This document shows positions 1-64,000 of a stretch of DNA of 64,000 bases, piece by piece. The DNA lies in NCBI GenBank assembly GCA_021555105.2, contig CP134604.1, positions 3,076,501 through 3,140,500 on the forward strand, given 5' to 3'. Within the stretch, counting starts at the first letter, position 1. Each line of letters opens with the position of its first letter. The notes beneath the pieces were generated by a model. That model did no database searches, had not been told where the DNA came from, and worked only from the letters and a program-made list of their open reading frames with translations. Source of the DNA: Thalassospiraceae bacterium LMO-JJ14. Lineage in GTDB: Bacteria; Pseudomonadota; Alphaproteobacteria; Rhodospirillales; Casp-alpha2. The translations under genes and the position numbers were made by a program.

Positions 1-462
1 CTGGTTATGAACAATGGGCGGGTCGTGCAGGACGGATCTCCGGTCGATCTGTATTTCCAGCCCGAAGACCCTTTCGTTGCCGAATTCTTCGGCCCGGTGA
101 ACCGCTTCCGAGGCGAGGTTAAAAACGCTGCGGCGGAAACACCTGTCGGGACTTTCGATGCCAAGACATTCGCGGACGGTACAGCCATCGACATCATGAT
201 CCGGCCTGAAGGGTTTCGTCTTTCCGCCGAAAACGATACGCCGCAAGCCATGCCCGGCGATCCGGACGAATTGACCGTTGCGCCGGGTACGCTCGAAGTC
301 GTGACCGCCCGGCCGCTTGGCCGTTCCTCTTTCGTCGTTCTCAGGCTCGCAGACGGCCAAACCGTCGAAACGCGGATCCCGGGCGTTTTTCTTCCCGCTG
401 CCGGCACTCGCGTCCGGGTGGCCGTCAATGCCCGCCAAGTCCACATTTTCAAGGCACATTGA
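1..462 (+). CDS. ABC transporter ATP-binding protein, C-terminal fragment (TOBE domain)
   Basis: This is the 3' end of a gene that begins before the window; reading is open from base 1 in this frame. What remains is the tail of the ATPase core (a segment reading GRVVQDGSPVDLYFQPEDP, typical of the end of MalK/PotA/FbpC-type ATPases), followed by about 100 residues of beta-rich sequence that fit a TOBE_2 domain, the substrate-sensing regulatory region of importers for sugars, polyamines or ferric iron. The Walker A, signature and Walker B motifs would lie upstream and cannot be checked, so the substrate is unknown. It has no evident link to the flagellar genes that follow, which start after a sigma-54 promoter of their own. 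Confidence 0.85.
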   Translation: MVMNNGRVVQDGSPVDLYFQPEDPFVAEFFGPVNRFRGEVKNAAAETPVGTFDAKTFADGTAIDIMIRPEGFRLSAENDTPQAMPGDPDELTVAPGTLEVVTARPLGRSSFVVLRLADGQTVETRIPGVFLPAAGTRVRVAVNARQVHIFKAH

Positions 463-582
463 GGCGGCAAAGACCGGTAAAGATTGCCGGGCAGAGACAT
501 AAATTCCCCGACGACGGCTCTCGCCCCCCATGCCGCCAACAAAATATCCAGCAAAATCAATATTCTACCTAGAATCGATAGT

Positions 583-598
583 TGGCATCCCGCTTGCT
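583..598 (+). promoter_or_regulatory. sigma-54 (-24/-12) promoter for the FlgE-like gene
   Basis: The sequence TGGCATCCCGCTTGCT matches the consensus TGGCACG-N4-TTGCW at all but two positions, with GG and GC separated by exactly 10 bases. A start site would fall near 608, about 55 bases before the ATG at 664. Two similar elements precede flgI and fliK in this window. Confidence 0.75.
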
Positions 599-663
599 TA
601 TGATATCGCAAGGATAAGTGCGCCCGTATTGGGTGTGCCAGCAAATATAGAGAGAGCGGTTCC

Positions 664-2235
664 ATGAGCGGATACGGTCTATTCCAGACGGCGACCTTGG
701 GCATGAGATCCCAGACACACCGGCTGAACACAATCGGCTATAACATCGCCAACGTTAACACCGGCGGATTCAAGCGCACCGATACCGAATTCGAGACGAT
801 TTTAAGTGGTCCGACCTACCAACAAAGCGACCTTGGCGGTGTAAAGCCATATGCCCGGCCGACCAACGATGTTCAGGGGCTGATCACACCGACCAACCGC
901 AATCTGGATCTTGCGATCGCCGGCGACGGATTCTATGCCGTTCAGCCGCAATTGTCGGGAACCACGGAAATCTTTTTCACACGCGACGGCTCTTTTGGCA
1001 TCAACACCGTCGAAGGCCAAACCAGTACAGTCACTGCCGACGACAATTCGACAATTACCGTGTCGAACGGTTATCTGGTCGACAAGAACGGTTATTTTGT
1101 ACTCGGCTCTCCGGCCAACGCGGACGGTACCTATTCATCTTCGGCAGCAGCGCCCATGCGCGTCGACCAATATGCATTCACCGGCCAGGGGCAGCCAACG
1201 ACACAAGCCGCGCTCGAATTCAACCTGCCGTCGACCGCCAATTTCGGCGACACGTCCGAGACGTTCTCACTGACGACCTATGATTCGAATGCAACGGCAC
1301 GAAACATATCCTTCGATTTTGTGCCGATGCTGACGGACAACCAGTGGCGTATCAATATTCGCGCCGACAATCTGACGACATCGACACTGGGGCCGGGCGC
1401 AACGGCGACGCGCTCCTCGGGGCTTGCCGCGGCGACGGGGCTGGCGTTCGATTCAGAATTCATTTTCAATGCCGCGGACAAAACGGTTCAGGTCAGCAAC
1501 ACTGGCACGGGAATTCCTGTCAGCGATGCCTTTTCGGACTACGTGGTCGGCGATCAGATCACATTTGCCGGTTCCGCTTCCAACAACTCAACATTCACGA
1601 TCTCCAATATCACCAACAACGGTTCCACGCTGGTCCTGCAGGAAGCGGTAACGGCGGAATCCACCGGCGCCACCACCGTGACCGCCACATCGGCTTCGTC
1701 CCTGACCAGCCCCATGGTCTTCAGTAGCCTGGGGCAGTTGACTTCAACAGGTGAACTGACATTTTCCGCAACATGGGATGATGCCGCAACGTCGTCATTT
1801 ACCCTAGATATCAGCTCCATGAGCCAGTTCAACGGTGATTTTACGCCTTACCGTTCATCCCAGAACGGGCTTGGCCTTGCCGATCTTACCGACCTGTCTT
1901 TCGATAACGCCGGCCATGTGGTTGGCACCTTCAGCGATGGCACGCAGCGGGCGATCTATAAAATTCCGCTGTATGATTTTGCCAACCCGAACGGGCTCGA
2001 TACTGGCAACGGGATGATCTTCAAGGAAACCACGGAATCTGGTTCGGCAACCGCATTCTTTGCGGATCAATCATCGAAAGCGGAGTTCCTGGCCGGCGCA
2101 ATAGAAATTTCCAATGTCGATATCGCTGCTGAATTCTCGCGCATGATCCAGACGCAGAACGCCTACAACATGAACGCGACAACCTTCAAGACCATCGACG
2201 AAATGACCACCGTCGCACGCGATCTGAAGGCTTAA
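664..2235 (+). CDS. FlgE/F/G-family flagellar hook-basal body protein (second hook-like protein)
   Basis: A 523-residue axial protein of the flagellum, exported by the flagellar type III system. The N-terminus (LNTIGYNIANVNTGGFKR, about residues 21-38) is the family's rod/hook signature, and the C-terminus (about 480-520, NVDIAAEFSRMIQTQNAYN and following) is the matching C-terminal helix. Residues about 262-342 form a beta module (SNNSTFTISNITNNG) that also occurs as tandem repeats in the FlgL-like protein encoded at 6715. It starts at an ATG after a GAGAG ribosome site and lies behind a sigma-54 promoter. The canonical hook protein appears to be the 706-residue FlgE encoded beside fliK and flgD, so this copy may be a specialised hook, rod or junction protein; that role is inferred. 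Confidence 0.8.
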   Translation: MSGYGLFQTATLGMRSQTHRLNTIGYNIANVNTGGFKRTDTEFETILSGPTYQQSDLGGVKPYARPTNDVQGLITPTNRNLDLAIAGDGFYAVQPQLSGTTEIFFTRDGSFGINTVEGQTSTVTADDNSTITVSNGYLVDKNGYFVLGSPANADGTYSSSAAAPMRVDQYAFTGQGQPTTQAALEFNLPSTANFGDTSETFSLTTYDSNATARNISFDFVPMLTDNQWRINIRADNLTTSTLGPGATATRSSGLAAATGLAFDSEFIFNAADKTVQVSNTGTGIPVSDAFSDYVVGDQITFAGSASNNSTFTISNITNNGSTLVLQEAVTAESTGATTVTATSASSLTSPMVFSSLGQLTSTGELTFSATWDDAATSSFTLDISSMSQFNGDFTPYRSSQNGLGLADLTDLSFDNAGHVVGTFSDGTQRAIYKIPLYDFANPNGLDTGNGMIFKETTESGSATAFFADQSSKAEFLAGAIEISNVDIAAEFSRMIQTQNAYNMNATTFKTIDEMTTVARDLKA

Positions 2236-2548
2236 CCCCGCTTAAAAAACCCGGTTTCTAAACTGGTTGAGCGGCTCAGTCGGTCTTCATACGGCGTGGG
2301 CTATTGTGCGCAAACGCACAGAAACCGGGGCTTTTCAGCAGTATTCTAACATTTGAAGGACCGCGACCGGCAAAACTTACCCAGCCATTGCCGGAACGGC
2401 AGAAAGAGCCGCACAAATACGATGGCGAAATCCTATAACCAATTGAATTAATTGATTTTTATATATCCAAAATCTGGCACGCTATTCGCATAACCATATG
2501 CAAACGAGACAGCCGTAAAGACGGCAGGCGACGAAAACGGGAAAAACG
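2236..2548 (+). other. intergenic region between the flgE-like gene and flgI
   Basis: A 313-base stretch without a supportable gene. It holds a perfect 6-bp stem with a 4-base loop at 2305-2320 (TGTGCG CAAA CGCACA), which is not followed by a T-run, then AT-rich sequence and the sigma-54 promoter at 2475-2490. A short minus-strand reading frame (2482-2703) overlaps the promoter and the start of flgI and has no supporting features. Confidence 0.6.
2475..2490 (+). promoter_or_regulatory. sigma-54 (-24/-12) promoter for flgI operon
   Basis: TGGCACGCTATTCGCA fits TGGCACG-N4-TTGCW with one mismatch (TC instead of TT before GC) and a perfect -24 half. The predicted start site is near 2500, about 50 bases upstream of the flgI start codon. 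The genes from flgI to flgL are closely spaced and could all be read from here. Confidence 0.75.
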
Positions 2549-3700
2549 ATGATGAGAAATCCGCAACACAGCTTCCGCAAAGGCCTGGCCAGCGCCGCTC
2601 TACGCTGCATGGTCGCGATAGCGCTGCTCGCGCAGGCTGCCGTCCCGGCGATGGCCTCCTCCAGAATCAAGGACATCATCGATTTCGAAGGCGTGCGAGA
2701 CAACCAACTCGTCGGCTATGGCCTTGTTGTCGGCCTGAACGGCACCGGTGACACACTCGCCGACGGCCACTTCACCAAACAGAGCCTGCAAGCCATGCTG
2801 AACCGCATGGGCGTCAAGCCGACCGATGCCGGCCTCGACTCCGACAACGTCGCCGCCGTCATGATTACTGCCAATCTGCCGCCGTTTGCCCGCCAGGGAT
2901 CACGCATCGACATCACCGTCAGCGCGCTTGGCGATTCATCGAGTCTGCTGGGCGGCACACTCCTGGTAACACCGCTGCTGGGCGCCGATGGGGAAGTTTA
3001 TGCCGTTGCCCAGGGTCAGGTCGCCGTCGGCGGCTTCCAGACGCAGGGTGATGCCGAAACGGTCACCAAGGGCGTGCCAACCTCCGGCCGCATCGCCAAC
3101 GGGGCCATCGTCGAACGTGAGGTCGCGTTCAACCTGACCGGCATGAGCAAGGTCAAGTTGACCCTCAGAAACCCGGATTTCACGACGGCTCGCCGTGTTG
3201 CCCAGGCCGTCAACGCCTTCCTCGGCACCTCGGCCGCCGTACCCAGCGATCCGACCACCATCCATGTAACGGTGCCGGACAGCTATCGTGACAACGTCGT
3301 CAATCTTCTGACCGATATCGAGCAATTACGGATCGAACCCGATCAACTGGCGCGCGTCGTTATCGATGAACAGACCGGCACCATTGTCATGGGTGAGAAT
3401 GTCAGAATTTCCAGTGTCGCAATCGCTCAGGGATCGCTCACCATCCGCGTTACGGAAACGCAGCAGGTCTCACAACCCGGCCCGTTCGCCGAAGTCGGCA
3501 CCACGACCACCGTCGACCGCACGAATATCGAAGTCGATCAAGGCGAAGACAAACGCCTGACGGTCTTGCAACCGGGTGTCACCCTGCAGGAACTGGTCAA
3601 CGGCCTCAACTCACTCGGCATCGGGCCGCGCGACATGATCACCATTCTTCAGGCGATCAAGACGGCCGGCGCGCTGCAGGCTGAAATCGAGGTGATGTAA
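2549..3700 (+). CDS. flgI: flagellar P-ring protein FlgI
   Basis: A 383-residue protein, the normal FlgI length, forming the periplasmic P-ring around the rod. A signal peptide is clear: basic start, a hydrophobic stretch (MVAIALLAQAAVPAMA) and cleavage expected near residue 36. The mature start (SSRIKDIIDFEGVRDNQLVG) and the segments GYGLVVGLNGTGD and GIGPRDMITILQAIKTAGAL are family hallmarks. Two adjacent ATG codons (2549, 2552) are possible starts. It is preceded by a sigma-54 promoter and its stop codon shares one base with the next start codon, so translation of the rod-binding protein is probably coupled. flgA and flgH are not in this window. Confidence 0.97.
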   Translation: MMRNPQHSFRKGLASAALRCMVAIALLAQAAVPAMASSRIKDIIDFEGVRDNQLVGYGLVVGLNGTGDTLADGHFTKQSLQAMLNRMGVKPTDAGLDSDNVAAVMITANLPPFARQGSRIDITVSALGDSSSLLGGTLLVTPLLGADGEVYAVAQGQVAVGGFQTQGDAETVTKGVPTSGRIANGAIVEREVAFNLTGMSKVKLTLRNPDFTTARRVAQAVNAFLGTSAAVPSDPTTIHVTVPDSYRDNVVNLLTDIEQLRIEPDQLARVVIDEQTGTIVMGENVRISSVAIAQGSLTIRVTETQQVSQPGPFAEVGTTTTVDRTNIEVDQGEDKRLTVLQPGVTLQELVNGLNSLGIGPRDMITILQAIKTAGALQAEIEVM

Positions 3701-4026
3701 TGAGCGGTTATTCGACCCCCGATATCGGCATGCAGATCAGCGCCGCGCGCTTCGCACAAGGTGCTGCACCGGCTAGCCCCAACGCTCATAACATGCAGCG
3801 GATGCGTGAAACCGCCGAAGATTTCGAATCCGTGTTTCTCGCTGAAATGCTGCGTCCGATGTTCAGCAACATCGAAGCCGCCTCCCCGTTCGGCGGCGGC
3901 GCCGGCGAGAAAATCTACAGAGACATGCAGGTCGACGAATACGGCAAGGCACTCGCCAAGGCCGGCGGCATCGGACTGGCGGATTCGATTATGCGAGAAA
4001 TGATCAAAATGCAGGAGGGCAAGTGA
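3700..4026 (+). CDS. flgJ: FlgJ-type rod-binding protein (no muramidase domain)
   Basis: A 108-residue protein that contains only the rod-binding domain of FlgJ (AEDFESVFLAEMLRPMF, about residues 36-52, and KAGGIGLADSIMREMIKM near the end). The peptidoglycan-hydrolase domain of enterobacterial FlgJ is absent, which is usual in Alphaproteobacteria, where a separate lytic enzyme is thought to open the wall. It acts in the periplasm as a scaffold for rod assembly. The start ATG overlaps the flgI stop by one base and its own stop overlaps the next ATG by one base, so the three genes form a tight translational unit. Confidence 0.9.
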   Translation: MSGYSTPDIGMQISAARFAQGAAPASPNAHNMQRMRETAEDFESVFLAEMLRPMFSNIEAASPFGGGAGEKIYRDMQVDEYGKALAKAGGIGLADSIMREMIKMQEGK

Positions 4027-4463
4027 TGGATGTTGCCAAGAGAATGACCGATCTGGTCAACGTCACAACAAGGCTGATTGACGTACTTGAACGCGAGAAC
4101 GCGATCCTGCGTGATCGGCGTCACAGCGAGTTGACCCTGATCCTTGATGAAAAGGAAACCATCGCACGGGTATATCAGGCGCGGATCATGGGGCTTGAGG
4201 AAAATCCCGATGTCCTGGATGACGCCACCGATGAAGACCGTGCCCACCTTATGGAACTGGCGCGCAAGGTCGATAACCTTATGTCGCAAAACGCTCGCCT
4301 GCTCGAAGTTGCAATGACGGTCAGCAAACGCATCGTCGATCTGGTTGCCGAAGCGGTTAAGGAGGCCGTGCCGAAAAGCGGCGCTTACTCCGCTAAAGGC
4401 AATACAGTCGGCGCACCCGAAAAAGGCGGCAACATGTCGCTGTCATTAAACGAAACGCTGTAG
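4026..4463 (+). CDS. FlgN-like flagellar export chaperone
   Basis: A roughly 145-residue, mostly helical acidic protein with heptad-like stretches (LVNVTTRLIDVLERENAIL at the start, LMELARKVDNLMSQNARL in the middle). Size, helical pattern and position directly before flgK fit FlgN, the cytoplasmic chaperone that keeps FlgK and FlgL soluble and delivers them to the export gate. The chosen start is the ATG at 4026, which overlaps the preceding stop as TGATG; a GTG one codon earlier is also possible. FlgN sequences are poorly conserved, so the assignment rests partly on gene order. Confidence 0.7.
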   Translation: MDVAKRMTDLVNVTTRLIDVLERENAILRDRRHSELTLILDEKETIARVYQARIMGLEENPDVLDDATDEDRAHLMELARKVDNLMSQNARLLEVAMTVSKRIVDLVAEAVKEAVPKSGAYSAKGNTVGAPEKGGNMSLSLNETL

Positions 4464-4497
4464 AACGCAGTTGAACCGCCACGAAAGGCGATAACGC

Positions 4498-6699
4498 ATG
4501 GGTACGATAACGCTCGCTCTCCGAACCGCACAAAGCGGCTTGCTGGCCAACCAGCAGGCGCTGGATGTGACATCGAGAAACATCTCGAACGTGAATACCG
4601 TGGGGTATTCGAGAAAATCCGTAACGTTCGAGAATTCCGCGATCGTCGGCGCCGGCTCGGGCGTCAACATTTCCGAAATCATGCGCTCCGTCGATGAAGG
4701 GCTATTGAAAAGCTTTCGCCTTGAAAGCTCGGATCTGAACGAGCTTGCCTCACAGAATACGTTCTGGGACCGCTTGCAGGACCTGTTCGGCACACCGGAT
4801 GCCAATACCACGCTGAGTCATACCGTCAGCGACCTGACCGATGCAATTGAATCGCTGGTCGTATCCCCGAACAACGCGCTTGAACACACCGAAGTTGTTC
4901 GCCGCGCCCAGGATCTGACGGCACAACTTCAACAGATGTCGGTCTCCATTCAGGACCTCCGCCTGCAGGCGGATCAGAAGCTTTCCGACATTGCGACCGA
5001 GATCAATTCGCTGGTCAACGAGATCGACACACTGAACGACGACATCATTGCCTCGGGTTCGGTCAGCCGCGAGACCTCGGACCTCAAAGATCAGCGCGAC
5101 ATCAAGGTCAGCCGGTTGGCGGAACTGATCGATATTCGCTATTTCTCCCGCTCGGACGGTGACCTTGTGGTCTTCACATCAAACGGGCGTACACTGGTCG
5201 ATACCGTGCCGCCTTCCATCACGCACACGCCGGCGTCTGCGGTCACACCGACAACGACACATGCAGAAGGCGATTTCGGCGGTTTCTTCATCGGGGCCAG
5301 TTCAAACCCGGCCAACGACGCAACCACCGACATCCGTTCCGGCCAGGCCAAGGGTCTGATCGAGATGCGCGATACGACGCTGCCGAACCTGCAGAGCCAG
5401 ATCGATGAGTTGGCAGCGCGGCTACGCGATGTCATGAATCAGGTTCATAACCGCGGCGTGTCGTTCCCCGGCGCGCAGGAATATAACGGCACGCGGAACT
5501 TCACCGAACCGACAACACAGTCGATCAAGCTCGACCCCACCAATTCCGTCGATGATGTAACCATCGCGCTATTCAATTCGACCGGCGACCAAAGCAAAAC
5601 GACCACGCTCAATACCATCATGACAGGAGCCGGGTTTTCAGCGCGCGGCAGTGGTAATGACTGGCACATCAACGATGTTGCCGCGACCATGCAAAGCTGG
5701 CTCCGCAACAATGGCGCCAGCAGTGCGACCGTTTCTGCGACGTCAGGGCAGTTTGATATTTCCCTGAACACGACGACGTTGAATCTGGCATTCCGAGACG
5801 AGACCGCGACGGCGAACGGCTCTACTGCCGGGGATGCCGAAATCGCCTATGATTCCAACGGTGACGGCGTGACAGACGAGACGATATCGGGGTTCTCCAA
5901 TTTCTTCGGCCTGAATGACTTTTTCACCGATAGTCTGGTCGACAACGTATGGGAATCCGGTGTTTTGGCCAGCACCTATACCGCAACGGCCTCGACACTG
6001 ACTTTCCGCGATTCCACCGGCTCCATCGGCACGCTGAATATTACAGCAGGCACCACACTGAGCGATCTTGTGACGCAGATTTCAAACGATACGACATTAA
6101 GTCAAAAGATCGTTGCTGCGGTCATCCCCGACGGTTCCGGCGTGCGCATCAGGTTCTCGCACAAGAACGGTTCAAGCATGCAAATTACGCAGGCTGCCGG
6201 AAATACATTCCTGACCGATGCCGCCGTCAATATAGCCGACGTACGCGTGGCTTCGACGCTACAGGTCCGATCCGATATCCTGACGACACCGTCAAAAATG
6301 TCAGTCGGCACCATGCAATGGGATTCCACCCGCGGCATTGCCGGCGAATATCTGATGAGCGTCGCCGACGAAACCGTCGCTGAGGCCATGGCTCAGGCGA
6401 TGAATTCGACAACCTCGTTCGGGATATCCGGCGGTCTGCCGAATGTCAGCGTTTCCTTTGCCGAACGTGCAGCATCTATCGTCTCAACCAATGCTTCGCT
6501 GGCAAGCACCCATGAGCGCAATGCCGATGCCCAGCTTTCGTTGACGGAATCCATCGAATTGCAGTTCGAGTCCGAACGCGGCGTGAACCTTGACGAGGAG
6601 ATGGCCAATCTGATCGTATTCGAGCAGGCGTTCGGCGCATCGGCGCGGATTATCACGACCATTCAGCGTATGTTTGATGCGCTCGAGCGGGTAATCTAG
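4498..6699 (+). CDS. flgK: flagellar hook-associated protein FlgK (HAP1)
   Basis: A 733-residue junction protein between hook and filament. The N-terminus (ALRTAQSGLLANQQALDVTS, then NISNVNTVGYSRK) and the C-terminal region (VNLDEEMANLIVFEQAFGAS, ending in RMFDALERVI) are diagnostic. It is longer than enterobacterial FlgK because of a variable middle. At about residues 452-461 there is a DSNGDGVTDE segment that resembles a calcium-binding EF-hand-type loop. It follows the putative FlgN gene by 34 bases and precedes flgL by 15, consistent with an operon from flgI to flgL. Confidence 0.96.
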   Translation: MGTITLALRTAQSGLLANQQALDVTSRNISNVNTVGYSRKSVTFENSAIVGAGSGVNISEIMRSVDEGLLKSFRLESSDLNELASQNTFWDRLQDLFGTPDANTTLSHTVSDLTDAIESLVVSPNNALEHTEVVRRAQDLTAQLQQMSVSIQDLRLQADQKLSDIATEINSLVNEIDTLNDDIIASGSVSRETSDLKDQRDIKVSRLAELIDIRYFSRSDGDLVVFTSNGRTLVDTVPPSITHTPASAVTPTTTHAEGDFGGFFIGASSNPANDATTDIRSGQAKGLIEMRDTTLPNLQSQIDELAARLRDVMNQVHNRGVSFPGAQEYNGTRNFTEPTTQSIKLDPTNSVDDVTIALFNSTGDQSKTTTLNTIMTGAGFSARGSGNDWHINDVAATMQSWLRNNGASSATVSATSGQFDISLNTTTLNLAFRDETATANGSTAGDAEIAYDSNGDGVTDETISGFSNFFGLNDFFTDSLVDNVWESGVLASTYTATASTLTFRDSTGSIGTLNITAGTTLSDLVTQISNDTTLSQKIVAAVIPDGSGVRIRFSHKNGSSMQITQAAGNTFLTDAAVNIADVRVASTLQVRSDILTTPSKMSVGTMQWDSTRGIAGEYLMSVADETVAEAMAQAMNSTTSFGISGGLPNVSVSFAERAASIVSTNASLASTHERNADAQLSLTESIELQFESERGVNLDEEMANLIVFEQAFGASARIITTIQRMFDALERVI

Positions 6700-6714
6700 G
6701 CAGGAGGTGAAATC

Positions 6715-8850
6715 ATGTCCCGTATTTCCAGCTACGCTTCCAATGCCACCCTGATCAACCAGATGCTGCGTACGCAGAACAGGCTTTATGAGCTTGAAGC
6801 GCAAGTCAGCACCGAGAAACGCTCACAAGACTATCTTGGCATTGCGGTCAATTCGCAACGCCTGGTCAACATGGAAAACACGAAAGCCCAGTTAGAACGC
6901 TTCATCGACAACAACAACCAGGAAGAGGTCCGCCTCAATATCCAAAGTACGGTTGTCGATGGCATACGCGACACTGTGCGGGAATTTCAGTTGTCACTGA
7001 ACAACTATGCGATTTCCAACGTCAAGAACGAAGAAAAAGTCCAAGAAATTCAGGCCGCTGCATATCGTGGACTGGTGAGCTTGCAGAACCTTTTGAATAC
7101 GGACGTTGCCGGCCGATTCATTTTTGCCGGAAGTCGTGTCGCAAACGAACCTGTTGAACTTGGCATCTCTTCAATATCAGGTTTTCAGTCGAAGTTTGAC
7201 GGATATAACGTGAAAGTCCCGACGACACGCGATGCGGTCCTCGAAAATTTCACCTTCAGTGAGGACGAAAACAACGCCACGACCCAATTCGTCAATCCGG
7301 CGAATTTCCTGACATTTGCGCAGGATGCCGATGGGGTGACGACAACCGGCGGCAACAGCTCGATCACGGCGACATCAGCGCTTTTTTCCAACCTGACGGC
7401 AGGTTCGACAATCGAAGTCACCGATACGGCATCCAACAACGGCACCTATACGGTTTCCAGCGTCACGAACAGCGGCCGTACCGTCGAAATCGTCACTACG
7501 ATGTTGACCGATGAAGCAGCCGTCGCCAATACCACAGTCAGCTATAGAAATCCGTCAAATGATTCGCAGGAAATCACCCTGACGGCGGCCGCAAATATCG
7601 GCAACCTCAGCTTTACCCGCGCGACCAACACACTGACCGCGTCGACAGCGGGCGGTCTGACCGGCATCCCCGTCGGCGCACGCATCACCGTGGCCGGCAC
7701 GACCCTGAACGACGGCAGCTATACCGTCGCCAGCAACGACGGTACGAATATCACGGTGCAATCGAACAAACTGACCGATGAAGGTCTCGGCGCCGGTAAT
7801 ACTTTCTTTGATTTCCACACCGGCTCGCAGGTTGTGTTCACCGCCAATGGCGGCACCAACGACGATACGATCGCCATCCAGCAGAACGGCGGCGGCGGCG
7901 CCGTTCCCGATGTCTTCAACGGGCTTGCCGTTGGTGACACGGTAACCATCGCCAATACGGGCTCAAACAACACAACTTATACCGTAAATGCAATTTCCGC
8001 AGACGGTTCGACGATCACTGTCGATGAAACGGTAACCAACGAAACCGATTTCAACGCGACGTTCTCGGGATCCAACAGCTTTGCCTATACCGTCGGCACG
8101 CAGATCGATTTCAACGCTGCGACGGAAACCATCGAAATTCAGGATTCGGGCGGCACAGCCGTCCCCGGGGCATTCTCGCAACTCAAGGTCGGCCAATCGA
8201 TCACGGTCAGCGGCGTGACGACCAACAACGGCACCTTCACGGTAGCCTCGATTGCCGCCGACGGATCCTCCATCACGGTTAACCAGGACATCACCGTTAA
8301 CGAGACAGACAATAATGGTGCGCGTATACAATCTTTCGCCGCCGCCGGCACAATCAAGGCCACGCCATACTATTCAGGTGACAGCGTGGCCTCGACGCAC
8401 CGCACGAGCGACCTCAGAAGCTACGAAAACGATCTTACCGCGATCGATCCGGCCTTTGAAAAAGCGATCCGCGGCATGATGCTTATTCTACAGGGCGCTT
8501 ACGGCACATCCGGTGGACTGGACGAAAATACAGACCGCATCGGCCAGGCCAAGTACCTGATCGAGGCCTCCCTCGAATTTACGGTCAGCGGCAGCCCGCC
8601 ATTCGGCACAGAAGTCGAAGGCAGCATCGAACAGGTACAGCAAGTTATCGGTTTTAATCAGGTTCTGTTGAACACACAGAATACACTTCACACCGACTTT
8701 ATCGGATTTCTCGACGGTTCTATCGCGGACATAGAAAACGTCAATCCTCTGGAAGCGATTACCCGGCTTCTTGACGATTCCAGGGCGCTGGAAGCCTCAT
8801 ATCAGACGTTTGCCCGTATCCGTCAGCTCAGTCTGACTAACTTCCTATAA
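6715..8850 (+). CDS. flgL: flagellar hook-associated protein FlgL (HAP3) with long repeat insert
   Basis: A 711-residue protein, about twice the usual FlgL length. Residues 1-180 are the conserved flagellin-like N-terminal helices (SRISSYASNATLINQMLRTQ; GRFIFAGSR at about 133-141) and about 550-711 the C-terminal helices (ending ARIRQLSLTNFL). Between them, residues about 218-538 are four related beta modules with the pattern VG..ITV.G....NNGT.TV.S...DG.TITV. A fifth copy sits in the FlgE-like protein at 664. The start is certain: AGGAGGTGA lies just before the ATG. FlgL joins FlgK to the flagellin filament, so the insert should project from the junction surface. Confidence 0.9.
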   Translation: MSRISSYASNATLINQMLRTQNRLYELEAQVSTEKRSQDYLGIAVNSQRLVNMENTKAQLERFIDNNNQEEVRLNIQSTVVDGIRDTVREFQLSLNNYAISNVKNEEKVQEIQAAAYRGLVSLQNLLNTDVAGRFIFAGSRVANEPVELGISSISGFQSKFDGYNVKVPTTRDAVLENFTFSEDENNATTQFVNPANFLTFAQDADGVTTTGGNSSITATSALFSNLTAGSTIEVTDTASNNGTYTVSSVTNSGRTVEIVTTMLTDEAAVANTTVSYRNPSNDSQEITLTAAANIGNLSFTRATNTLTASTAGGLTGIPVGARITVAGTTLNDGSYTVASNDGTNITVQSNKLTDEGLGAGNTFFDFHTGSQVVFTANGGTNDDTIAIQQNGGGGAVPDVFNGLAVGDTVTIANTGSNNTTYTVNAISADGSTITVDETVTNETDFNATFSGSNSFAYTVGTQIDFNAATETIEIQDSGGTAVPGAFSQLKVGQSITVSGVTTNNGTFTVASIAADGSSITVNQDITVNETDNNGARIQSFAAAGTIKATPYYSGDSVASTHRTSDLRSYENDLTAIDPAFEKAIRGMMLILQGAYGTSGGLDENTDRIGQAKYLIEASLEFTVSGSPPFGTEVEGSIEQVQQVIGFNQVLLNTQNTLHTDFIGFLDGSIADIENVNPLEAITRLLDDSRALEASYQTFARIRQLSLTNFL
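7366..8328 (+). repeat. four tandem beta-module repeats within flgL
   Basis: In-frame protein-level repeats. Core segments are STIEVTDTASNNGTYTVSSV (about residue 231), ARITVAGTTLNDGSYTVAS (about 322), DTVTIANTGSNNTTYTVNAI (about 408) and SITVSGVTTNNGTFTVASI (about 495), spaced 85-91 residues apart. They are diverged at DNA level, so the array is not a recent expansion. Related sequence lies at 1447-1689 in the FlgE-like gene. Confidence 0.75.
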
Positions 8851-8858
8851 TTAAATAC

Positions 8859-8886
8859 TAAAGTAGGTTCAATCACGATCCGACAA
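8859..8886 (+). promoter_or_regulatory. possible sigma-28-type promoter upstream of flaF
   Basis: TAAAGTAG, 12 bases, then TCCGACAA resembles the flagellar sigma-28 consensus TAAAGTTT-N11-GCCGATAA, with 6 of 8 matches in each half but a spacer one base too long. It starts 9 bases after the flgL stop. Weak evidence; flaF could equally be read through from flgL. Confidence 0.25.
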
Positions 8887-8947
8887 TGAACGAGTTTCCC
8901 CTGTTCCCAACAACTAAAGATGTTATGATAGCGAAGGGTCCGCAATA

Positions 8948-9427
8948 ATGGATGGTTATGCAATGAGTTCTCAGCAAAACAAAATTAAGAGCTATGAACG
9001 CGTTCCTGCAGGCGGACAACCCGCGCAGACGGAAGCGTGGGCGCTTCTGGAAGCAGCCAATCGCATGGCAGGCGCTATCGTCAGCGGCAATCCCGCTGAA
9101 AAAGAAACCCAGGAAAAAATGAAGACGTCGCTCAGGCTGAACTGGCGTCTTTGGACGATTTTTCAGGCCGAGCTGTTGGATGAGAGCTGCACCGTTCCAG
9201 ACGAAATCCGCGTCAACATGCTGACCCTTTGTCAGTTCGTCGACAAACAGACGGTAAAAGTGCTGGCCGGTCCGACCCCGGATAACATGGTGCCGCTTAT
9301 CGATATCAATCGGAATATCGCCGCCGGCCTTATGAACCTGCCGGAACGCGACCCCGAAGCCAGCGCCCCTGCGCCAGAGACACCAGAAGAAGACCAGCCC
9401 AAGATTTCAATCGATACCGAAGCCTGA
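8948..9427 (+). CDS. flaF: flagellar biosynthesis regulator FlaF
   Basis: A 159-residue protein with the FlaF pattern: an early tyrosine in IKSYERV, then EAWALLEAANRMAGAI, LRLNWRLWTIFQAELLDES (about residues 58-76) and PDEIRVNMLTLCQFVDKQT. FlaF is an alphaproteobacterial regulator needed for flagellin synthesis or secretion and works opposite to FlbT on flagellin translation. The C-terminal 30 residues are an acidic, proline-rich tail not seen in short FlaF proteins. A second in-frame ATG at 8963 could be the true start. flbT lies one gene away on the other strand, and flagellin about 11 kb downstream. Confidence 0.88.
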   Translation: MDGYAMSSQQNKIKSYERVPAGGQPAQTEAWALLEAANRMAGAIVSGNPAEKETQEKMKTSLRLNWRLWTIFQAELLDESCTVPDEIRVNMLTLCQFVDKQTVKVLAGPTPDNMVPLIDINRNIAAGLMNLPERDPEASAPAPETPEEDQPKISIDTEA

Positions 9428-9577
9428 TCCCCCAGAAATAAGTGGAGCAGCACAAGCGGAGGTTTCCCTGCCCGCTTTGTGGTATTTCGCTTATCAGAAA
9501 TTTGTGCGTCGGTTATACATCATACATACTTGGTGAAACCTCAACCATCGCAACACTGGACAGGTCACAGATTAACG

Positions 9578-11536
9578 ATGAATGACGCATCAGCCAAAGA
9601 TCAATACCTTGATGATATCTATGCGATTATTGACCTAGTCAGGGCACGTGAGACCGACGATGCGCTGGGGCTGATACAAACGTGCCTGCCAAAATATCCG
9701 GATTCGCCGGAACTCCTGCTTTTGGCCAGCGTTTGCAGTTTTCACCAGGATGATATCGGCCGCGCCATCGAATTATGTGAAACCGCGCACAAGCTTGCAC
9801 CTGACGGCCAGGAAATCGTTGATAGTCTGGCAGTTCTTCATGTCCTGACGGGTCAGCATAATGAAGGTCTATATTATGCCAAACTGGCAACGACGCTGGC
9901 ACCGCATCCGGATATTCCCGACTTGTTGCCTTTGGAATTTTCCGACTTTTTCCGGGCCTTGAATTCATCACGGCCGTCGCCTCACTATTTGAACGGCTTG
10001 TTTGAGTTCAACTCGCAGAACTTTGAAAAAGCGTCCGACGAGTTCCAGCGCGAGTTGCGTATCAACCCCGACAACCAGGGTGCTTTGAAAAAGCTAGGTC
10101 ACGTACTGATCCGGCTCGGCCGCCCCTCTGAGGCCATAAAAATACTCGAGGCCTATGCGCTAGATAACCAGGGCGACGCTGAATCTACTGCCCTTATGGC
10201 ACTCGCGAATTGCTACTTGGCGAACTTCGAAGTAGCTGCGGTATTATGCCGGAAAGCACTCGACGAAGATCCGGATTCTACGGAAATCGCCATGCAGATC
10301 CTGGAATCTTCAAGATTCTTCGTTGGCGATCTTGAATCCACGCACCAGGAATTTCTCGAAAGTCTTTATGCTCGTGTCTCCAAGACGCTGAATGATGATG
10401 ATGATGACATTGAAAGCGAAGGAACATACGCCGCAAACAAAGACAGGATCGATGTTGCCATCGTCTGCAACAGTCTTTTCGAGAGCAACACCGCAACGTT
10501 CTTATTGCCGCTTCTGGAAAATCACAACCAGACCCGGTTCAATATTACGACGTATCAGCAATCGCCCACCGGCGGCTCCGTCTTTAACGAGTTAAAGAGC
10601 AAATCACCGAATTGGCGGCGAATCGTAGATATCGACGACGATGTCGTTGAAATGATTATCCGCCGCACCGGCGCTGATATCGTTATCGATCTTTGCGGTT
10701 TTTCGGAAAACGGCCGCCCGTCGCTGTTCGCGCGCCTGAGCGACCTGGTCGTTATCAATATGTATCGTTATCCATATGGCCTCGACGCGCCGGGAACCAA
10801 CACGGTGCTGTCCGATGCCGTCACGGCAGATGCCGATGCGGCATTGATCAACCCCGACCAGACGAGCATTCACTGCGAGGGCGGTTTATTCGCTATTAAT
10901 GAACCCCGCCTGATGGGCGACGTAAAGGCGCTTCCCGCCACAAGCAACGGGTATGTCACATTCGGCGGGACGGCCGTACTGGCTCATCTGTCGCCAAGCA
11001 CTGTTCAGATGTGGGCGGATATTCTGCACGCCGTACCCGGTTCCAAGCTTCACCTTGGATATGTCGAACTCGCTTCTGCGGATGTTAAGGAGCGAGCGGC
11101 AGGACTCTTTGCAGATGCAGGCCTGCAAGACCGGGTTTCGGTCTGGAACACAGATTACGATCAGCGAAAAAATCCGTCGTACTTTAACGCCGTTGATATA
11201 TTCCTTGATACGTACCCTGCCTGCCGGCCGTTGGATCTGTGCCATTCACTTTGGATGGGAGTCCCGGCAATCACGAGGCAAGGCGATAAACGCAACGCGA
11301 TGATGGGGGCCAGCGTCGTGAACTCGGCCGGAAAACCGGAATGGATTGCCGCATCCCATGACGAATTCGTGGCTACCGCGGCAGAGCTTGCCGCCGATAT
11401 CGATGCACTTGCTCAAATTCGAGCGGGGCTGCGCGATGACGTGAAGGCGTCAAAATTTCTGGATACGGCAGGTTATGTCAGAAGCCTTGAAGAAGCCTTC
11501 GAAAAGAGCCTCTCCAATCGCCAAGCTGCCGGTTAG
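9578..11536 (+). CDS. TPR protein with C-terminal OGT-like (GT41/SPINDLY) glycosyltransferase domain
   Basis: A 652-residue soluble protein if it starts at the ATG MNDASAKDQY; an upstream in-frame start at 9479 would add 33 poorly coding residues. Residues about 10-280 are helical TPR units (SPELLLLASVCSFHQDDIGRA; NPDNQGALKKLGHVLIRLGR). The C-terminal 350 residues resemble the catalytic GT-B region of O-GlcNAc-transferase-like enzymes (ADIVIDLCGFSENGRPSLFA; DIFLDTYPACRPLDLCHSLW; GVPAITRQGDKR). Lying between flaF and flbT, it is a good candidate for transferring a sugar to flagellin or another flagellar protein in the cytoplasm. Its target and donor are not shown by the sequence. It meets flbT tail to tail with a 4-base overlap. 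Confidence 0.8.
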   Translation: MNDASAKDQYLDDIYAIIDLVRARETDDALGLIQTCLPKYPDSPELLLLASVCSFHQDDIGRAIELCETAHKLAPDGQEIVDSLAVLHVLTGQHNEGLYYAKLATTLAPHPDIPDLLPLEFSDFFRALNSSRPSPHYLNGLFEFNSQNFEKASDEFQRELRINPDNQGALKKLGHVLIRLGRPSEAIKILEAYALDNQGDAESTALMALANCYLANFEVAAVLCRKALDEDPDSTEIAMQILESSRFFVGDLESTHQEFLESLYARVSKTLNDDDDDIESEGTYAANKDRIDVAIVCNSLFESNTATFLLPLLENHNQTRFNITTYQQSPTGGSVFNELKSKSPNWRRIVDIDDDVVEMIIRRTGADIVIDLCGFSENGRPSLFARLSDLVVINMYRYPYGLDAPGTNTVLSDAVTADADAALINPDQTSIHCEGGLFAINEPRLMGDVKALPATSNGYVTFGGTAVLAHLSPSTVQMWADILHAVPGSKLHLGYVELASADVKERAAGLFADAGLQDRVSVWNTDYDQRKNPSYFNAVDIFLDTYPACRPLDLCHSLWMGVPAITRQGDKRNAMMGASVVNSAGKPEWIAASHDEFVATAAELAADIDALAQIRAGLRDDVKASKFLDTAGYVRSLEEAFEKSLSNRQAAG

Positions 11537-11991
11537 CTCTCTTCAGTTTTGTCAACCAAGTCGCTCTCATCGGCTTCTACATCGTTTGCCTTCTCCAGGC
11601 TGTCGTGGAAGCTCTTGAAGACCTGCGTTTCATGGCCGATGAGTTTTTGCGTCAGCTTGAGAGCATTGTAATATTTCTTATTTTCGACGTGCTCAAGAAT
11701 CTTGTCACCGATTTCCTTCGCGCTCGGCGCCGCCTTCATATAATCATCCAGGAACTGCCGGAAAATCGAGACATAGTGGTCTTTCTTATCCGGGAACATA
11801 TAGGCGCACTGCAAAGCGAAGTAGACACGCGCCGCAGGTGTCGCCGTTTCGGCTTCCGACAGTATTTCCTTTTCGCGCAAAATCGCAGCTTCGTTATGGA
11901 TCAGCAAACTCGCATTGTTGCCGATGTTTTCAACAACAGCGCCGTTGATGATCATTTTGTCGCCGGACTTAAAATCGAGTTTTAACGGCAT
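11533..11991 (-). CDS. flbT: flagellum biosynthesis repressor FlbT
   Basis: A 152-residue protein beginning MPLKLDFKSGDKMIINGAVV, the typical FlbT start, followed by ILSEAETATPAARVYFALQC and FRQFLDDYMKAAPSAKEIGD. FlbT is the alphaproteobacterial post-transcriptional regulator that binds the 5' leader of flagellin mRNA and promotes its decay until the hook is complete. The start at 11991 is chosen because AAGGAAG stands just ahead of it; an upstream extension of 20 residues looks non-coding. The acidic tail (ESDLVDKTEES) extends a little past the usual end. It is transcribed toward flaF's strand partner gene and away from the next TPR glycosyltransferase. Confidence 0.93.
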   Translation of the reverse strand: MPLKLDFKSGDKMIINGAVVENIGNNASLLIHNEAAILREKEILSEAETATPAARVYFALQCAYMFPDKKDHYVSIFRQFLDDYMKAAPSAKEIGDKILEHVENKKYYNALKLTQKLIGHETQVFKSFHDSLEKANDVEADESDLVDKTEES

Positions 11992-12076
11992 GGATTTCTT
12001 CCTTGTTAAGTTTCGATCGTGCAGACCGTCTGCACTGCTTTCTGCTATCACGAATATGGCTGATTGCGGCCGTCAT

Positions 12077-13780
12077 TCAATGTTTGTAGGTAGATATCCG
12101 TTCTCGCAGTTCATGTTTAACCGTTTTGATGACCCCCGCCCAATCGCCTCGCCTGGTTTGACGAAACACCCGCATCGAGCTGTACCAGGGCGTTGTCGTT
12201 CCGGTGCGCCCCCAACGCCAGTCGGCTGCCGTGGGCAGCAAGAGCCATAACGGCTTGCCGAGTGCACCCGTAACATGCGCAACCGATGTATCGACGCAGA
12301 TCACAAGATCAAGATTAGCAATTATTCCCGCTGTTATGGAAAAGTCACTAAGTTCTTGTGACAAATCCTGCACACGATCCGCAAATCCCGTTTCTAAAAT
12401 TTTTGCCGCTCCCTCGCCTACCTGAAGGCTATAAAAAGAAACGTCGGCCAAATCAAATAATGCTGAAATTTCGTGAAACGGGATACTTCGGATCATATCG
12501 CGTTCATGTGCTGGATTGCCATGCCAGACAATGCCGACCGAGAATGTATCCGGCCTTGAAAACATACTGTCCGGTGCTTTCAGATACCCCGCCGCAGCGG
12601 GGATTGAATGCAATTCCGTTTTAAACAGACGCGGCAATTCCATCATCGAAATCTGGAAATCAACGTCCGGCAGTCGCTCTCCAATGGCAAAGACGCCATT
12701 CGCGCCTTCAACCGTTTGCAGTAGTTTGTGCAATGGCTTGGGGCTCTGGCAGTACACGCATGCGCCCATATTTTGCAGGGGACGCGCATAGCGGACAAAC
12801 TGGATGGTGTCCCCCATCCCCTGCTCCGGGAACATCAGGATGGATTTACCGGCAAGCGGCTCACCTTGCCAAATCGGTGCCGAAGTCGGTGGTTTGGTAT
12901 GTAAAAACGCCTGCGTTTTCAGGCGCCATGAATATTCATCCCACCCCCGCGGCAGGTCTCCGTCCGAAAGCCGTGCAAGGCCTAAATTAAAATGGGCTTC
13001 GGCATGTTGTGGATTAATTTCCACAGCCCTTTCAAACATTGTGGCAGCCTCGTCGAAAAGGGTCAGGCCATCGAGCGCCACTCCTTTATAGACCAGCGCC
13101 GGAACATAATCCGGGGTCTTATTGAGGATGATGTTCAGTTGCTCCAGCGCTTCTTCATGTGCCCCCATGGAATTCAGGGCATCTGCAAGGCTGCTGCGTG
13201 TAATCACATCTTCGGGATCCAGATCAAGTGAATGCTGGAACATCGTAACGGCTTCACTTTTACGTTTCAGAGCACTAAGGCATATGGCGATGTTCCTGGT
13301 CGTCCCCGCTTCGCCCGGGAACAATTCATCAATCTTCTTGTATGTCTCATAGGCGTTTTCGATCTGCTTTAATTCCATGTACGCCTTGGCCATCGTACGC
13401 AACGCACCGTGTGCACCTTGATCCAGATCCAAGGCCTTGCAGGCAGCGCTCAAGGCTTCTTTATATTGTTTCTCCGCCAGGAACATTTTTGCCAGACTAT
13501 CGAAGGCGGGCACAAAATCGGGATGAGCCTCAACGGCGCGTCTGAAATGCATGATCGCTTCGCGATTCCGCCCGCTCTGGTGCGAGATGATACCCAGAAA
13601 GTGCAAAGCTTCCGGTTTGTCGGGAAATATCCTCAGAACTTCCCGGTAACAACGCTTCGCCTCGGCGATTTTACCGTCCCGGTGCAGCACCACACCATCG
13701 GCCATCAGTTCCGACACGCGGTCAATTTCCTTTTGTGACTGTCCTGGGTTATCTATCATTTGCGGTGATGCGGCCTTCAT
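12077..13780 (-). CDS. TPR-containing glycosyltransferase (FlmG-type, GT9-like C-terminus)
   Basis: A 567-residue protein with about eight TPR units in residues 25-290 (AKRCYREVLRIFPDKPEALH is the first), then a glycosyltransferase-9/heptosyltransferase-like domain. Key segments are EQGMGDTIQFVRYARPL (about 325), VGIVWHGNPAHERDMIRS (about 425) and LDLVICVDTSVAHVTGALG (about 500). Three further proteins in the window share this C-terminal plan (15035, 19231, 58829). In Caulobacter a TPR-glycosyltransferase, FlmG, binds flagellin through its TPRs and adds the nonulosonic sugar, so a similar role is likely here. Which paralogue modifies flagellin cannot be told from sequence. It is divergent from the GT4 gene, with only 49 bases between start codons. 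Confidence 0.82.
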   Translation of the reverse strand: MKAASPQMIDNPGQSQKEIDRVSELMADGVVLHRDGKIAEAKRCYREVLRIFPDKPEALHFLGIISHQSGRNREAIMHFRRAVEAHPDFVPAFDSLAKMFLAEKQYKEALSAACKALDLDQGAHGALRTMAKAYMELKQIENAYETYKKIDELFPGEAGTTRNIAICLSALKRKSEAVTMFQHSLDLDPEDVITRSSLADALNSMGAHEEALEQLNIILNKTPDYVPALVYKGVALDGLTLFDEAATMFERAVEINPQHAEAHFNLGLARLSDGDLPRGWDEYSWRLKTQAFLHTKPPTSAPIWQGEPLAGKSILMFPEQGMGDTIQFVRYARPLQNMGACVYCQSPKPLHKLLQTVEGANGVFAIGERLPDVDFQISMMELPRLFKTELHSIPAAAGYLKAPDSMFSRPDTFSVGIVWHGNPAHERDMIRSIPFHEISALFDLADVSFYSLQVGEGAAKILETGFADRVQDLSQELSDFSITAGIIANLDLVICVDTSVAHVTGALGKPLWLLLPTAADWRWGRTGTTTPWYSSMRVFRQTRRGDWAGVIKTVKHELRERISTYKH

Positions 13781-13829
13781 TGAAACTCACGTCGTCGGTC
13801 GACGGCTATTAGACTACAGAGCAGCCTTA

Positions 13830-15005
13830 ATGTTAACAAAGCGAATTGGAATATCCTGGCAGCTCACCGACTTGCACGGTTGGGGCGTGTTTGGCCTGAA
13901 CCTCGCCAATCAACTCATTCTGAATGGCCCGGTGCCGCCATTGCTGCTGTCCGAGCCCTATATTAAATCCATCAGTCCGGAGTTGAACCAGCGTCTTGAG
14001 CCCTTTTTTAAGGAACAGGCCACTTTGCTTGCTCAGATCGACGCGGCCAACCGACAAGCGACGTTGAATGAAGTACTTGTGCTTCACAGCCTCGGGAACT
14101 CGTTTATCCATTCCCCCATCAGCGACAAGGTCCTGGGACACAATAACATCGGATTCGTCTTCTTTGAGAGCATCCAGATGGATCCTCTCGCCATGGACCG
14201 CGCCCGGCGGTATGACAAGATCATCGCCGGATCGAGCTGGAACCGTGACGCTATACGCGACATGGGTTTCGCGAATGCGGATTTCGTATCTCAGGGCGTC
14301 GACCTTGAGCGCTTCCAGCCGCGCGAAAAGCTCGGCACCCTCGGCGATGTGTTCACGGTCTTTTCCGGCGGCAAGCTTGAGCTCCGCAAAGGGCAGGATA
14401 TCGTCCTCGCGGCTTTCAAGGAATTTCATGCGCGGCATCCGGATTCCATTTTGCTGACGAACTGGCATAACCCGTGGGCAGAAACAGCCAAGAACATGCG
14501 CTTTTCACCGCATGATGTCAGCGAGCCGGATATCGACGCGAATGGCATCATCGATTTCAAGACATGGGTCGCAAAAGCCGGTTTGCCGCCCGAAGCGCAC
14601 ATGGATGTCGGCATCGTGCCGAATTCCCACATCCCGACGATCATGACCGAAGCCGATGTGGCGCTATTCCCCAATCGCTGCGAGGGAGGGACCAATCTCG
14701 TCGCCATGGAGACAATGGCAAGCGGCATCCCGTGTATTCTATCGGCGAACACCGGTCATCTGGACATCATAAACGCAGACAACTGTTATGCTCTGCGAAG
14801 CCAGCAGCCGTCACCTGCCGGCATTGATCCGACCGGGATCTGGGGTGAGTCCGATATAGATGAAATCCTCGAATGCCTGGAAAAGGCCTATACCGACCGC
14901 GAGGACGCCAAAGCGCGCGCAAAGGCCGGCGTAGAAACGATGCAGAAGCTGTCGTGGAAGAATCAGACGGCACTGCTTGTCGACGCCATTCAGGAATATA
15001 TGTGA
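13830..15005 (+). CDS. glycosyltransferase family 4 (GT-B) protein
   Basis: A 391-residue enzyme with no signal peptide or membrane segment. The C-terminal half carries the GT4 donor-binding signature EGGTNLVAMETMASGIPCI (about residues 284-302; the E-x7-E pattern), and the preceding VFTVFSGGKLELRKGQDI is the usual start of the second Rossmann domain. The N-terminal half (GISWQLTDLHGWGVFGLNLA) would bind the acceptor. It probably extends or starts a glycan from a nucleotide sugar; the acceptor may be flagellin or a flagellin-bound sugar, given its position among TPR-glycosyltransferases, but this is inference. It ends 30 bases before the convergent end of the next gene. Confidence 0.82.
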   Translation: MLTKRIGISWQLTDLHGWGVFGLNLANQLILNGPVPPLLLSEPYIKSISPELNQRLEPFFKEQATLLAQIDAANRQATLNEVLVLHSLGNSFIHSPISDKVLGHNNIGFVFFESIQMDPLAMDRARRYDKIIAGSSWNRDAIRDMGFANADFVSQGVDLERFQPREKLGTLGDVFTVFSGGKLELRKGQDIVLAAFKEFHARHPDSILLTNWHNPWAETAKNMRFSPHDVSEPDIDANGIIDFKTWVAKAGLPPEAHMDVGIVPNSHIPTIMTEADVALFPNRCEGGTNLVAMETMASGIPCILSANTGHLDIINADNCYALRSQQPSPAGIDPTGIWGESDIDEILECLEKAYTDREDAKARAKAGVETMQKLSWKNQTALLVDAIQEYM

Positions 15006-15034
15006 TCCCCCACCAAGGGTCGCCGCGCCTCACC

Positions 15035-16141
15035 CTAGGGCAATTGTGCATCCGGACCTTGGTCTAATATGCCCTGAAGCCGCGCCTGCATATCGGCAAT
15101 CGGCAGTTCATAGCTGTCCCTATGGCGCGCCCTGAACAGCCGTGTTCTCGGATACCAGGGGCTGAAATCCACATTCATCATCCAGCGCCAATCCGGCACT
15201 TTCGGCAATAACACCCAGGCCGGTGTACCGATGGCGCCGGCCAAGTGCACAACCGCCGTATCGACGCTGATGACAAGGTCCAGACAAGTGATCAGTGCGG
15301 CGCTTTCCAGCATTTTGCCATGCGCCAAATCCAACTGTGCCGTAATCTCATCGTAGCTTTTAATACTCCCCGCAAATGCCGGATCATTCGCCGCTTCGCT
15401 GCCCTGGCCGACCTGAAGGCTGATCGCATTGATACCCGACGCCAACATCGGCTGGAACGCGCTTAACGGGACGGAACGTTCCGCATCGCGGGCGTGTGCC
15501 GGGTTCCCCTGCCAGACGAAGCCGACATTGAGTTGCCCGCCACTCAGCCGCGCGCGCCATTTCTCAACCAAGGCTTCGTCGACGGTAAGCCACGAAGCCT
15601 GCGGTATGGTTTCCGTGCCGGTCCTGAAAATCGCCGGCAAACTGAACGCATCGGCATAGATGTCAAAGGGCGGCGGCACTTGTTCGTATTCCATAATGCT
15701 GACACCGTCATGCGCCTCCAGACACCGGAACAGCTCCCTGAAGCCGACGAAAACAACCAGAACCACAGCCTTAAAACGCGGTGCCACCAGTGGGATGTAT
15801 CGCGCGCACATCAAAGCATCGCCGATCCCCTGATCGCAGGTCACGAGGAGTGTCTTTTCCCCTGCATCCTCCAACTCCAGTGAGGTACAATAAGGCTGCT
15901 TGAATTTGGCCGGCGCTTTTTCCTGATACACGAAATCCTGCAAACGCTGCATGAAATGCGGCCAGGCTTCCGCATACCTACCCTGACGCAGCAGAAACTG
16001 GGCATACATGTAATGTGCCATGTCGATGGCAGGTCGCCGACCGGCAAGCTGTCGATAGAGTTGCTCCGCTTCGAAAAATTCACCGGCATTTTCAAATCCG
16101 ACGGCGCGCTGTAAAGCGGCGGCAAGTTGCCTTGTGTTCAT
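15035..16141 (-). CDS. short TPR glycosyltransferase, GT9-like
   Basis: A 368-residue paralogue of the proteins at 12077, 19231 and 58829 with only one or two TPR-like helical pairs at the N-terminus (NTRQLAAALQRAVGFENAGE; MYAQFLLRQGRYAEAWPHFM). The catalytic half is complete: CDQGIGDALMCARYIPLV (about 120), VGFVWQGNPAHARDAERS (about 225), LDLVISVDTAVVHLAGAIG (about 300) and WYPRTRLFRA near the end. With so short a TPR region it may recognise its target differently from the longer paralogues. It most likely transfers a sugar in the cytoplasm; the donor is unknown. Confidence 0.78.
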   Translation of the reverse strand: MNTRQLAAALQRAVGFENAGEFFEAEQLYRQLAGRRPAIDMAHYMYAQFLLRQGRYAEAWPHFMQRLQDFVYQEKAPAKFKQPYCTSLELEDAGEKTLLVTCDQGIGDALMCARYIPLVAPRFKAVVLVVFVGFRELFRCLEAHDGVSIMEYEQVPPPFDIYADAFSLPAIFRTGTETIPQASWLTVDEALVEKWRARLSGGQLNVGFVWQGNPAHARDAERSVPLSAFQPMLASGINAISLQVGQGSEAANDPAFAGSIKSYDEITAQLDLAHGKMLESAALITCLDLVISVDTAVVHLAGAIGTPAWVLLPKVPDWRWMMNVDFSPWYPRTRLFRARHRDSYELPIADMQARLQGILDQGPDAQLP

Positions 16142-16280
16142 TCCGATCTCGCCCCACCGTAACCCAATGAACGCTCAAGGCCTAGCAACAGCCCGAAGCG
16201 GATGCACCTTTGTAGCAAACAAAGCATATCGGGTGGAATTATCTCGGAAAATTTAAAGCCGTGGTGACGGCAAATCCGGA

Positions 16281-17105
16281 TTACGTAAAAAGATTGAGGA
16301 CCGAGCCCGCCGGGGGGGTCGCGGTACGCAGCCGTTCGGTAATGGCTGTCGCGAACTCACTGTTAATTTCAAACGATAGGGAAATCGCTCGCAGCGTGTT
16401 GCCGAGATCGACCTGGAGATCGGAAATCTGTTGCTGGCGGTTTTGCTGATCAACAACGGTCAACTCAAGCAGATCGCTATCTGCGATGGCGAATTCAGAT
16501 TGCAGTTTGTTTTCCAGAAACAACACCGAAGATACGGTGTTCGATGTTGTGGAAATCCCGTTGGCGACCTTGTTATCAAGCTCGGTCAGGAAATCGGTAA
16601 TGCCACTGTTATCACCGTCCAGCGTCCCGACAACAGGTGTCAGAGCCTCCAATTCGGCCTGCGACTGCTTGAGCTTCTGAATAACCTCGCCATCGTTGAA
16701 GTCGGGATGTACGAAGATATAGATGTTTCTCAACCGCTCCGCGACTTGATCGCGTTTCGCTTCAAAAGCCGCGACTTCATCGGCCGTCACGTCGTTGTCG
16801 TTACTTATCGTCGCACGTAGATCCGTGAGTTCTTCCTGAAGCGCTTCCAGTTGGCCGCCATTGTTACGGTTCCCTTCCCGGTATTCCTCCAGGATCGGTA
16901 ACGCGGCGACAAGTTTGCGGGATGTTTTTTGCAGCGCTTCAATGCGGTGCGAATTCGTCGACTTCGCACCCTCAATATCTTCCACCTTATCGTTGTAGCG
17001 GCCGATAAGGGTGTTTTGCAAATTATTGAATTGAATTTCGAAGCTAGAACGAACACCAGCTTGCGCCACCTGCGCAAGATTCAAGCCAAAATTGGTATCA
17101 GCCAT
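16281..17105 (-). CDS. uncharacterised coiled-coil protein of the flagellin locus
   Basis: I do not recognise the family of this 274-residue protein. It has no signal peptide or membrane helix. Residues about 20-150 are strongly helical and coiled-coil-like (LQNTLIGRYNDKVEDIEGAK; AAFEAKRDQVAERLRNIYIF), and it ends in a Ser/Thr-rich, then hydrophobic tail (SVLNLFT). The ribosome-binding region AGGAGTTAGAATAATGG matches that of the flagellin gene (AGGAGTTAAATTAATGG) at 15 of 17 bases, and both genes lie on the minus strand on either side of maf. Cytoplasmic helical ends and lack of a Sec signal would suit export by the flagellar apparatus. A role as filament-associated or flagellin-modification accessory protein is inference. 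Confidence 0.7.
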   Translation of the reverse strand: MADTNFGLNLAQVAQAGVRSSFEIQFNNLQNTLIGRYNDKVEDIEGAKSTNSHRIEALQKTSRKLVAALPILEEYREGNRNNGGQLEALQEELTDLRATISNDNDVTADEVAAFEAKRDQVAERLRNIYIFVHPDFNDGEVIQKLKQSQAELEALTPVVGTLDGDNSGITDFLTELDNKVANGISTTSNTVSSVLFLENKLQSEFAIADSDLLELTVVDQQNRQQQISDLQVDLGNTLRAISLSFEINSEFATAITERLRTATPPAGSVLNLFT

Positions 17106-17281
17106 TATTCTAACTCCTCATGGGCATTCTACCCTCTTGATTTATAGCAAATTCTCGTCAGAAAAGCTAATATTTCTTCATCGGGCGGGTATTTGCCATC
17201 AACATGATGTTAATCATAAAGCGCTAAGTATCCCCTTATGTTTACTCCGTTTTTCGCTACGCTCAGGGACCTTTGATTACC

Positions 17282-19234
17282 ATGCTGGACACCACCCCTC
17301 CGTCCGATCAGGAACGCGCAGAACTGAAGAGCAAAAATCTCGATGCCTTCAAGAAATACAACAGCCGTATCAGGTCATTGCTGGATAACCACAGACCTGG
17401 GACAAAGCTCGTCTTTGATGAGGCAGGGCAGCCCGATATTATTTTCGAGGGGCAGAGATTTTACGATGGCCGATATTTTGAAATCATTGACGAGCAATCC
17501 AAAGCTTTTGAAAACAACCGGACACGTTTCAATCTCTCAATTCCACAACCGAACGAAATCGACTCATACGGCGCGACATTCCTGCACGATGTAATCAGCC
17601 GCGCGACGGTCGACAACGGAATTGAGTTCATAAGATACAGAACCAAACCGGACGCCTTCTTCGCCGTTGTTTTCGGGATCGGATTGGGCGGACACCTGAA
17701 AGCTGCCGCCGAAATCTCTAAATGCAAGCACTTGATGTTGATCGATCCCAACATTGAGACACTCTATCACTCGCTGGAGGTTTTCGATTGGGAAGAGCTT
17801 TTTGACATGCTTCACGAGAGAAGAGGCACTGTCGAATTCATTATTGCCAACGATCCGTATGTTGTATTTGAAACCTTGAAATTTCAACTACGTATCCTGA
17901 ATGCGCCTGGCATTGATGGCACGCAACTTTTCGACCACTACAATAACACTGTTTTTGTCGGGGTGAAAAAAAGCATCGCCGAGAAAAATCGCCTGATGCT
18001 TGCCGGTCTCGGCTTCTTCCTCGACGAAAAAATAATGATCAAGAATACCCATGCCAACCTGTCCAAGGGCGGGGCGCATATTTATCATCAAAACGAAGGC
18101 GATAACATTCAGGTTCCATGTTTTATTGTCGGCTGCGGTCCGTCACTGGACCACGATCTTCCCTACATCAAGAAAAACGCCGCCAACGCAATCGTCATTT
18201 CCAGCGGTTCAGCATTGGGGCCGCTGCTGAATGCCGGCATCACGCCCGATTTCCAGATCGAAGTCGAAAACGACGGAATACTGCCGATCATGGAACATGT
18301 CGCGCAGGATCATGCGCTATCCGACATTTGCCTCGTCACTTCGAGCACGGTTGAAGCAGGCATCGTTAAATATTTCGACCGCATTATCTATCACTTCCGC
18401 CCTGCCCTCAGCCCCTACGGTATCTTTTCGGACGATCCCAAGAACACAATCCCCTTCCACGATCCGTCCGTCGTGAACTCCAGCTTCGGGTTTGCTCAAG
18501 ATATTGGTTTTAAAGAATTTTATCTATTCGGGTGCGATATGGGAACACGTGATGCCAACATGCATCACGCCAAAAACTCATACCACTTCACCGAGGGTGC
18601 GCATCTACCGGATAACGATTTCTGTATTCCGCTGCCGGCGAATTTCGGCGGCCAGACAATGACCAGCCAGGGTCTGTTTTGGGTTAAGGAGTGCCTGGAA
18701 AACGCGATTACTAGCAAGCCTGTCGGACGCACTTATTATAACTGTACCGATGGCGCATTCATCCAGGGTACAATTTCAAAACTGGCCAAGAGAGTTTCTC
18801 TCAAAGAAATCACCGACCCGAACTTCAAACGCGACTTTGTGAAAAAAACTCTGGACAGAAACCCGGTCATGACCCGCGAGCGCTTCAATGAGCTTTGGAA
18901 TACCGAAAAAGTCCTGACCACTATTGACGATTGCATGGAACGCATCAAAACGGTCATCGAGAATGCGAACTTTGTCACTGACAATTCCTATCAGATAGAC
19001 ATGAATCATATACTGTTTCATTCTCCCACAGCCTTGCAACGCGGTGTCTCAACATTGTTCCGGGGAACATTGCAAATGGCGCTGATGTCGACAGAATTTT
19101 ATGCCAACCGGCTGAAAGACGACGAGGATGCAGAAAATTTCGAGACCATCCTGCGTGAGGAACTCTTCACGATGTGCGATACGCTTCAGGACGAAGCCGT
19201 CGACCTTGTCAAAAGCCTTGATGACGAAAGCTAA
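17282..19234 (+). CDS. motility accessory factor (Maf/DUF115) flagellin glycosyltransferase
   Basis: A 650-residue protein of the Maf family (DUF115, MAF_flag10), which adds pseudaminic or legionaminic acid to flagellin. The core motifs are visible: IVGCGPSLDHDLPYIKKN (about residues 281-298), SGSALGPLLNAGITPDFQIE and a later FGCDMGTRDANMHHAK. The ATG at 17282 (MLDTTPPSD) is preferred over a TTG three codons upstream. It lies between the coiled-coil gene and the flagellin gene and overlaps the downstream convergent TPR-glycosyltransferase by 4 bases. The presence of NeuB and cytidylyltransferase genes later in the window supplies the expected CMP-nonulosonate donor. Confidence 0.9.
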   Translation: MLDTTPPSDQERAELKSKNLDAFKKYNSRIRSLLDNHRPGTKLVFDEAGQPDIIFEGQRFYDGRYFEIIDEQSKAFENNRTRFNLSIPQPNEIDSYGATFLHDVISRATVDNGIEFIRYRTKPDAFFAVVFGIGLGGHLKAAAEISKCKHLMLIDPNIETLYHSLEVFDWEELFDMLHERRGTVEFIIANDPYVVFETLKFQLRILNAPGIDGTQLFDHYNNTVFVGVKKSIAEKNRLMLAGLGFFLDEKIMIKNTHANLSKGGAHIYHQNEGDNIQVPCFIVGCGPSLDHDLPYIKKNAANAIVISSGSALGPLLNAGITPDFQIEVENDGILPIMEHVAQDHALSDICLVTSSTVEAGIVKYFDRIIYHFRPALSPYGIFSDDPKNTIPFHDPSVVNSSFGFAQDIGFKEFYLFGCDMGTRDANMHHAKNSYHFTEGAHLPDNDFCIPLPANFGGQTMTSQGLFWVKECLENAITSKPVGRTYYNCTDGAFIQGTISKLAKRVSLKEITDPNFKRDFVKKTLDRNPVMTRERFNELWNTEKVLTTIDDCMERIKTVIENANFVTDNSYQIDMNHILFHSPTALQRGVSTLFRGTLQMALMSTEFYANRLKDDEDAENFETILREELFTMCDTLQDEAVDLVKSLDDES

Positions 19235-20616
19235 TTTTGTTGTTCGCCAGAAAGTTGATCGAGAGCATCGTTGATATCGTCAACGACACTCTGCCAGTCA
19301 CCAACGGCAGGTTGGCGAAATAGCCTCATGCTGCGATACCATGGCGTATCGGCACGATGCAGCATCCAGCGCCAATCGGGGAAGTGTGAGATCATCGTCC
19401 AGACTGGCTTCGAAAGTGCGCCTGCCAGATGTGCCAGAGCTGTATCGACGGTTATCAATAAATCAAGGTTCTGAATGACCGCTGCAACATCCGTCAGGGG
19501 GCGGGCCTCCTCGAAGAGCGTATGCGGACGGATTTTTGGATCGAGGCTTGTAATCTGCGCCGCAGCCTCACCAATTTGCAGGCTGATGAAACAAATATCC
19601 CGTCGCCGCAGGATGATTTCCATTTCCGACAATCGAACTGAACGCTTGTAATCAGTCTTGTTGTCGGGATTCCCGGACCAAACCAATCCAACTTTAGGAC
19701 CAACACCAATACCGGCAATGACTTCGCCCCATGATTTTATGGTTGCGTCCGGGATCGCAATGTAAGGCGTCATTTCCGGGATGCTGTCAGCGGTTGTTTC
19801 AAACAGATGCGGCAAACTCAGCATCGATACTTTGAAGTCGACATCGTCAACGGTGTTTTCCGTCGATACACATCGCGAAATCCCTTCTATGGTGCCGAGC
19901 AGATCCACCAAAACCTGTCCGCATTGAAGCGTTACCCTGGCACCAAGTCCTGCAACCTGATTTGCATACCGGGCAAACTGAATGGCGTCGCCCAGTCCCT
20001 GCTCGGCGTAAAGCAGAATACTACAATCCTTCAGGTCCTCACCATGCCATTCAGGCGCAGAACACCTTTGCGCCCACTGCGGCGCGCCCCGGTTAACAAC
20101 TTCGTTGCGCAGCTCGAAGCCTTGCCAGCCTTCTTTGAATTCCCCTTTGAGGAGTTTCAAAATGCCAAAATTATAGCGTGCTTGAAGATGTTCGGGCTCA
20201 CGGCGGAGGCAACTGCTGAACATGGATTGCGCTTCATCGAATTTTCCCTGTTCGTTAAGGACGGCGGCCAGATTGACGACCGTTTGCGCGCCCCGGTCAC
20301 CAAATCGAAGTGCTTTTCGCAATGCTTGTTCAGCGGCATCGATACTGCCTGTGTAGGCATAGGAAACACCGAGCATCTCCAGTAAACCGGCGTTTTGCGG
20401 CGAATTAGCAACGCCGCGTTCCAATATCGGGACCGCGTCATGGAATTGCCCAAGTGTCACATACGCGAAACCGAGCCCCGCAAGCGCCTGTACGTTTTCG
20501 GGATCCAGATCCAGTACTTCTTGGAAACGATCAACCGCGTGCGGCATGTCCTCTTGCGCAAGCAAGGCTTGCCCCGCGCTCAGGTGTTCTTGTGGTGTAA
20601 TATCTTTGGCGTTCAT
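19231..20616 (-). CDS. TPR-containing glycosyltransferase (FlmG-type, GT9-like C-terminus)
   Basis: A 461-residue protein with four to five TPR units (residues about 10-160; VDRFQEVLDLDPENVQALAG is typical) followed by the GT9-like domain: EQGLGDAIQFARYANQVAG (about 205), VGLVWSGNPDNKTDYKRS (about 310) and LDLLITVDTALAHLAGALS (about 390), ending with DWRWMLHRADTPWYRSMRLF. It is the first gene downstream of flagellin on the same strand, separated from it by a terminator-like hairpin. This makes it the TPR-glycosyltransferase most directly linked to flagellin, so it is a strong candidate for the flagellin-modifying member of the set, though biochemical specificity is not visible. Confidence 0.82.
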   Translation of the reverse strand: MNAKDITPQEHLSAGQALLAQEDMPHAVDRFQEVLDLDPENVQALAGLGFAYVTLGQFHDAVPILERGVANSPQNAGLLEMLGVSYAYTGSIDAAEQALRKALRFGDRGAQTVVNLAAVLNEQGKFDEAQSMFSSCLRREPEHLQARYNFGILKLLKGEFKEGWQGFELRNEVVNRGAPQWAQRCSAPEWHGEDLKDCSILLYAEQGLGDAIQFARYANQVAGLGARVTLQCGQVLVDLLGTIEGISRCVSTENTVDDVDFKVSMLSLPHLFETTADSIPEMTPYIAIPDATIKSWGEVIAGIGVGPKVGLVWSGNPDNKTDYKRSVRLSEMEIILRRRDICFISLQIGEAAAQITSLDPKIRPHTLFEEARPLTDVAAVIQNLDLLITVDTALAHLAGALSKPVWTMISHFPDWRWMLHRADTPWYRSMRLFRQPAVGDWQSVVDDINDALDQLSGEQQN

Positions 20617-20649
20617 GCAGTTAACATCTCACGTCGCAAATTGATCGCC

Positions 20650-20692
20650 AAAAAGAAATCGACCGCCGCGTTTCCGCGACGGCCGTTTCTTT
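20650..20692 (-). terminator. rho-independent terminator of the flagellin gene
   Basis: Read on the minus strand, a long inverted repeat (AAAGAAA-CGGCCGTCGCG pairing with CGCGGCGGTCG-TTTCTTT, loop GAAA) ends in TTTCTTTTT. The stem is GC-rich with a few bulges and lies about 50 bases after the flagellin stop codon. The AAAGAAA/TTTCTTT ends mean it could also act on the plus strand. Confidence 0.7.
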
Positions 20693-20740
20693 GTAGACGT
20701 CCAGTCCAGCTTATAAAAACCGGACTTGTGGGTCTTATTC

Positions 20741-21886
20741 TTAACGGAAGAGACCCAGGATGCCCTGTTCTGCCTGACCAGCGAAGGCCAGAGCGGAAAT
20801 ACCGAGCTGCTGTCTGGTCTGCAGAGCGAGCAGGTTTGCACCTTCCTCGTTCAAATCGGCCAGTGTCAGCTTGCCGGAACCAATCTCAAGGGTGTTCACG
20901 TAGTCTTCCGTGAAGTCGAGACGGGTCTGAAGCAGAGCCACGTTTGAACCCAGCGTTTGCGAGCGTGCACGAAGGGTCGTCAGCGCCGAATCCAACTCCG
21001 TGATGATCGGATCGATCGTGGAGGTAACGCTCTCCGTTATATAGTTGGTGTTGTTGGCAGATACGTCGATTTTCGCGGTCGTACCGTGTGCCGTCGTGAC
21101 GAAGCCAGCCGTAGCACCGGTGACGTTGGCGGTCAGAACGCTAATCGTCAGAACCTGACCCTGCGTAATGGCCTGGGTGTCGATGGCCGACGTTGAATTG
21201 TTGGCGGCTACGATATTGAAGGAAGCCGTACCGTACTGAACGGAAAGCGAACTACCGGTATCAGACACCGTCACGCCGGTACCCTGATAGGTAACCGTGA
21301 TCGGGCCGCCACCGGAACCAACCTGCAAGCCGGTCAGGGCAGAAAAGTTGAAGGTCGTGTCCGTTGCAACAGCAACGTCGGCAAGGCCGAGACCGGTTTG
21401 GGTCGACTGCGCCGCGCTGATCGTCAGCAAGCTGGAAGTCTGATCGGAGAAGCTGACGGAAAGTGATTCCGTCGCGTTATCGATCAGGTTGGTCCCCTGA
21501 TAGCTGGCGTCAGCGGCCAACTCACCAATCTGCGATTTCAGTGTGCCGAACTGCGTGATCAAATCGGTAAACTGCGTACCGGTCGCCGACTTCAGAGATG
21601 ATGCAACACCTTTGAGCTGACGAACGATGGCTTCAATGCTTTCAAGACCACCGAGAGCCGCGGTAACCGTGCTGATCCCCTGGTCAATACCATCTTTCTT
21701 TTCGTTGAAGTCGAAAGCACGGTCATTCAGCGACTTCGCCTGGAAGAACGCGACCGGATCGTCAATGGCGCTTGCAACTTCAAGACCCGTGGACAGACGG
21801 CCCTGCGTCCGTTCAACGAGAGAGGTGGTGCTTTGCAGTGAGAGAAGGCTGCCACGTACGGCGGCTGAGAGGGTAATATCGCCCAT
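20741..21886 (-). CDS. fliC: flagellin
   Basis: A 381-residue filament subunit. The N-terminal D0/D1 helices (LSLQSTTSLVERTQGRLSTG; VASAIDDPVAFFQAKSLNDR, residues about 14-55) and the C-terminal helix (GANLLALQTRQQLGISALAF, ending ILGLFR) are typical of alphaproteobacterial flagellins. The central D2/D3 region (about 150-290) is rich in Ser, Thr and Gly, offering many sites for O-glycosylation. The symbol is generic; such genes are also called flaA or fljK. The leader upstream contains paired repeats that could hide the ribosome site, fitting control by FlbT. Maf, TPR-glycosyltransferases and nonulosonate genes surround it. Confidence 0.93.
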   Translation of the reverse strand: MGDITLSAAVRGSLLSLQSTTSLVERTQGRLSTGLEVASAIDDPVAFFQAKSLNDRAFDFNEKKDGIDQGISTVTAALGGLESIEAIVRQLKGVASSLKSATGTQFTDLITQFGTLKSQIGELAADASYQGTNLIDNATESLSVSFSDQTSSLLTISAAQSTQTGLGLADVAVATDTTFNFSALTGLQVGSGGGPITVTYQGTGVTVSDTGSSLSVQYGTASFNIVAANNSTSAIDTQAITQGQVLTISVLTANVTGATAGFVTTAHGTTAKIDVSANNTNYITESVTSTIDPIITELDSALTTLRARSQTLGSNVALLQTRLDFTEDYVNTLEIGSGKLTLADLNEEGANLLALQTRQQLGISALAFAGQAEQGILGLFR

Positions 21887-21950
21887 TAATTTAACTCCTT
21901 TCTAGAGTTTCTAGAGCATACTATGGGGTGAAATATTTTACTTCACCTTT
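21887..21950 (-). promoter_or_regulatory. flagellin mRNA leader with structured ribosome-binding site
   Basis: On the mRNA strand the start codon is preceded by CTCTAGAAA repeated twice in tandem (21899-21916), then GGAGTTAAATTA and ATG. AACTC (21905-21909) and GAGTT (21893-21897) are complementary around a 7-base loop and would cover the ribosome-binding GGAG. Further upstream, GGTGAA and TTCACC (21927-21947) form another short stem. FlbT is known in Caulobacter to act on the flagellin 5' leader, and flbT is in this window. Direct binding here is inferred. Confidence 0.45.
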
Positions 21951-22053
21951 TCGACTGGGAGCCTCACAAGAAACTTCCAGCTACACTGACAACCTTTAAC
22001 CTGAACCTTGCGCCGGAGTCAAAAAGAATTTTCAAAAAAATTTTCACTCCAAT

Positions 22054-22082
22054 TTGACAGATTTAACAAACAAGATCATAAA
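22054..22082 (+). promoter_or_regulatory. possible sigma-70-type promoter for the radical SAM gene
   Basis: TTGACA at 22054-22059, a 17-base spacer and CATAAA at 22077-22082 form a plausible -35/-10 pair about 100 bases before the start at 22180. The region is AT-rich and shared with the divergent flagellin leader. The -10 element matches TATAAT at only 4 of 6 bases. Confidence 0.35.
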
Positions 22083-22179
22083 CTGGCAGATGCTGTATGA
22101 TGTTACGAGAGTGTGGTTTGACAAATACTCTTATATATCAAGCATTTGCTCCTAGAATCGGAGCTTATTGAGGATCAGA

Positions 22180-23271
22180 ATGATGGGCGAACGCGACAAA
22201 GTCGAGCACGTTGAATCCGTTAAGTATACAGATGTTGAAGCTGTTCTCGCCGATGAATTCGGCGAGCGTTTTCGTGCGTACAGGCAAGATTACAAGAAGA
22301 GCCTGAACTACGACACCAACGGATTTATCCCCGATTTTCCCCTTACCGTTTCCCTGGAATTCGTCAACCGCTGCAATCTGAATTGCAAGATGTGCTACAC
22401 GATCAATCACAGCGCCCCCAAGGCGACGCTTGATCTCGCACACATCGATGCAATCATGGACGAATGCGCAGCACACAACCTGCCTGCCGCCGTCGTCGGC
22501 ATGGGCTCTGAAGCCCTGATCTATAAAGGCGCACGCGATGCAATTGCCAGTGTGCGCCGCGCCGATGTGATGGATGTTTTTCTCGGCACCAACGGCGTCT
22601 TACTGAACAAGTCTTTATGCGAGTTTCTGGTTGCCGAGCGGATTGCGCGGATTGAGGTCTCTCTCGACGCCGCAACCCCGGAAACCTATGAGAAAATCCG
22701 CGGCAAGAACGAACTGGCGCGAATCGAGGCCAATCTCGAGACGCTGATAGAGACCCGCAAACGCGCTAACTCGAAACTTCCCGTCATCCGTCTATGTTTT
22801 TGCGTCCAGGAAGACAACCTTCATGAACAGCAGGCGTTTCTCGATAAATGGCGTGATCGTGTCGACTACATCGATTTTCAGGAAATGGTTGATTTCGGGC
22901 AGGTCGACGAGTTGATTGAATTGGGCGACGAGGCCCATGTCTCCAAAGACCTGCCGCAGCCGCAAAGCACCTATTGCGCCTATCCGTTCAATAGCCTTCA
23001 TGTCTGGTCGAACGGGGATGTCACGCCGTGCTGTACGTTCTTCGGCAAAGCCCTGAAGATCGGCGATGCGACGAAAGACACCCTCAAGGATATCTGGGAA
23101 GGCAAAGAACTCGCGGAAATCCGCAATCAGCTCCTGAGTGGAAAACTCAATAAAGTGTGCCATGCATGTTTGACGTGCCGCGATAAAGAAAATTTCGCCG
23201 CTGCCGGCGACACCGCCAGCAGAGAAACGCACAAAGAGCCCCTCAAAGAGGCCCTCCATGCCGAAGGGTAG
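22180..23271 (+). CDS. radical SAM/SPASM domain protein
   Basis: A radical SAM enzyme of about 364 residues. The iron-sulfur motif CNLNCKMC (about residues 65-72) follows the usual beta strand PLTVSLEFVNR. A SPASM-type auxiliary cluster region is present: YCAYPFNSLHVWSNGDVTPC, then CHACLTC near residue 330. Such proteins reduce SAM to a radical and modify peptides, proteins or sugars; many also occur in glycan clusters with unknown substrates. Two ATG codons (22180, 22183) follow a GAGGATC ribosome site; a TTG upstream is less likely. Its end overlaps the next gene by 14 bases. No precursor peptide was seen nearby, so a RiPP role has no support. Confidence 0.82.
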   Translation: MMGERDKVEHVESVKYTDVEAVLADEFGERFRAYRQDYKKSLNYDTNGFIPDFPLTVSLEFVNRCNLNCKMCYTINHSAPKATLDLAHIDAIMDECAAHNLPAAVVGMGSEALIYKGARDAIASVRRADVMDVFLGTNGVLLNKSLCEFLVAERIARIEVSLDAATPETYEKIRGKNELARIEANLETLIETRKRANSKLPVIRLCFCVQEDNLHEQQAFLDKWRDRVDYIDFQEMVDFGQVDELIELGDEAHVSKDLPQPQSTYCAYPFNSLHVWSNGDVTPCCTFFGKALKIGDATKDTLKDIWEGKELAEIRNQLLSGKLNKVCHACLTCRDKENFAAAGDTASRETHKEPLKEALHAEG

Positions 23272-24565
23272 CGTCAACTTTGTCCTCTGCGTGGATACCG
23301 AAGGGCCGTTGAACGAGACGGCCTTGGCCTGCGTCACACGGCTCAATCATCTCTTTGATCTGTCGCTGCCGCTGGAGGCTGAAACGCTCGATAAGCTCCG
23401 CCAGGGCGGGTTCGACCTGCCCGACGATGTGCGCCGGCAAATTAACAAGGTCATCGCCCCCGACGTCCGGGACTGGCTCGGCACCTGGGACCAGGTTGAG
23501 CGGAACATAGATGATTGCTCAACCCCGGAATACCGCGCACAGGCTATTGATGACGATGGCAACGGCATCGTGTTCAACTGGTTTGTGTGTGACTGGAGTG
23601 GCGATTTCCGCGTCAATCCGCGGCATAAACCGATCGGCATCAATGGCGTATTCGAACGATACTGGGAACGCTTCCATAACAAGCCCGATACGGATCCCAT
23701 CTATTTCCACCACCACAGCGTTCCCTTGACCAAAGCCACGCACCACCCGTGCCGGAACTGGACGAACGACACCAGTCACATCACATCGCTGGTGTCGCAA
23801 ATGCTCGAATTTCAGCATTTCGCGCCATGTGTGCGGACACCGATCATGGCTGCGGACATCAGCTTTTTCTGCGATCAGTATTTCCCTTTCGATCTTTCCA
23901 ATATCGCATTGCCGCCCTCGAGCAGCGACCAGCCCGACGTCGCCAGCCGCCGCTGGGTTGACTGGGAAGGCGCACCTTCGGACTGGTCGATCTACAGGCC
24001 GGATCCCTACGATTACCGCATTTCCGGGGCCGGCAAACGCTGGATAGGCAGGTCCATTCAGCTCGGCAGCCGCTACGGGAACCTCGATGAAGCAGAAATG
24101 ACCAAAGCCTTCAAACGCGCCAACGCCGGTGAAGACGTGCTGATGTCCTGCCATATTCACGATCATTCCCCGATGCGTAAGTACGGTGCCTTTTGGGCCA
24201 TGCTGGACAAGATGCGCGCCGCTTACCCGGGTGTTCATTTCCGCAATTCGACCGCTGTTGATGCCTTCCGCCGGGTTGCCGGCATCCATGACCGTCCTGC
24301 GCCGAAACTAACGATGACGGTCAAAGGCGACGAAGTCTGGATTGACGCCGACGCGCCGATTTTCGGTGTCCAGCCGTGGTTCGGGTACAAGACGAAACTC
24401 GGCGAATACGGTTGGGATAATCTGGACGTGATCGAACCGACGCGCTGGCGCTATACGTTCGATGCATTGACCGTACCGATTGACTTTATCAGCGCCGTTG
24501 GCGTTGCCTGCTGCGATGCCAGCGGCAATTCAGCGGTTGTTACAAAAGAACTCTCAACCGCATAA
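23258..24565 (+). CDS. polysaccharide-deacetylase-like protein
   Basis: A 435-residue protein whose N-terminus, VNFVLCVDTEGPLN, fits the first beta strand of NodB-type deacetylases, where the Asp binds metal. Later histidine-rich segments (PIYFHHHSVPLTKATHHPC about residue 150; SCHIHDHSPMRKYG about 297) could supply metal and catalytic residues. A C-terminal beta-rich domain follows. Closest in my reading are WalW-like deacetylase-fold proteins of surface-polysaccharide loci, but the match is partial and a different activity on a sugar is possible. No signal peptide, so it would act in the cytoplasm. It is translationally coupled to the radical SAM gene before it and followed by an ACP gene. 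Confidence 0.5.
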   Translation: MPKGSVNFVLCVDTEGPLNETALACVTRLNHLFDLSLPLEAETLDKLRQGGFDLPDDVRRQINKVIAPDVRDWLGTWDQVERNIDDCSTPEYRAQAIDDDGNGIVFNWFVCDWSGDFRVNPRHKPIGINGVFERYWERFHNKPDTDPIYFHHHSVPLTKATHHPCRNWTNDTSHITSLVSQMLEFQHFAPCVRTPIMAADISFFCDQYFPFDLSNIALPPSSSDQPDVASRRWVDWEGAPSDWSIYRPDPYDYRISGAGKRWIGRSIQLGSRYGNLDEAEMTKAFKRANAGEDVLMSCHIHDHSPMRKYGAFWAMLDKMRAAYPGVHFRNSTAVDAFRRVAGIHDRPAPKLTMTVKGDEVWIDADAPIFGVQPWFGYKTKLGEYGWDNLDVIEPTRWRYTFDALTVPIDFISAVGVACCDASGNSAVVTKELSTA

Positions 24566-24598
24566 TTCGCGGATTGGATTATTCAGGAGACGACGTAA

Positions 24599-24838
24599 AT
24601 GGATGTTCAGAAAGAATATGACCGGGTATTCGTTGAAATATTCGAGATCGATGAGGAAAAGCTGAAGGAAAACCTCGAATTCAATTCCATTGAAACATGG
24701 GACTCGATCGGCCATTTGAGCCTGATCTCCGAACTCGAAGAATGCTTTGATATCAGCCTGGAAACCGACGACATCGTTGACTTCAGTTCGTACGAAAAAG
24801 GCAAAGAGATCTTAAAGAAATACGGGGTCGCGTTTTAA
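24599..24838 (+). CDS. acyl carrier protein
   Basis: A 79-residue acidic protein with the phosphopantetheine site WDSIGHLSLI, where Ser36 would carry the prosthetic group. The rest (LITS-like helices, ELEECFDISLETDDIVDFSS) fits a four-helix ACP. A clear CAGGAG precedes the start. It differs from housekeeping ACPs, which carry DSLDTVELV, and looks like a pathway-specific carrier of the type found in glycan or secondary-metabolite loci. It is the obvious partner for the acyl-AMP ligase, LuxE, LuxC, FabZ-like and SDR proteins encoded on the opposite strand at 29.7-34.6 kb. Confidence 0.85.
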   Translation: MDVQKEYDRVFVEIFEIDEEKLKENLEFNSIETWDSIGHLSLISELEECFDISLETDDIVDFSSYEKGKEILKKYGVAF

Positions 24839-25052
24839 AAGAAGACCAATACTCAGAACAGCTCGAAATATTGCTGGGTATGTTGTTGAGCGGTTATTGG
24901 ACATTCTTTTTAGAGACAAGAACTTGCTGAAATGCTAGGCTCCAACGTTGTTTGTTTTAAATGATTAAAAGTCGCGATACTGCGCCGGGGCCGAAAAGTA
25001 ATTCTGCCCATTGGAAACAACATCGAATGCTTATCTATACGGAGAAACCGTC

Positions 25053-26732
25053 ATGGCCAGCTTTCCTTCTACGACAGAACCGCAAGAGAACACTTGGGTT
25101 AGCGTAAAGCGTCAACAGACCCGCGAGCTAGATTCTCTGCCGATCATCGACCGTTCGCTGATCGATTACAGCAGGTATCATCAATTTATCGGCCATGCGG
25201 GCGTGAAGTACTCGATGGCGGTGCAGGCCACACGCGGTTGCCCGTACCGGTGCTTTTACTGTGACATCTATAAAACCACAGAATTCCATTTCCGCCGCTC
25301 CGATGAAAACCTGATCGATGAAATCAAGGTTCTCGCCGATCTCGGCGTCAAACGCGTTGAGTTCATCGACGACATATTCAACGTCAATTCCAAACAGTTC
25401 ATCCGCTTCTTTGAATTCGTGATCAAGAACAACCTGGACATGAAGTTCTTCTTCCCGACCGGCCTCAAGGGCGATCTGCTGACCAAGGACATGATCGACT
25501 TGATGGTGGAAGGCGGCTCAGTCGGTGTAAATCTGTCGCTCGAACACGCTGCGCCACGCATGCAGGAAGTCATGCGCAAAAACCTGAATGTCGATGTGCT
25601 GCACGAGAACCTGACGTACATCGCCAAGAACTATCCTCAAGTCATCATTACCCTGAATGCGATGCACGGGTTCCCGACGGAAACCGAAGATGAAGCCAAC
25701 ATGACGCTGGACTTCATCAAGAGTATCAACTGGATCGACTTCCCGTATCTGCACAATGTCCGGATTTTCCCGGGCACCGAATTGGAGCATTTCGCCCTCG
25801 AGGTCGGTGTGCCGCGTGAGATTATCGAGGCGTCACAGGATATGTCGTATCACGAGATCGCCCCCACGCTGCCGTTCTCACGTGAATTCACATCGGGCAT
25901 CCGCACCAAGTTCGTCCGCGACTATGTGCTGAACAAGGACCGCCTCAAAAGCGTTATCCCTCGCCAGCTCGAGCAGTTCAGCGTCGAGGAGCTGGACCAG
26001 AAGTACAACAGCTACTTCCCGACCAAGCGGATCACATCGCTTGCCGACGTGCTGAAGCTTGCCGGCCTTAAGTGGGAAGACGTCAAACCCGCCAAACAGT
26101 TTGATGAGGCAGATGTTGCAATCCCCAACATCTACTCGGATTGCAAAGAGAAATTCTCCGCACCGAAAAACCACAAGCCGGAAATCGATCTCCTGCTGAT
26201 CGACATGTCGTCCTATTTCAGCGATGACTTCGATAATCGCGAATACAATGTACTGGAACCGCCGCTCGGCCTGATGGCTCTGCAATCGTATGTGGATCGG
26301 GCTCTCGAAGGACGTGTCAGCGCCAAGTTGACCAAATCCCGCATTGATTTCGACAGCTTTGAAGAGCTGGTTGCCATGATCCGCGAACGCAACCCCGATC
26401 TTATCGGCTTCCGCGCCATGACGTTCTACAAAGGCTTCTTCCACGATGCCATCAAAGCCATTCGCGATGCCGGGATCGACACCCCGATCATTGCCGGCGG
26501 CCCGTATCCGACAGCATCCTACGAAGAAGTTCTGGCGAACGACGGCGTCACCATGGTTGCCATCGGCGAAGGTGAACAGACGCTTGTCGATGTCCTGCAG
26601 ATCATGCTCGAAAACGGCAACGAGCTGCCGGATCAGGAGCAACTCAAGACGTTGCCGGGAATAGCCTTCAAGATGGATATGATCCCGGGAACGGCGGCAC
26701 GCGGCCAAGAGCAAATGCACGCGCTTACGTAA
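25053..26732 (+). CDS. radical SAM protein with C-terminal B12-binding domain (swapped order)
   Basis: About 559 residues from the ATG at 25053, which has GGAGAAA just before it; a TTG at 25011 would add 14. It opens with a linker (TRELDSLPIIDRSLIDYSRY) that normally joins the B12 domain to the radical SAM domain, then RGCPYRCFYC (about residues 60-69) with the three cluster cysteines. The B12-binding fold comes last: PPLGLMALQSYVDRAL (about 410), AGGPYPTASYEEVLAN and VAIGEGEQTLVDVLQ, ending LPGIAF. In the usual family the B12 domain is N-terminal, and the linker here sits at the opposite end. The cobalamin-histidine motif is not evident. Likely a methyltransferase or rearrangement enzyme of the glycan or acyl pathway; substrate unknown. 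Confidence 0.78.
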   Translation: MASFPSTTEPQENTWVSVKRQQTRELDSLPIIDRSLIDYSRYHQFIGHAGVKYSMAVQATRGCPYRCFYCDIYKTTEFHFRRSDENLIDEIKVLADLGVKRVEFIDDIFNVNSKQFIRFFEFVIKNNLDMKFFFPTGLKGDLLTKDMIDLMVEGGSVGVNLSLEHAAPRMQEVMRKNLNVDVLHENLTYIAKNYPQVIITLNAMHGFPTETEDEANMTLDFIKSINWIDFPYLHNVRIFPGTELEHFALEVGVPREIIEASQDMSYHEIAPTLPFSREFTSGIRTKFVRDYVLNKDRLKSVIPRQLEQFSVEELDQKYNSYFPTKRITSLADVLKLAGLKWEDVKPAKQFDEADVAIPNIYSDCKEKFSAPKNHKPEIDLLLIDMSSYFSDDFDNREYNVLEPPLGLMALQSYVDRALEGRVSAKLTKSRIDFDSFEELVAMIRERNPDLIGFRAMTFYKGFFHDAIKAIRDAGIDTPIIAGGPYPTASYEEVLANDGVTMVAIGEGEQTLVDVLQIMLENGNELPDQEQLKTLPGIAFKMDMIPGTAARGQEQMHALT

Positions 26733-26762
26733 ACCCTTTGAATTACGGTTTGCGACTACACC

Positions 26763-27842
26763 ATGCTCAAACCCTTATCGCTCAAGACACTGCCTGACGT
26801 CGCCGAGTTGGCTGCAAAGGTCTTCAAGCCCGGCTACATCTCGCTGCGTCCCGACTTCTTTGAGTGGCAGTTCGAAAAAGCTGCTGAATTATTCGGTGAC
26901 GGCAGCGATGGCGGCACGTGGATCAGCACGGACGACAATGATCGCGTCACCGGCATCTGGCTCTCGTCTATTCAGCCGATGTGGCTCGAAGGCAAGCCGT
27001 TCATGGGCTCGTGGGGGCATGACTGGTATGCCGACCCCGATATGATGGGCGGCGCGCTCCCGCTAATCATCGACCAGATTACCGCGCGTGGTGTATTCGG
27101 CGGTATGGGCGCCGGGATCGATTCCGTCGCCATCAAATCGCGTATCTTCAAATATCAATGGGTCGAGATGCGGCGCCTGTTTGGCGTGATCGATCCCGTG
27201 CAGACGCTGACGATGGTCAAAGGCGCACGGCCGAGTGCAAAGCTCTATCTGCGGATGATCTCCAAGTACCGGGATTCCTCATCCGTCGAAGCCAGCAAAA
27301 TCGACACTTTCGATGCCGCTTATGACGATGTCTGGGCGGCGATGCGCGACACCATCAGCTTCGGCACCAACCGGACCCAGGAATATATGAACTGGCGTTA
27401 TCGCGACAATCCGTTCATCGATTATCTACGCTATCGCTTCGACACACCGGACGGCCCGGCTTATTTCGTTTGGCGCTATGAAAAGTATGGCGATGCACCG
27501 CGTGTCGCCCGGATCGTCGAGGCCATCGGCTTACCTTCGGCCATCGCCGCGGCATATCCGGCGCTTGCGTCGATCCTTGCCGGCGATGACGTCGCGTTCT
27601 GCGATTATTACGGCACCCACGGCGAAACGATTTCAGGGCTGCTGTACGGCGGCATGCGGCAAATCGTGACGCTTGAGGAGTTTGATCTGCCCCGGTTGTT
27701 TTCGCCACTTGCCGATGATTTTCGCAAAACCATCAATCTTTCCGTTATCGTCACGCCGGAATATGACAAACCCTGGCTGTATGACATGAACAAGTGGCTG
27801 GTAACAAAGGGCGACGGCAACCAGGACCGCATCAATCCCTGA
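26763..27842 (+). CDS. GNAT-fold acyltransferase-like protein
   Basis: A 359-residue cytoplasmic protein. A central segment, TQEYMNWRYRDNPFIDYLRY (about residues 205-224), matches a motif common in large GNAT-like proteins of polysaccharide loci. The N-terminal part (MLKPLSLKTLPDVAELAAKV, FFEWQF) reads like a GNAT domain and GSWGHDWYADP would lie near its acyl-CoA site. It may transfer an acyl group, possibly one carried by the ACP encoded upstream, to an amino sugar; this is inference from context. It begins 30 bases after the radical SAM/B12 gene and converges on the transketolase operon with 13 bases between ends. Confidence 0.6.
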   Translation: MLKPLSLKTLPDVAELAAKVFKPGYISLRPDFFEWQFEKAAELFGDGSDGGTWISTDDNDRVTGIWLSSIQPMWLEGKPFMGSWGHDWYADPDMMGGALPLIIDQITARGVFGGMGAGIDSVAIKSRIFKYQWVEMRRLFGVIDPVQTLTMVKGARPSAKLYLRMISKYRDSSSVEASKIDTFDAAYDDVWAAMRDTISFGTNRTQEYMNWRYRDNPFIDYLRYRFDTPDGPAYFVWRYEKYGDAPRVARIVEAIGLPSAIAAAYPALASILAGDDVAFCDYYGTHGETISGLLYGGMRQIVTLEEFDLPRLFSPLADDFRKTINLSVIVTPEYDKPWLYDMNKWLVTKGDGNQDRINP

Positions 27843-27855
27843 GAAGACTAGCGCC

Positions 27856-28821
27856 CTACCCCAGCGCAGACTTGATGTCCCTGGCAATGAGCGCCGGTGT
27901 CAGGCCGTTAAATTCCAGAATATCGACATAAGCACCAGACTTGGCATAGGAATCGTCCAGGCCCAAAATCAGTTGCGCCGGGGCTTTGTCGATGGCCGAT
28001 TTAACCTCGGCAACGGCACTTCCCAGACCGCCGATCTTAGTATGCTCCTCGACGGTGACGATCAGTTTATGCGTGCCGCAAAGTGCTGTGATCTCGTCCC
28101 GGTCAATCGGCTTGATGGTATGCATGTTCACAACCGCTGCGGAAATCCCGTCTTCGGCAAGGTGTTCCGCCGCTTCAAGCGAAGCATTGACCATGGTGCC
28201 GGTGGCGATAATGGCAACATCGTCGCCGTCGCGCAGGCGGATGCTTTTCCCGATCTCGAAGTCATAATCGTCTTCGTAGACCATCGGGTTGGGCGTGCCG
28301 CCCGTCAGGCGGATATAGACGGGGCCCGGTGCATCCAGCGCGGCAGCCAGCGCCTTCAATGTTTCTCCGCAATCCGCCGGCGATAAAACCGTCAGATTGG
28401 GGATCGCCCGCATCACCGCCAGATCTTCGATACAGCAGTGCGAGTAGCCGAGTTGACCAAGCACAACGCCGCTGGCCAGACCGACAAATGTCACCTTGTG
28501 CTGCATATACCCCAAATTGACTTTGATCTGTTCACAACAGCGCATGGTCTGAAACGGCGCGAATGTCGCACAGACGGTATTCATCCCTTCGCTGGCGAGA
28601 CCCGCCGATATGGCCATGACGTTCTGCTCGGCGATGCCGACTTCCAGGTATTTTTCCGGGAAGGTCTTGCGGTAGCGGTCGAGGCCGGCCGACGTCGATG
28701 TATCGGCAGCCACGACGATCAGGTTGTCGCGGTCTTCCGCCATTTGCAGCAGGCCTAACCCGAAAGCCGCCCTGGACCCGATCCGCGACCATGCCTTCGC
28801 ATTGCGCTTGTCGATCTTCAT
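27856..28821 (-). CDS. transketolase-like subunit, C-terminal half (pyrimidine-binding)
   Basis: A 321-residue protein covering the pyrimidine-binding and C-terminal domains of transketolase. EVGIAEQNVMAISAGLASEG (about residues 56-75) contains the Glu that activates thiamine diphosphate, and LTVLSPADCGETLKALAAAL and later VEEHTKIGGLGSAVAE are typical. It forms a two-subunit enzyme with the product of the next gene; their reading frames overlap by 4 bases. Split transketolases outside central metabolism move two-carbon ketol units in sugar or secondary pathways. Here it sits in an operon with acyl activation and reduction genes. Confidence 0.88.
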   Translation of the reverse strand: MKIDKRNAKAWSRIGSRAAFGLGLLQMAEDRDNLIVVAADTSTSAGLDRYRKTFPEKYLEVGIAEQNVMAISAGLASEGMNTVCATFAPFQTMRCCEQIKVNLGYMQHKVTFVGLASGVVLGQLGYSHCCIEDLAVMRAIPNLTVLSPADCGETLKALAAALDAPGPVYIRLTGGTPNPMVYEDDYDFEIGKSIRLRDGDDVAIIATGTMVNASLEAAEHLAEDGISAAVVNMHTIKPIDRDEITALCGTHKLIVTVEEHTKIGGLGSAVAEVKSAIDKAPAQLILGLDDSYAKSGAYVDILEFNGLTPALIARDIKSALG

Positions 28822-29663
28822 GACGCATCCTCCCGGACGACGCCCAGTTCCTCGAGGCCTGCCTCGTATTGAATTTTCGTCAGAACCTTGTGATGCCAGT
28901 CGTTGTCACCCTCGGAGAACGAGAAGCCCTTGCCCTTGACCGTATGCGCGACAATGCACGTCGGCTGTTCGCCTCTGGGTGAAGTCAGCGCTTCCAGCAA
29001 GGCGCCGACATCATGACCGTCGATCTCCAGCGTACGCCAGCCGAAGGTGCTGAATTTCGCTGCGATATCACCGATCGGCATGATCTCTTCATTGCTGCCG
29101 GTCTGCTGAAATGTGTTCCGGTCGACAATGGCGACCAGGTTGGACAACTTGAAATTCGGCGCTGCCATGATCGCTTCCCAGTTCGACCCCTCGTTCAGTT
29201 CGCCATCGCCCAGGATCACATAAACGCTATAATCTCTGTTCCGCCGTTGTCCGGCGACCGCAACACCAATACCGAGCGAGAGCCCCATGCCGAGGCTCCC
29301 CGTTGAAAATTCGATACCTTTCTTGCGGTTCATCACCGGGTGGCCGAGCAAAATACTGCCGGTGGTCTCGAAACTCTGAATTTCCACTTGGCTGAGCAGG
29401 CCGATCTCGGCAAGTGCCGCGTAATACCCCAAACAACCGTGCCCCTTGGAGAGGATAAAGCGGTCGCGCGCATCCCATTCCGGGTTCTTCGGGTCATAGC
29501 GCATTACGGCGCCGAACAGCGACGCCATGATATCGACGATCGAGAGGCCGCCACCGAAGTGCGAACTGCTTGCGCCTGCGGCCAGCGACATATCCAGGAT
29601 CGTGCGGCGCATATTCCTGGCCATGTTCTCGACATGGGCTTTCTGCTCATTCATGGCATTCAT
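28818..29663 (-). CDS. transketolase-like subunit, N-terminal half (diphosphate-binding)
   Basis: A 281-residue protein with the thiamine-diphosphate site GDGELNEGSNWEAIMAAPNF (about residues 152-171) and FILSKGHGCLGYYAALAEIG (about 68-87), as in the first domain of transketolase. A catalytic-site histidine region, GHDVGALLEAL and HTVKGKGFSF, is also present. With the following subunit it would make a heterodimeric ketol transferase. An ATG one codon set later (MNEQ) is an alternative start. The gene follows the SDR by 5 bases. Confidence 0.88.
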   Translation of the reverse strand: MNAMNEQKAHVENMARNMRRTILDMSLAAGASSSHFGGGLSIVDIMASLFGAVMRYDPKNPEWDARDRFILSKGHGCLGYYAALAEIGLLSQVEIQSFETTGSILLGHPVMNRKKGIEFSTGSLGMGLSLGIGVAVAGQRRNRDYSVYVILGDGELNEGSNWEAIMAAPNFKLSNLVAIVDRNTFQQTGSNEEIMPIGDIAAKFSTFGWRTLEIDGHDVGALLEALTSPRGEQPTCIVAHTVKGKGFSFSEGDNDWHHKVLTKIQYEAGLEELGVVREDAS

Positions 29664-29668
29664 TCCGG

Positions 29669-30424
29669 TTACATTCCTCCATCCACGCTGAGCACCTGAC
29701 CGGTCATATAGGATGACAGGTCCGAAGCCAGAAACAGCGCCGCGCCGGCAATTTCCAAGGGTTCGCCGAGCCGCCCCAGCGCCGTGCCCGCCAGCGTCGC
29801 GTCAATTGCAGCGTCTTCCGTGCTGCCCCGCATCATATCCGTTTCCGTCAGGCCCGGCGCGATGGCATTGACGCGGATGTTTACCCCGCCCAGCTCTCGC
29901 GCCATGACTTTCGTCGCGGCAATAAGCGCCGCCTTGCTGGCGGCATATGCGGCACGTCCCTCGTTACCAAACACGGCCGCGCTTGAGGAAATGTTGATGA
30001 CGCTGCCCGATTTGTTGCGGAGCATCGCGCGCATCAGCGGTTGCGAGAAACCCATCTGCGAGATGAAATTGATATCCATCATGTTCCTGAACGTTTTGGC
30101 GGGTGTCATCAGAAAACTCGCGGTTTCAATCGCACCGGCATTGTTGACGATGACATCGATGGGAATCTTGTCGGCCAGAATTGCTTTCGTCGCCGCTTTC
30201 ACGGCAGCTTCGTCGACGAGATCGAAATACACCGGCTCGACCCTGACCTTGTGCTGAGTGGCCAGGTCACCAACGAAGCGCTCGAATTCATCCGTTTGCG
30301 TGCGTGCGCAAGCCCAGACATTCGCTCCCTCGGCGGCAAACAGCGAAACAATGGCCTGCCCGATACCACGGTTTGCGCCGGTAACGATTGTATTCTTGTC
30401 TTTCAGAAGCATGTGCGTTTCCAT
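29669..30424 (-). CDS. short-chain dehydrogenase/reductase (FabG-like)
   Basis: About 251 residues. It has the nucleotide-binding TGANRGIG (near residue 12), the NNAG structural motif, the catalytic serine in SVINISSSAAVFG and the YAASK catalytic pair, and ends with LASDLSSYMTGQVLSVDGG, all as in FabG-type 3-oxoacyl-ACP reductases. A GTG at 30439 that overlaps the FabZ-like stop is an alternative start. Given the ACP and FabZ-like neighbours it may reduce a 3-oxoacyl chain, but reduction of a sugar ketone or of the transketolase product is equally possible. Confidence 0.85.
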   Translation of the reverse strand: METHMLLKDKNTIVTGANRGIGQAIVSLFAAEGANVWACARTQTDEFERFVGDLATQHKVRVEPVYFDLVDEAAVKAATKAILADKIPIDVIVNNAGAIETASFLMTPAKTFRNMMDINFISQMGFSQPLMRAMLRNKSGSVINISSSAAVFGNEGRAAYAASKAALIAATKVMARELGGVNIRVNAIAPGLTETDMMRGSTEDAAIDATLAGTALGRLGEPLEIAGAALFLASDLSSYMTGQVLSVDGGM

Positions 30425-30435
30425 TCTTCGGCCAG

Positions 30436-30927
30436 TCACCCGCTCACTCTGAACTCTTCAATGATTTCCGGCAGGATCAGCGAGAATTCCGCACGGCACG
30501 CCAGTTCCCCGGCGACGGTGCCGGTACCTTCGAGCTTAGCAAGTCCGCGCTTGAATGAAATGACCCGTGTATCGATATCGAAACGATCCCCGGCAAGCAC
30601 CTTGCGCTTGAAGACCAGCTTGTCGGCTTTCGTCAGATAGCAGACTTTCCCCTTGTTGCCCGGCAGCGTCACCAGCGCAAGGGCCGACATCTGTACCAAC
30701 GCTTCGATCTGCAGCATACCGGGCATGTTCGGGTCGCCCGGAAAATGGCATTCGAAGAACCAGTCCGTCGACGCCAGATTCTTGTATCCGCGCGCACTCA
30801 CCCCGGGCACTACTTCCTCGGCAATATCGATCATAAGATAGGGAAAGCGGTTCTTCTGGTAGGCAAGAATATCATCCAGTTCCAGTCTGAGAGCGCTCCC
30901 CGCTCGTCCGGCATCATCTGTTTCCAA
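30436..30927 (-). CDS. FabZ-like 3-hydroxyacyl-ACP dehydratase
   Basis: A 163-residue hot-dog-fold protein. FECHFPGDPNMPGMLQIEAL (about residues 57-76) contains the catalytic His and Glu in the arrangement of FabZ (HFPGxPxMPG...EA). FPYLMIDIAEEVVPG matches the N-terminal strand. It is not the housekeeping fabZ, which lies between lpxD and lpxA, but a pathway copy between LuxC-like and SDR genes. Likely acts on a 3-hydroxyacyl group held on the cluster ACP. Confidence 0.82.
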   Translation of the reverse strand: METDDAGRAGSALRLELDDILAYQKNRFPYLMIDIAEEVVPGVSARGYKNLASTDWFFECHFPGDPNMPGMLQIEALVQMSALALVTLPGNKGKVCYLTKADKLVFKRKVLAGDRFDIDTRVISFKRGLAKLEGTGTVAGELACRAEFSLILPEIIEEFRVSG

Positions 30928-30939
30928 TGGCCAGCCTCC

Positions 30940-32139
30940 TTATAAAATACTGATCACACGTGAAAGCTGGCGAACGATATCATTGCCGTCCCAGACCAGA
31001 TCCATCTCCAGCGCCCGGCCGACAGGCACCAGACGATCGAAACCGACAAGCCGCTGGCCGACAACGAACGATGACAGTTCGTCCTTGGAGAAACCAAAAT
31101 ACGTCAAGGTCTGGAACTTCGGGCGAATGGCATCGACGATATCGTCGAGCGCCGCAACCGTGTACTCGAAAAACATTCCGTACCGCCCGCGCGCCGTCTC
31201 AAGCTCAGCCGGCAACGCATTCAAATTCAGCCGCACCACATCTATACCGTCGCTGACGATATGCGTTACTTCGTTGACGTTGATGACAGAGGACATCGTC
31301 GCCACCAGCTTGTCGACCGCCTGTCCCGCCTCAAGTTCATAAGTCCTACCTACATACTGTCTCACCGCCGGCCAGAACCGTTCACCGGCGGCATCCGGAT
31401 TATCGCCCGTCCAGATAACGATCTGTGGAGATGAACAGGCATTCTGATCCAGTACATAGGTGTCATTGAAAAAATTGCGGGCCAGACGGTTCATATCCTC
31501 ATCAGGCAAGCTCAGAACGCTTTCGGCATTCAGCACACACAATGAATAGCGGTCGCCAAAGCACAGATCCATGCACCGGCTGGCGGCGGGGATAGCGCGG
31601 ATTTCATTCACCGTCGCATCGCCGCCCCAAATGACGCGGGCATCGGCAAGCGCGGAAAAGCCGGCCGTGATTGCGCTGCCGCGCGGATAGCTGACAATTG
31701 CCGTTTCCTGCGCAAGTTCGGCAAAACGGTCTTCGCTCAGCACATCGCGAATGGCGTCGATCAGGGCAATTGCCTGTGGCGCAAGTGCCGACGGCACCCG
31801 GACAACGTTGGCATTCCCGGCCAACAGCCCCATGACGAGTGAGAATGCGAAATTCACCGGCACATTCGAGGGTGCGATGTGAAACGCAAGCCCCCGGCCA
31901 AGGCGAACCTGTCCGTCATCGTATGCCTGTTTCAGACGCGTGAGGTTTGCCTCGCGGCACCAAAACGCAAATGTCGCCAGATCGGGATAGGCCTTGGTCG
32001 CGGCGCGCCCGCGTAGCAGCTTCGAAAGCGCGCCTATGAATTCACACGCCAGCGCATCGAACGGCGGACGCGGCCGCGCCGACAGAGACGGGCCGCCTAC
32101 AAGGTAATCGACGCCTTCATCAGGAAGTGAACGTATCAC
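30940..32139 (-). CDS. LuxC-like acyl-CoA/acyl-protein reductase
   Basis: A 399-residue aldehyde-dehydrogenase-fold protein of the LuxC family. The probable active cysteine is C235 in LDQNACSSPQ; HIAPSNVPVNFAFSLVMGLL (about residues 87-106) and IPAASRCMDLCFGDRYS fit LuxC. LuxC reduces an activated fatty acyl group to the aldehyde with NADPH. Its start overlaps the LuxE-like gene by 20 bases, repeating the LuxC-LuxE partnership of bioluminescence operons, yet no luciferase genes are present. The aldehyde would therefore serve another purpose, such as an acceptor for the transketolase. Confidence 0.85.
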   Translation of the reverse strand: MIRSLPDEGVDYLVGGPSLSARPRPPFDALACEFIGALSKLLRGRAATKAYPDLATFAFWCREANLTRLKQAYDDGQVRLGRGLAFHIAPSNVPVNFAFSLVMGLLAGNANVVRVPSALAPQAIALIDAIRDVLSEDRFAELAQETAIVSYPRGSAITAGFSALADARVIWGGDATVNEIRAIPAASRCMDLCFGDRYSLCVLNAESVLSLPDEDMNRLARNFFNDTYVLDQNACSSPQIVIWTGDNPDAAGERFWPAVRQYVGRTYELEAGQAVDKLVATMSSVINVNEVTHIVSDGIDVVRLNLNALPAELETARGRYGMFFEYTVAALDDIVDAIRPKFQTLTYFGFSKDELSSFVVGQRLVGFDRLVPVGRALEMDLVWDGNDIVRQLSRVISIL

Positions 32140-33205
32140 TGCACCCCCTTACTTCTGCTTGGCGCACACGGCCATGAATAGCAAATGTCTTGCCGAGCCT
32201 GCCGCATGGGCAGTCGTCAACACCGAGCCATTCGCCGATGTCTTCCGTAATCAGGACATGGCCTGGATAACTGGACGGCAGCAGCGAGACCAATTCGACG
32301 AGCCCTTTTTCGCCCTGTCCGCATTCCGAGAAATCGTTCCCCCGGATCACGATATCGGAAAAGATCGAGCTGTGCAGACGCCCGGCTTCGCATTCCATGA
32401 AAATCGAGCCCGTCTGTTCGACCATGCCGTAGTAATTATGCACCCGCTCGATCCCGGTAACGTCGGCCAGGCGCGCCTTGAAAGCGTCATTGTCCACGGC
32501 GATGTCGGCCAACTTCTTCCAGCCGCCGCCATGTATCAGAATGCCTTGTTCGAAGGGCAGCTTCAGTCCCTTCTCCGCCAGCGCTTCGATCAGGTGCAGA
32601 AAGACGATCGACGTAAAGCCGAAAAGCAGTACCGGTCCGCCTTTGTGCTTCTCAGAAAACGCTTCGATCGCGGCCATATCCAGCGCCATGTTTTCATCTA
32701 GGGCATAGGTCACATCGCGCCCGAACATGGAAAACCCGATGATCCCCGCCCCCCGTGCTGAAAAATGCCGGCGGTCCTTGACCACCGAAGCGGAATCGAT
32801 CACCAGCATCGGCAAGCGTTGCGGACCGATGAAATCACCGACGATCTTCGACAGAACCTTGGTCTGCATGACTGCCGCCGTTTGATCGAGAAATATTTTC
32901 GAGACTGCTTGTCCGGATGTGCCGGACGACGTCAGGGTTTTGACGATATCGGCAGGCGGCACGCTCATCAGCTCGAAATCCTTGAACAGGCGAACCGGAA
33001 GATATGGATATTCGCGCGTCGTATGCATAACCGACGGATCGAACCCGAGTGCATCGAGGATACGCCGATATTGCCCGCACCCTGCGTAATGATGGCGCGT
33101 CAGATCGCCAAGCGCCTCGCCGAACAGGCTGTCCTTGTCCGGTTGGGCCATTGAAAATGGCGGCAGATCAATGACGGCGGCAAGATCAAACATATCGTGC
33201 GCCAT
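32120..33205 (-). CDS. LuxE-like acyl-protein synthetase
   Basis: A 361-residue member of the LuxE/PaaK adenylating family. TLTSSGTSGQAVSKIFLD (about residues 89-106) is the ATP/AMP-binding loop, VIDSASVVKDRRHFSARGAG and HNYYGMVEQTGSIF (about 258) follow, and CPCGRLGKTFAIHGRVR lies near the end. LuxE activates a fatty acid as acyl-AMP and hands it as a thioester to the LuxC reductase. It overlaps both neighbours by 20 bases, implying coupled translation of ligase, LuxE and LuxC. A separate AMP ligase next door suggests either two acids or two steps, activation to the ACP and transfer to LuxC. Confidence 0.85.
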   Translation of the reverse strand: MAHDMFDLAAVIDLPPFSMAQPDKDSLFGEALGDLTRHHYAGCGQYRRILDALGFDPSVMHTTREYPYLPVRLFKDFELMSVPPADIVKTLTSSGTSGQAVSKIFLDQTAAVMQTKVLSKIVGDFIGPQRLPMLVIDSASVVKDRRHFSARGAGIIGFSMFGRDVTYALDENMALDMAAIEAFSEKHKGGPVLLFGFTSIVFLHLIEALAEKGLKLPFEQGILIHGGGWKKLADIAVDNDAFKARLADVTGIERVHNYYGMVEQTGSIFMECEAGRLHSSIFSDIVIRGNDFSECGQGEKGLVELVSLLPSSYPGHVLITEDIGEWLGVDDCPCGRLGKTFAIHGRVRQAEVRGCSDTFTS

Positions 33206-34616
33206 CTCCGCCGGCCGGTAATTTCGGATACGCTATTTTCCCGGCGCTGTTGCGCGGCAGCACATCGATTTCAGACACACTGTAACCACGCGGGTGCAGG
33301 GTCGTGATTTCACCGATCAGGTCACCGACTTTCGTGACCGCGCCGCCATCTGCGACATAGACCTGCATATGCCCATCTTCGCCGACACACGCGCAATCGA
33401 ACCCGGCGGCACAAAGCTGGCGCTCGATCTCGTCCAGGTTGACGCGATGGCCGTATATTTTCAGAAACCTCTTCTTGCGCCCGACGATACTCATGTAGCC
33501 GTCTTCATCACGAACGGCGATATCCCCCGTTGCGATGACACCCCGATTGTCATCCCCCCGGCCAAGATCGGCGCGGCTAACCGCATAGCCCATGCTGACG
33601 TTGGCCCCTTCGTACATCAGCTCGCCTGCCGTGCCTGGCGCAGATATCTCATCGCCGGATTCGTCTGCAAGCCACATCCGGCCACCCGGAATGGCGATGC
33701 CGATACTCCCCGCCTTGTCGCGGGCACGCGCCGCCGGGACATAGGAAATCCGGGCCGTCGCTTCGGTCTGGCCATACATCGCCACGAATAGCACCCCCTT
33801 TTCCGCGCACGTATCGATCATGTCATGCATAAGATCGATTGGCATCCGTCCCCCGGCCTGCGTGATATAACGCAAGCCCGATATGTCCATCTTTGCGAAC
33901 CTGAGCTTTTTCAATAGCTCATAAATGAATGGAACGCCGCCAAAACTTGTAATGGCGCTGGCATGAAACGTATCCCAGAAGGAGCGCGCCATGATCCCGT
34001 CTTCTGTCAGCACCACCGACGCACCGGCGGACAGATGCGTATTCAGGATCGAAAGACCGTACGAATAGCTCATCGGCATGGTCGTGATCGTGCGCTCTGC
34101 GGGCGTGATCCCCAGATACTCGTTGATCTGTTGCGTATTCGCATGGATGTTGTCAAAGGACAGGCGGACGAAATTATGACTGCCGGTGGTCCCCGATGTC
34201 GAAAGCAGCACGGCCAGATCATCGTGCGGCGCCCCGCCCCCCTTGGTGGCACCGGCAACGAGCTGATAGCCGCCAAAATGTGCGATCACCGCAGCATCGG
34301 CAAAGCTTTTGGCCGCATCATCCGGCAAGAAGAGATACTCCGGCCTGAAGGCGTCAATAATCCCCAGAAGCTGGTTCGCCTTGATCGTATGATGCACCAG
34401 CATCTGCGCGCGCCCGGCCCGCATCAGACCGGTGTAGGCCGCAACGCAATCCGTTTCATTTCGGCACAGAACGAGCGTCAGGGTTTCGGGCGCGACATGG
34501 CGCGCAATTTCATCGCCCCTTGCTTTGAGCGTACGATATGAGGACTGAACACCACGATCAATTAAGGCGATTGCGTCTGGCCAGCGCTCGAAAGCATCAA
34601 AAATCGATTTCCGCAT
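33186..34616 (-). CDS. AMP-dependent acyl-CoA/acyl-ACP ligase
   Basis: A 476-residue adenylate-forming enzyme with the ordered core motifs: LLSTSGTTGSHNFVRLS (A3, about residue 137), MYGQTEATARISY (A5, about 280), TGDIAVRDEDGYMSIVGRKK (A7-A8, about 362) and NSAGKIAYPKL with the A10 lysine near the end. It would activate a carboxylic acid with ATP and load it on CoA or the cluster ACP. The acid cannot be predicted. It follows the radical SAM/SPASM gene by 36 bases and overlaps the LuxE-like gene. Confidence 0.87.
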   Translation of the reverse strand: MRKSIFDAFERWPDAIALIDRGVQSSYRTLKARGDEIARHVAPETLTLVLCRNETDCVAAYTGLMRAGRAQMLVHHTIKANQLLGIIDAFRPEYLFLPDDAAKSFADAAVIAHFGGYQLVAGATKGGGAPHDDLAVLLSTSGTTGSHNFVRLSFDNIHANTQQINEYLGITPAERTITTMPMSYSYGLSILNTHLSAGASVVLTEDGIMARSFWDTFHASAITSFGGVPFIYELLKKLRFAKMDISGLRYITQAGGRMPIDLMHDMIDTCAEKGVLFVAMYGQTEATARISYVPAARARDKAGSIGIAIPGGRMWLADESGDEISAPGTAGELMYEGANVSMGYAVSRADLGRGDDNRGVIATGDIAVRDEDGYMSIVGRKKRFLKIYGHRVNLDEIERQLCAAGFDCACVGEDGHMQVYVADGGAVTKVGDLIGEITTLHPRGYSVSEIDVLPRNSAGKIAYPKLPAGGDGARYV

Positions 34617-34652
34617 AGGCTTTTCTGCCCGTTCTGTGCCCTGAAAGTTTTT

Positions 34653-35714
34653 CTACTCGGCCGGCACTTGAAGAAAATCTTCCTCCGCGAAAATGTCTTC
34701 GGCAAGAGATGGCTTGAAAATCGTCGTTTTCTCTTTGCGCAGGAAATTGTTCACAAAATCCTGATCCTCACCGGCCAGGCATTTGCTCGAATGTTCCCTG
34801 AAATACTTGATACGGAATCCGAAATCGGAAATTTCCTTCAGTGTATTTTCGAACACATTGCCGATCTTGATATGCACGTACGGACACGCCAGCACATCGC
34901 CGATGGGGGTGACGTAAAGGCGGTTGACGGTATTGCATCCGAGGACGGCTTCGTAGTTGCGGTCAAACGGATCCCACAGATTGCGCAGCACGTTCTTATA
35001 CTTTTTACGCATTTCGATCAGGTGCGCCTTGTCTTCATCGTCGACCATGATTTCAGACATCTGGTGCCACATGCCAGCAGGCGTCGCGACATTGACCAGC
35101 GTCGTGTAGCGCTTGTCCTTGGAATACTCCATCAGCAGCTTTACGTCTTCAGAAAGCGCGTTGTAGTGGCCGACCGTGATGTTCATGTACGGCGCCATAC
35201 CCGCATTCTTGACGTGCTCGAGGGCTTCCATGGCACGGCGCCAGGAATCCTTGCGACCGCGGAACCGGTCGTGCTCTTCCGGATCCATGCTGTCGATACT
35301 GACGGAGACGCGATTGACGCCGGCCTTGGCCAGACGTTCGGCCATCGGCGCATCCAGGAAATATCCGTTCGTCGTCAGATACAGATAAAACCGGCTCGGC
35401 CGGATGGCTTCGATGACCTCGAACAAAAGATCGGGTTGCAGCAGCAGCTCACCGCCCTGCAGATCCCATTCAAAGATGCCCAGTTCATCGGCCTGATCGG
35501 CAATCTCGTAAATCTTTTCAGGTGACAGCACCTCTTTGACGTGGTCGCCCTTGGGCGAGTTCGTGAAACAGTGCTCGCAACGTAAATTGCACGCATTGTT
35601 TACGTTGACGTCGATGCCTCGTTGTTTGGTGCCGATTTTGCCATCGTTCTTGCGAACGGCGTCATGAAAGGATTTGAATTTTTCAAGCACGCGCGGCTTG
35701 TCTAGTAGTCGCAT
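34653..35714 (-). CDS. radical SAM/SPASM domain protein
   Basis: About 353 residues starting at MRLLDKPRVLEKF; an upstream in-frame extension of 22 residues lies in the leader. The cluster motif CNLRCEHC is near residue 43, with the downstream radical SAM segments LQGGELLLQPDLLFEVIEA and RVSVSIDSMDPEEHDRFRG. The C-terminal part has cysteines spaced as in SPASM domains (GCNTVN; DVLACPYVHIKIGNVFE; SKCLAGED). It heads the acyl/transketolase operon. Two SPASM proteins flank this operon, but no precursor peptide is visible, so a small-molecule or sugar substrate is at least as likely as a peptide. Confidence 0.83.
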   Translation of the reverse strand: MRLLDKPRVLEKFKSFHDAVRKNDGKIGTKQRGIDVNVNNACNLRCEHCFTNSPKGDHVKEVLSPEKIYEIADQADELGIFEWDLQGGELLLQPDLLFEVIEAIRPSRFYLYLTTNGYFLDAPMAERLAKAGVNRVSVSIDSMDPEEHDRFRGRKDSWRRAMEALEHVKNAGMAPYMNITVGHYNALSEDVKLLMEYSKDKRYTTLVNVATPAGMWHQMSEIMVDDEDKAHLIEMRKKYKNVLRNLWDPFDRNYEAVLGCNTVNRLYVTPIGDVLACPYVHIKIGNVFENTLKEISDFGFRIKYFREHSSKCLAGEDQDFVNNFLRKEKTTIFKPSLAEDIFAEEDFLQVPAE

Positions 35715-35728
35715 AGGAGTTCTCTCCT
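35715..35728 (-). promoter_or_regulatory. hairpin covering the ribosome-binding site of the radical SAM gene
   Basis: On the mRNA strand AGGAG-AGAA-CTCCT stands directly before the ATG. The 5' arm is the ribosome-binding sequence itself, so the 5-bp stem would close it. It may modulate translation of the operon's first gene; the stem is short, so the effect is uncertain. Confidence 0.35.
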
Positions 35729-35742
35729 GTGTTCCATTCTCA

Positions 35743-35763
35743 CTGGCAAAACAAAAATGCCAG
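35743..35763. promoter_or_regulatory. inverted repeat in the divergent control region
   Basis: CTGGCA and TGCCAG flank a 9-base AT-rich spacer, giving a perfect dyad between the divergent radical SAM and neuB-type genes. The geometry suits a dimeric regulator or a transcript hairpin. The spacing excludes a sigma-54 promoter, because GG and GC are 12 rather than 10 bases apart. Confidence 0.3.
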
Positions 35764-35969
35764 CTTGGGACGTGTACCATATAGGAAAATGAAGAATAAT
35801 TATAGGTATTTATTCGGTATTTCCGGGCATCTGGGAAAACGCCACATTCAAAATAATGCCTTCAAAATCTATACATCTAGGCGAGTAAAGGCCATGTGAA
35901 GATTGTTGCAGCGGCTTCGGAATAATTCGGGATTTTCATATATTTACCCAATTTTCAGAAACCGCATGC

Positions 35970-37085
35970 ATGATCATCAAAGATCGGCGGTTAAATTCAC
36001 AAGGTTTTTCGTGGCAATCGCTTTATGCTAAGGACGAGCGAGAGCAGAACGGCTTTTTGCAAGGGTTTCAGGTGCACACTCCATCTTCATTTTATGGCGA
36101 CGGCGTCTTCATTATCGCCGAAGTCGGCAACAATCACGAAGGCGACTTCGCCCTTGCCCAGGAAATGGTCGGACTCGCCGCCGAAACCGGTGTCGATGCG
36201 GTCAAATTCCAGACCATCGTCCCCGAGCGCTTCGTCAAACGCAGCGACGAGCCGCGCTTTTCCACACTCAAGAAGTTCGAATTCAGCTACGACCAGTTCA
36301 GTCAGCTTTCAAAACAGGCCCATGCGGCCGGTCTCAAATTCATGTCGACACCTTTCGACCTGGAAAGCGCGGCCTTCCTCGGCAGCATCTGCGATGCAAT
36401 CAAGATCGCATCCAGCGACAACACCTTCTATGCCTTGATCGAAGAAGCGGCGAAAACGACACTGCCGCTGGTGATCTCGACCGGACTTGCGAACGAGGCG
36501 GAAATCCGCATCGCCGTTAGGACCGTCGATGATATCTGGGACGGCAAGCGGCTGCCGATTGATCTCGGGCTTTTGCATTGCGTAAGCAATTACCCTACCG
36601 ACCCCGTGAACGCCAATATCGCCGCCATATCCACAATCGCGAAAAATTTCCCCAGGCGCACACCCGGTTATTCCGATCACACCATTGGTATTGATGCGGC
36701 GAAGCTTGCCGTAGGCGCTGGTGCCAGGATCATCGAAAAGCATTTCACCATCGCCAACGATCATTCCGACTTCCGCGACCATCAGTTATCCGCCGACCCC
36801 CGGACCATGAAACGGCTGGTCGAGGAAATCCGTGCCGCAGAAGCCATGCTCGGGGACGGGCAGATCGAAATGGCGGATTGCGAAAAGGACATTGCGCCAC
36901 AGATCCGGCGTTCCATCGTCGCTGCGCGCAGGCTCGAGGGCGGTCATACAGTCGGCCGCGACGACCTGAACTGGACCCGTCCCGGCACCGGCATGCCCCC
37001 CGGCCGGGAGCAGGATATCATCGGCCGGAAGCTCAAGTCGCCGATGGCCGAGGGCGATCCTTTCACACCCAGCAACCTGATCTGA
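35970..37085 (+). CDS. NeuB-family nonulosonic acid synthase
   Basis: A 371-residue enzyme that would condense phosphoenolpyruvate with a six-carbon amino sugar to a nine-carbon acid (sialic, legionaminic or pseudaminic type). FIIAEVGNNHEGDFALAQEM (about residues 47-66) and VDAVKFQT are the NeuB N-terminal barrel motifs; GYSDHTIGIDAAKLAVGAGA and IIEKHFT are the usual metal and substrate segments; the final 60 residues (RRSIVAARRLEGGHTVGRDD) are the SAF antifreeze-like domain that closes the partner site. The first 40 residues are extra. It starts the sugar operon and is followed closely by asnB. The precise product cannot be read from sequence. Confidence 0.9.
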   Translation: MIIKDRRLNSQGFSWQSLYAKDEREQNGFLQGFQVHTPSSFYGDGVFIIAEVGNNHEGDFALAQEMVGLAAETGVDAVKFQTIVPERFVKRSDEPRFSTLKKFEFSYDQFSQLSKQAHAAGLKFMSTPFDLESAAFLGSICDAIKIASSDNTFYALIEEAAKTTLPLVISTGLANEAEIRIAVRTVDDIWDGKRLPIDLGLLHCVSNYPTDPVNANIAAISTIAKNFPRRTPGYSDHTIGIDAAKLAVGAGARIIEKHFTIANDHSDFRDHQLSADPRTMKRLVEEIRAAEAMLGDGQIEMADCEKDIAPQIRRSIVAARRLEGGHTVGRDDLNWTRPGTGMPPGREQDIIGRKLKSPMAEGDPFTPSNLI

Positions 37086-37095
37086 GGCCGCTGGG

Positions 37096-38925
37096 ATGTG
37101 TGGCATCGCCGGTGCGTTCGGCCCCCAGCCCACCGACGCCCAGCGCATCCACGGCGCGCTCGCCAGCATGCGTCATCGGGGCCCGGATGCCGAAGCGGCG
37201 GCAAATTATACGCTCGGCGAAAACCATATCAGCCTGCTGCATACCCGCCTCGCCATCATTGATCTTGATCCCCGCGCCAACCAGCCGTTTGAACGCGACG
37301 GCATCGCACTGACCTACAACGGCGAAATCTATAACTACGTCGAACTTCGCGATGAGCTGACCTCGCTCGGACATAGTTTCAGCACAGCATCAGATACCGA
37401 GGTACTTATCGAAGCCTATAGGGAATGGGGGCCTGCGTTTCTCGACCGGCTCGACGGTATGTGGGCGTTCGCGCTTTTCGATCGTACTACCTCGGAGCTG
37501 ATCTTGAGCCGTGACCGTTTCGGCGAAAAACCGCTCTATACGTGGTTTGTCGGCGACACGCTCTATTTCGCCTCGGAAATCAAAACGCTGACGGCACTGG
37601 TGGGACGCAAACCACCGGTCAATACGGAACAACTGCGCCGCTATCTCGTCAACGGATACAAGTGCCTGGGCAAAAGCGGGCAGACATATTTCGAAGGCGT
37701 GAGTGCATTGCCCAGCGGCAGTTGCGCAATCATGCAAACCCCGGCACGACCGGCCCCGGCGCCTTATTGGCGGCTTGCCATGGACACCCGCGAGACCTCA
37801 TTCGAAGATGCCGTCGCTCATGCCAAAAGCCTGCTTATCCGCGCTGTCGAAACCCGGATGCGTGCCGATGTACCGCTTGCCTTCTGCCTTTCCGGCGGTG
37901 TCGATTCTGCAACGCTCGCCGCCATTGCGGCCAAGAACATGGGCCACGACATTCATTGTTTCTCGATCATCGACAGTGATGAACGTTATGACGAAAGCGC
38001 CAACATAGACATCATGGTCCGGCATCTCGACTGCCGGCATCACCGGGTCCAAACATCGACGGAAGGATTTTTCGAGCGGCTCAGAGCGCAGGTTGCGGCT
38101 CATGACGCGCCCGTCGTCACCATCAGCTATTACATGCATGCGTTCCTGTCCGAAGCGATTGCCGAGAACGGTTACAAAATCGCCATTTCCGGCACGGCTG
38201 CGGATGAAATCTTCACTGGCTATTACGATCATTATTCGATGTGGCTGGCGGCGATGCATGACACCCCCGGCGTGGACTTCGAGGCCCTGGTCGGTGCTTG
38301 GAAATCGGGTATGGGCGCCTTTGTTCAGAACCCGGGGCTTCAGGACCCGTTATGCTTCGTCAAGAACCCCGACCAGCGCGATCACATTACGCTCGACCGC
38401 GCGCTTTTTTCCTCGTTTCTGACTGAACCGTTTTCCGAATCCTGGTCGGAAGACAACTATACCGATGCACTGCTCAGAAACCGCATGGCGAACGAATTGT
38501 TCACCGAAGCCGTTCCTGTGATTTTGAACGAGGACGATCTGAACTCGATGATGTTCTCGATCGAGAACCGCTCGCCATTCCTAGACCGGGCGCTGGTCGA
38601 ATATCTGTACTCGGTGCCGGCACGCCATCTCATGGGAGGTGGCTATGCAAAACGCATCCTGCGCGAAATCGGCGCCGGGATCGTTCCCGATCAGGTCCGT
38701 CTTGATACCCGAAAGCGCGGCTTCAATGCCTCGATCAACTCGCTTGTCGACCGGAATGACCCGGAAACCCGGGAAATTCTGCTCAGCGAGAGCCCGATCT
38801 TCGACATCGTCAAACGTAGCGCCATCGAAGAATTCCTGAACGGCGACATGGCATCCAACAGCTTCTCGAAATTCCTTTTCAGCTTTATCTCGTCAAAGCT
38901 GTTCCTGGAAACCCAGGCACAATGA
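37096..38925 (+). CDS. asparagine synthase (glutamine-hydrolysing) family amidotransferase
   Basis: A 609-residue AsnB-type protein. Cys2 in MCGIAGAFG is the glutaminase nucleophile, and RHRGPDAEA and YNGEIYN are class II amidotransferase motifs. The synthetase domain has CLSGGVDSATLAAIAA (about residues 261-276), the ATP pyrophosphatase loop. In a glycan locus such proteins amidate a carboxyl group of a sugar acid rather than aspartate, so amidation of a nonulosonic or uronic acid is a reasonable guess. It begins 10 bases after the neuB-type gene and overlaps the next by 4 bases. Confidence 0.88.
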   Translation: MCGIAGAFGPQPTDAQRIHGALASMRHRGPDAEAAANYTLGENHISLLHTRLAIIDLDPRANQPFERDGIALTYNGEIYNYVELRDELTSLGHSFSTASDTEVLIEAYREWGPAFLDRLDGMWAFALFDRTTSELILSRDRFGEKPLYTWFVGDTLYFASEIKTLTALVGRKPPVNTEQLRRYLVNGYKCLGKSGQTYFEGVSALPSGSCAIMQTPARPAPAPYWRLAMDTRETSFEDAVAHAKSLLIRAVETRMRADVPLAFCLSGGVDSATLAAIAAKNMGHDIHCFSIIDSDERYDESANIDIMVRHLDCRHHRVQTSTEGFFERLRAQVAAHDAPVVTISYYMHAFLSEAIAENGYKIAISGTAADEIFTGYYDHYSMWLAAMHDTPGVDFEALVGAWKSGMGAFVQNPGLQDPLCFVKNPDQRDHITLDRALFSSFLTEPFSESWSEDNYTDALLRNRMANELFTEAVPVILNEDDLNSMMFSIENRSPFLDRALVEYLYSVPARHLMGGGYAKRILREIGAGIVPDQVRLDTRKRGFNASINSLVDRNDPETREILLSESPIFDIVKRSAIEEFLNGDMASNSFSKFLFSFISSKLFLETQAQ

Positions 38926-39641
38926 GCACTGTTTGCATCATACAGGCGCGCCATACCTCAACCCGTTTGCCGGGCAAGATGATCCTGCCGCTCTGTGGCG
39001 TGCCGGTCATTGAACACATCATCAACCGTGCACGCAGCGTTACAGAAATCGACCGCATCTGCGTGACGATCCCCGAAGGAGACGCCCAAGCGCCGTTGGC
39101 CGACTTCCTTGCTCGGTTCAAAGATGTCCACATCTCACGCGGACCCGAGGAACACCTGCTGACCCGCTTTGCCATCGCCGCAGATGAAACCGGCGCCGAT
39201 ATCGTCGTCAGGCTTTGGGGCGATTGTCCGGCCATCGATCCTGCCGTCATCCGCCGACTGCTCGGGACTTTCTCGCATGAAGGCGCGGACTGGGCATATC
39301 TGAGCGGTAAAAGCGGCTATCCGCTCGGATACGAATGCCAGGCGATCCGTGCCGCCGCGCTGCAATCGGCGAACCGGGAAGCCGTTGATCCCGCCGACCT
39401 TGAATACCTGCATTCCTATTTCGACAAGTTTCCCGAACGATTTTCAAAATCCGATATACGCAGACCCGGCTTTACCGGCGATACGGCAAGTGCGTTGCAG
39501 ATGCTTCTGGACACGCATGAAGATTATCGGAATTTACAAGCCATCTTTGCTACACTTTACCCGGGCAATCCGATGTTCGGATTGTCCGAAGTCGAGGCTC
39601 TGGCGGCGAGGGAACCGTCACTTTTTGCCGCGCCATCTTAA
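38922..39641 (+). CDS. SpsF-type cytidylyltransferase (first of three)
   Basis: A 239-residue nucleotidyltransferase. The N-terminus IIQARHTSTRLPGKMILPLC is the CTP-binding motif of the CTP_transf_3 family in its SpsF form (ARxxSTRLPGK), and VRLWGDCPAIDPAVI (about residue 90) holds the metal-binding Asp. It would couple CTP to a sugar acid such as the NeuB product. Two further paralogues lie at 48366 and 50356, so more than one activated sugar may be made. It is translationally coupled to asnB through ATGA. Confidence 0.85.
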   Translation: MSTVCIIQARHTSTRLPGKMILPLCGVPVIEHIINRARSVTEIDRICVTIPEGDAQAPLADFLARFKDVHISRGPEEHLLTRFAIAADETGADIVVRLWGDCPAIDPAVIRRLLGTFSHEGADWAYLSGKSGYPLGYECQAIRAAALQSANREAVDPADLEYLHSYFDKFPERFSKSDIRRPGFTGDTASALQMLLDTHEDYRNLQAIFATLYPGNPMFGLSEVEALAAREPSLFAAPS

Positions 39642-39701
39642 TCATCGCTCAACTTTCATGGCCTAAGACAACGATAACCACTTTCAGATTTCAGGAGCAG
39701 A

Positions 39702-40604
39702 ATGTTGAAAACCATTAACTTCCATGTCGGAAGCGGACGTTGCGGATCGACGCTTATACAAGCGCTTTTCAACGACAAGATGTTCCATGAAATCTTCGCC
39801 CAGCATTCGATCAAATACGACCCGCACATTTACCGCGACACCGGCATGATAGCCCATGACGAGACATTCATCCGCGAGCACTGGCAGCCCGTAAAGGATC
39901 AGTATTTCACCCCTATGGAGTCGTTGGCGGAACAGAGTTTTTTCGTCACCCAGGAAAACCTTTTGGGGATGCGTTCGGAAAAGGGCCAAAAGAACATCTG
40001 CGATGTATCGTGCGAGAAAATCGCATTCCTTGCGGAAGGCTACCATCCAAAGATCATCATCCTTGTCCGGCGCCAGGACACCTATATCGAATCGCTCTAT
40101 AACCAGTGCATCAAACGCTATGAAACACGGGACTTTCAGACGTTTTGTGACGACTTCCCGCGTGAAAACTGGCACTGGGCCGACAATATCGAGACCTACG
40201 CTAAATTCTTTGGCCGAGAAAACGTCACCGTCATTCCGTTCGAGCAGAAGGTATATGCGGAATCCGAACATTCCGGCTTTCTCGCCGCAGTCATCATGGC
40301 AATCGGCGTTGAAACGCGGCTTGCGTTCAGGGACCTCCCCGTCATCAATCCCAGCCTTGCACCGCGCGCCGTGGAAGTCATGCGCGTCGCCAACAAGCAT
40401 CTGAGCAAGCGTGAAGCGCATAATCTTGCAGACTGGTTCGAAGCGCATGTGCAAAAGGATCCGAACGACCGCTACAGGCTTATGAACGATGAACTGCGAA
40501 GCGAGATCGTTGCATACTTCAAGGAATCCAATGCACGTTTGTGCGATGAATACTTCACCGGGTTTCCCGCGGCGAAAGCATACTATACCGGCGCGGACCT
40601 CTGA
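39702..40604 (+). CDS. sulfotransferase-like protein
   Basis: A 300-residue protein opening with INFHVGSGRCGSTLIQALF, a P-loop-like motif of PAPS-dependent sulfotransferases (GxxRxGST), and with IIILVRRQDTYIESLYNQ (about residue 117), the second PAPS-contact region that reads RNP.....S..Y in the family. It would add a sulfate to a sugar or protein, in the cytoplasm. Homology is at the fold level, so sulfotransferase activity is probable rather than certain. A good CAGGAG site precedes the ATG. It sits within the sugar operon, 60 bases after the cytidylyltransferase. Confidence 0.65.
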   Translation: MLKTINFHVGSGRCGSTLIQALFNDKMFHEIFAQHSIKYDPHIYRDTGMIAHDETFIREHWQPVKDQYFTPMESLAEQSFFVTQENLLGMRSEKGQKNICDVSCEKIAFLAEGYHPKIIILVRRQDTYIESLYNQCIKRYETRDFQTFCDDFPRENWHWADNIETYAKFFGRENVTVIPFEQKVYAESEHSGFLAAVIMAIGVETRLAFRDLPVINPSLAPRAVEVMRVANKHLSKREAHNLADWFEAHVQKDPNDRYRLMNDELRSEIVAYFKESNARLCDEYFTGFPAAKAYYTGADL

Positions 40605-40627
40605 ATGAGCGCCTGAACGGTCAAGCT

Positions 40628-41656
40628 ATGGCGAACGCTAACAGCGGAAATGATAAAATGGGCGTTGCCGTGCTTGGCCTCGGCGTCGGCGAGCAGCATG
40701 CGGTTGCCTTCAATGCAGACCCGCGCACGGAAATCCGCTGGCTGATCGATCTCGATAAGGCGCGGGCGAGTGACGTGCAATCCCGTATCGGTGCCGGTCA
40801 GACCACAAGCGCGCTGAATACAGCGCTTGACGATCCCGCCGTCGATATCGTCTCCATCGCCAGCTTCGATCACATGCATACCGGACAAGTCTTACAGTGC
40901 CTTGAAGCGGGCAAGCATGTCTTTGTCGAAAAGCCGCTGTGCCGCACGGCGGATGAGCTTTCATCGATCATCAAGGCATGGCAGGCGGCCGGGCAACCGA
41001 ATCTGGCGTCCAACCTCGTGCTGCGCGACGCCGATTTGTACCGATGGCTGGCCAGCGAGATTGCCGCCGGCAATCTGGGCCGTATCTATGCCATCGACGG
41101 CGATTACCTGTACGGGCGCCTTGAAAAGATTACCGAAGGCTGGCGCAAGGATGTGCCGGATTATTCGGTGATCGAAGGTGGTGGAATTCACCTGATCGAT
41201 CTGATGCTGATGCTCTCGGGCGAACGTCCGACGAGTGTGAATTGTATCGGTAACCGCATCGCCAGCGACGGCACCGGCTTCAACTACGATGACTTCATGG
41301 CCGCGACCTATACCTTCCCTTCCGGGTTGATCGGGCGCATCACGGCGAATTTCGGCTGCGTGCACAGGCACCATCATGTGCTGCGCGTATTCGGCACCGA
41401 GGCGACCTTCATATACGACGATGCCGGACCGCGGTTACACAAGACCTGCGAAGAGAACAGACGCGCCGAGCCCGTTGTGCAAAACCCGCTGCCCGCGTCC
41501 AAGGGCGCCTTGATCCCGGCCTTTATCGACGCCATCGAAAGCGGGGCAGATCCGGCACCGCAGGCCTACCGGGAGTTCGATCTGATCCGCGCCGTCGCCG
41601 CCACCGACACCGCACACGCCAATCATGCAACCCAGAACATCGAGTACGATACATGA
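40628..41656 (+). CDS. Gfo/Idh/MocA-family oxidoreductase
   Basis: A 342-residue NAD(P)-dependent sugar dehydrogenase. GVAVLGLGVGEQHAVAF (about residues 12-28) is the Rossmann motif; HVFVEKPLCRT (about 98) has the family's catalytic EKP; GGGIHLIDLMLMLSGERP (about 185) is the C-terminal domain signature with the conserved G-x-H-x-x-D. Such enzymes oxidise or isomerise a nucleotide sugar before an aminotransferase step, and the next gene is a DegT aminotransferase that overlaps by 4 bases. The substrate is unknown. Confidence 0.9.
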   Translation: MANANSGNDKMGVAVLGLGVGEQHAVAFNADPRTEIRWLIDLDKARASDVQSRIGAGQTTSALNTALDDPAVDIVSIASFDHMHTGQVLQCLEAGKHVFVEKPLCRTADELSSIIKAWQAAGQPNLASNLVLRDADLYRWLASEIAAGNLGRIYAIDGDYLYGRLEKITEGWRKDVPDYSVIEGGGIHLIDLMLMLSGERPTSVNCIGNRIASDGTGFNYDDFMAATYTFPSGLIGRITANFGCVHRHHHVLRVFGTEATFIYDDAGPRLHKTCEENRRAEPVVQNPLPASKGALIPAFIDAIESGADPAPQAYREFDLIRAVAATDTAHANHATQNIEYDT

Positions 41657-42810
41657 ACAATCCTGCTGCAAAATACAACATTCCCTTCGGCCGGCCGTGG
41701 ATCGAGGATGAGGACCGCGACGCCGTCATGCGGGTGCTGCAAGGCCACATTCTGACGCACGGTCCGGAATGCAAGGGGTTCGAGGATGAATGGGTTGCCA
41801 TGATGGGCGGCGGTTATGCTGCGTCCACGTCGTCGTGCATGGCATCGCTGCACCTGGCGTGGCTCGATCTCGGTGTCGGTCCGGGCGATGAGGTAATCGT
41901 TCCCGCCATGACGCACGCGGCAACCGTGCACGCAGTGGCGTTGTGCGGCGCCACGCCGGTCTTCGTCGACTGTGAGGCCGGATCGGGCAACATGACGGCG
42001 GAGGCGATCGAAGCTGCTATTACGGAAAAGACCAAAGGCATAGGCATCGTGCATTATATCGGCATCCCCTGCGACATGCCGAAAATCATGGCCGTGGCGG
42101 ACGCCGCCGGTTTGCCGGTAGTCGAGGATTGCGCCATCGCGGTCGGCTCAAGGATCGACGGCGTGCACGTCGGCCTGTTCGGTCACGTCGGCTGCTTTTC
42201 GTTTTATCCGGTCAAGCACATCACCACCTGCGAAGGCGGCATGATCGTTTCCAAGGATGAAGAAACCGTGGCGCGCATCGCCAAGTTCCGCGCCTTCAGC
42301 GTCGACCGCACCCATTCAGAGCGCAAGGTCCCCGGCATCTACGATGTCGCCGACATCGGCATGAATTACCGGATGAGCGAAATGCAGGGCGCACTCGGAC
42401 GTGTGCAGATCAGAAAAATCCCGGAGATCCTCAAACGCCGCAAAGCTAACTTCGAGGCGTTGAAGGCCGGACTGGAAAAACTTGGTTCTATCCGCGTTAT
42501 CGATGATATGGATCCCCGTTTCACCAACACCCATTATTGCCTGATTGCGGTCCTGGAAGGCAGCCTTGCCGCACGCCGCGACGACACCATACTGGCACTG
42601 CAAAGCATGGGTGTCGGCACCAGCGTTTATTATCCGCACCCTGTGTCGCGGCTCACAGCTTATAATAAACGCTACGGTTATACTCCGGGGCGTTATGCAA
42701 ACGCGGAGTTGATTAGCGACACGTCCATCGCGTTACCGGTCGGGCCGCACCTGAAGACGGATGATATGAAAGATATTGCCGAGGCTCTCGGCATAGTCAT
42801 CAACGGCTAA
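41653..42810 (+). CDS. DegT/DnrJ/EryC1/StrS-family sugar aminotransferase
   Basis: A 385-residue PLP enzyme. K188 in FSFYPVKHITTCEGGMIV is the Schiff-base lysine, VIVPAMTHAATVHAVALCGA (about 81) and LPVVEDCAIAVGS (about 154) match the family. It transfers an amino group to a keto-sugar, probably the product of the Gfo/Idh enzyme encoded just before. Paired Gfo/Idh-DegT steps are known in amino-sugar routes of O-antigens and nonulosonates. A second DegT protein is at 49061. Confidence 0.9.
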   Translation: MNNPAAKYNIPFGRPWIEDEDRDAVMRVLQGHILTHGPECKGFEDEWVAMMGGGYAASTSSCMASLHLAWLDLGVGPGDEVIVPAMTHAATVHAVALCGATPVFVDCEAGSGNMTAEAIEAAITEKTKGIGIVHYIGIPCDMPKIMAVADAAGLPVVEDCAIAVGSRIDGVHVGLFGHVGCFSFYPVKHITTCEGGMIVSKDEETVARIAKFRAFSVDRTHSERKVPGIYDVADIGMNYRMSEMQGALGRVQIRKIPEILKRRKANFEALKAGLEKLGSIRVIDDMDPRFTNTHYCLIAVLEGSLAARRDDTILALQSMGVGTSVYYPHPVSRLTAYNKRYGYTPGRYANAELISDTSIALPVGPHLKTDDMKDIAEALGIVING

Positions 42811-42960
42811 AGGCACGAAGAAATTTAGATGATTAAATTCCTGAGTGTTTTTTTCACATGTATCTGGTATGGTGGCTCGTTTCGACGTGGTTAACAGCTT
42901 CACATCAACGGCGTCACTTCCCAGAAAGTGGAAGGCTTTACTCAGAATGAGAGGTCTATC

Positions 42961-44043
42961 ATGGTCCAAAAATTAACTCCCGATCTCGTTAAAAAACGGA
43001 TGGCAGGCGAGCGTGTGTCGCTGGTTGGCGGTGCCGGTTTCATCGGCCACAATCTGGCAATTGCGCTTCGCGCTGTCGGCGTTGAAGTCCAGATCGTCGA
43101 CAACCTGATGCAGAATAATATGCTGGCCAACGTCAGCGACAGGGAGATTGACGATTTCCGACGCCAGCTCAATCACAACTTCCTGGTTCAGCGTTTCGAA
43201 ATGATGCGCAATGCCGGAGTCATTATGGACAACGCCGATGCGCGATCCATGACCGACCTTGCTGAAACCCTGAAACGCTTCCAACCGACCAAAATCGTAC
43301 ATCTGTCGGCAATATCGAGTGCCGTTGATGCCAAGAAGACACCGGGACATTGCTTCGATTTACAGTTGGTAACCCTCCGCAACGTGCTGGAATTCACGCG
43401 CCTGTTCCCGAACGAGGTGAACGAGGTGGTGTTCATGAGCTCATCGACCGTTTACGGCGACTTTGAAACCGAAACCGTCGATGAAAGTGTGCGCCCGCGG
43501 CCGTATGGCATATATGCCAACGCCAAGTTCATGGGCGAGCGGCTGATCCGCACCTATCACGACCAGTACGGGCTCGGCGTCACCATTATCCGTCCGAGCG
43601 CGCTTTACGGCGAACGTTGCATCAGCCGCCGGGTCAGCCAGGTATTCATCGAGAATGCCCTGATGGGCAAACCGCTCCTGCTCGAAGGCGGTGGCGATGG
43701 CCGTCTCGACTTCACGTATATCGAGGATCTGGTGGACGGTATCATCCGCTCCATGGCATCGACCGGGGGTACAGGCACGTCGAACACTTTCAATATTACC
43801 TTCGGAAACGCCCGGACTATTCTTGAACTCGCCAACGTGGTGAAGTCCGTGGTGCCGAATGCGATCCTTGAAGAGCGTCCGCGCGACGTGATCAAACCGA
43901 TCCGTGGGACGCTGTCGACGGACCGCGCCAGAGAACACCTGAATTTTGTCCCGCAGTGGACGCTCGAAGTCGGCTACAAGCGCTATTGCGAATGGTACGT
44001 GGATCAATGGGAACGCACGCGCCATCGCATGGAATATAACTGA
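42961..44043 (+). CDS. NAD-dependent epimerase/dehydratase (extended SDR)
   Basis: A 360-residue sugar-nucleotide SDR starting at MVQKLTPDLVKKR; a GTG 33 bases upstream is possible, but GAGAGG stands just before this ATG. The NAD site is SLVGGAGFIGHNLA (about residue 19), the catalytic region SSSTVYGD...YGIYANAKFMGE contains the YxxxK pair, and IRPSALYGER and DFTYIEDLVDGI are extended-SDR features. It could be a 4-epimerase or 4,6-dehydratase; I cannot tell which. It follows a 150-base gap in the operon, so it may have an extra promoter. Confidence 0.87.
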   Translation: MVQKLTPDLVKKRMAGERVSLVGGAGFIGHNLAIALRAVGVEVQIVDNLMQNNMLANVSDREIDDFRRQLNHNFLVQRFEMMRNAGVIMDNADARSMTDLAETLKRFQPTKIVHLSAISSAVDAKKTPGHCFDLQLVTLRNVLEFTRLFPNEVNEVVFMSSSTVYGDFETETVDESVRPRPYGIYANAKFMGERLIRTYHDQYGLGVTIIRPSALYGERCISRRVSQVFIENALMGKPLLLEGGGDGRLDFTYIEDLVDGIIRSMASTGGTGTSNTFNITFGNARTILELANVVKSVVPNAILEERPRDVIKPIRGTLSTDRAREHLNFVPQWTLEVGYKRYCEWYVDQWERTRHRMEYN

Positions 44044-44125
44044 GCCTGCTGCTTTTGTTTTCTGCTGTCACGTTTTGTGCCGGCAATCCTGAAAACAATA
44101 GCGAGGTTCAGCTTTCAGGCTGCAC

Positions 44126-44737
44126 ATGATCGGCATTATCGATTACGGACTAGGCAATCTGCGCTCTGTTCTGGGCGCGGTGGAAAAGCTTGGCCACAAA
44201 GGCGCGATCAGCGCCAATGCATCGACGCTCATGCTTGCGGACAAACTGATCCTGCCGGGTGTCGGCGCATTTGGCGACGGCATGCGTAATCTTGACGAAC
44301 GCGGATTGATCGAGCCGTTGAATGAACTGGTGCAGGACCGGAAAGTTCCGATCCTCGGCATTTGCCTCGGGTTTCAACTTCTGGGCCAAGGCAGCGAAGA
44401 ATTCGGCGAGCATGCCGGGCTCGGCTGGATCCCCGGCACCGTCAAACGCATCCGCCCGGAAGACGAAACGCTCCGCGTGCCGCATGTCGGGTGGAACGAC
44501 TTCGAGCAAACCGCTGATTGCATCCTGTTCGACGAAGTCCCGGACCCGGCCCTGTTTTACTTCGTGCACAGCTATCACCTTGAAGCCGACCCAGGCATCA
44601 CAGTCGGCACCTGCACATATGGCACACCACTGGTTGCCGCCGTGCAGTCGGGCAACGTTTTCGGCACACAGTTCCACCCGGAAAAAAGCCAGCAGCACGG
44701 GCTCAAGGTGATGCAGAATTTTCTGGAGCGCGCGTGA
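44126..44737 (+). CDS. HisH-like glutamine amidotransferase (sugar amidination)
   Basis: A 203-residue class I glutaminase. C80 in ILGICLGFQLLGQGSEE is the nucleophile and QFHPEKSQQHG near residue 187 holds the His-x-Glu pair; the start MIGIIDYGLGNLRSV is standard HisH. No other histidine genes are present, and it sits with hisF-like and PseA/WbpG-like genes, the same trio used in Pseudomonas and Campylobacter glycan loci to make amidino or acetamidino groups. It would release ammonia from glutamine and pass it through the HisF partner to the PseA-type enzyme. Confidence 0.88.
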   Translation: MIGIIDYGLGNLRSVLGAVEKLGHKGAISANASTLMLADKLILPGVGAFGDGMRNLDERGLIEPLNELVQDRKVPILGICLGFQLLGQGSEEFGEHAGLGWIPGTVKRIRPEDETLRVPHVGWNDFEQTADCILFDEVPDPALFYFVHSYHLEADPGITVGTCTYGTPLVAAVQSGNVFGTQFHPEKSQQHGLKVMQNFLERA

Positions 44738-45480
44738 TGCTGAGAAAACGGATCATCACGGTTCTGACGCTGAATGACGGAACGCTTTTCCGGACCAAAC
44801 TGTTCACGCCCGATTACCGTTACACACTGAATTTCGTCGATGCCTGGTCGGTGGACGAAATTGCCATTCTGGACGTGACGCGCGGCGATACCCCGGACCG
44901 GGAAAAGTTCTTCTCCGCCGTTGCCGATTTCGCGCAGACCTGTTTCGTGCCGATCTCGGTCGGTGGCGGCATCCGCAAGCCCGAAGACGTCAACCGGTAT
45001 ATGGCTGCCGGCGCTGACAAGGTCATCGTCAATACAGGCGCCTTGGAAAACCCGAAACTAATTAGTGACATTGCCAATGCCTATGGATCGCAATGTGTTG
45101 TTCTATCCATCGATGCGGCAAAGCGCGAAAACGGCTACGAGGTGATGTCGCATTTCGGCACGACACCAACCGGCCACGACCCGGCAACATGGGCAAAGTA
45201 TGCACAATCCCTCGGCGCCGGCGAGATCCTTATTACCGCGATCGAACGGGATGGCGCACTGCAAGGCTATGATCTGGATTTGTGCGCAGAGGTCGCCGAT
45301 GCAGTTTCCATTCCAGTGCAGGTCCTGGGCGGATGCGGCAACTGGCAGCACATGACGGCGGCGTTCGCCCTCAACGGTGTCTCTGCGGCCTGCACACAGA
45401 ACATCTATCACTTCACCGAACAGAGTATCGCCAGTGCGAAAAAATATCTCGACGCCAAAGGCGTCCCGGTCCGGGTATAA
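44734..45480 (+). CDS. HisF-like barrel protein with altered active site
   Basis: A 248-residue (beta/alpha)8 protein that overlaps the HisH-like gene by 4 bases. VGGGIRKPEDVNRYMAAGAD (about residues 80-99) and SIDAAKRENGYEVM (about 125) follow HisF closely, so the second catalytic aspartate is present. At the first catalytic position, where HisF has CLDVKDG, this protein has VLTLNDG: the aspartate is replaced by Thr. Full histidine-pathway activity is therefore unlikely. It should instead serve as an ammonia channel for the amidotransferase encoded next. Confidence 0.85.
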   Translation: MMLRKRIITVLTLNDGTLFRTKLFTPDYRYTLNFVDAWSVDEIAILDVTRGDTPDREKFFSAVADFAQTCFVPISVGGGIRKPEDVNRYMAAGADKVIVNTGALENPKLISDIANAYGSQCVVLSIDAAKRENGYEVMSHFGTTPTGHDPATWAKYAQSLGAGEILITAIERDGALQGYDLDLCAEVADAVSIPVQVLGGCGNWQHMTAAFALNGVSAACTQNIYHFTEQSIASAKKYLDAKGVPVRV

Positions 45481-45513
45481 TCTACTGATTCGCAAGGCCT
45501 ACAGGGAAAAAAC

Positions 45514-46623
45514 GTGATCAAATTTTGCAATACCTGCTTGATGCCGAACACCCGGCCCCGCGTCGAGTTCGATGCGGACGGCATCTGCAATGCTTGCCAT
45601 ACGGCGGAGCGAAAAAACACCATCGACTGGGACGCTCGACGTACCGAATTCCTGGAATTGATCGAGCCGTATCGGGGCCATGATGGCCCCTATGACTGCA
45701 TCGTGCCGTGGTCCGGCGGCAAGGATTCCTCCGCCATAGCCTATCGCATCAAGTTCGAGTTCGGCCTCAACCCCCTGCTGGTCACCTTTTCGCCGCTGAT
45801 GCCCGATCAGGTGGCGCAGCACAATCGCGAGGAAATGATCAAACTCGGCTTTGACCAGCTGATGATCCGGCCCAACCAGAAAGTCTCGCGTCGGCTATCG
45901 AAGCGGTTCTTCACAGAACGCGGCGATCCGAAGATCCACTGGAACGCCGGTGTCAATGCCGCACCGGTGCAGGTCGCGGTGAACTACAATATCCCGCTGA
46001 TTTTCTATGCCGAACACGGCGAAAGCGAATACGGCGGTCGCGTATTGTCCGACGATCACATGAAGATGCGTGATTTTACCGAAGTCCTCGAACACCAGAT
46101 CGGCGACGACCCGTTCAACTGGATGGATGACGAGATCGCCGAGCATGATCTGGCACCGTACCTTTATCCCGATTTGGGACGCGTCGAAGAGGTCGGTGTG
46201 AAAGCGCTGTATTTCGGTTATTTCTTCCGCTGGTCGATGCTCGATAACTGGAACTTCATCAAAGACAAGATTGACTTCCATACTGCCGCAAACGGCCGCA
46301 CTGACGGCACCTTTACCGACTTCGACAGTCTCGATGACAAGATCGACAACCTTTATTACTACATGCAATTCATCAAGTTCGGCTTCGGGCGATGCGTCCG
46401 CGATGCCTGCCGCATGATCCAGAATGGCCAGATGAGCCGCGACGAAGGCCTCGACCTGGTACGGAAGTTCGACGCCGAATTCCCGACGACGTATCACGCC
46501 GATCATCTGGATTATCTGGATCTCAGCGAAGCGGAGTTTACCGGGATCGTCGACAAGCACCGCGATCCTGAAATCTGGGCCGAGCAAGGAAACGCGTGGG
46601 TACTGAAACACCCGCCGGAGTAA
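45514..46623 (+). CDS. PseA/WbpG-family N-acetyl sugar amidotransferase
   Basis: A 369-residue PP-loop ATPase. VPWSGGKDSSAIAYRIK (about residues 66-82) is the ATP pyrophosphatase loop, and CNTCLMPNTRP at the start with CNACH (about 29) makes the zinc-type cysteine set of this family. PseA/WbpG/LegG-type enzymes use ammonia from HisH-HisF to convert an N-acetyl group to an acetamidino group on a nonulosonic or uronic sugar. The three-gene order HisH, HisF, PseA supports this strongly. Which sugar is modified is unknown. Confidence 0.9.
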   Translation: MIKFCNTCLMPNTRPRVEFDADGICNACHTAERKNTIDWDARRTEFLELIEPYRGHDGPYDCIVPWSGGKDSSAIAYRIKFEFGLNPLLVTFSPLMPDQVAQHNREEMIKLGFDQLMIRPNQKVSRRLSKRFFTERGDPKIHWNAGVNAAPVQVAVNYNIPLIFYAEHGESEYGGRVLSDDHMKMRDFTEVLEHQIGDDPFNWMDDEIAEHDLAPYLYPDLGRVEEVGVKALYFGYFFRWSMLDNWNFIKDKIDFHTAANGRTDGTFTDFDSLDDKIDNLYYYMQFIKFGFGRCVRDACRMIQNGQMSRDEGLDLVRKFDAEFPTTYHADHLDYLDLSEAEFTGIVDKHRDPEIWAEQGNAWVLKHPPE

Positions 46624-46673
46624 ACTTGGACGTAATCGCATAGGTTTTCTTAACGCCGAAGAGACATGATGGC

Positions 46674-47462
46674 ATGAGCATGAGTACGGCACGTTTTGAA
46701 ACGACAGAAACCACCACTGTTCCGGACGATTTCCTGAGCGGCGTATTCGGCTATCCGTGCCGGTTTCTGGCACATCCATTTGATTGGAATGTGTTGAGTG
46801 CGGAACTCTCGGCCATGTCCGCAGGTCCGGCCTTTGTATGGACGAAGGTAACGGGTCGGGACGATCCGTCATTCGCCCCGCTGATCGATTTGGGTTTCAC
46901 CATTGCCACGGAAGAGATCACCTACGAACGCCCGGCAGCGTCTAAGATGCATGAGCCGTTGATCCCTGCCCCACCCCCTGAGGATTTCACAGTGCGCAAG
47001 ATCATGCAGGCAGAAGCCGCTGGCGAGGCTGCAATTGCTGAACAGGTCGGCGCGCTGGCGGCCCGGAACCTGACGACGTCGCGATTTCATCAGGACCCGG
47101 AAATCCCTGACAATATTGCCGCCGAGATCAAGAAGCGCTGGGCGGTGAATTTTTTCAAGGGGCTGCGCGGTCAGGAGATGATCGTCGCCATGACACCGGG
47201 CGGGCGCATTGTCGGCTTCAATCAGTTGCTGAGCGGCCCCGACGGCAAGGTCATCGATCTGATCTGCACGGCGGGCGACTATCGCCGCCATGGTGTCGCA
47301 CGCGCGCTCGTCGAAGCGATGATCGAACCCGGCAAGCAGATCCGTGTCGGCTCGCAAGCCAATAATGACGCCGCCAACAAGTTCTATATTTCCATGGGCT
47401 TCCAGCCCGTGCGTTCGTCGATCTGCCTGCACTGGCATGCCGGCAACAGGAGCCGCGCATGA
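46674..47462 (+). CDS. GNAT-family N-acetyltransferase
   Basis: A 262-residue protein with a C-terminal GNAT fold: GRIVGFNQLLSGPDGKVIDL (about residues 178-197), then LICTAGDYRRHGVARALVEA (the acetyl-CoA Q/RxxGxG/A loop, here RRHGVA) and the end ANNDAANKFYISMGFQPVRS. The N-terminal third is a second, degenerate domain. It would acetylate an amino sugar, probably the product of a DegT aminotransferase. It overlaps the methyltransferase gene by 4 bases. Confidence 0.8.
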   Translation: MSMSTARFETTETTTVPDDFLSGVFGYPCRFLAHPFDWNVLSAELSAMSAGPAFVWTKVTGRDDPSFAPLIDLGFTIATEEITYERPAASKMHEPLIPAPPPEDFTVRKIMQAEAAGEAAIAEQVGALAARNLTTSRFHQDPEIPDNIAAEIKKRWAVNFFKGLRGQEMIVAMTPGGRIVGFNQLLSGPDGKVIDLICTAGDYRRHGVARALVEAMIEPGKQIRVGSQANNDAANKFYISMGFQPVRSSICLHWHAGNRSRA

Positions 47463-48349
47463 GCGATCAGACCTTCACCCTGTACCCGTGCGATCTTTGT
47501 AGCAGCACCGATCTCGCCGAAATACCGGCGGCCCCGCATTATATGGATGGCCGTCCGCTGCATGTCTGCAAAAACTGTGGCTTCATTCAGGCCGCCTATC
47601 GGCGCACCCCCGAAGCGCTGCAGAAAATGTGGGCCGAGGAAATCTACCGCGCCGACGATGCCCGCGTCAGCGACAAAACCTATACCGCGCGCATCCCCGC
47701 CGTGATCGCCCGCCAGACCTTTGCCGTCGAGTTTCTCGCCGAAAATGTTGACATCAAAGGCAAGAGCCTTGTCGACATTGGCGCCGGTGAAGGCCAGTTT
47801 CTGGAGATGCTGACAGCTCCCCGCTTTGCCATGGACGTGCTCGGCATTGAGCCCTCGGCGGATAACTGCGCTCTTCTTGATGAACTCGGCTTCGCCAATT
47901 TTCACGGCACCATGGAAGATTTCGCCGCCGCCAAGACCGGCCGGACATTCGACATCGCCAGCCTGGTATGGACGCTGGAAAATTGTCAGTCGGCATCAGG
48001 CGTCCTGGCCGCTGCCCATGACGTGGTAAAGCCCGGCGGGTATCTTCTGATGGCCACCGGGTCGCGTATCCCGATGCCATTCAAGAAACCGCTGCAGTAT
48101 TATCTGGGCCCCAACGTCGATGCACACCCGTTCCATTTCAGCGCCAATGCCCTGACCAGCCTGATGCACAAGGCGGGGTTTCAGGTAGTTGCCCACAACC
48201 GTTTCATCGACAGCGACTATCTGGTGCTGATCGGCAAACATGTCGAGAGCAACGATGGCCTGGCAATGCCGACTGACGATTGGCGCAATATCGTCGATTT
48301 TTTCGACCGCTGGCACAGAGAAACGCAAACCCATTACGCCGACTGGTGA
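47459..48349 (+). CDS. class I SAM-dependent methyltransferase with N-terminal zinc-type motif
   Basis: A 296-residue enzyme. An N-terminal CxxC...CxxC set (PCDLCSSTD about residue 11; HVCKNCGFIQ about 36) resembles that of sugar C- or O-methyltransferases. The SAM site is SLVDIGAGEGQFLEML (about 98-113), followed by LGIEPSADNCALL. It probably methylates a sugar of the cluster. Genes on both sides are separated by 16 bases or less. C-methylation and O-methylation cannot be distinguished here. Confidence 0.83.
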   Translation: MSDQTFTLYPCDLCSSTDLAEIPAAPHYMDGRPLHVCKNCGFIQAAYRRTPEALQKMWAEEIYRADDARVSDKTYTARIPAVIARQTFAVEFLAENVDIKGKSLVDIGAGEGQFLEMLTAPRFAMDVLGIEPSADNCALLDELGFANFHGTMEDFAAAKTGRTFDIASLVWTLENCQSASGVLAAAHDVVKPGGYLLMATGSRIPMPFKKPLQYYLGPNVDAHPFHFSANALTSLMHKAGFQVVAHNRFIDSDYLVLIGKHVESNDGLAMPTDDWRNIVDFFDRWHRETQTHYADW

Positions 48350-48365
48350 GGCCTTAGGAAACGCA

Positions 48366-49064
48366 ATGCACATCCCGGCCCTGATCTTTGCCCGTATGGA
48401 TTCCAGCCGCCTGCCCGGCAAGGCCCTGAAGCCGTTGGCGGGTGCGCCGGTTCTGGCCTGGGTGCTGCACCGTCTATCAAGGTCCAGGGAACTGGATGGA
48501 CTTGTGGTTTGTACTTCCGAACGCACAATCGACGATCCGATCACCGAAGTTGCGGAGAGGATGAAAGCAGGCCTGTTTCGCGGCGCCGCCGAGGATGTAC
48601 TGGGCCGTGCCCTGAGCGCCACGCAAGCCCTGAACGCCGATGCGGTGGTTCGGATATCCGGAGACAGCCCTTTCATGGACGCGCACTTAGTCGACGCCGT
48701 GGTTCGCCGTTTTCGCGATTGCACACCCGACATCGCCACCAATGTGCATCCGCGCACATATCCCTCGGGGATGAGTGTCGAGGTCATCGCCACGGCGGCG
48801 CTTGAAAAGCTCGATCTCGCCGTCAGCGATCCAGCCGACCGCGAACACGTGACGACACATCTGTATCGCCATGACGATGATTTCCGGATCGAGAACGTCG
48901 CGGCACCCGTATCGTTACGCGACGTCGATCTGGCCCTCGACACCGAAGAGGATTTCATCTTTCAATCGTGGCTCGCCGGCGAGGTTGCCGCCGATGCCGG
49001 GCTCGATACAATCGTAGAAGCCGCCAGACGATATGGCGCGCGTGAGAAAGTGACCGTGACATGA
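48366..49064 (+). CDS. SpsF-type cytidylyltransferase (second of three)
   Basis: A 232-residue protein from the ATG at 48366; a longer reading frame from 48240 would overlap the methyltransferase gene by over 100 bases and is rejected. LIFARMDSSRLPGKALKPLA is the CTP-binding motif, and VVRISGDSPFMDAHLV (about residue 94) holds the metal-binding Asp. It overlaps the next aminotransferase gene by 4 bases. See the paralogues at 38922 and 50356. Confidence 0.85.
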   Translation: MHIPALIFARMDSSRLPGKALKPLAGAPVLAWVLHRLSRSRELDGLVVCTSERTIDDPITEVAERMKAGLFRGAAEDVLGRALSATQALNADAVVRISGDSPFMDAHLVDAVVRRFRDCTPDIATNVHPRTYPSGMSVEVIATAALEKLDLAVSDPADREHVTTHLYRHDDDFRIENVAAPVSLRDVDLALDTEEDFIFQSWLAGEVAADAGLDTIVEAARRYGAREKVTVT

Positions 49065-50359
49065 GCCGATCGGAAAGACTGGCATTGCTGGGCGGCAGCC
49101 CCGTGATCGACACCCCCTTCGCAGATTATCAGTCCATGGGCGCGGCGGAAGAGGGCGCCGTCAAACGTGTCGTGCAATCCGGCTGCCTGTCCGGTTTCTT
49201 CGGCAGTCCCGGACCAGAATTCGGCGGCGGACCGGAAGTGCGTGGTTTCGAGGACGACTGGTGCGCGCGTTTCGGCATCAAGCACACGATCAGCGTCAAC
49301 TCCGCGACCAGCGGGCTTGTCGCGGCGATGGGCGCCGTCGGCGTATCACCCGGAGACGAGGTCATCGTGCCGCCATGGACCATGTCGGCCACCGTCGCAG
49401 CGCCGATCTTTTATGGCGGCATTCCGGTGTTCGCCGACATCGAGGACGAGACCTTCTGCATCGACCCGGACGAAGTCGCCAAACAGATTACGGACAAGAC
49501 CAGGGCCATTGTCTGCGTCAATTTGTTCGGTCATCCGGCACACTTGGCCAAGCTGCGCACCCTCGCTGATGCCAACGGAATTTACCTGATCGAAGATAAC
49601 GCCCAGTCGCCGTTGGGCTCTGAACACGGCAAGCCCGCCGGATGCATAGGCCACATCGGAATCTACAGCCTGAATTTTCACAAGCACATCCACACCGGTG
49701 AAGGCGGCATGTGCGTCACCGACGATGACGACCTGGCGACACGCCTCAAATTGATTCGCAATCACGGTGAAAACTGTACCGATATGCTTGGGGACGGACC
49801 GATTGCCAACATGGTCGGCTTGAACCTGCGCATGACGGAGATGAGCGCCGCCGTCGGACGCGTGCAGCTTGCCAACGCGGATGCCCACGTCGAGGCCCGC
49901 GAACGGATCGCCAAACGCCTGACCGACGGCCTGCAGGGACTTGAAGGATTGACGCCGCCCGTTACCCGCGATGGATGCCGGCATAATTTCTATGTCTGGA
50001 TGATGAAGGTCGACGAGAATGCCCTGGGGCTGAGCCGGGCATTGTTCAGCGAGGCCTTAAGCGCCGAAGGCTTCCCCCACGCCACCGGTTATGTCGCGCC
50101 CCTGTACCGGTTGCCGATGTTCAGGGAGCGTATCGCCATAGGCCGTGACGGCTGGCCGTTCACGCTAACCGACCGTACTTATGACGATTTGCACTGTCCC
50201 GTCACCGAAGACATGCACAATCGCCGCGCCTTGCTGTTCGAACCCTGTGCCTATGATCTCAGCGACGCGGATGTCGACAAGATGATCGCCGCCGTCAGAA
50301 AAGTTCACGCCGGGCGCGACCAGCTAAATGCGCACATAGCCGCCGAGGTCAGCACATGA
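49061..50359 (+). CDS. DegT/DnrJ/EryC1/StrS-family sugar aminotransferase
   Basis: A 432-residue PLP enzyme, longer than the other DegT protein. K208 in YSLNFHKHIHTGEGGMCVT is the PLP lysine; VIVPPWTMSATVAAPIFYGG (about 101) and YLIEDNAQSPLGSEHG (about 175) match the family. The LNFHKHIHTGEGG motif is common in enzymes that make amino groups on NDP-sugars or sugar acids. It is coupled by 4-base overlaps to a cytidylyltransferase gene on each side. Confidence 0.88.
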   Translation: MSRSERLALLGGSPVIDTPFADYQSMGAAEEGAVKRVVQSGCLSGFFGSPGPEFGGGPEVRGFEDDWCARFGIKHTISVNSATSGLVAAMGAVGVSPGDEVIVPPWTMSATVAAPIFYGGIPVFADIEDETFCIDPDEVAKQITDKTRAIVCVNLFGHPAHLAKLRTLADANGIYLIEDNAQSPLGSEHGKPAGCIGHIGIYSLNFHKHIHTGEGGMCVTDDDDLATRLKLIRNHGENCTDMLGDGPIANMVGLNLRMTEMSAAVGRVQLANADAHVEARERIAKRLTDGLQGLEGLTPPVTRDGCRHNFYVWMMKVDENALGLSRALFSEALSAEGFPHATGYVAPLYRLPMFRERIAIGRDGWPFTLTDRTYDDLHCPVTEDMHNRRALLFEPCAYDLSDADVDKMIAAVRKVHAGRDQLNAHIAAEVST

Positions 50360-51090
50360 CCCGCACCGTTGCCAGTATCGAAGCCCGCATGAATTCTTCC
50401 CGCCTGCCGGGCAAAATGATGATGATGCTTGGCGGCCAGCCTGTGCTGGCACATCTGGTCGGGCGCATGCGCCAGTGCCGACATCTGGACGACCTGATCA
50501 TCGCCACGTCCGACAATCCTGCCGACGACGCAATAGCCGGCTGGGCAGCAGCCAACGGCGTCGACTGCTTCCGCGGCAGCGAAGATGACGTACTGGCCCG
50601 CGTTCTCGGCGCGCAAGAAAGCATGAAGGCGGATGTGGTGGTGGAACTGTGCGGTGATACGCCGTTTCTCGACCCGGCGATCGTCAACCTTGCCGTCAGT
50701 GCCTTTCATGCGGCAGGACCGGATCTGGTCACAACTGCGCGCGAGCGCATGCTTCCGGACGGACAGGATGTCGAGGTCTTTTCCATCGATACACTCCGTG
50801 ATTTCGAAACTCGCTGTAAAGATGCCGCTGCACGGGAACATGTATCGGCGCCGTTCTACACCGAGCCGCAATGGCAAATCCACGATCTGCGTCCACCCGG
50901 CAAATGGAAGCGCCCGGAACTCAGGCTTGTTCTCGATACCGCCACCGATGCGCAATTTCTGGGCGCGCTGGCTTCTGCCGTGATGGTTCGCGCAGAACCG
51001 ATGTTCGGGCTGGACGATATCCTGGCAACCTTCGATGCCTCGCCCGAGTTGCAGGCACTTCATAGTGAATGCCTTGAGGCCGTGGCGTGA
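50356..51090 (+). CDS. SpsF-type cytidylyltransferase (third of three)
   Basis: A 244-residue protein with SIEARMNSSRLPGKMMMMLG at the start and VVELCGDTPFLDPAIV (about residue 94) as metal site. The family motif is intact. It overlaps the aminotransferase and Gfo/Idh genes on either side by 4 bases. Three different SpsF-type enzymes in one operon imply at least two cytidine-activated sugars, or that some copies act on non-nonulosonate acids. Confidence 0.85.
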   Translation: MTRTVASIEARMNSSRLPGKMMMMLGGQPVLAHLVGRMRQCRHLDDLIIATSDNPADDAIAGWAAANGVDCFRGSEDDVLARVLGAQESMKADVVVELCGDTPFLDPAIVNLAVSAFHAAGPDLVTTARERMLPDGQDVEVFSIDTLRDFETRCKDAAAREHVSAPFYTEPQWQIHDLRPPGKWKRPELRLVLDTATDAQFLGALASAVMVRAEPMFGLDDILATFDASPELQALHSECLEAVA

Positions 51091-52100
51091 GCGCGCTGAG
51101 GACCCTGCTCGTCGGCTTCGGCGGGATCGCGCGTGGTCTGGCAACGGATGCGCGCATGGCGGCTTACTTTCCCATCGCCACGCATGCACAGGCCTTGAAG
51201 GCCGATAGTAATTTCAACTGGGTCGGCGTCGTCGACCCGGACCCGAATGCACGGCATGCAGCGGAAGCGGACTGGCAAGTGCCGGGTTTCCAGACACTCG
51301 CCGAAGCGAGCATCCTTGCCCCGGACCTGCTGGTACTTGCGACACCGCCGGGCGGGCGGGCGGATGCCTTGACGATGCTGCCGTCCGTCAAGGCGGTGTT
51401 CGCGGAAAAGCCTCTCGGCAATGCGGATGGGGAGGCCCTGATCGCAGCCGCCGCAGCCCGCGGCATCCCGTTGCAGGTCAATTACTGGCGGCGCGGCGAC
51501 GAAACCCTCGGTGCACTGGCGGCAGGTGAACTGGCGCATCGTATCGGGACACTGCAGGCCGGCACCGGAGTTTACGGCAATGGCCTTAATAACAACGGCT
51601 CGCATCTGATCGATATGATCCGGATGCTGATCGGCGACCCTGCATGGGTGCAGGCCATAAGCGACACGACCGAGCATACAGACGGACCGGTGACGGACGA
51701 TATGCACATTGCATTCGCGCTCGGCTTTGCCGGCGGCGCGGTGATCAGCGTGCATGCGGTGGACTTCAAACATTACCGCGAAGTGGCGCTGGATCTCTGG
51801 GGCACGGCAGGCCGGCTTGTCCTGCAACAGGAAACCCTCGATATCCGGCATTTGCCACATGCGCCCAACCGGGGACTGGACGATGAGCACGAAATCGCCG
51901 CCGATCAGGGACAAGTCCTCGCCTGTACCGTTGGCGATGCCCTGCCCCGCCTGTACTGCAACCTGTACGATGCAACCACGACCGGTTGCGCCCTGTTGAG
52001 CCCGGGAACAAGCGCCCGGGCGACCGAGCGGATCATCGACCTGATCCGACGTTCTGCAGAACATGGCAACGTCCGGCTTGCAATTTCGGACAGCGCCTGA
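51087..52100 (+). CDS. Gfo/Idh/MocA-family oxidoreductase
   Basis: A 337-residue dehydrogenase. TLLVGFGGIARGLATDAR (about residues 6-23) is the Rossmann loop, AVFAEKPLGNADG (about 110) the catalytic EKP region, and GSHLIDMIRMLIGDPA (about 171) the C-terminal signature. The overall plan matches the enzyme at 40628, but the sequences differ greatly, so they are likely not recent duplicates. It may act with the DegT aminotransferase encoded at 49061. Confidence 0.87.
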   Translation: MSALRTLLVGFGGIARGLATDARMAAYFPIATHAQALKADSNFNWVGVVDPDPNARHAAEADWQVPGFQTLAEASILAPDLLVLATPPGGRADALTMLPSVKAVFAEKPLGNADGEALIAAAAARGIPLQVNYWRRGDETLGALAAGELAHRIGTLQAGTGVYGNGLNNNGSHLIDMIRMLIGDPAWVQAISDTTEHTDGPVTDDMHIAFALGFAGGAVISVHAVDFKHYREVALDLWGTAGRLVLQQETLDIRHLPHAPNRGLDDEHEIAADQGQVLACTVGDALPRLYCNLYDATTTGCALLSPGTSARATERIIDLIRRSAEHGNVRLAISDSA

Positions 52101-52102
52101 AT

Positions 52103-53188
52103 ATGCGGGTCATCTGCGCCATCGAAGATCCGGGGGCTGCCAACGGCATGGTTGGTCTAGCTGACGCGTTGTCGGCGAAAGGAGTTCAACTTGCAATCTA
52201 TGCAACCGGCCCAGCAACAGCCTACGCCGCCAGTATCGGCCTAGCAGTTCAGGAACTGGATAAACTGAGCATGCCTTTTTCTGCCGATGCCGTACTCGCC
52301 GGCACGTCGGAAAATCCGGACAGCCCCGTCTTTTCACTGACACGGGCCGCAAAGGAAGCCGGTATTCCCACCTTCGGCTTCGTCGACGGCCCGGCGAATG
52401 CCGCGTATCGCTTTCGCGGCATTAGCTCCGATCCCCTTACTCATGTGCCGGATTTCCTGCTGGTCAGCGATGCTGCCGCCCATGATGCCTTTATATCCCT
52501 CGGCGTGACATCCGAGAACATCGATGTCGTCGGTCATGCCAGCATGGACAGGGTGCGCGCGCGGACCGCTGAACTGGACGCCGAAGGCCGAATGGCGGTA
52601 CGCGCCCGGTTGTTCGCGGAGATTGATGCCGCACGCCCGCTGGTGGTGTTTCTGGCTGAAACCTCGGACGGCCTTGATCCCGCAGAATTCAGGCGCAATG
52701 ACGCCTATACCCTTTTCGGTCGCGGCGACAGCGATGGCCGGACGGAAATCTGTCTGGAGGAGACCCTGGATGCGCTGATCTCTGTAGCGCCCGAGGCGGC
52801 TGTGGTCCTGCGCCTGCACCCCAAAAACGACAGCGCCATGTTCACGCCCTATACCGGCGAGATTTCCGCGCTCAGCAGCGGCGGTGATCCGCTGGAAGTC
52901 ATTTATGCCGCTGATCTGGTCATCGGCATGACCTCGGTGCTGTTATTCGAAGCCGCCGTTATGGGCCGCCCGAGCATTGCCGTTACGCCACGCCAGAGTG
53001 AAGCCGCCTGGCTCAGCAGCATCGCTCTTGGCCTGACCAGCCACGTTTGCACCACCGAGGCGCTTCGAGATAGCATCAAAGAAAAGCTCCAGTCGGGACA
53101 GGCGGCGATGAAGAACCTCGACAATCTGGTCCCACCCGGTGCCGCAATGCGCATGGCGGATGCCATCTGCCGCCGCATCGAATGCTGA
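52103..53188 (+). CDS. putative GT-B-fold glycan biosynthesis protein, function unknown
   Basis: A 361-residue protein from the ATG at 52103; an upstream in-frame extension overlaps the Gfo/Idh gene by over 100 bases and is rejected. The N-terminus RVICAIEDPGAANGMVGLAD and a C-terminal domain with VVLRLHPKND, YAADLVIGMTSVLLFEAAVM and GRPSIAVTPRQ resemble GT-B proteins such as CDP-glycerol-type transferases or NeuC-like epimerases. It lacks a signal peptide. I cannot name its activity; transfer of a cytidine-activated sugar is one possibility, sugar release or epimerisation another. Confidence 0.55.
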   Translation: MRVICAIEDPGAANGMVGLADALSAKGVQLAIYATGPATAYAASIGLAVQELDKLSMPFSADAVLAGTSENPDSPVFSLTRAAKEAGIPTFGFVDGPANAAYRFRGISSDPLTHVPDFLLVSDAAAHDAFISLGVTSENIDVVGHASMDRVRARTAELDAEGRMAVRARLFAEIDAARPLVVFLAETSDGLDPAEFRRNDAYTLFGRGDSDGRTEICLEETLDALISVAPEAAVVLRLHPKNDSAMFTPYTGEISALSSGGDPLEVIYAADLVIGMTSVLLFEAAVMGRPSIAVTPRQSEAAWLSSIALGLTSHVCTTEALRDSIKEKLQSGQAAMKNLDNLVPPGAAMRMADAICRRIEC

Positions 53189-53197
53189 GAGGTAAAC

Positions 53198-53731
53198 ATG
53201 ACGGCCCCCGCAACCCTGAGCACCGACCGCCTGACGCTTCGTCCTTTTGAGACGGCGAAACACCTTACACCGGCTTACGTGGCGTGGCTGAACGATGCCG
53301 AGGTCGTCCGCTACTCCGAACAGCGCCATCACACGCAAACTCTGGAAAGCTGCCGCTCGTTTGTCGAAAGTTTTACTGCTGGCCCCGGTCACCTTTGGGC
53401 CATTGAGCAGGCCTCGGACGGACAGCACATCGGCAACATTCACGCCGACATCGATACAGCCAACGCCCTTGCCGACGTTGCCATACTGATCGGCGCACGT
53501 TCGGTCTGGGGTCAGGGTTACGGGTTGGAAGCCTGGAACGCCGTGCTGAACTGGCTTTTCGACAAGGCGGCCGTCCGCAAAGTCGTCGCCGGGTGCATGC
53601 AATCGAATGCCCCCATGCTGCGGATCATGGAACAAAGCGGCATGGCCGCGGACGGTACGCGCAAAGCGCACTACCTTCTCGACGGCCAACCCGAGGATGT
53701 CATCTTCTACGCCCGATTTGCCCGCACCTAG
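53198..53731 (+). CDS. GNAT-family N-acetyltransferase (RimJ/RimL-like)
   Basis: A 177-residue enzyme: LSTDRLTLRPFE at the start, YVAWLNDAEVVRYSEQRHHT (about residue 27) and GARSVWGQGYGLEAWNAVLN (about 103), the acetyl-CoA loop with GQGYG, then NAPMLRIMEQSGM near the C-terminus. This is the pattern of the acetyltransferase_3 family, as in PseH-type enzymes that acetylate a UDP-amino sugar in the pseudaminic acid route. Such a step is plausible here, though the substrate is not visible. It ends the sugar operon. Confidence 0.82.
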   Translation: MTAPATLSTDRLTLRPFETAKHLTPAYVAWLNDAEVVRYSEQRHHTQTLESCRSFVESFTAGPGHLWAIEQASDGQHIGNIHADIDTANALADVAILIGARSVWGQGYGLEAWNAVLNWLFDKAAVRKVVAGCMQSNAPMLRIMEQSGMAADGTRKAHYLLDGQPEDVIFYARFART

Positions 53732-53905
53732 CCCTCTATCAACCGCGGATATCCGCAGCTTTCATCGGAAAATCCGCCAGACGGGTCGTTTCTGCCCCCG
53801 CAACCCGGCAAGTTCTGCCCAAAGAGCCGCTTTTACCCACTGAAATTGTCTGTTGTCGATTAATTTATATTGTTATTTCAATGGCTTAGATTGACGCCTA
53901 AAAAC

Positions 53906-53921
53906 TGGCCCGCCGTTTGCT
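53906..53921 (+). promoter_or_regulatory. sigma-54 (-24/-12) promoter for fliK-flgD-flgE
   Basis: TGGCCCGCCGTTTGCT fits TGGCACG-N4-TTGCW with a single mismatch (C for A). Transcription would start near 53931, 30 bases before the fliK start codon. The preceding region holds only a 12-base palindrome, GCGGATATCCGC, at 53745-53756. Confidence 0.8.
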
Positions 53922-53960
53922 TCTACTCCGTCAACGAAATTTCGTTCATGGAGAAGATAA

Positions 53961-55766
53961 ATGACGAGTTTGGCGATCGAGCAGAAGCTTCAGGAACACG
54001 GTTACCAGAGCGGCGGCACCCAGCAAGCTGCCCCGAACCAGATTCATCTGGGCGGGTTTGCCGTCTCCTTCGAAGACCTTCTGCAACGTGTCGGCGCCCG
54101 CCTCGACAACGCTTTCAGCGCTGCCGACAAATCCGGCGGTATTGCTGCCTCCAACGAGAACGCCAATGTGAACAACGAGCCTCGCGAATATCCCGAAGCA
54201 CGCGACAGCGCCGGCGATCATGGCCACCAGCGCAATAATGACGACGCATCGGATCATGGGCGTACGACTGCAGCGGATGCCCGTGATAACGGCGCGGACC
54301 GTGGCGCGGATGCGCCGCGCAGCGATCACGCCGCGGACAATGCTTCGAGCCGTGCCGACAACGCAGATCGTGATGCTCACGGTGCACACGAAGGCAAGGA
54401 CACCGCTGATCAAGGTCCGTCCGATGACACGGCCAACGGTGACAACGCCACAGAAGCCGCCGCAAATGACAGCAATGACGGCAACGACAGTGACAAGCCC
54501 GCCGAAAAACCGGCTGAAGCCGCCAACACCGATGGCGGCGCCAATCAGAATGCCAGCCAACAGGGGCATAATGCATCCATGGCCAGCGCCGTATACGCAG
54601 CAGGTCTTGTTGGCAACAAGGGCGGCGAGACCGCCAATAGCGCCCAGAGTGACACCCTGACGCAAGCGCAGAAGGGTGCCGATGTCAGCGATAACCCCGT
54701 TGTTCAGGCGGCTGCCGCCAAGGCCGGCAAGAACGCTCAGGGCAATCACAGCAACGCCGAGCGGGGCCAGAAAGACCAGAACAAGGCTGCCAATGCCGGC
54801 GAGCAAAAAACTGCGGGCAACGAGCAGAAATCCACTGCGACGAACACACAGAATCAAGCTCAGCAGTTGTCGCGCGTGATCGGAAACGACACCCGCGCCA
54901 ACATCAACGTCAATATAACCAATGAGCAAAACCAGCTGACCTCGAAGCCGGCCTTCACGATTGCCAACGGTTCGGTCCTGACGCAGGCCGCCGGTAACGG
55001 CAAGGGTAACGCATCGAATGCGCAGAACGCTCAGCAGCAGGGTCAGAACCAGGGCCAGTCCCAACAGGCGCAGCTTGCCGCCCAACAGCAGGCACAGACG
55101 GCTCAGCAGACAAATATGCAGAACGCGCAGCAAGGTGCACAGACAGGTGCGGGTAAGGCGGCAGCAACCGCCGCAACGTCGATCCAGACCGCTTCCGGCG
55201 GCGCCCAGCAAGCCGGCGGCAACGAAGCCATGAACAATCCCACGCAAGGCGCAAATGCCGCTCAGCAGACGCAGCAAACCCAACAGGCGCGCGAAGCCGC
55301 ACCGCATCAGCAGGCACAGCATGCCCAGCGCGGCAACCTGCCGGGCAGCGCCGTCACTGAACAGATATCCGTCAAGATCACCAAGGCGCTTCAGACCGGA
55401 ACCGACAAGATTTCGATTCAGCTCAAGCCAGCCGAACTGGGCCGCGTCGACGTGAAGATGGAAATGACCCACGACGGACGCGTCATGACCGTCGTCACGG
55501 CGGAAAAACAGGACACCCTGGACCTTTTGCGCCGGGATTCCTCGGAACTTCAGAAAGCCTTGGCTGACGCCGGGCTTAACAGTGGCGACATGGAATTCAA
55601 CCTGAAAGGCCAAGAGCAGCAATCGGCCGAAGCCGAAGACAACGCCAAGAACAATCCGGCAAACATGGAAGCCGAAGCAGAGGCAGATGCCGATGCCGGC
55701 GACGGTGTCATGTCGGCCTGGGAAAGCGGCATCTTCGCCAACGGCCGGTTTGACCTGCGCGCCTAA
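53961..55766 (+). CDS. fliK: flagellar hook-length control protein FliK
   Basis: A 601-residue protein with two parts. Residues about 40-440 are low-complexity and rich in Ala, Asn, Gln, Asp and Gly, as expected for the flexible ruler segment of FliK. The C-terminal domain carries the family core VSVKI-like strands and ISIQLKPAELGRVDVKMEMT (about residues 477-496), the region that switches export specificity at the gate. GGAGAAG precedes the start. flgD and flgE follow in the same direction, the classical hook operon. Confidence 0.92.
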   Translation: MTSLAIEQKLQEHGYQSGGTQQAAPNQIHLGGFAVSFEDLLQRVGARLDNAFSAADKSGGIAASNENANVNNEPREYPEARDSAGDHGHQRNNDDASDHGRTTAADARDNGADRGADAPRSDHAADNASSRADNADRDAHGAHEGKDTADQGPSDDTANGDNATEAAANDSNDGNDSDKPAEKPAEAANTDGGANQNASQQGHNASMASAVYAAGLVGNKGGETANSAQSDTLTQAQKGADVSDNPVVQAAAAKAGKNAQGNHSNAERGQKDQNKAANAGEQKTAGNEQKSTATNTQNQAQQLSRVIGNDTRANINVNITNEQNQLTSKPAFTIANGSVLTQAAGNGKGNASNAQNAQQQGQNQGQSQQAQLAAQQQAQTAQQTNMQNAQQGAQTGAGKAAATAATSIQTASGGAQQAGGNEAMNNPTQGANAAQQTQQTQQAREAAPHQQAQHAQRGNLPGSAVTEQISVKITKALQTGTDKISIQLKPAELGRVDVKMEMTHDGRVMTVVTAEKQDTLDLLRRDSSELQKALADAGLNSGDMEFNLKGQEQQSAEAEDNAKNNPANMEAEAEADADAGDGVMSAWESGIFANGRFDLRA

Positions 55767-55812
55767 GCGATACGGAAAGTATAAGGCCAGGAAAGCATAA
55801 GGAACGGGAACG

Positions 55813-56496
55813 ATGTTAATCAGCAGCAGTACAAACACCTCGGTCGCGGAAGGATCTAAATCCGCGGATGCCGAAGCCAAGCTGGAAGAGGATCTTAACC
55901 GGTTCCTCAATCTTCTCGTCACGCAGTTGAAGAACCAGGATCCGCTGGACCCGATGGACAGTAACGAGTTCACCTCGCAGCTCGTACAGTTCGCCAGCGT
56001 CGAACAGCAGATTTTCGCGAACTCCAATCTGGAAACCCTGGTTGGACTGCAACAGAACAATCAGGTCGCTTCGATGGTCGACTTCATCGACAAAACCGTC
56101 GAAGTCGCAGGCACCAAATTCCCGCTGGAAAACGGCCAGGCGAAATTCACCTACACCATGCCGGCGGGCGCCAAATCGGCAAGCATTATCATCCGCGACG
56201 CCAACGGTCTTACCGTTTACGAGCAGGATGCCGACCTGGATCAGGGTCAGCATGCGTTCGACTGGGACGGCCGCGACCGCAACGGCGGCACCGCGGTCGA
56301 CGGGTCCTATTCCGTACTTGTCACCGGCCTCGATCAGCAGAACGAACTTCTGGATATCAGCCACACTGTCTTCGGACGTGTCACCGGTATCGGCATCGAT
56401 GGCAGCGAAACGACACTCTACATGGGCGATGTTGAAGTCCCGCAAACACAGGTGCTGTCCGTCAAGGAGCCACCGAAAGTTGAAGCAGCGAACTGA
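55813..56496 (+). CDS. flgD: flagellar basal-body rod modification/hook cap protein FlgD
   Basis: A 227-residue hook cap. The N-terminus contains LNLLVTQLKNQDPLDPMDSN (about residues 33-52), then FTSQLVQFASVEQQI, the FlgD signature. The C-terminal half has a FlgD immunoglobulin-like region (AGAKSASIIIRDANGLTVYE; DWDGRDRNGGTAVDGSYSV). It caps the growing hook and is replaced by FlgK. The gene lies 46 bases after fliK. Confidence 0.95.
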   Translation: MLISSSTNTSVAEGSKSADAEAKLEEDLNRFLNLLVTQLKNQDPLDPMDSNEFTSQLVQFASVEQQIFANSNLETLVGLQQNNQVASMVDFIDKTVEVAGTKFPLENGQAKFTYTMPAGAKSASIIIRDANGLTVYEQDADLDQGQHAFDWDGRDRNGGTAVDGSYSVLVTGLDQQNELLDISHTVFGRVTGIGIDGSETTLYMGDVEVPQTQVLSVKEPPKVEAAN

Positions 56497-56550
56497 TAAC
56501 AGAACGAAATTCCCGCGGCCTTAGGGGCCGATGATCGAAGGAGAAGACAA

Positions 56551-58671
56551 ATGTCACTTTTTGGCGCACTGACCTCAGGCGTTTCCGGCCTTACCGCGCA
56601 ATCGAGCGCGATCGGGGCAATTTCGGATAACATCACCAACGTCAACACGATCGGCTACAAGGGCACCCAGGTCGACTTCCAGACACTGGTCACGGTGCAG
56701 ACATCGGGGACCTTCTACTCCGCCGGTGGTGTGCAGTCGAAACCGCGCCAGGATACCGGCGTACAGGGCCTGTTGCAGTCTTCGACCTCGCAAACCGATA
56801 TCGCGATTTCCGGAAACGGCTTCTTCGTCGTTAACGAATCCAATTCGCCGACACTGTCGAACGAGTTCCTGTTCACCCGTGCCGGTTCGTTCTATCAGGA
56901 CGATCAGGGCTTCCTGCGCAACACCTCGGGCTACTACTTGCAGGCCTGGCCGACAACCGCCGCCGGTGTCGTCACCACCAACAACACGGCCCTGACGATC
57001 CCGAACCAGAACGTCATTTCGACCGACTTCCTGGCAACGGTGAACCTGAACCGGGTCGGTGGCACGGCGACGGCGACCTCGAACATCGGCATCGGCGCCA
57101 ACCTACCGTCGACCGATACGCAAGGCACGACGCATAAAACCGACGTGCAGTTCTTCGACACGCTGGGCAACGCCAACACCACCAGCCTGACCTATGCCAA
57201 GGGCAACCGCGACAATCAGTGGGATGTCGCGATCACGCCTCCGTCAGGGGTCAACGTGGTCACGTTGTATTCCGACACCGCCGGCGCAACCGTTTACGAA
57301 AGCCGCGGCCAGCTTGAATTTACCGGCCTTCCCGCTAACGACGCGACAATGACCATCACCCAGAACGGCACGACGATCACGTACCAATTCGATACAACAG
57401 GTGCCGGCGTCGATACGGCGACTGTCAAACAGGTTGATATCTCCGCGGCGACAACGGTGGCTCAGGCAGTCGCCGCACTGGTCGCCAAGGTCAAGGAAGC
57501 GGACACCAACTTCGCTGATTACGGCGGCTTCACGAACAACCGCATTCAGGTCAACCCGGGTTCATCGACGGGGATCTATTTCACTGAAGACGGTTCCGGG
57601 GCGATCACGGTCGATCCAACCGGCCTGCTGACCTCGACCGGCGCGCGGGCGACTTTACAAGAGTCCAGCTATACGGTTAAGGAAACGGCGACTGCAAACC
57701 GGGATTATCACCAATTTACTTTTGGTGGTCTGCCCGCCGATGGCGATACCGTGACGATTAACGGCACCACCTACACATTCTCCACGGCAGAAGGCGCGGT
57801 CAGCGATAACGACACGACAATTCGCCGCGATAGCGTCGCTAACATGCTGGCCGATTTGGAGGCTTCGATCGAGGCTAACGACGCCAGTTTCGCATCCGGT
57901 GCATCTTCAGTCCGCACTCGCGTCAATGCCAGCCAAGCGGAACCCCCTAGCACGACCGCGGACACTCTGGTCCTCAGTACACTTTCGGCCGGGTCTTATG
58001 ATGTTTTGTTCAGTGCAGCCTTTGCTAACATCCCAACCGAACCGGACGGCACCGCCACTTATGTTGCCAACACAGCGCACGCGGTCAACAAAAACCAAGC
58101 CATCCAGTTCAACTCCGACGGTCTGCCGACATCCTTCGCCATCGCCGAGATGGAAATCATCGGCTTCGCCAACGGCGCGGCGAACATGGATGACGATGCT
58201 TCGAACTCTTCGCGCATCACCCTCGATCTGGGCCGCGTCGGCGAAGCCAACGGGTTCACCCAGTTCGGCGCGGAATTCACCCCGGGCTTCATTACCCAGA
58301 ACGGGTCGCAGTTCGGTACCCTTGCCGGCGTCACCATCGACGAAAGCGGCCTGATGACGGCGCTCTTCGATAACGGTGAAACCCGGCCGATCTTCAAAAT
58401 CCCGATCGCCACGTTCGTCAACGTCAACGGCCTCAATGCGCGGACCGGTAACGTCTGGAACCAGACCCAGGCATCGGGCGACAACACGCTTCGCGAAGCC
58501 AACAACGGCACCGCCGGATCGGTAACACAGGCCGCCCTGGAATCCTCAACCGTCGATATCGGTGCGGAATTCACCAAGATGATCGTCGTACAGCGCGCCT
58601 ATTCGGCAGCAACCAAGATCATCTCGACGGCTGACCAAATGCTCGAAGAACTGGTGCGTATCAAACGATAG
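56551..58671 (+). CDS. flgE: flagellar hook protein FlgE
   Basis: A 706-residue hook subunit. The start ALTSGVSGLTAQSSAIGAIS and NITNVNTIGYKGTQVDFQT are the FlgE N-terminal signature, and the C-terminus (TVDIGAEFTKMIVVQRAYSA, ending LVRIKR) is diagnostic. It is much longer than the usual 400-450 residues. The extra length includes two related segments beginning FTGLPANDATMTI (about residue 256) and FGGLPADGDTVTI (about 389), which look like an internal duplication. A strong AAGGAG site precedes the ATG. Upstream fliK and flgD confirm its identity. Confidence 0.95.
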   Translation: MSLFGALTSGVSGLTAQSSAIGAISDNITNVNTIGYKGTQVDFQTLVTVQTSGTFYSAGGVQSKPRQDTGVQGLLQSSTSQTDIAISGNGFFVVNESNSPTLSNEFLFTRAGSFYQDDQGFLRNTSGYYLQAWPTTAAGVVTTNNTALTIPNQNVISTDFLATVNLNRVGGTATATSNIGIGANLPSTDTQGTTHKTDVQFFDTLGNANTTSLTYAKGNRDNQWDVAITPPSGVNVVTLYSDTAGATVYESRGQLEFTGLPANDATMTITQNGTTITYQFDTTGAGVDTATVKQVDISAATTVAQAVAALVAKVKEADTNFADYGGFTNNRIQVNPGSSTGIYFTEDGSGAITVDPTGLLTSTGARATLQESSYTVKETATANRDYHQFTFGGLPADGDTVTINGTTYTFSTAEGAVSDNDTTIRRDSVANMLADLEASIEANDASFASGASSVRTRVNASQAEPPSTTADTLVLSTLSAGSYDVLFSAAFANIPTEPDGTATYVANTAHAVNKNQAIQFNSDGLPTSFAIAEMEIIGFANGAANMDDDASNSSRITLDLGRVGEANGFTQFGAEFTPGFITQNGSQFGTLAGVTIDESGLMTALFDNGETRPIFKIPIATFVNVNGLNARTGNVWNQTQASGDNTLREANNGTAGSVTQAALESSTVDIGAEFTKMIVVQRAYSAATKIISTADQMLEELVRIKR
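57316..57935 (+). repeat. internal duplicated module in flgE
   Basis: Two in-frame copies, about 57316-57560 and 57708-57935. Shared pattern: F.GLPA...T.TI..NGTT.TY.F followed by a helical segment with a run of Val/Ala and Asp/Glu. By eye the second copy is less GC-rich than surrounding sequence and may be an inserted variant. Confidence 0.55.
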
Positions 58672-58738
58672 CACCTGATTTAACACGCTGATCCCGGGAC
58701 CACGGGAACCTGTTCCACAACCCACCGTCCCAACCCAA

Positions 58739-58775
58739 GGCCCCGCTAACGGACTGAAAATCCGCCAGCGGGGCC
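58739..58775 (+). terminator. strong hairpin after flgE (probable terminator)
   Basis: GGCCCCGCT-AA-CGGA, loop CTGAAAA, TCCG-CC-AGCGGGGCC forms a GC-rich stem of 13 pairs with one internal mismatch pair of bases, about 70 bases after the flgE stop. No T-run follows, so termination may depend on another factor, or the hairpin may protect the transcript end. Confidence 0.5.
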
Positions 58776-58828
58776 GTCCCATTCCGGGGCGGATTGATCG
58801 CCGCTGAAATCGGGGTCATGCTCGGTGC

Positions 58829-60394
58829 ATGGCGGACGCAGAAAAAACCCTCGAACAGGCCGGCGCGGATTTTGCCTCCGGCAACTTCGCCGAAGCCGCG
58901 CGAAATTTCCGGGCCGTCATCCGAATGCACCCCGAAGTTGGCGAACTGTATATCAATCTGGGCGCCGCGCTCAGGGCCAGCGGCGACATCGCCAGCGCAG
59001 AAAAAGCCTACCGGGAAGCTATCTCCAAACTTCCGAAAAGCCCGCTGGCTTGGTTCAACCTCGCCAATCTCCTGCGTGAAATGAACCGTGGCCCCGAAGC
59101 CCTGGCCGCATACCGCAAAGCCGACAGCCTGCAGCCCGCAACGGCGGAAATCCTGAATAACCTCGGCGTTCAGCTTTATGACATGGGGGCAATTGAAGAC
59201 GCGCTCAAACAATATGACGCGGCACTGGCAGTGCGGCCTGGTTATGGCGACGCCCTCACCAACCGGGGCAATGCCCTGCAGCGCCTCGGCCGCACCGACG
59301 AAGCTGAAACGGCGATCGAGCAGGCACTGACGCTGGCGCCGGCTAATCCCGTCTTTCTTCTCAACAAGTCATCCCTGCTGGCTGCCTGCGGCCGGCATGC
59401 GGACGCTATCGTCTGGGCCGACAAGGCCATTGCCGCCGATCCCGGCTACACCGAGGCGCGCCTGAAACGGGCCGGGCTCTTGATACAAACAGGCGAGTTG
59501 GAGGCAGGCTTCCGGGAATACGAAGCCCGCTTTCAAATTCCTAACTGGCACAGACTGCCGGCGATGATGCCGATGCCGGCGTGGCGGGGCGAGGATATAG
59601 CCGGAAAGTCCCTGTTGTTGTGGAACGAACAGGGCTTTGGCGATGCATTGATGTATGCCCGCTATATCCCGATATTGCTGGCCATGGGCGTGCGCGTCTC
59701 GGTGATGGTGGAAAGCGCGCTCAAGGAACTCTTTAAAGTAAGCTTCAACGATGTCGCGGTTTTTGACCTGAAAGCCCCCCCCGGCAAAGCCGACCTGCAT
59801 GCCTCGCTGATGAGCCTGCCGCATCTGATGCGAACCACGATGCAGACCATCCCCGCCGATGTGCCTTATCTGGCACCCGCCGCGGAAGATGTCAGGATCT
59901 GGCACGACGACGTGATTGCGCTATGCAAAGGGAAACCTGCTGTGGGTCTGATCTGGGCCGGCAATCCCGGTCAATCTCACGATTACACCCGCTCCATGGC
60001 ATCGGACAGGGTGCAGTCCCTGCTGGCACGTGAAGATATTTGCCTGTTCAACCTGCTGATCGGCCCACGCGGCGACGAAATCCGTGACGCACGACTGATC
60101 GATGTTCGTGACCGATTGGACGATTTTGCCGCCACGGCGGCCCTGATGCAGACACTTGATTTGGTGATCAGCGTCGACAGTGCGCCCGCACATCTGGCCG
60201 GCGCACTGGCCAAGCCCTTATGGATGGCGTTGTCGTACGATCCGGACATCCGGTATTTCCTGGGGACGGACGAAACCCCCTGGTATCCGTCCGCCACATT
60301 ATACCGCCAGACAGCCCCCGGGGACTGGGATGGCGTGATGACGCGTATAAATGCCGATTTAAATGTCTTTGTTAGAACAAAAGCAAAGAGTTAA
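58829..60394 (+). CDS. TPR-containing glycosyltransferase (FlmG-type, GT9-like C-terminus)
   Basis: A 521-residue protein with about six TPR units in residues 1-230 (EKAYREAISKLPKSPLAWFN; DALTNRGNALQRLGRTDEAE) and a GT9-like C-terminal domain: NEQGFGDALMYARYIPILLA (about 270), VGLIWAGNPGQSHDYTRSM (about 372) and LDLVISVDSAPAHLAGALA (about 445). It is the fourth member of this paralogue set and lies between flgE and sciP. It may glycosylate a hook or filament protein, or flagellin. No promoter signal was found before it, apart from the hairpin after flgE. Confidence 0.8.
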   Translation: MADAEKTLEQAGADFASGNFAEAARNFRAVIRMHPEVGELYINLGAALRASGDIASAEKAYREAISKLPKSPLAWFNLANLLREMNRGPEALAAYRKADSLQPATAEILNNLGVQLYDMGAIEDALKQYDAALAVRPGYGDALTNRGNALQRLGRTDEAETAIEQALTLAPANPVFLLNKSSLLAACGRHADAIVWADKAIAADPGYTEARLKRAGLLIQTGELEAGFREYEARFQIPNWHRLPAMMPMPAWRGEDIAGKSLLLWNEQGFGDALMYARYIPILLAMGVRVSVMVESALKELFKVSFNDVAVFDLKAPPGKADLHASLMSLPHLMRTTMQTIPADVPYLAPAAEDVRIWHDDVIALCKGKPAVGLIWAGNPGQSHDYTRSMASDRVQSLLAREDICLFNLLIGPRGDEIRDARLIDVRDRLDDFAATAALMQTLDLVISVDSAPAHLAGALAKPLWMALSYDPDIRYFLGTDETPWYPSATLYRQTAPGDWDGVMTRINADLNVFVRTKAKS

Positions 60395-60426
60395 CGCGTA
60401 TTTACCTTAGGGTTTAGCTCTTTTTT
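60386..60426 (+). terminator. probable rho-independent terminator
   Basis: AAGAGTTAA (60386-60394) pairs with TTAGCTCTT (60414-60422) through nine pairs including one G-U, around a 19-base loop, followed by a TTTTTT run. It overlaps the end of the TPR-glycosyltransferase gene and precedes sciP. The AT-rich stem makes it a moderate call. Confidence 0.45.
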
Positions 60427-60505
60427 AAGGCCCTTCTGCTTTTCTATACATCCCAAGATTCTCAGGGACAGAAACAACGAAGCAAGCATCGGAAAGCAGA
60501 ACGCA

Positions 60506-60799
60506 ATGACCGAATTAAAACATTATCGCGAGGGAAACCGGCCGTACCGCTCTGAAGCGCTGAGCCCGAGCGGCCTGCCGATGACGATGAGCGACCTGCC
60601 GCCGACGGACACCACCCGCTGGGTGCCGAGGCGTAAGGCGGATGTCGTCGCCGGCGTACGGTGCGGACTGATTACACTCGAAGAAGCCTGCAGGATGTAT
60701 CAATTGTCGATCGACGAGTTCCGCTCCTGGGAGCGGCTGCTTGAACGGCATGGCGTCCGGGGTCTTCGCACCACCCGCATCAAGGCATACCGCGCCTGA
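60506..60799 (+). CDS. sciP: SciP (DUF1153), CtrA-inhibitor-like DNA-binding protein
   Basis: A 97-residue protein with the DUF1153 core: DLPPTDTTRWVPRRKADVVA (about residues 31-50), GLITLEEACRMYQLSIDEFR, SWERLLERHGVRGLRTTRIK. In Caulobacter SciP binds CtrA and blocks activation of flagellar and other promoters in G1. Its location directly before fliF, a CtrA-controlled operon in Caulobacter, suggests local feedback on flagellar basal-body transcription. A TTAA-N7-TTAC box at 60391-60405 resembles the CtrA site TTAA-N7-TTAA. Confidence 0.9.
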   Translation: MTELKHYREGNRPYRSEALSPSGLPMTMSDLPPTDTTRWVPRRKADVVAGVRCGLITLEEACRMYQLSIDEFRSWERLLERHGVRGLRTTRIKAYRA

Positions 60800-60885
60800 T
60801 CCGCAAAAATCACCTGTTTTCGGACCTGCGCCCGGATATTTAAACTTCCCGGGCAACGCCGGAGATAGGCAATTTTTGCCGGTCA

Positions 60886-60900
60886 TTAACTTCTTATTCA
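60886..60900 (+). promoter_or_regulatory. possible CtrA-type box upstream of fliF
   Basis: TTAA-CTTCTTA-TTCA matches the CtrA consensus TTAA-N7-TTAA with one mismatch, 35 bases before the fliF start. One mismatch to so short a motif can occur by chance, so this is tentative. Confidence 0.25.
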
Positions 60901-60934
60901 CTAAACCGCCCCTAGCATCCAATCAGGGTTAACG

Positions 60935-62632
60935 GTGGATCGCGCATTCGCGCAGAAATCCGCCAGGGATGAAGTGGGGACGCACGTGGATACCTTTGTT
61001 CAGGCTTTAAGAAATCTTGGGCCAATGCGCCTTGCCATCATGGGCGGCGTTATTCTCGGCCTGATCGGCTTTCTGGTTTTCTTCGCCACCAAGCTGTCGA
61101 CGCCGAGCATGACGACCCTGTACGGTGAGCTTGGCCAAAGCGATGCCGCCGGCATCGTCAAAGAGCTTGAAACACGCAATATCCCCTTCGAAATAAAGCA
61201 GAACGGCACGCAAATCCTGGTCCCGCAGGACCGGGTCATGCAGTTGCGGCTGGAACTTGCCCAACAGGGCCTGCCGTCCGGCGGTTCGATCGGTTACGAG
61301 CTTTTCGATCACGCAGATTCCCTCGGTTCCACGAACTTCATGCAGAACGTTAACCTTGTGCGTGCCCTGGAAGGCGAATTGGCGCGGACCATCGGCTCCA
61401 TTAGCACGGTCAAAAGCGCGCGCGTACACCTCGTCATGCCGAGACGTGAGCTTTTCAGCCGCGAAAAACAGGAACCCAGCGCTTCCGTCATCCTGCAGAT
61501 GCGCGGTCCCATACGCCTGACCAACGAGCAGGTAGCCGCCGTGCAACACCTGGTTGCCTCGGCCGTCCCGCAGTTGACGCCCAACCGTATTTCCATGATC
61601 GACAACAAGGGCTCCTTGCTGGCATCCGGTTTTGAAGGCACCGATCCGATGACCGGCATTGCCGCCAAAGCCGATGAACGCCGTCACCGCATAGAGTCCG
61701 AAATGGCCCGCACCATCGAGGCCTTGCTCGAAAAAACCATTGGTTACGGCCGTGTCCGGGCCGAGGTCAGCGTCGCCATGAATTTCGACCGGATATCGAC
61801 ACAGACCGAGGAATACAACCCGGACGGTCAGGTCGTGCGTTCCACCAATGCGGTCGAGGAAAATCAGAATTCCAAGGATTCCGAGGGAGAGCCGCCGATC
61901 AGTGTCGGCACGAACCTGCCTGATGCCAATCTCGGAACCGGCGACACCGCCAGCCGCACGGAAAACCAGACCCGCACCGAAGAAACAACCAATTTCGAAA
62001 TTTCGAAAACCGTCACCAATCACATCCGCGAGGGCGGGCAGATCGAAAAACTGTCCGTTGCCGTGCTTATCGACGAAAAGCAGGGCGTGAATGAAAACGG
62101 CGACAAGATCTCCGACAAGCGTTCCGAAGAAGAAATGAACCTCCTGTCGACGCTGGTACGTGGCGCAATCGGCTTTGATGAAGACCGTGGCGACAAGGTC
62201 GAGATCATTCAGATGAAGTTCGCCTCATTCGAAGCGCCGGAAGAGGAATTGGAACTGTTTTTCGGCATGGGTAAAAATGATATCCTGCGGGTCGTTGAGA
62301 TTCTCGTCCTCAGCATCGTCGCGATCCTCGTGATCCTGCTGGTGGTCCGGCCGCTTCTGTCGCGTGCCTTCGAGGCTCTGCCGTCGGCTCAGGAAGCCGC
62401 CGAGCGTCTGCTCGCCGATCAGGGCCGCGCGCCGGCGCTGACCGGACCGGGCGGCGGTCGGGTTCCGGTGGAAAGCGAGGAAGACGAAGAACAGTTCGAG
62501 GAACTCATCGACATCGACCGGGTCGAAGGCCGCGTTAAGGCATCTTCGGTCAAGAAGGTCGGTGAGATTGTCGAGAAACACCCGGAAGAGGCCTTGTCGA
62601 TCCTGCGCTCCTGGATGTATCAGGAAAGCTGA
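60935..62632 (+). CDS. fliF: flagellar MS-ring protein FliF
   Basis: A 565-residue membrane ring protein with a GTG start; no better ATG exists nearby. Residues about 35-55 (LAIMGGVILGLIGFLVFFAT) are the first membrane helix, followed by the periplasmic YscJ/FliF domain (LQLRLELAQQGLPSGGSIGY-like region about 100-120; SVKSARVHLVMPRRELFSRE about 160). A second helix, VEILVLSIVAILVILLVV, is near residue 455, and the C-terminus (RVEGRVKASSVKKVGEIVEK; ILRSWMYQES) binds FliG. fliG and fliH follow. Confidence 0.95.
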   Translation: MDRAFAQKSARDEVGTHVDTFVQALRNLGPMRLAIMGGVILGLIGFLVFFATKLSTPSMTTLYGELGQSDAAGIVKELETRNIPFEIKQNGTQILVPQDRVMQLRLELAQQGLPSGGSIGYELFDHADSLGSTNFMQNVNLVRALEGELARTIGSISTVKSARVHLVMPRRELFSREKQEPSASVILQMRGPIRLTNEQVAAVQHLVASAVPQLTPNRISMIDNKGSLLASGFEGTDPMTGIAAKADERRHRIESEMARTIEALLEKTIGYGRVRAEVSVAMNFDRISTQTEEYNPDGQVVRSTNAVEENQNSKDSEGEPPISVGTNLPDANLGTGDTASRTENQTRTEETTNFEISKTVTNHIREGGQIEKLSVAVLIDEKQGVNENGDKISDKRSEEEMNLLSTLVRGAIGFDEDRGDKVEIIQMKFASFEAPEEELELFFGMGKNDILRVVEILVLSIVAILVILLVVRPLLSRAFEALPSAQEAAERLLADQGRAPALTGPGGGRVPVESEEDEEQFEELIDIDRVEGRVKASSVKKVGEIVEKHPEEALSILRSWMYQES

Positions 62633-62659
62633 GGCGGAAACCGGGGGGAGAATTAGGAA

Positions 62660-63676
62660 ATGGCGAAAGCAGTCGATTACAGGACGCTAACCGGACCGCA
62701 AAAAGCGGCGGCATTCATGCTTGCCGTCGGTCGCGAACATTCGTCACGCATCTTCGAGCGGATGGACGACGAGGAAATCCGCGAACTTTCGCATGCCATG
62801 TCGACACTGGGGTCGATCAACGCCAACGTCGTCGAGCGACTTTTCGTCGAGTTCGCCGATCAGCTCTCCACCGCCGGCGGCCTGGTCGGGTCTTACGATT
62901 CCACCGAACGCCTTCTGATGAGCTCGCTGCCCGAAGATCGGGTCAAGCAGATCATGGAGGAAATGCGGGGCCCGGCGGGCCGCACCATGTGGGACAAGCT
63001 CGGGAACGTGAACGAAGCCGTACTCGCCAACTACCTGAAAAACGAATACCCGCAGACTGTTGCCGTCGTGCTGTCCAAGATCAAAACAGACCACGCCGCA
63101 CGGGTTCTTGCGCTTTTGCCGGAGAACTTCTCGATGGAAGTCATCATGCGAATGCTGCGCATGGAAGCCGTACAGAAGGAAATTCTCGATCACGTCGAGC
63201 GCACGCTCCGGACCGAGTTCATGACCAACCTGGCGCGCACCGCACGCCGTGACAGCCACGAATTGATGGCCGACATCTTCAACAACCTGGACCGCAACAC
63301 TGAAAATCGCTTCATGACCGCTCTTGAAGAGCGCAACCGTGAATCGGCCGAGCGCATCAAGCAGCTCATGTTCACCTTCGACGATCTGGTACGCGTCGAC
63401 GCCAGCGGCATCCAGCTTCTGCTGCGCCAGGTCGAGAAAGATCAGCTGGCGGTTGCCCTCAAGGGGTCCTCGGAAGAAGTCAAGGAACTGTTCTTCGCCA
63501 ACATGTCGGAACGTGCCGGCAAGATGATGAAGGAAGACATGGACGCCATGGGCGCCGTACGACTGAAAGACGTCGACGAAGCACAGTCTGGTATCGTGCA
63601 GACAGCCAAAGCACTGTCCGATGCCGGAGAAATCGTCATTGCCGGTTCCGACGAGGAAAGCGAGCTGGTCTATTGA
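62660..63676 (+). CDS. fliG: flagellar motor switch protein FliG
   Basis: A 338-residue switch protein with the normal three-domain length. Segments [20 protein letters not shown], then [20 protein letters not shown] (N domain), [20 protein letters not shown] (middle, where the common EHPQ motif reads EYPQ), and [20 protein letters not shown] (C domain, torque helix region) identify it. The middle-domain His-to-Tyr change is minor but unusual. Ribosome-site bases GGGGGAG and AGGA lie before the ATG. It sits between fliF and fliH as expected. Confidence 0.96.
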
Positions 63677-63743
63677 TCACGCCGGTTTCCCAGTTACTTA
63701 CCCGGTGTTATGACTTTCCAGCACATATGCGGACAGGCTTGCT

Positions 63744-64000
63744 ATGAGCACGGTCACGAAATTCACTTTCGATCTTGATTTCGATGCCCCCGAAGAGCCG
63801 ACGGTTCCCGAAGCCGTGGAAGAAGAGGAAGAACCGGAAGAGATCATTCCGACTTTCTCGGAAGAGGAAGTCGAGCAGGCACGTGCCGAGGGCTTCGAGG
63901 CCGGCAAGGAAGAGGGCCGCCGCGAAGCCGCCGACGCCACCGAGCAGAAGTTGCTTGAGGCCATTGAGAATGCCTGCACGCAGATCGGCGAGATTTATAG
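63744..64000 (+). CDS. fliH: flagellar assembly protein FliH, N-terminal fragment
   Basis: The gene runs off the window after about 85 residues. It begins MSTVTKFTFDLDFDAPEEPT and has an acidic, proline-rich stretch followed by FSEEEVEQARAEGFEAGKEE, the glycine-repeat helix (GxxxG type) typical of FliH. FliH regulates the FliI export ATPase. It follows fliG by 67 bases; no stop codon is reached in the window. Confidence 0.85.
   Translation, partial: MSTVTKFTFDLDFDAPEEPTVPEAVEEEEEPEEIIPTFSEEEVEQARAEGFEAGKEEGRREAADATEQKLLEAIENACTQIGEIY

Follow-up and report, generated by a model that had tools for sequence, protein, structure and literature searches.

A seven-gene operon of Thalassospiraceae bacterium LMO-JJ14 probably reduces an acid to an aldehyde and then adds two carbons to it with a dedicated transketolase (TK) of its own. 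The operon lies in a 64,000-nucleotide stretch of contig CP134604.1, referred to as the window. Both gene linkage and phylogeny tie this TK to the LuxE/LuxC aldehyde module, and the association of the genes is far beyond chance, since this combination is found repeatedly in different phyla.

Profile searches showed that each of the seven minus-strand open reading frames between 27856 and 34616 matches its expected Pfam family (Table 1). The genes are separated by -20, -20, +12, -4, +5 and -4 bp, and the catalytic residues are intact (LuxC Cys, LuxE Cys, ligase Lys, FabZ His/Glu, SDR Tyr, TK Glu and the ThDP motif), confirming the packed gene cluster described in the initial annotation. The operon probably begins with the radical-SAM/SPASM gene, which is on the same strand with a gap of 36 bp; copies 72 to 82% identical to it adjoin the cassette in other alphaproteobacteria. 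Gene order across loci showed the FabG-like SDR to be a recurrent immediate neighbor of the TK halves.

Table 1. Features of the operon and its surroundings in the window.
Feature	Position	Strand	Basis
Maf-type flagellin glycosyltransferase	17273..19234	+	PF20157 + PF01973; NCBIfam PseD-type domain
Flagellin, presumed final glycan target	20741..21886	-	PF00669 + PF00700
Cassette acyl carrier protein (ACP)	24599..24838	+	Weak NCBIfam ACP match; phosphopantetheine Ser in DSIGH
Radical SAM protein with C-terminal B12-binding domain	25011..26732	+	Pfam
Protein of unassigned family	26763..27842	+	No Pfam/NCBIfam match
Split TK C-terminal half (TKC), cassette type	27856..28821	-	Pyrimidine-binding + C domain, PF02779 + PF02780 (Transket_pyr + Transketolase_C); residues; clade
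Split TK N-terminal half (TKN), ThDP-binding	28818..29663	-	PF00456 (Transketolase_N); GDG...N motif
FabG-like SDR	29669..30439	-	PF13561 (adh_short_C2); Tyr retained
FabZ-like hydroxyacyl dehydratase	30436..30927	-	PF07977 (FabA/FabZ); His/Glu retained
LuxC-like reductase	30940..32139	-	PF05893, 100 bits; catalytic Cys235 in QNACSSP; alignment
LuxE-like acyl-protein synthetase	32120..33205	-	PF04443, 171 bits; C-terminal acyl-accepting Cys in RGCSD
AMP-forming acyl ligase, presumed ACP loader	33186..34616	-	PF00501 (AMP-binding), 154 bits
Radical SAM/SPASM protein	34653..35780	-	PF04055 + SPASM
NeuB-family nonulosonate synthase, first gene of divergent CMP-sugar cluster	35970..37085	+	PF03102 + SAF; NeuB/PseI models

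The catalytic residues are invariant among the cassette sequences compared. The catalytic Cys of LuxC is found in 77/77 cassette sequences, the acyl-accepting Cys of LuxE in 78/78 and the ligase Lys in 68/68; the window proteins carry both cysteines that characterize a LuxCE fatty acid reductase. Fatty aldehyde synthesis of the bioluminescence type was ruled out, as luciferase is absent and the scores fall far under the equivalog cut-offs (38 versus 750 bits for LuxC, 54 versus 550 bits for LuxE). Neither a linked luciferase (luxAB) nor the thioesterase luxD was found in the window, and no ketosynthase was present among its main open reading frames. The absence of a ketosynthase, part of the initial annotation, is therefore true of the window but is not a family property, since 14 of 80 loci contain FabH. 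The ACP, which the initial annotation called dedicated, is encoded outside the operon, on the opposite strand and 3 kb away. It scores weakly, 25 bits against a model cut-off of 66, but the serine of its DSxxH motif is invariant (62/62 cassette ACPs) and the gene recurs with the cassette in relatives.

The linkage was examined in 80 LuxC loci, collected by a scan with a three-row LuxC alignment, a seven-row alignment being too divergent. TK halves lie within 10 kb of LuxC in 28 of them. In a tree, the cassette-type TKs of five phyla group together as a single clade (SH-aLRT 100) that excludes the 41 other TKs, and the partnership with LuxE/LuxC occurs in at least five bacterial phyla. In a survey of 291 Clostridia genomes, a cassette-type TKC (>400 bits, the next group reaching at most 367 bits) was present in five, and each of the five shares its contig with a LuxE gene 2 bp to 5 kb away, even though only 11 of the genomes have LuxE (hypergeometric p = 7e-7, with the center genome excluded and relatedness ignored). 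TKC directly precedes LuxE-LuxC in loci L069 and L095 and is next to LuxE in genomes G366 and G443. In the class of the Rhodocyclaceae genome G294, LuxE was detected in 4 of 350 genomes and the cassette TK only in G294 itself, so that this class provided no further linkage test. Co-occurrence of the TK halves with unrelated pathways, which the initial annotation had named as evidence against its reading, was not seen in samples of three classes.

The dependence is one-sided: the TK needs LuxC, and LuxC does not need the TK. LuxC is often found without the TK, and no such TK was seen without LuxE/LuxC among the sampled genomes. Loci with a TK are dispersed over the LuxC tree, with 19 changes versus a shuffled mean of 23, and 21 to 25 of 500 shuffles were as low, some of the 'no TK' labels reflecting contig ends (L017, L019 and L042). 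The idea that LuxC specificity tracks the TK was thus not retained, this clustering being weak.

The window TK has the hallmarks of a split-type transketolase, namely, two chains, a ThDP motif and a catalytic Glu, and the ThDP motif and the donor- and cofactor-side His are kept in the cassette TKs. The equivalents of hTK H416, D424 and R474, the acceptor residues of pentose-phosphate TKs, are absent from the window TKC and from every cassette TKC, while the catalytic Glu is kept. Because of this loss, the cassette TK was not filed as a pentose-phosphate TK. A housekeeping role was also ruled out, since the genome encodes two full-length TKs and a further split TK. In the Escherichia coli TK, the pocket positions of the absent residues tune the acceptor, and the D469T substitution admits propanal. 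The idea that loss of the acceptor residues marks the cassette alone was rejected, as several other groups of split TKs from alphaproteobacteria, with no known LuxC neighbor, lack them as well. The loss therefore does not identify the substrate, and the cassette TKs are told apart by the bit-score gap and by clade membership. Of the lost residues, Arg and His are also phosphate ligands for ketose donors, which makes the TK donor uncertain. The best solved relative of the window TKN is the split TK of Carboxydothermus hydrogenoformans (6yak), which has the same two-chain design (6yaj/6yak; matches of 211 and 217 bits) and accepts non-sugar aldehydes with hydroxypyruvate. In contrast with the cassette TK, it keeps the acceptor H, D and R.

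The reading that we favor, with a probability of about 0.55, is that the TK joins a ketol to the aldehyde formed by LuxC, by analogy with AziC5/C6 of azinomycin biosynthesis, and that the resulting hydroxylated acyl group is attached to the flagellin nonulosonate. The AMP ligase would activate an acid and load the ACP, LuxE would form an acyl-enzyme thioester, and LuxC would reduce the thioester to an aldehyde. The split TK would then take a two-carbon ketol unit from hydroxypyruvate or a ketose phosphate and transfer it to this aldehyde, creating a C-C bond and a hydroxyketone, and the adjacent SDR and FabZ might reduce and dehydrate an intermediate. Carboxylate activation by both the ligase and LuxE points to a dicarboxylic or hydroxy acid as the probable substrate, in which one end would be reduced and extended while the other ends up as a thioester. 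An acyltransferase may finally attach the group to the CMP-nonulosonate, the sugar that Maf would transfer to flagellin. The azinomycin precedent also proceeds from an activated carboxylate to an aldehyde (AziC3/C4) that a split TK extends by two carbons (AziC5/C6, acting on a semialdehyde), and the window likewise has an acid-to-aldehyde module linked to its TK. However, activation in that system involves a kinase and an acyl-phosphate reductase rather than LuxE/LuxC, and the product is an antitumor compound, not a surface glycan. That the LuxC aldehyde is the TK acceptor had already been proposed in the initial annotation. The tie to LuxE/LuxC, the lost acceptor residues and the azinomycin precedent all support it, although the acceptor, like the substrate, the donor, the reaction order, the product and the flagellin target, is inferred.

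The TK might instead act on a keto- or aldo-sugar of a surface glycan, handing it a hydroxyacetyl unit to yield a branched sugar or one with an extended chain, with LuxE/LuxC separately making an acyl substituent. The locus is also a sugar cluster with epimerase/dehydratase and Gfo/Idh enzymes; a split TK has been proposed to act on a keto-sugar in miharamycin and amipurimycin biosynthesis, and ThDP enzymes of the YerE type branch lipopolysaccharide sugars. Nevertheless, we consider this unlikely, given that the TK tracks LuxE/LuxC and not NDP-sugar dehydratases (the Epimerase-type family is found in 11 loci, 6 with and 5 without the TK) and that several loci show the TK contiguous with LuxE-LuxC. 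It is highly improbable that the split TK makes a glycolyl-type two-carbon unit directly on the ACP, with no aldehyde ligation, as NapB/NapD reportedly do in naphthyridinomycin biosynthesis. The TK halves, the ACP and acyl-handling enzymes do occur together, but the cluster showed no lipoyl/E2 domain, and LuxE/LuxC would have no role.

Another model is the tetronate pathway of Vibrio cholerae O1 (rfbK-rfbO/wbe), which shares a carrier protein, an AMP ligase and an acyl group on an amino sugar with our system and whose product, 2,4-dihydroxybutanoate, arises without chain extension. RfbN is LuxE/LuxC-like, and we know of no TK among these genes. By this route LuxE/LuxC would make an aldehyde from a carboxylate such as malate, the SDR would reduce it to an alcohol, the ligase would load the hydroxy acid so formed onto the ACP, and the TK would merely provide or alter an upstream precursor. 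The ligase of the O1 cluster, WbeL/RfbL, activates 2,4-dihydroxybutanoate for CoA or the carrier RfbK. Moreover, the cassette occurs with an SDR in 18 of 19 well-flanked loci lacking both the TK and a ThDP enzyme of the acetolactate synthase (ALS) type, 17 of those 18 being without FabZ or FabH, and a simpler pathway of this kind probably exists in such loci. The window has an SDR, but it also has a dedicated TK. For LMO-JJ14 the route appears quite unlikely, as it leaves unexplained a TK clade tied to LuxE/LuxC and makes no use of FabZ.

The proposed decoration of flagellin draws on the surroundings of the operon, which is flanked by the flagellin and Maf genes on one side and by the NeuB/CMP-sugar cluster (35970 onward) on the other; the Pfam-annotated neighbors bear out the location given in the initial annotation. 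The same block adjoins flagellins in Kordiimonadales and Maf in Rhodospirillaceae UBA4479, where it is split over two contigs. This synteny in two other alphaproteobacterial genomes argues for the link, but most relatives are not beside flagellin, and the flagellin target is therefore a matter of local context. The initial annotation called the gene combination unusual, which is correct for the split TK only. Flagellin islands of Aeromonas Group II and Enterobacteriaceae have the ACP, AMP ligase, LuxE, LuxC and FabG (with FabZ in one enterobacterial strain) beside flagellin and nonulosonate genes, as the window has. The papers on those islands list LuxC, LuxE, ACP and ligase as "fatty acid synthesis", suggest a liposugar and describe no TK, whereas the window cassette adds a split TK and two radical SAM genes. 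The sfmABCDE operon of Shewanella similarly combines three enzymes required there for normal modification of flagellin, namely NeuB, a ThDP enzyme (sfmB) and an SDR of the FabG type (sfmC); the extra moiety is C9H16O7 and O-methylated. It differs in that the ThDP enzyme is a single chain of the IlvB type, LuxE/LuxC are missing from the operon, and the chemistry is putative.

We found no published link between TK and LuxE in the open-access literature, which is weak evidence of novelty; the product and the TK-LuxE/LuxC partnership seem to be undescribed. If the TK consumes the LuxC aldehyde, the product would be a short group with several hydroxyls, assembled by ThDP chemistry, altering what chemists should seek in the masses of flagellin, O-antigen and capsule. 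The cassette TKs would then also represent a natural family in which the acceptor positions mutated by engineers have already changed, a property useful for biocatalysis. An ALS-like ThDP enzyme stands in place of the TK in nine loci, and none has both, although the p value for mutual exclusivity is only 0.01. It may be, with close to even chances, that acyl chains of surface glycans are more generally made from a LuxE/LuxC aldehyde and an interchangeable ThDP enzyme (split TK or ALS-like) that forms the C-C bond, in a widespread and horizontally mobile system that spans at least five phyla and would be new as a pathway.

Two genes between the ACP gene and the operon deserve mention. The protein encoded at 26763..27842, for which phmmer over the locus genes found no homologue and a single-sequence structure model was uninformative (pLDDT 34), could at a guess be a GNAT-like N-acyltransferase, judging from sequence motifs. 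The radical SAM/B12 protein is a recurrent partner of the cassette in alphaproteobacterial and Pelagibacteraceae loci, with 68 to 76% identity in L150 and L151.

The seven genes of the operon proved real and matched the expected Pfam families, namely, in transcription order, AMP-binding ligase, LuxE, LuxC, FabA/FabZ-like dehydratase, SDR, Transketolase_N, and Transket_pyr with Transketolase_C. A radical-SAM/SPASM gene is probably the operon's first gene. The placement between flagellin and nonulosonate genes was confirmed: one flank has flagellin together with genes for a TPR protein and a Maf glycosyltransferase, and the opposite flank has a NeuB/CMP-sugar cluster that includes an acetamidino-type HisH/HisF/WbuX set. 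Flagellar hook and rod genes flank both window ends. As initially annotated, no ketosynthase was found within the 64-kb window.

Features of the window discussed in the text
Feature	Position	Strand	Remark
Seven-gene operon	27856-34616	minus	tightly packed
Radical-SAM/SPASM gene	34653-35780	same as operon	36 bp upstream of the seven genes
ACP gene	24599	opposite to operon	3 kb distant, with the B12-binding radical SAM gene
B12-binding radical SAM gene	25011-26732		radical SAM domain 73-236, then B12-binding domain 427-528
Cytidylyltransferase gene	38922-39641
Cytidylyltransferase gene	48240-49064
Cytidylyltransferase gene	50356-51090
TPR protein	9479-11536
TPR protein	12077-13780
TPR protein	15035-16141
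TPR protein	19231-20616
TPR protein	58829-60394
fliK	53961-55766	plus
Open frame	53946-56060	minus	704 codons, antisense to fliK

The initial annotation regarded the gene combination as unusual. The cassette itself (ACP, AMP ligase, LuxE and LuxC, with or without SDR and FabZ) is already known: Aeromonas Group II flagellin islands carry ACP, 3-oxoacyl-ACP reductase, AMP synthetase, luxE and luxC (PMC7874193), and some 70 to 80 enterobacterial strains carry Acp, LuxE, LuxC, CaiC ligase and FabG, one of them FabZ as well (PMC4875605). What stands is the transketolase (TK) beside it, of which we found no report in a flagellin-island setting in the open-access literature. The operon combines a known acyl cassette with a dedicated TK clade, and its biochemical precedent comes from a different pathway.

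The proposed co-occurrence search was run by scanning LuxC-bearing genomes, yielding 80 named loci, with ligase in 69, ACP in 63, SDR in 58, and the N- and C-terminal TK halves, TKN and TKC, in 28 and 30. TKN adjoins TKC, usually with the SDR as a neighbour. Catalytic residues were invariant in LuxC (Cys, 77/77), LuxE (C-terminal Cys, 78/78), the ligase (Lys, 68/68) and ACP (Ser, 62/62), and the TK halves retain the ThDP motif (GDG...N), conserved His residues and catalytic Glu. Of the 44 loci whose flanks extend for 7.5 kb or more in both directions, TK is present in 21, an acetolactate-synthase-like ThDP enzyme in 4, and neither of them in 19. This ThDP enzyme occurs in 9 of the 80 loci, never together with TK (p = 0.01), and LuxC sister groups alternate between the two (ThDP enzyme in locus L051 versus TK in L067; L054 versus L055/L062/L063). 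A trio of FabZ, this ThDP enzyme and NeuB recurs beside the LuxE/LuxC cassette (L051, L084, L050, L096, L054, L077, L028); a possible role of its NeuB is the condensation of PEP with an aldehyde that is not a sugar.

We then considered the converse relation. In 20 LuxC genomes, a cassette-TKC profile gave at least 412 bits for cassette-type sequences versus at most 343 for ordinary split TKs. Of 291 Clostridia genomes searched with it, five scored above 400 bits (next group, at most 367), and all five carry LuxE on the same contig, 2 bp to 5 kb away, even though only 11 of the 291 have LuxE. With the centre genome left out, this linkage gives p = 7e-7, which overstates the evidence because two of the remaining four genomes are close relatives. 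In LuxC-selected genomes having both genes on one contig, TK lies within about 9 kb of LuxE (G253, G289 and G291 have them on different contigs and fall outside this measure). In a tree of 77 TKC, all 36 cassette sequences form one clade (SH-aLRT 100) that covers Pseudomonadota, Bacillota, Planctomycetota, Fidelibacterota and Myxococcota, the taxa being intermingled within it; TK presence is scattered over the LuxC tree. The asymmetry, in which TK requires LuxE/LuxC but LuxE/LuxC do not require TK, would be expected if TK consumes the LuxC product.

In human TK, sugar substrates are held through their phosphate and hydroxyls by H416, D424 and R474, which we take to correspond to E. coli H461, D469 and R520. 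All cassette TKC lack the three equivalents, which are present in the split TK of C. hydrogenoformans. As a caution, these acceptor residues are also missing from further split TKs of Alphaproteobacteria for which no LuxC neighbour is known. In E. coli TK, D469T admits propanal, and H100L admits pyruvate as donor (PMC10787763). Nearly all cassette TKN keep the H100 equivalent, which favours a hydroxylated two-carbon donor. In a common alphaproteobacterial split TK group (e.g., L104, L107, L110, L112, L115, L121, L124-L126), an APLGxTH motif replaces the sugar-phosphate acceptor residues.

The most likely use of the split TK, with a probability of roughly 0.55, would be carboligation of the LuxC aldehyde, as the initial annotation had proposed. 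This is judged by analogy with AziC5/C6, which extend an acid-derived semialdehyde by two carbons (PMC9570651). Alternatively, the acceptor might be a keto-sugar, as proposed for miharamycin (PMC12247030), or TK might act upstream in a tetronate-like route (PMC12208996, PMC3441752). The presence of two acid-activating enzymes, ligase and LuxE, suggests a dicarboxylic substrate or one acid activated successively.

Decoration of the flagellin glycan, also suggested initially, would apply only locally. One region of a Kordiimonadales genome encodes FabZ-SDR-TKN-TKC, a B12-radical SAM protein, ACP, a radical SAM protein, ligase, LuxE, LuxC, NeuB, a TPR protein and three flagellins; Rhodospirillaceae UBA4479 has the same set divided among contigs, with TPR and Maf beside the TK contig. 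Their TKs are 67-74% identical to that of the window. Elsewhere the cassette belongs to different clusters that appear to be for surface sugars, which makes flagellin the presumed target locally rather than in general. In Shewanella, flagellin is modified normally only when a ThDP enzyme and an SDR, both encoded next to a NeuB, are present, and the moiety added there is C9H16O7 (PMC3765264).

The domain order of the B12-binding radical SAM protein is reversed relative to known models, in which the B12 domain comes first; L150 and L151 have relatives of similar length (545-564 aa) that are 68-76% identical. Three cytidylyltransferase and two DegT aminotransferase genes lie within about 12 kb, and their numbers suggest that one flagellin locus is served by at least two sugars activated with CMP or NDP. 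Five TPR proteins around the flagellar genes bear C-terminal glycosyltransferase-like domains (GT41 or GT9-like) and are possible flagellin glycosyltransferases besides Maf. The long open frame antisense to fliK probably results from codon bias in fliK; AT skew in this region reaches the window maximum (0.365 at 54-56 kb).
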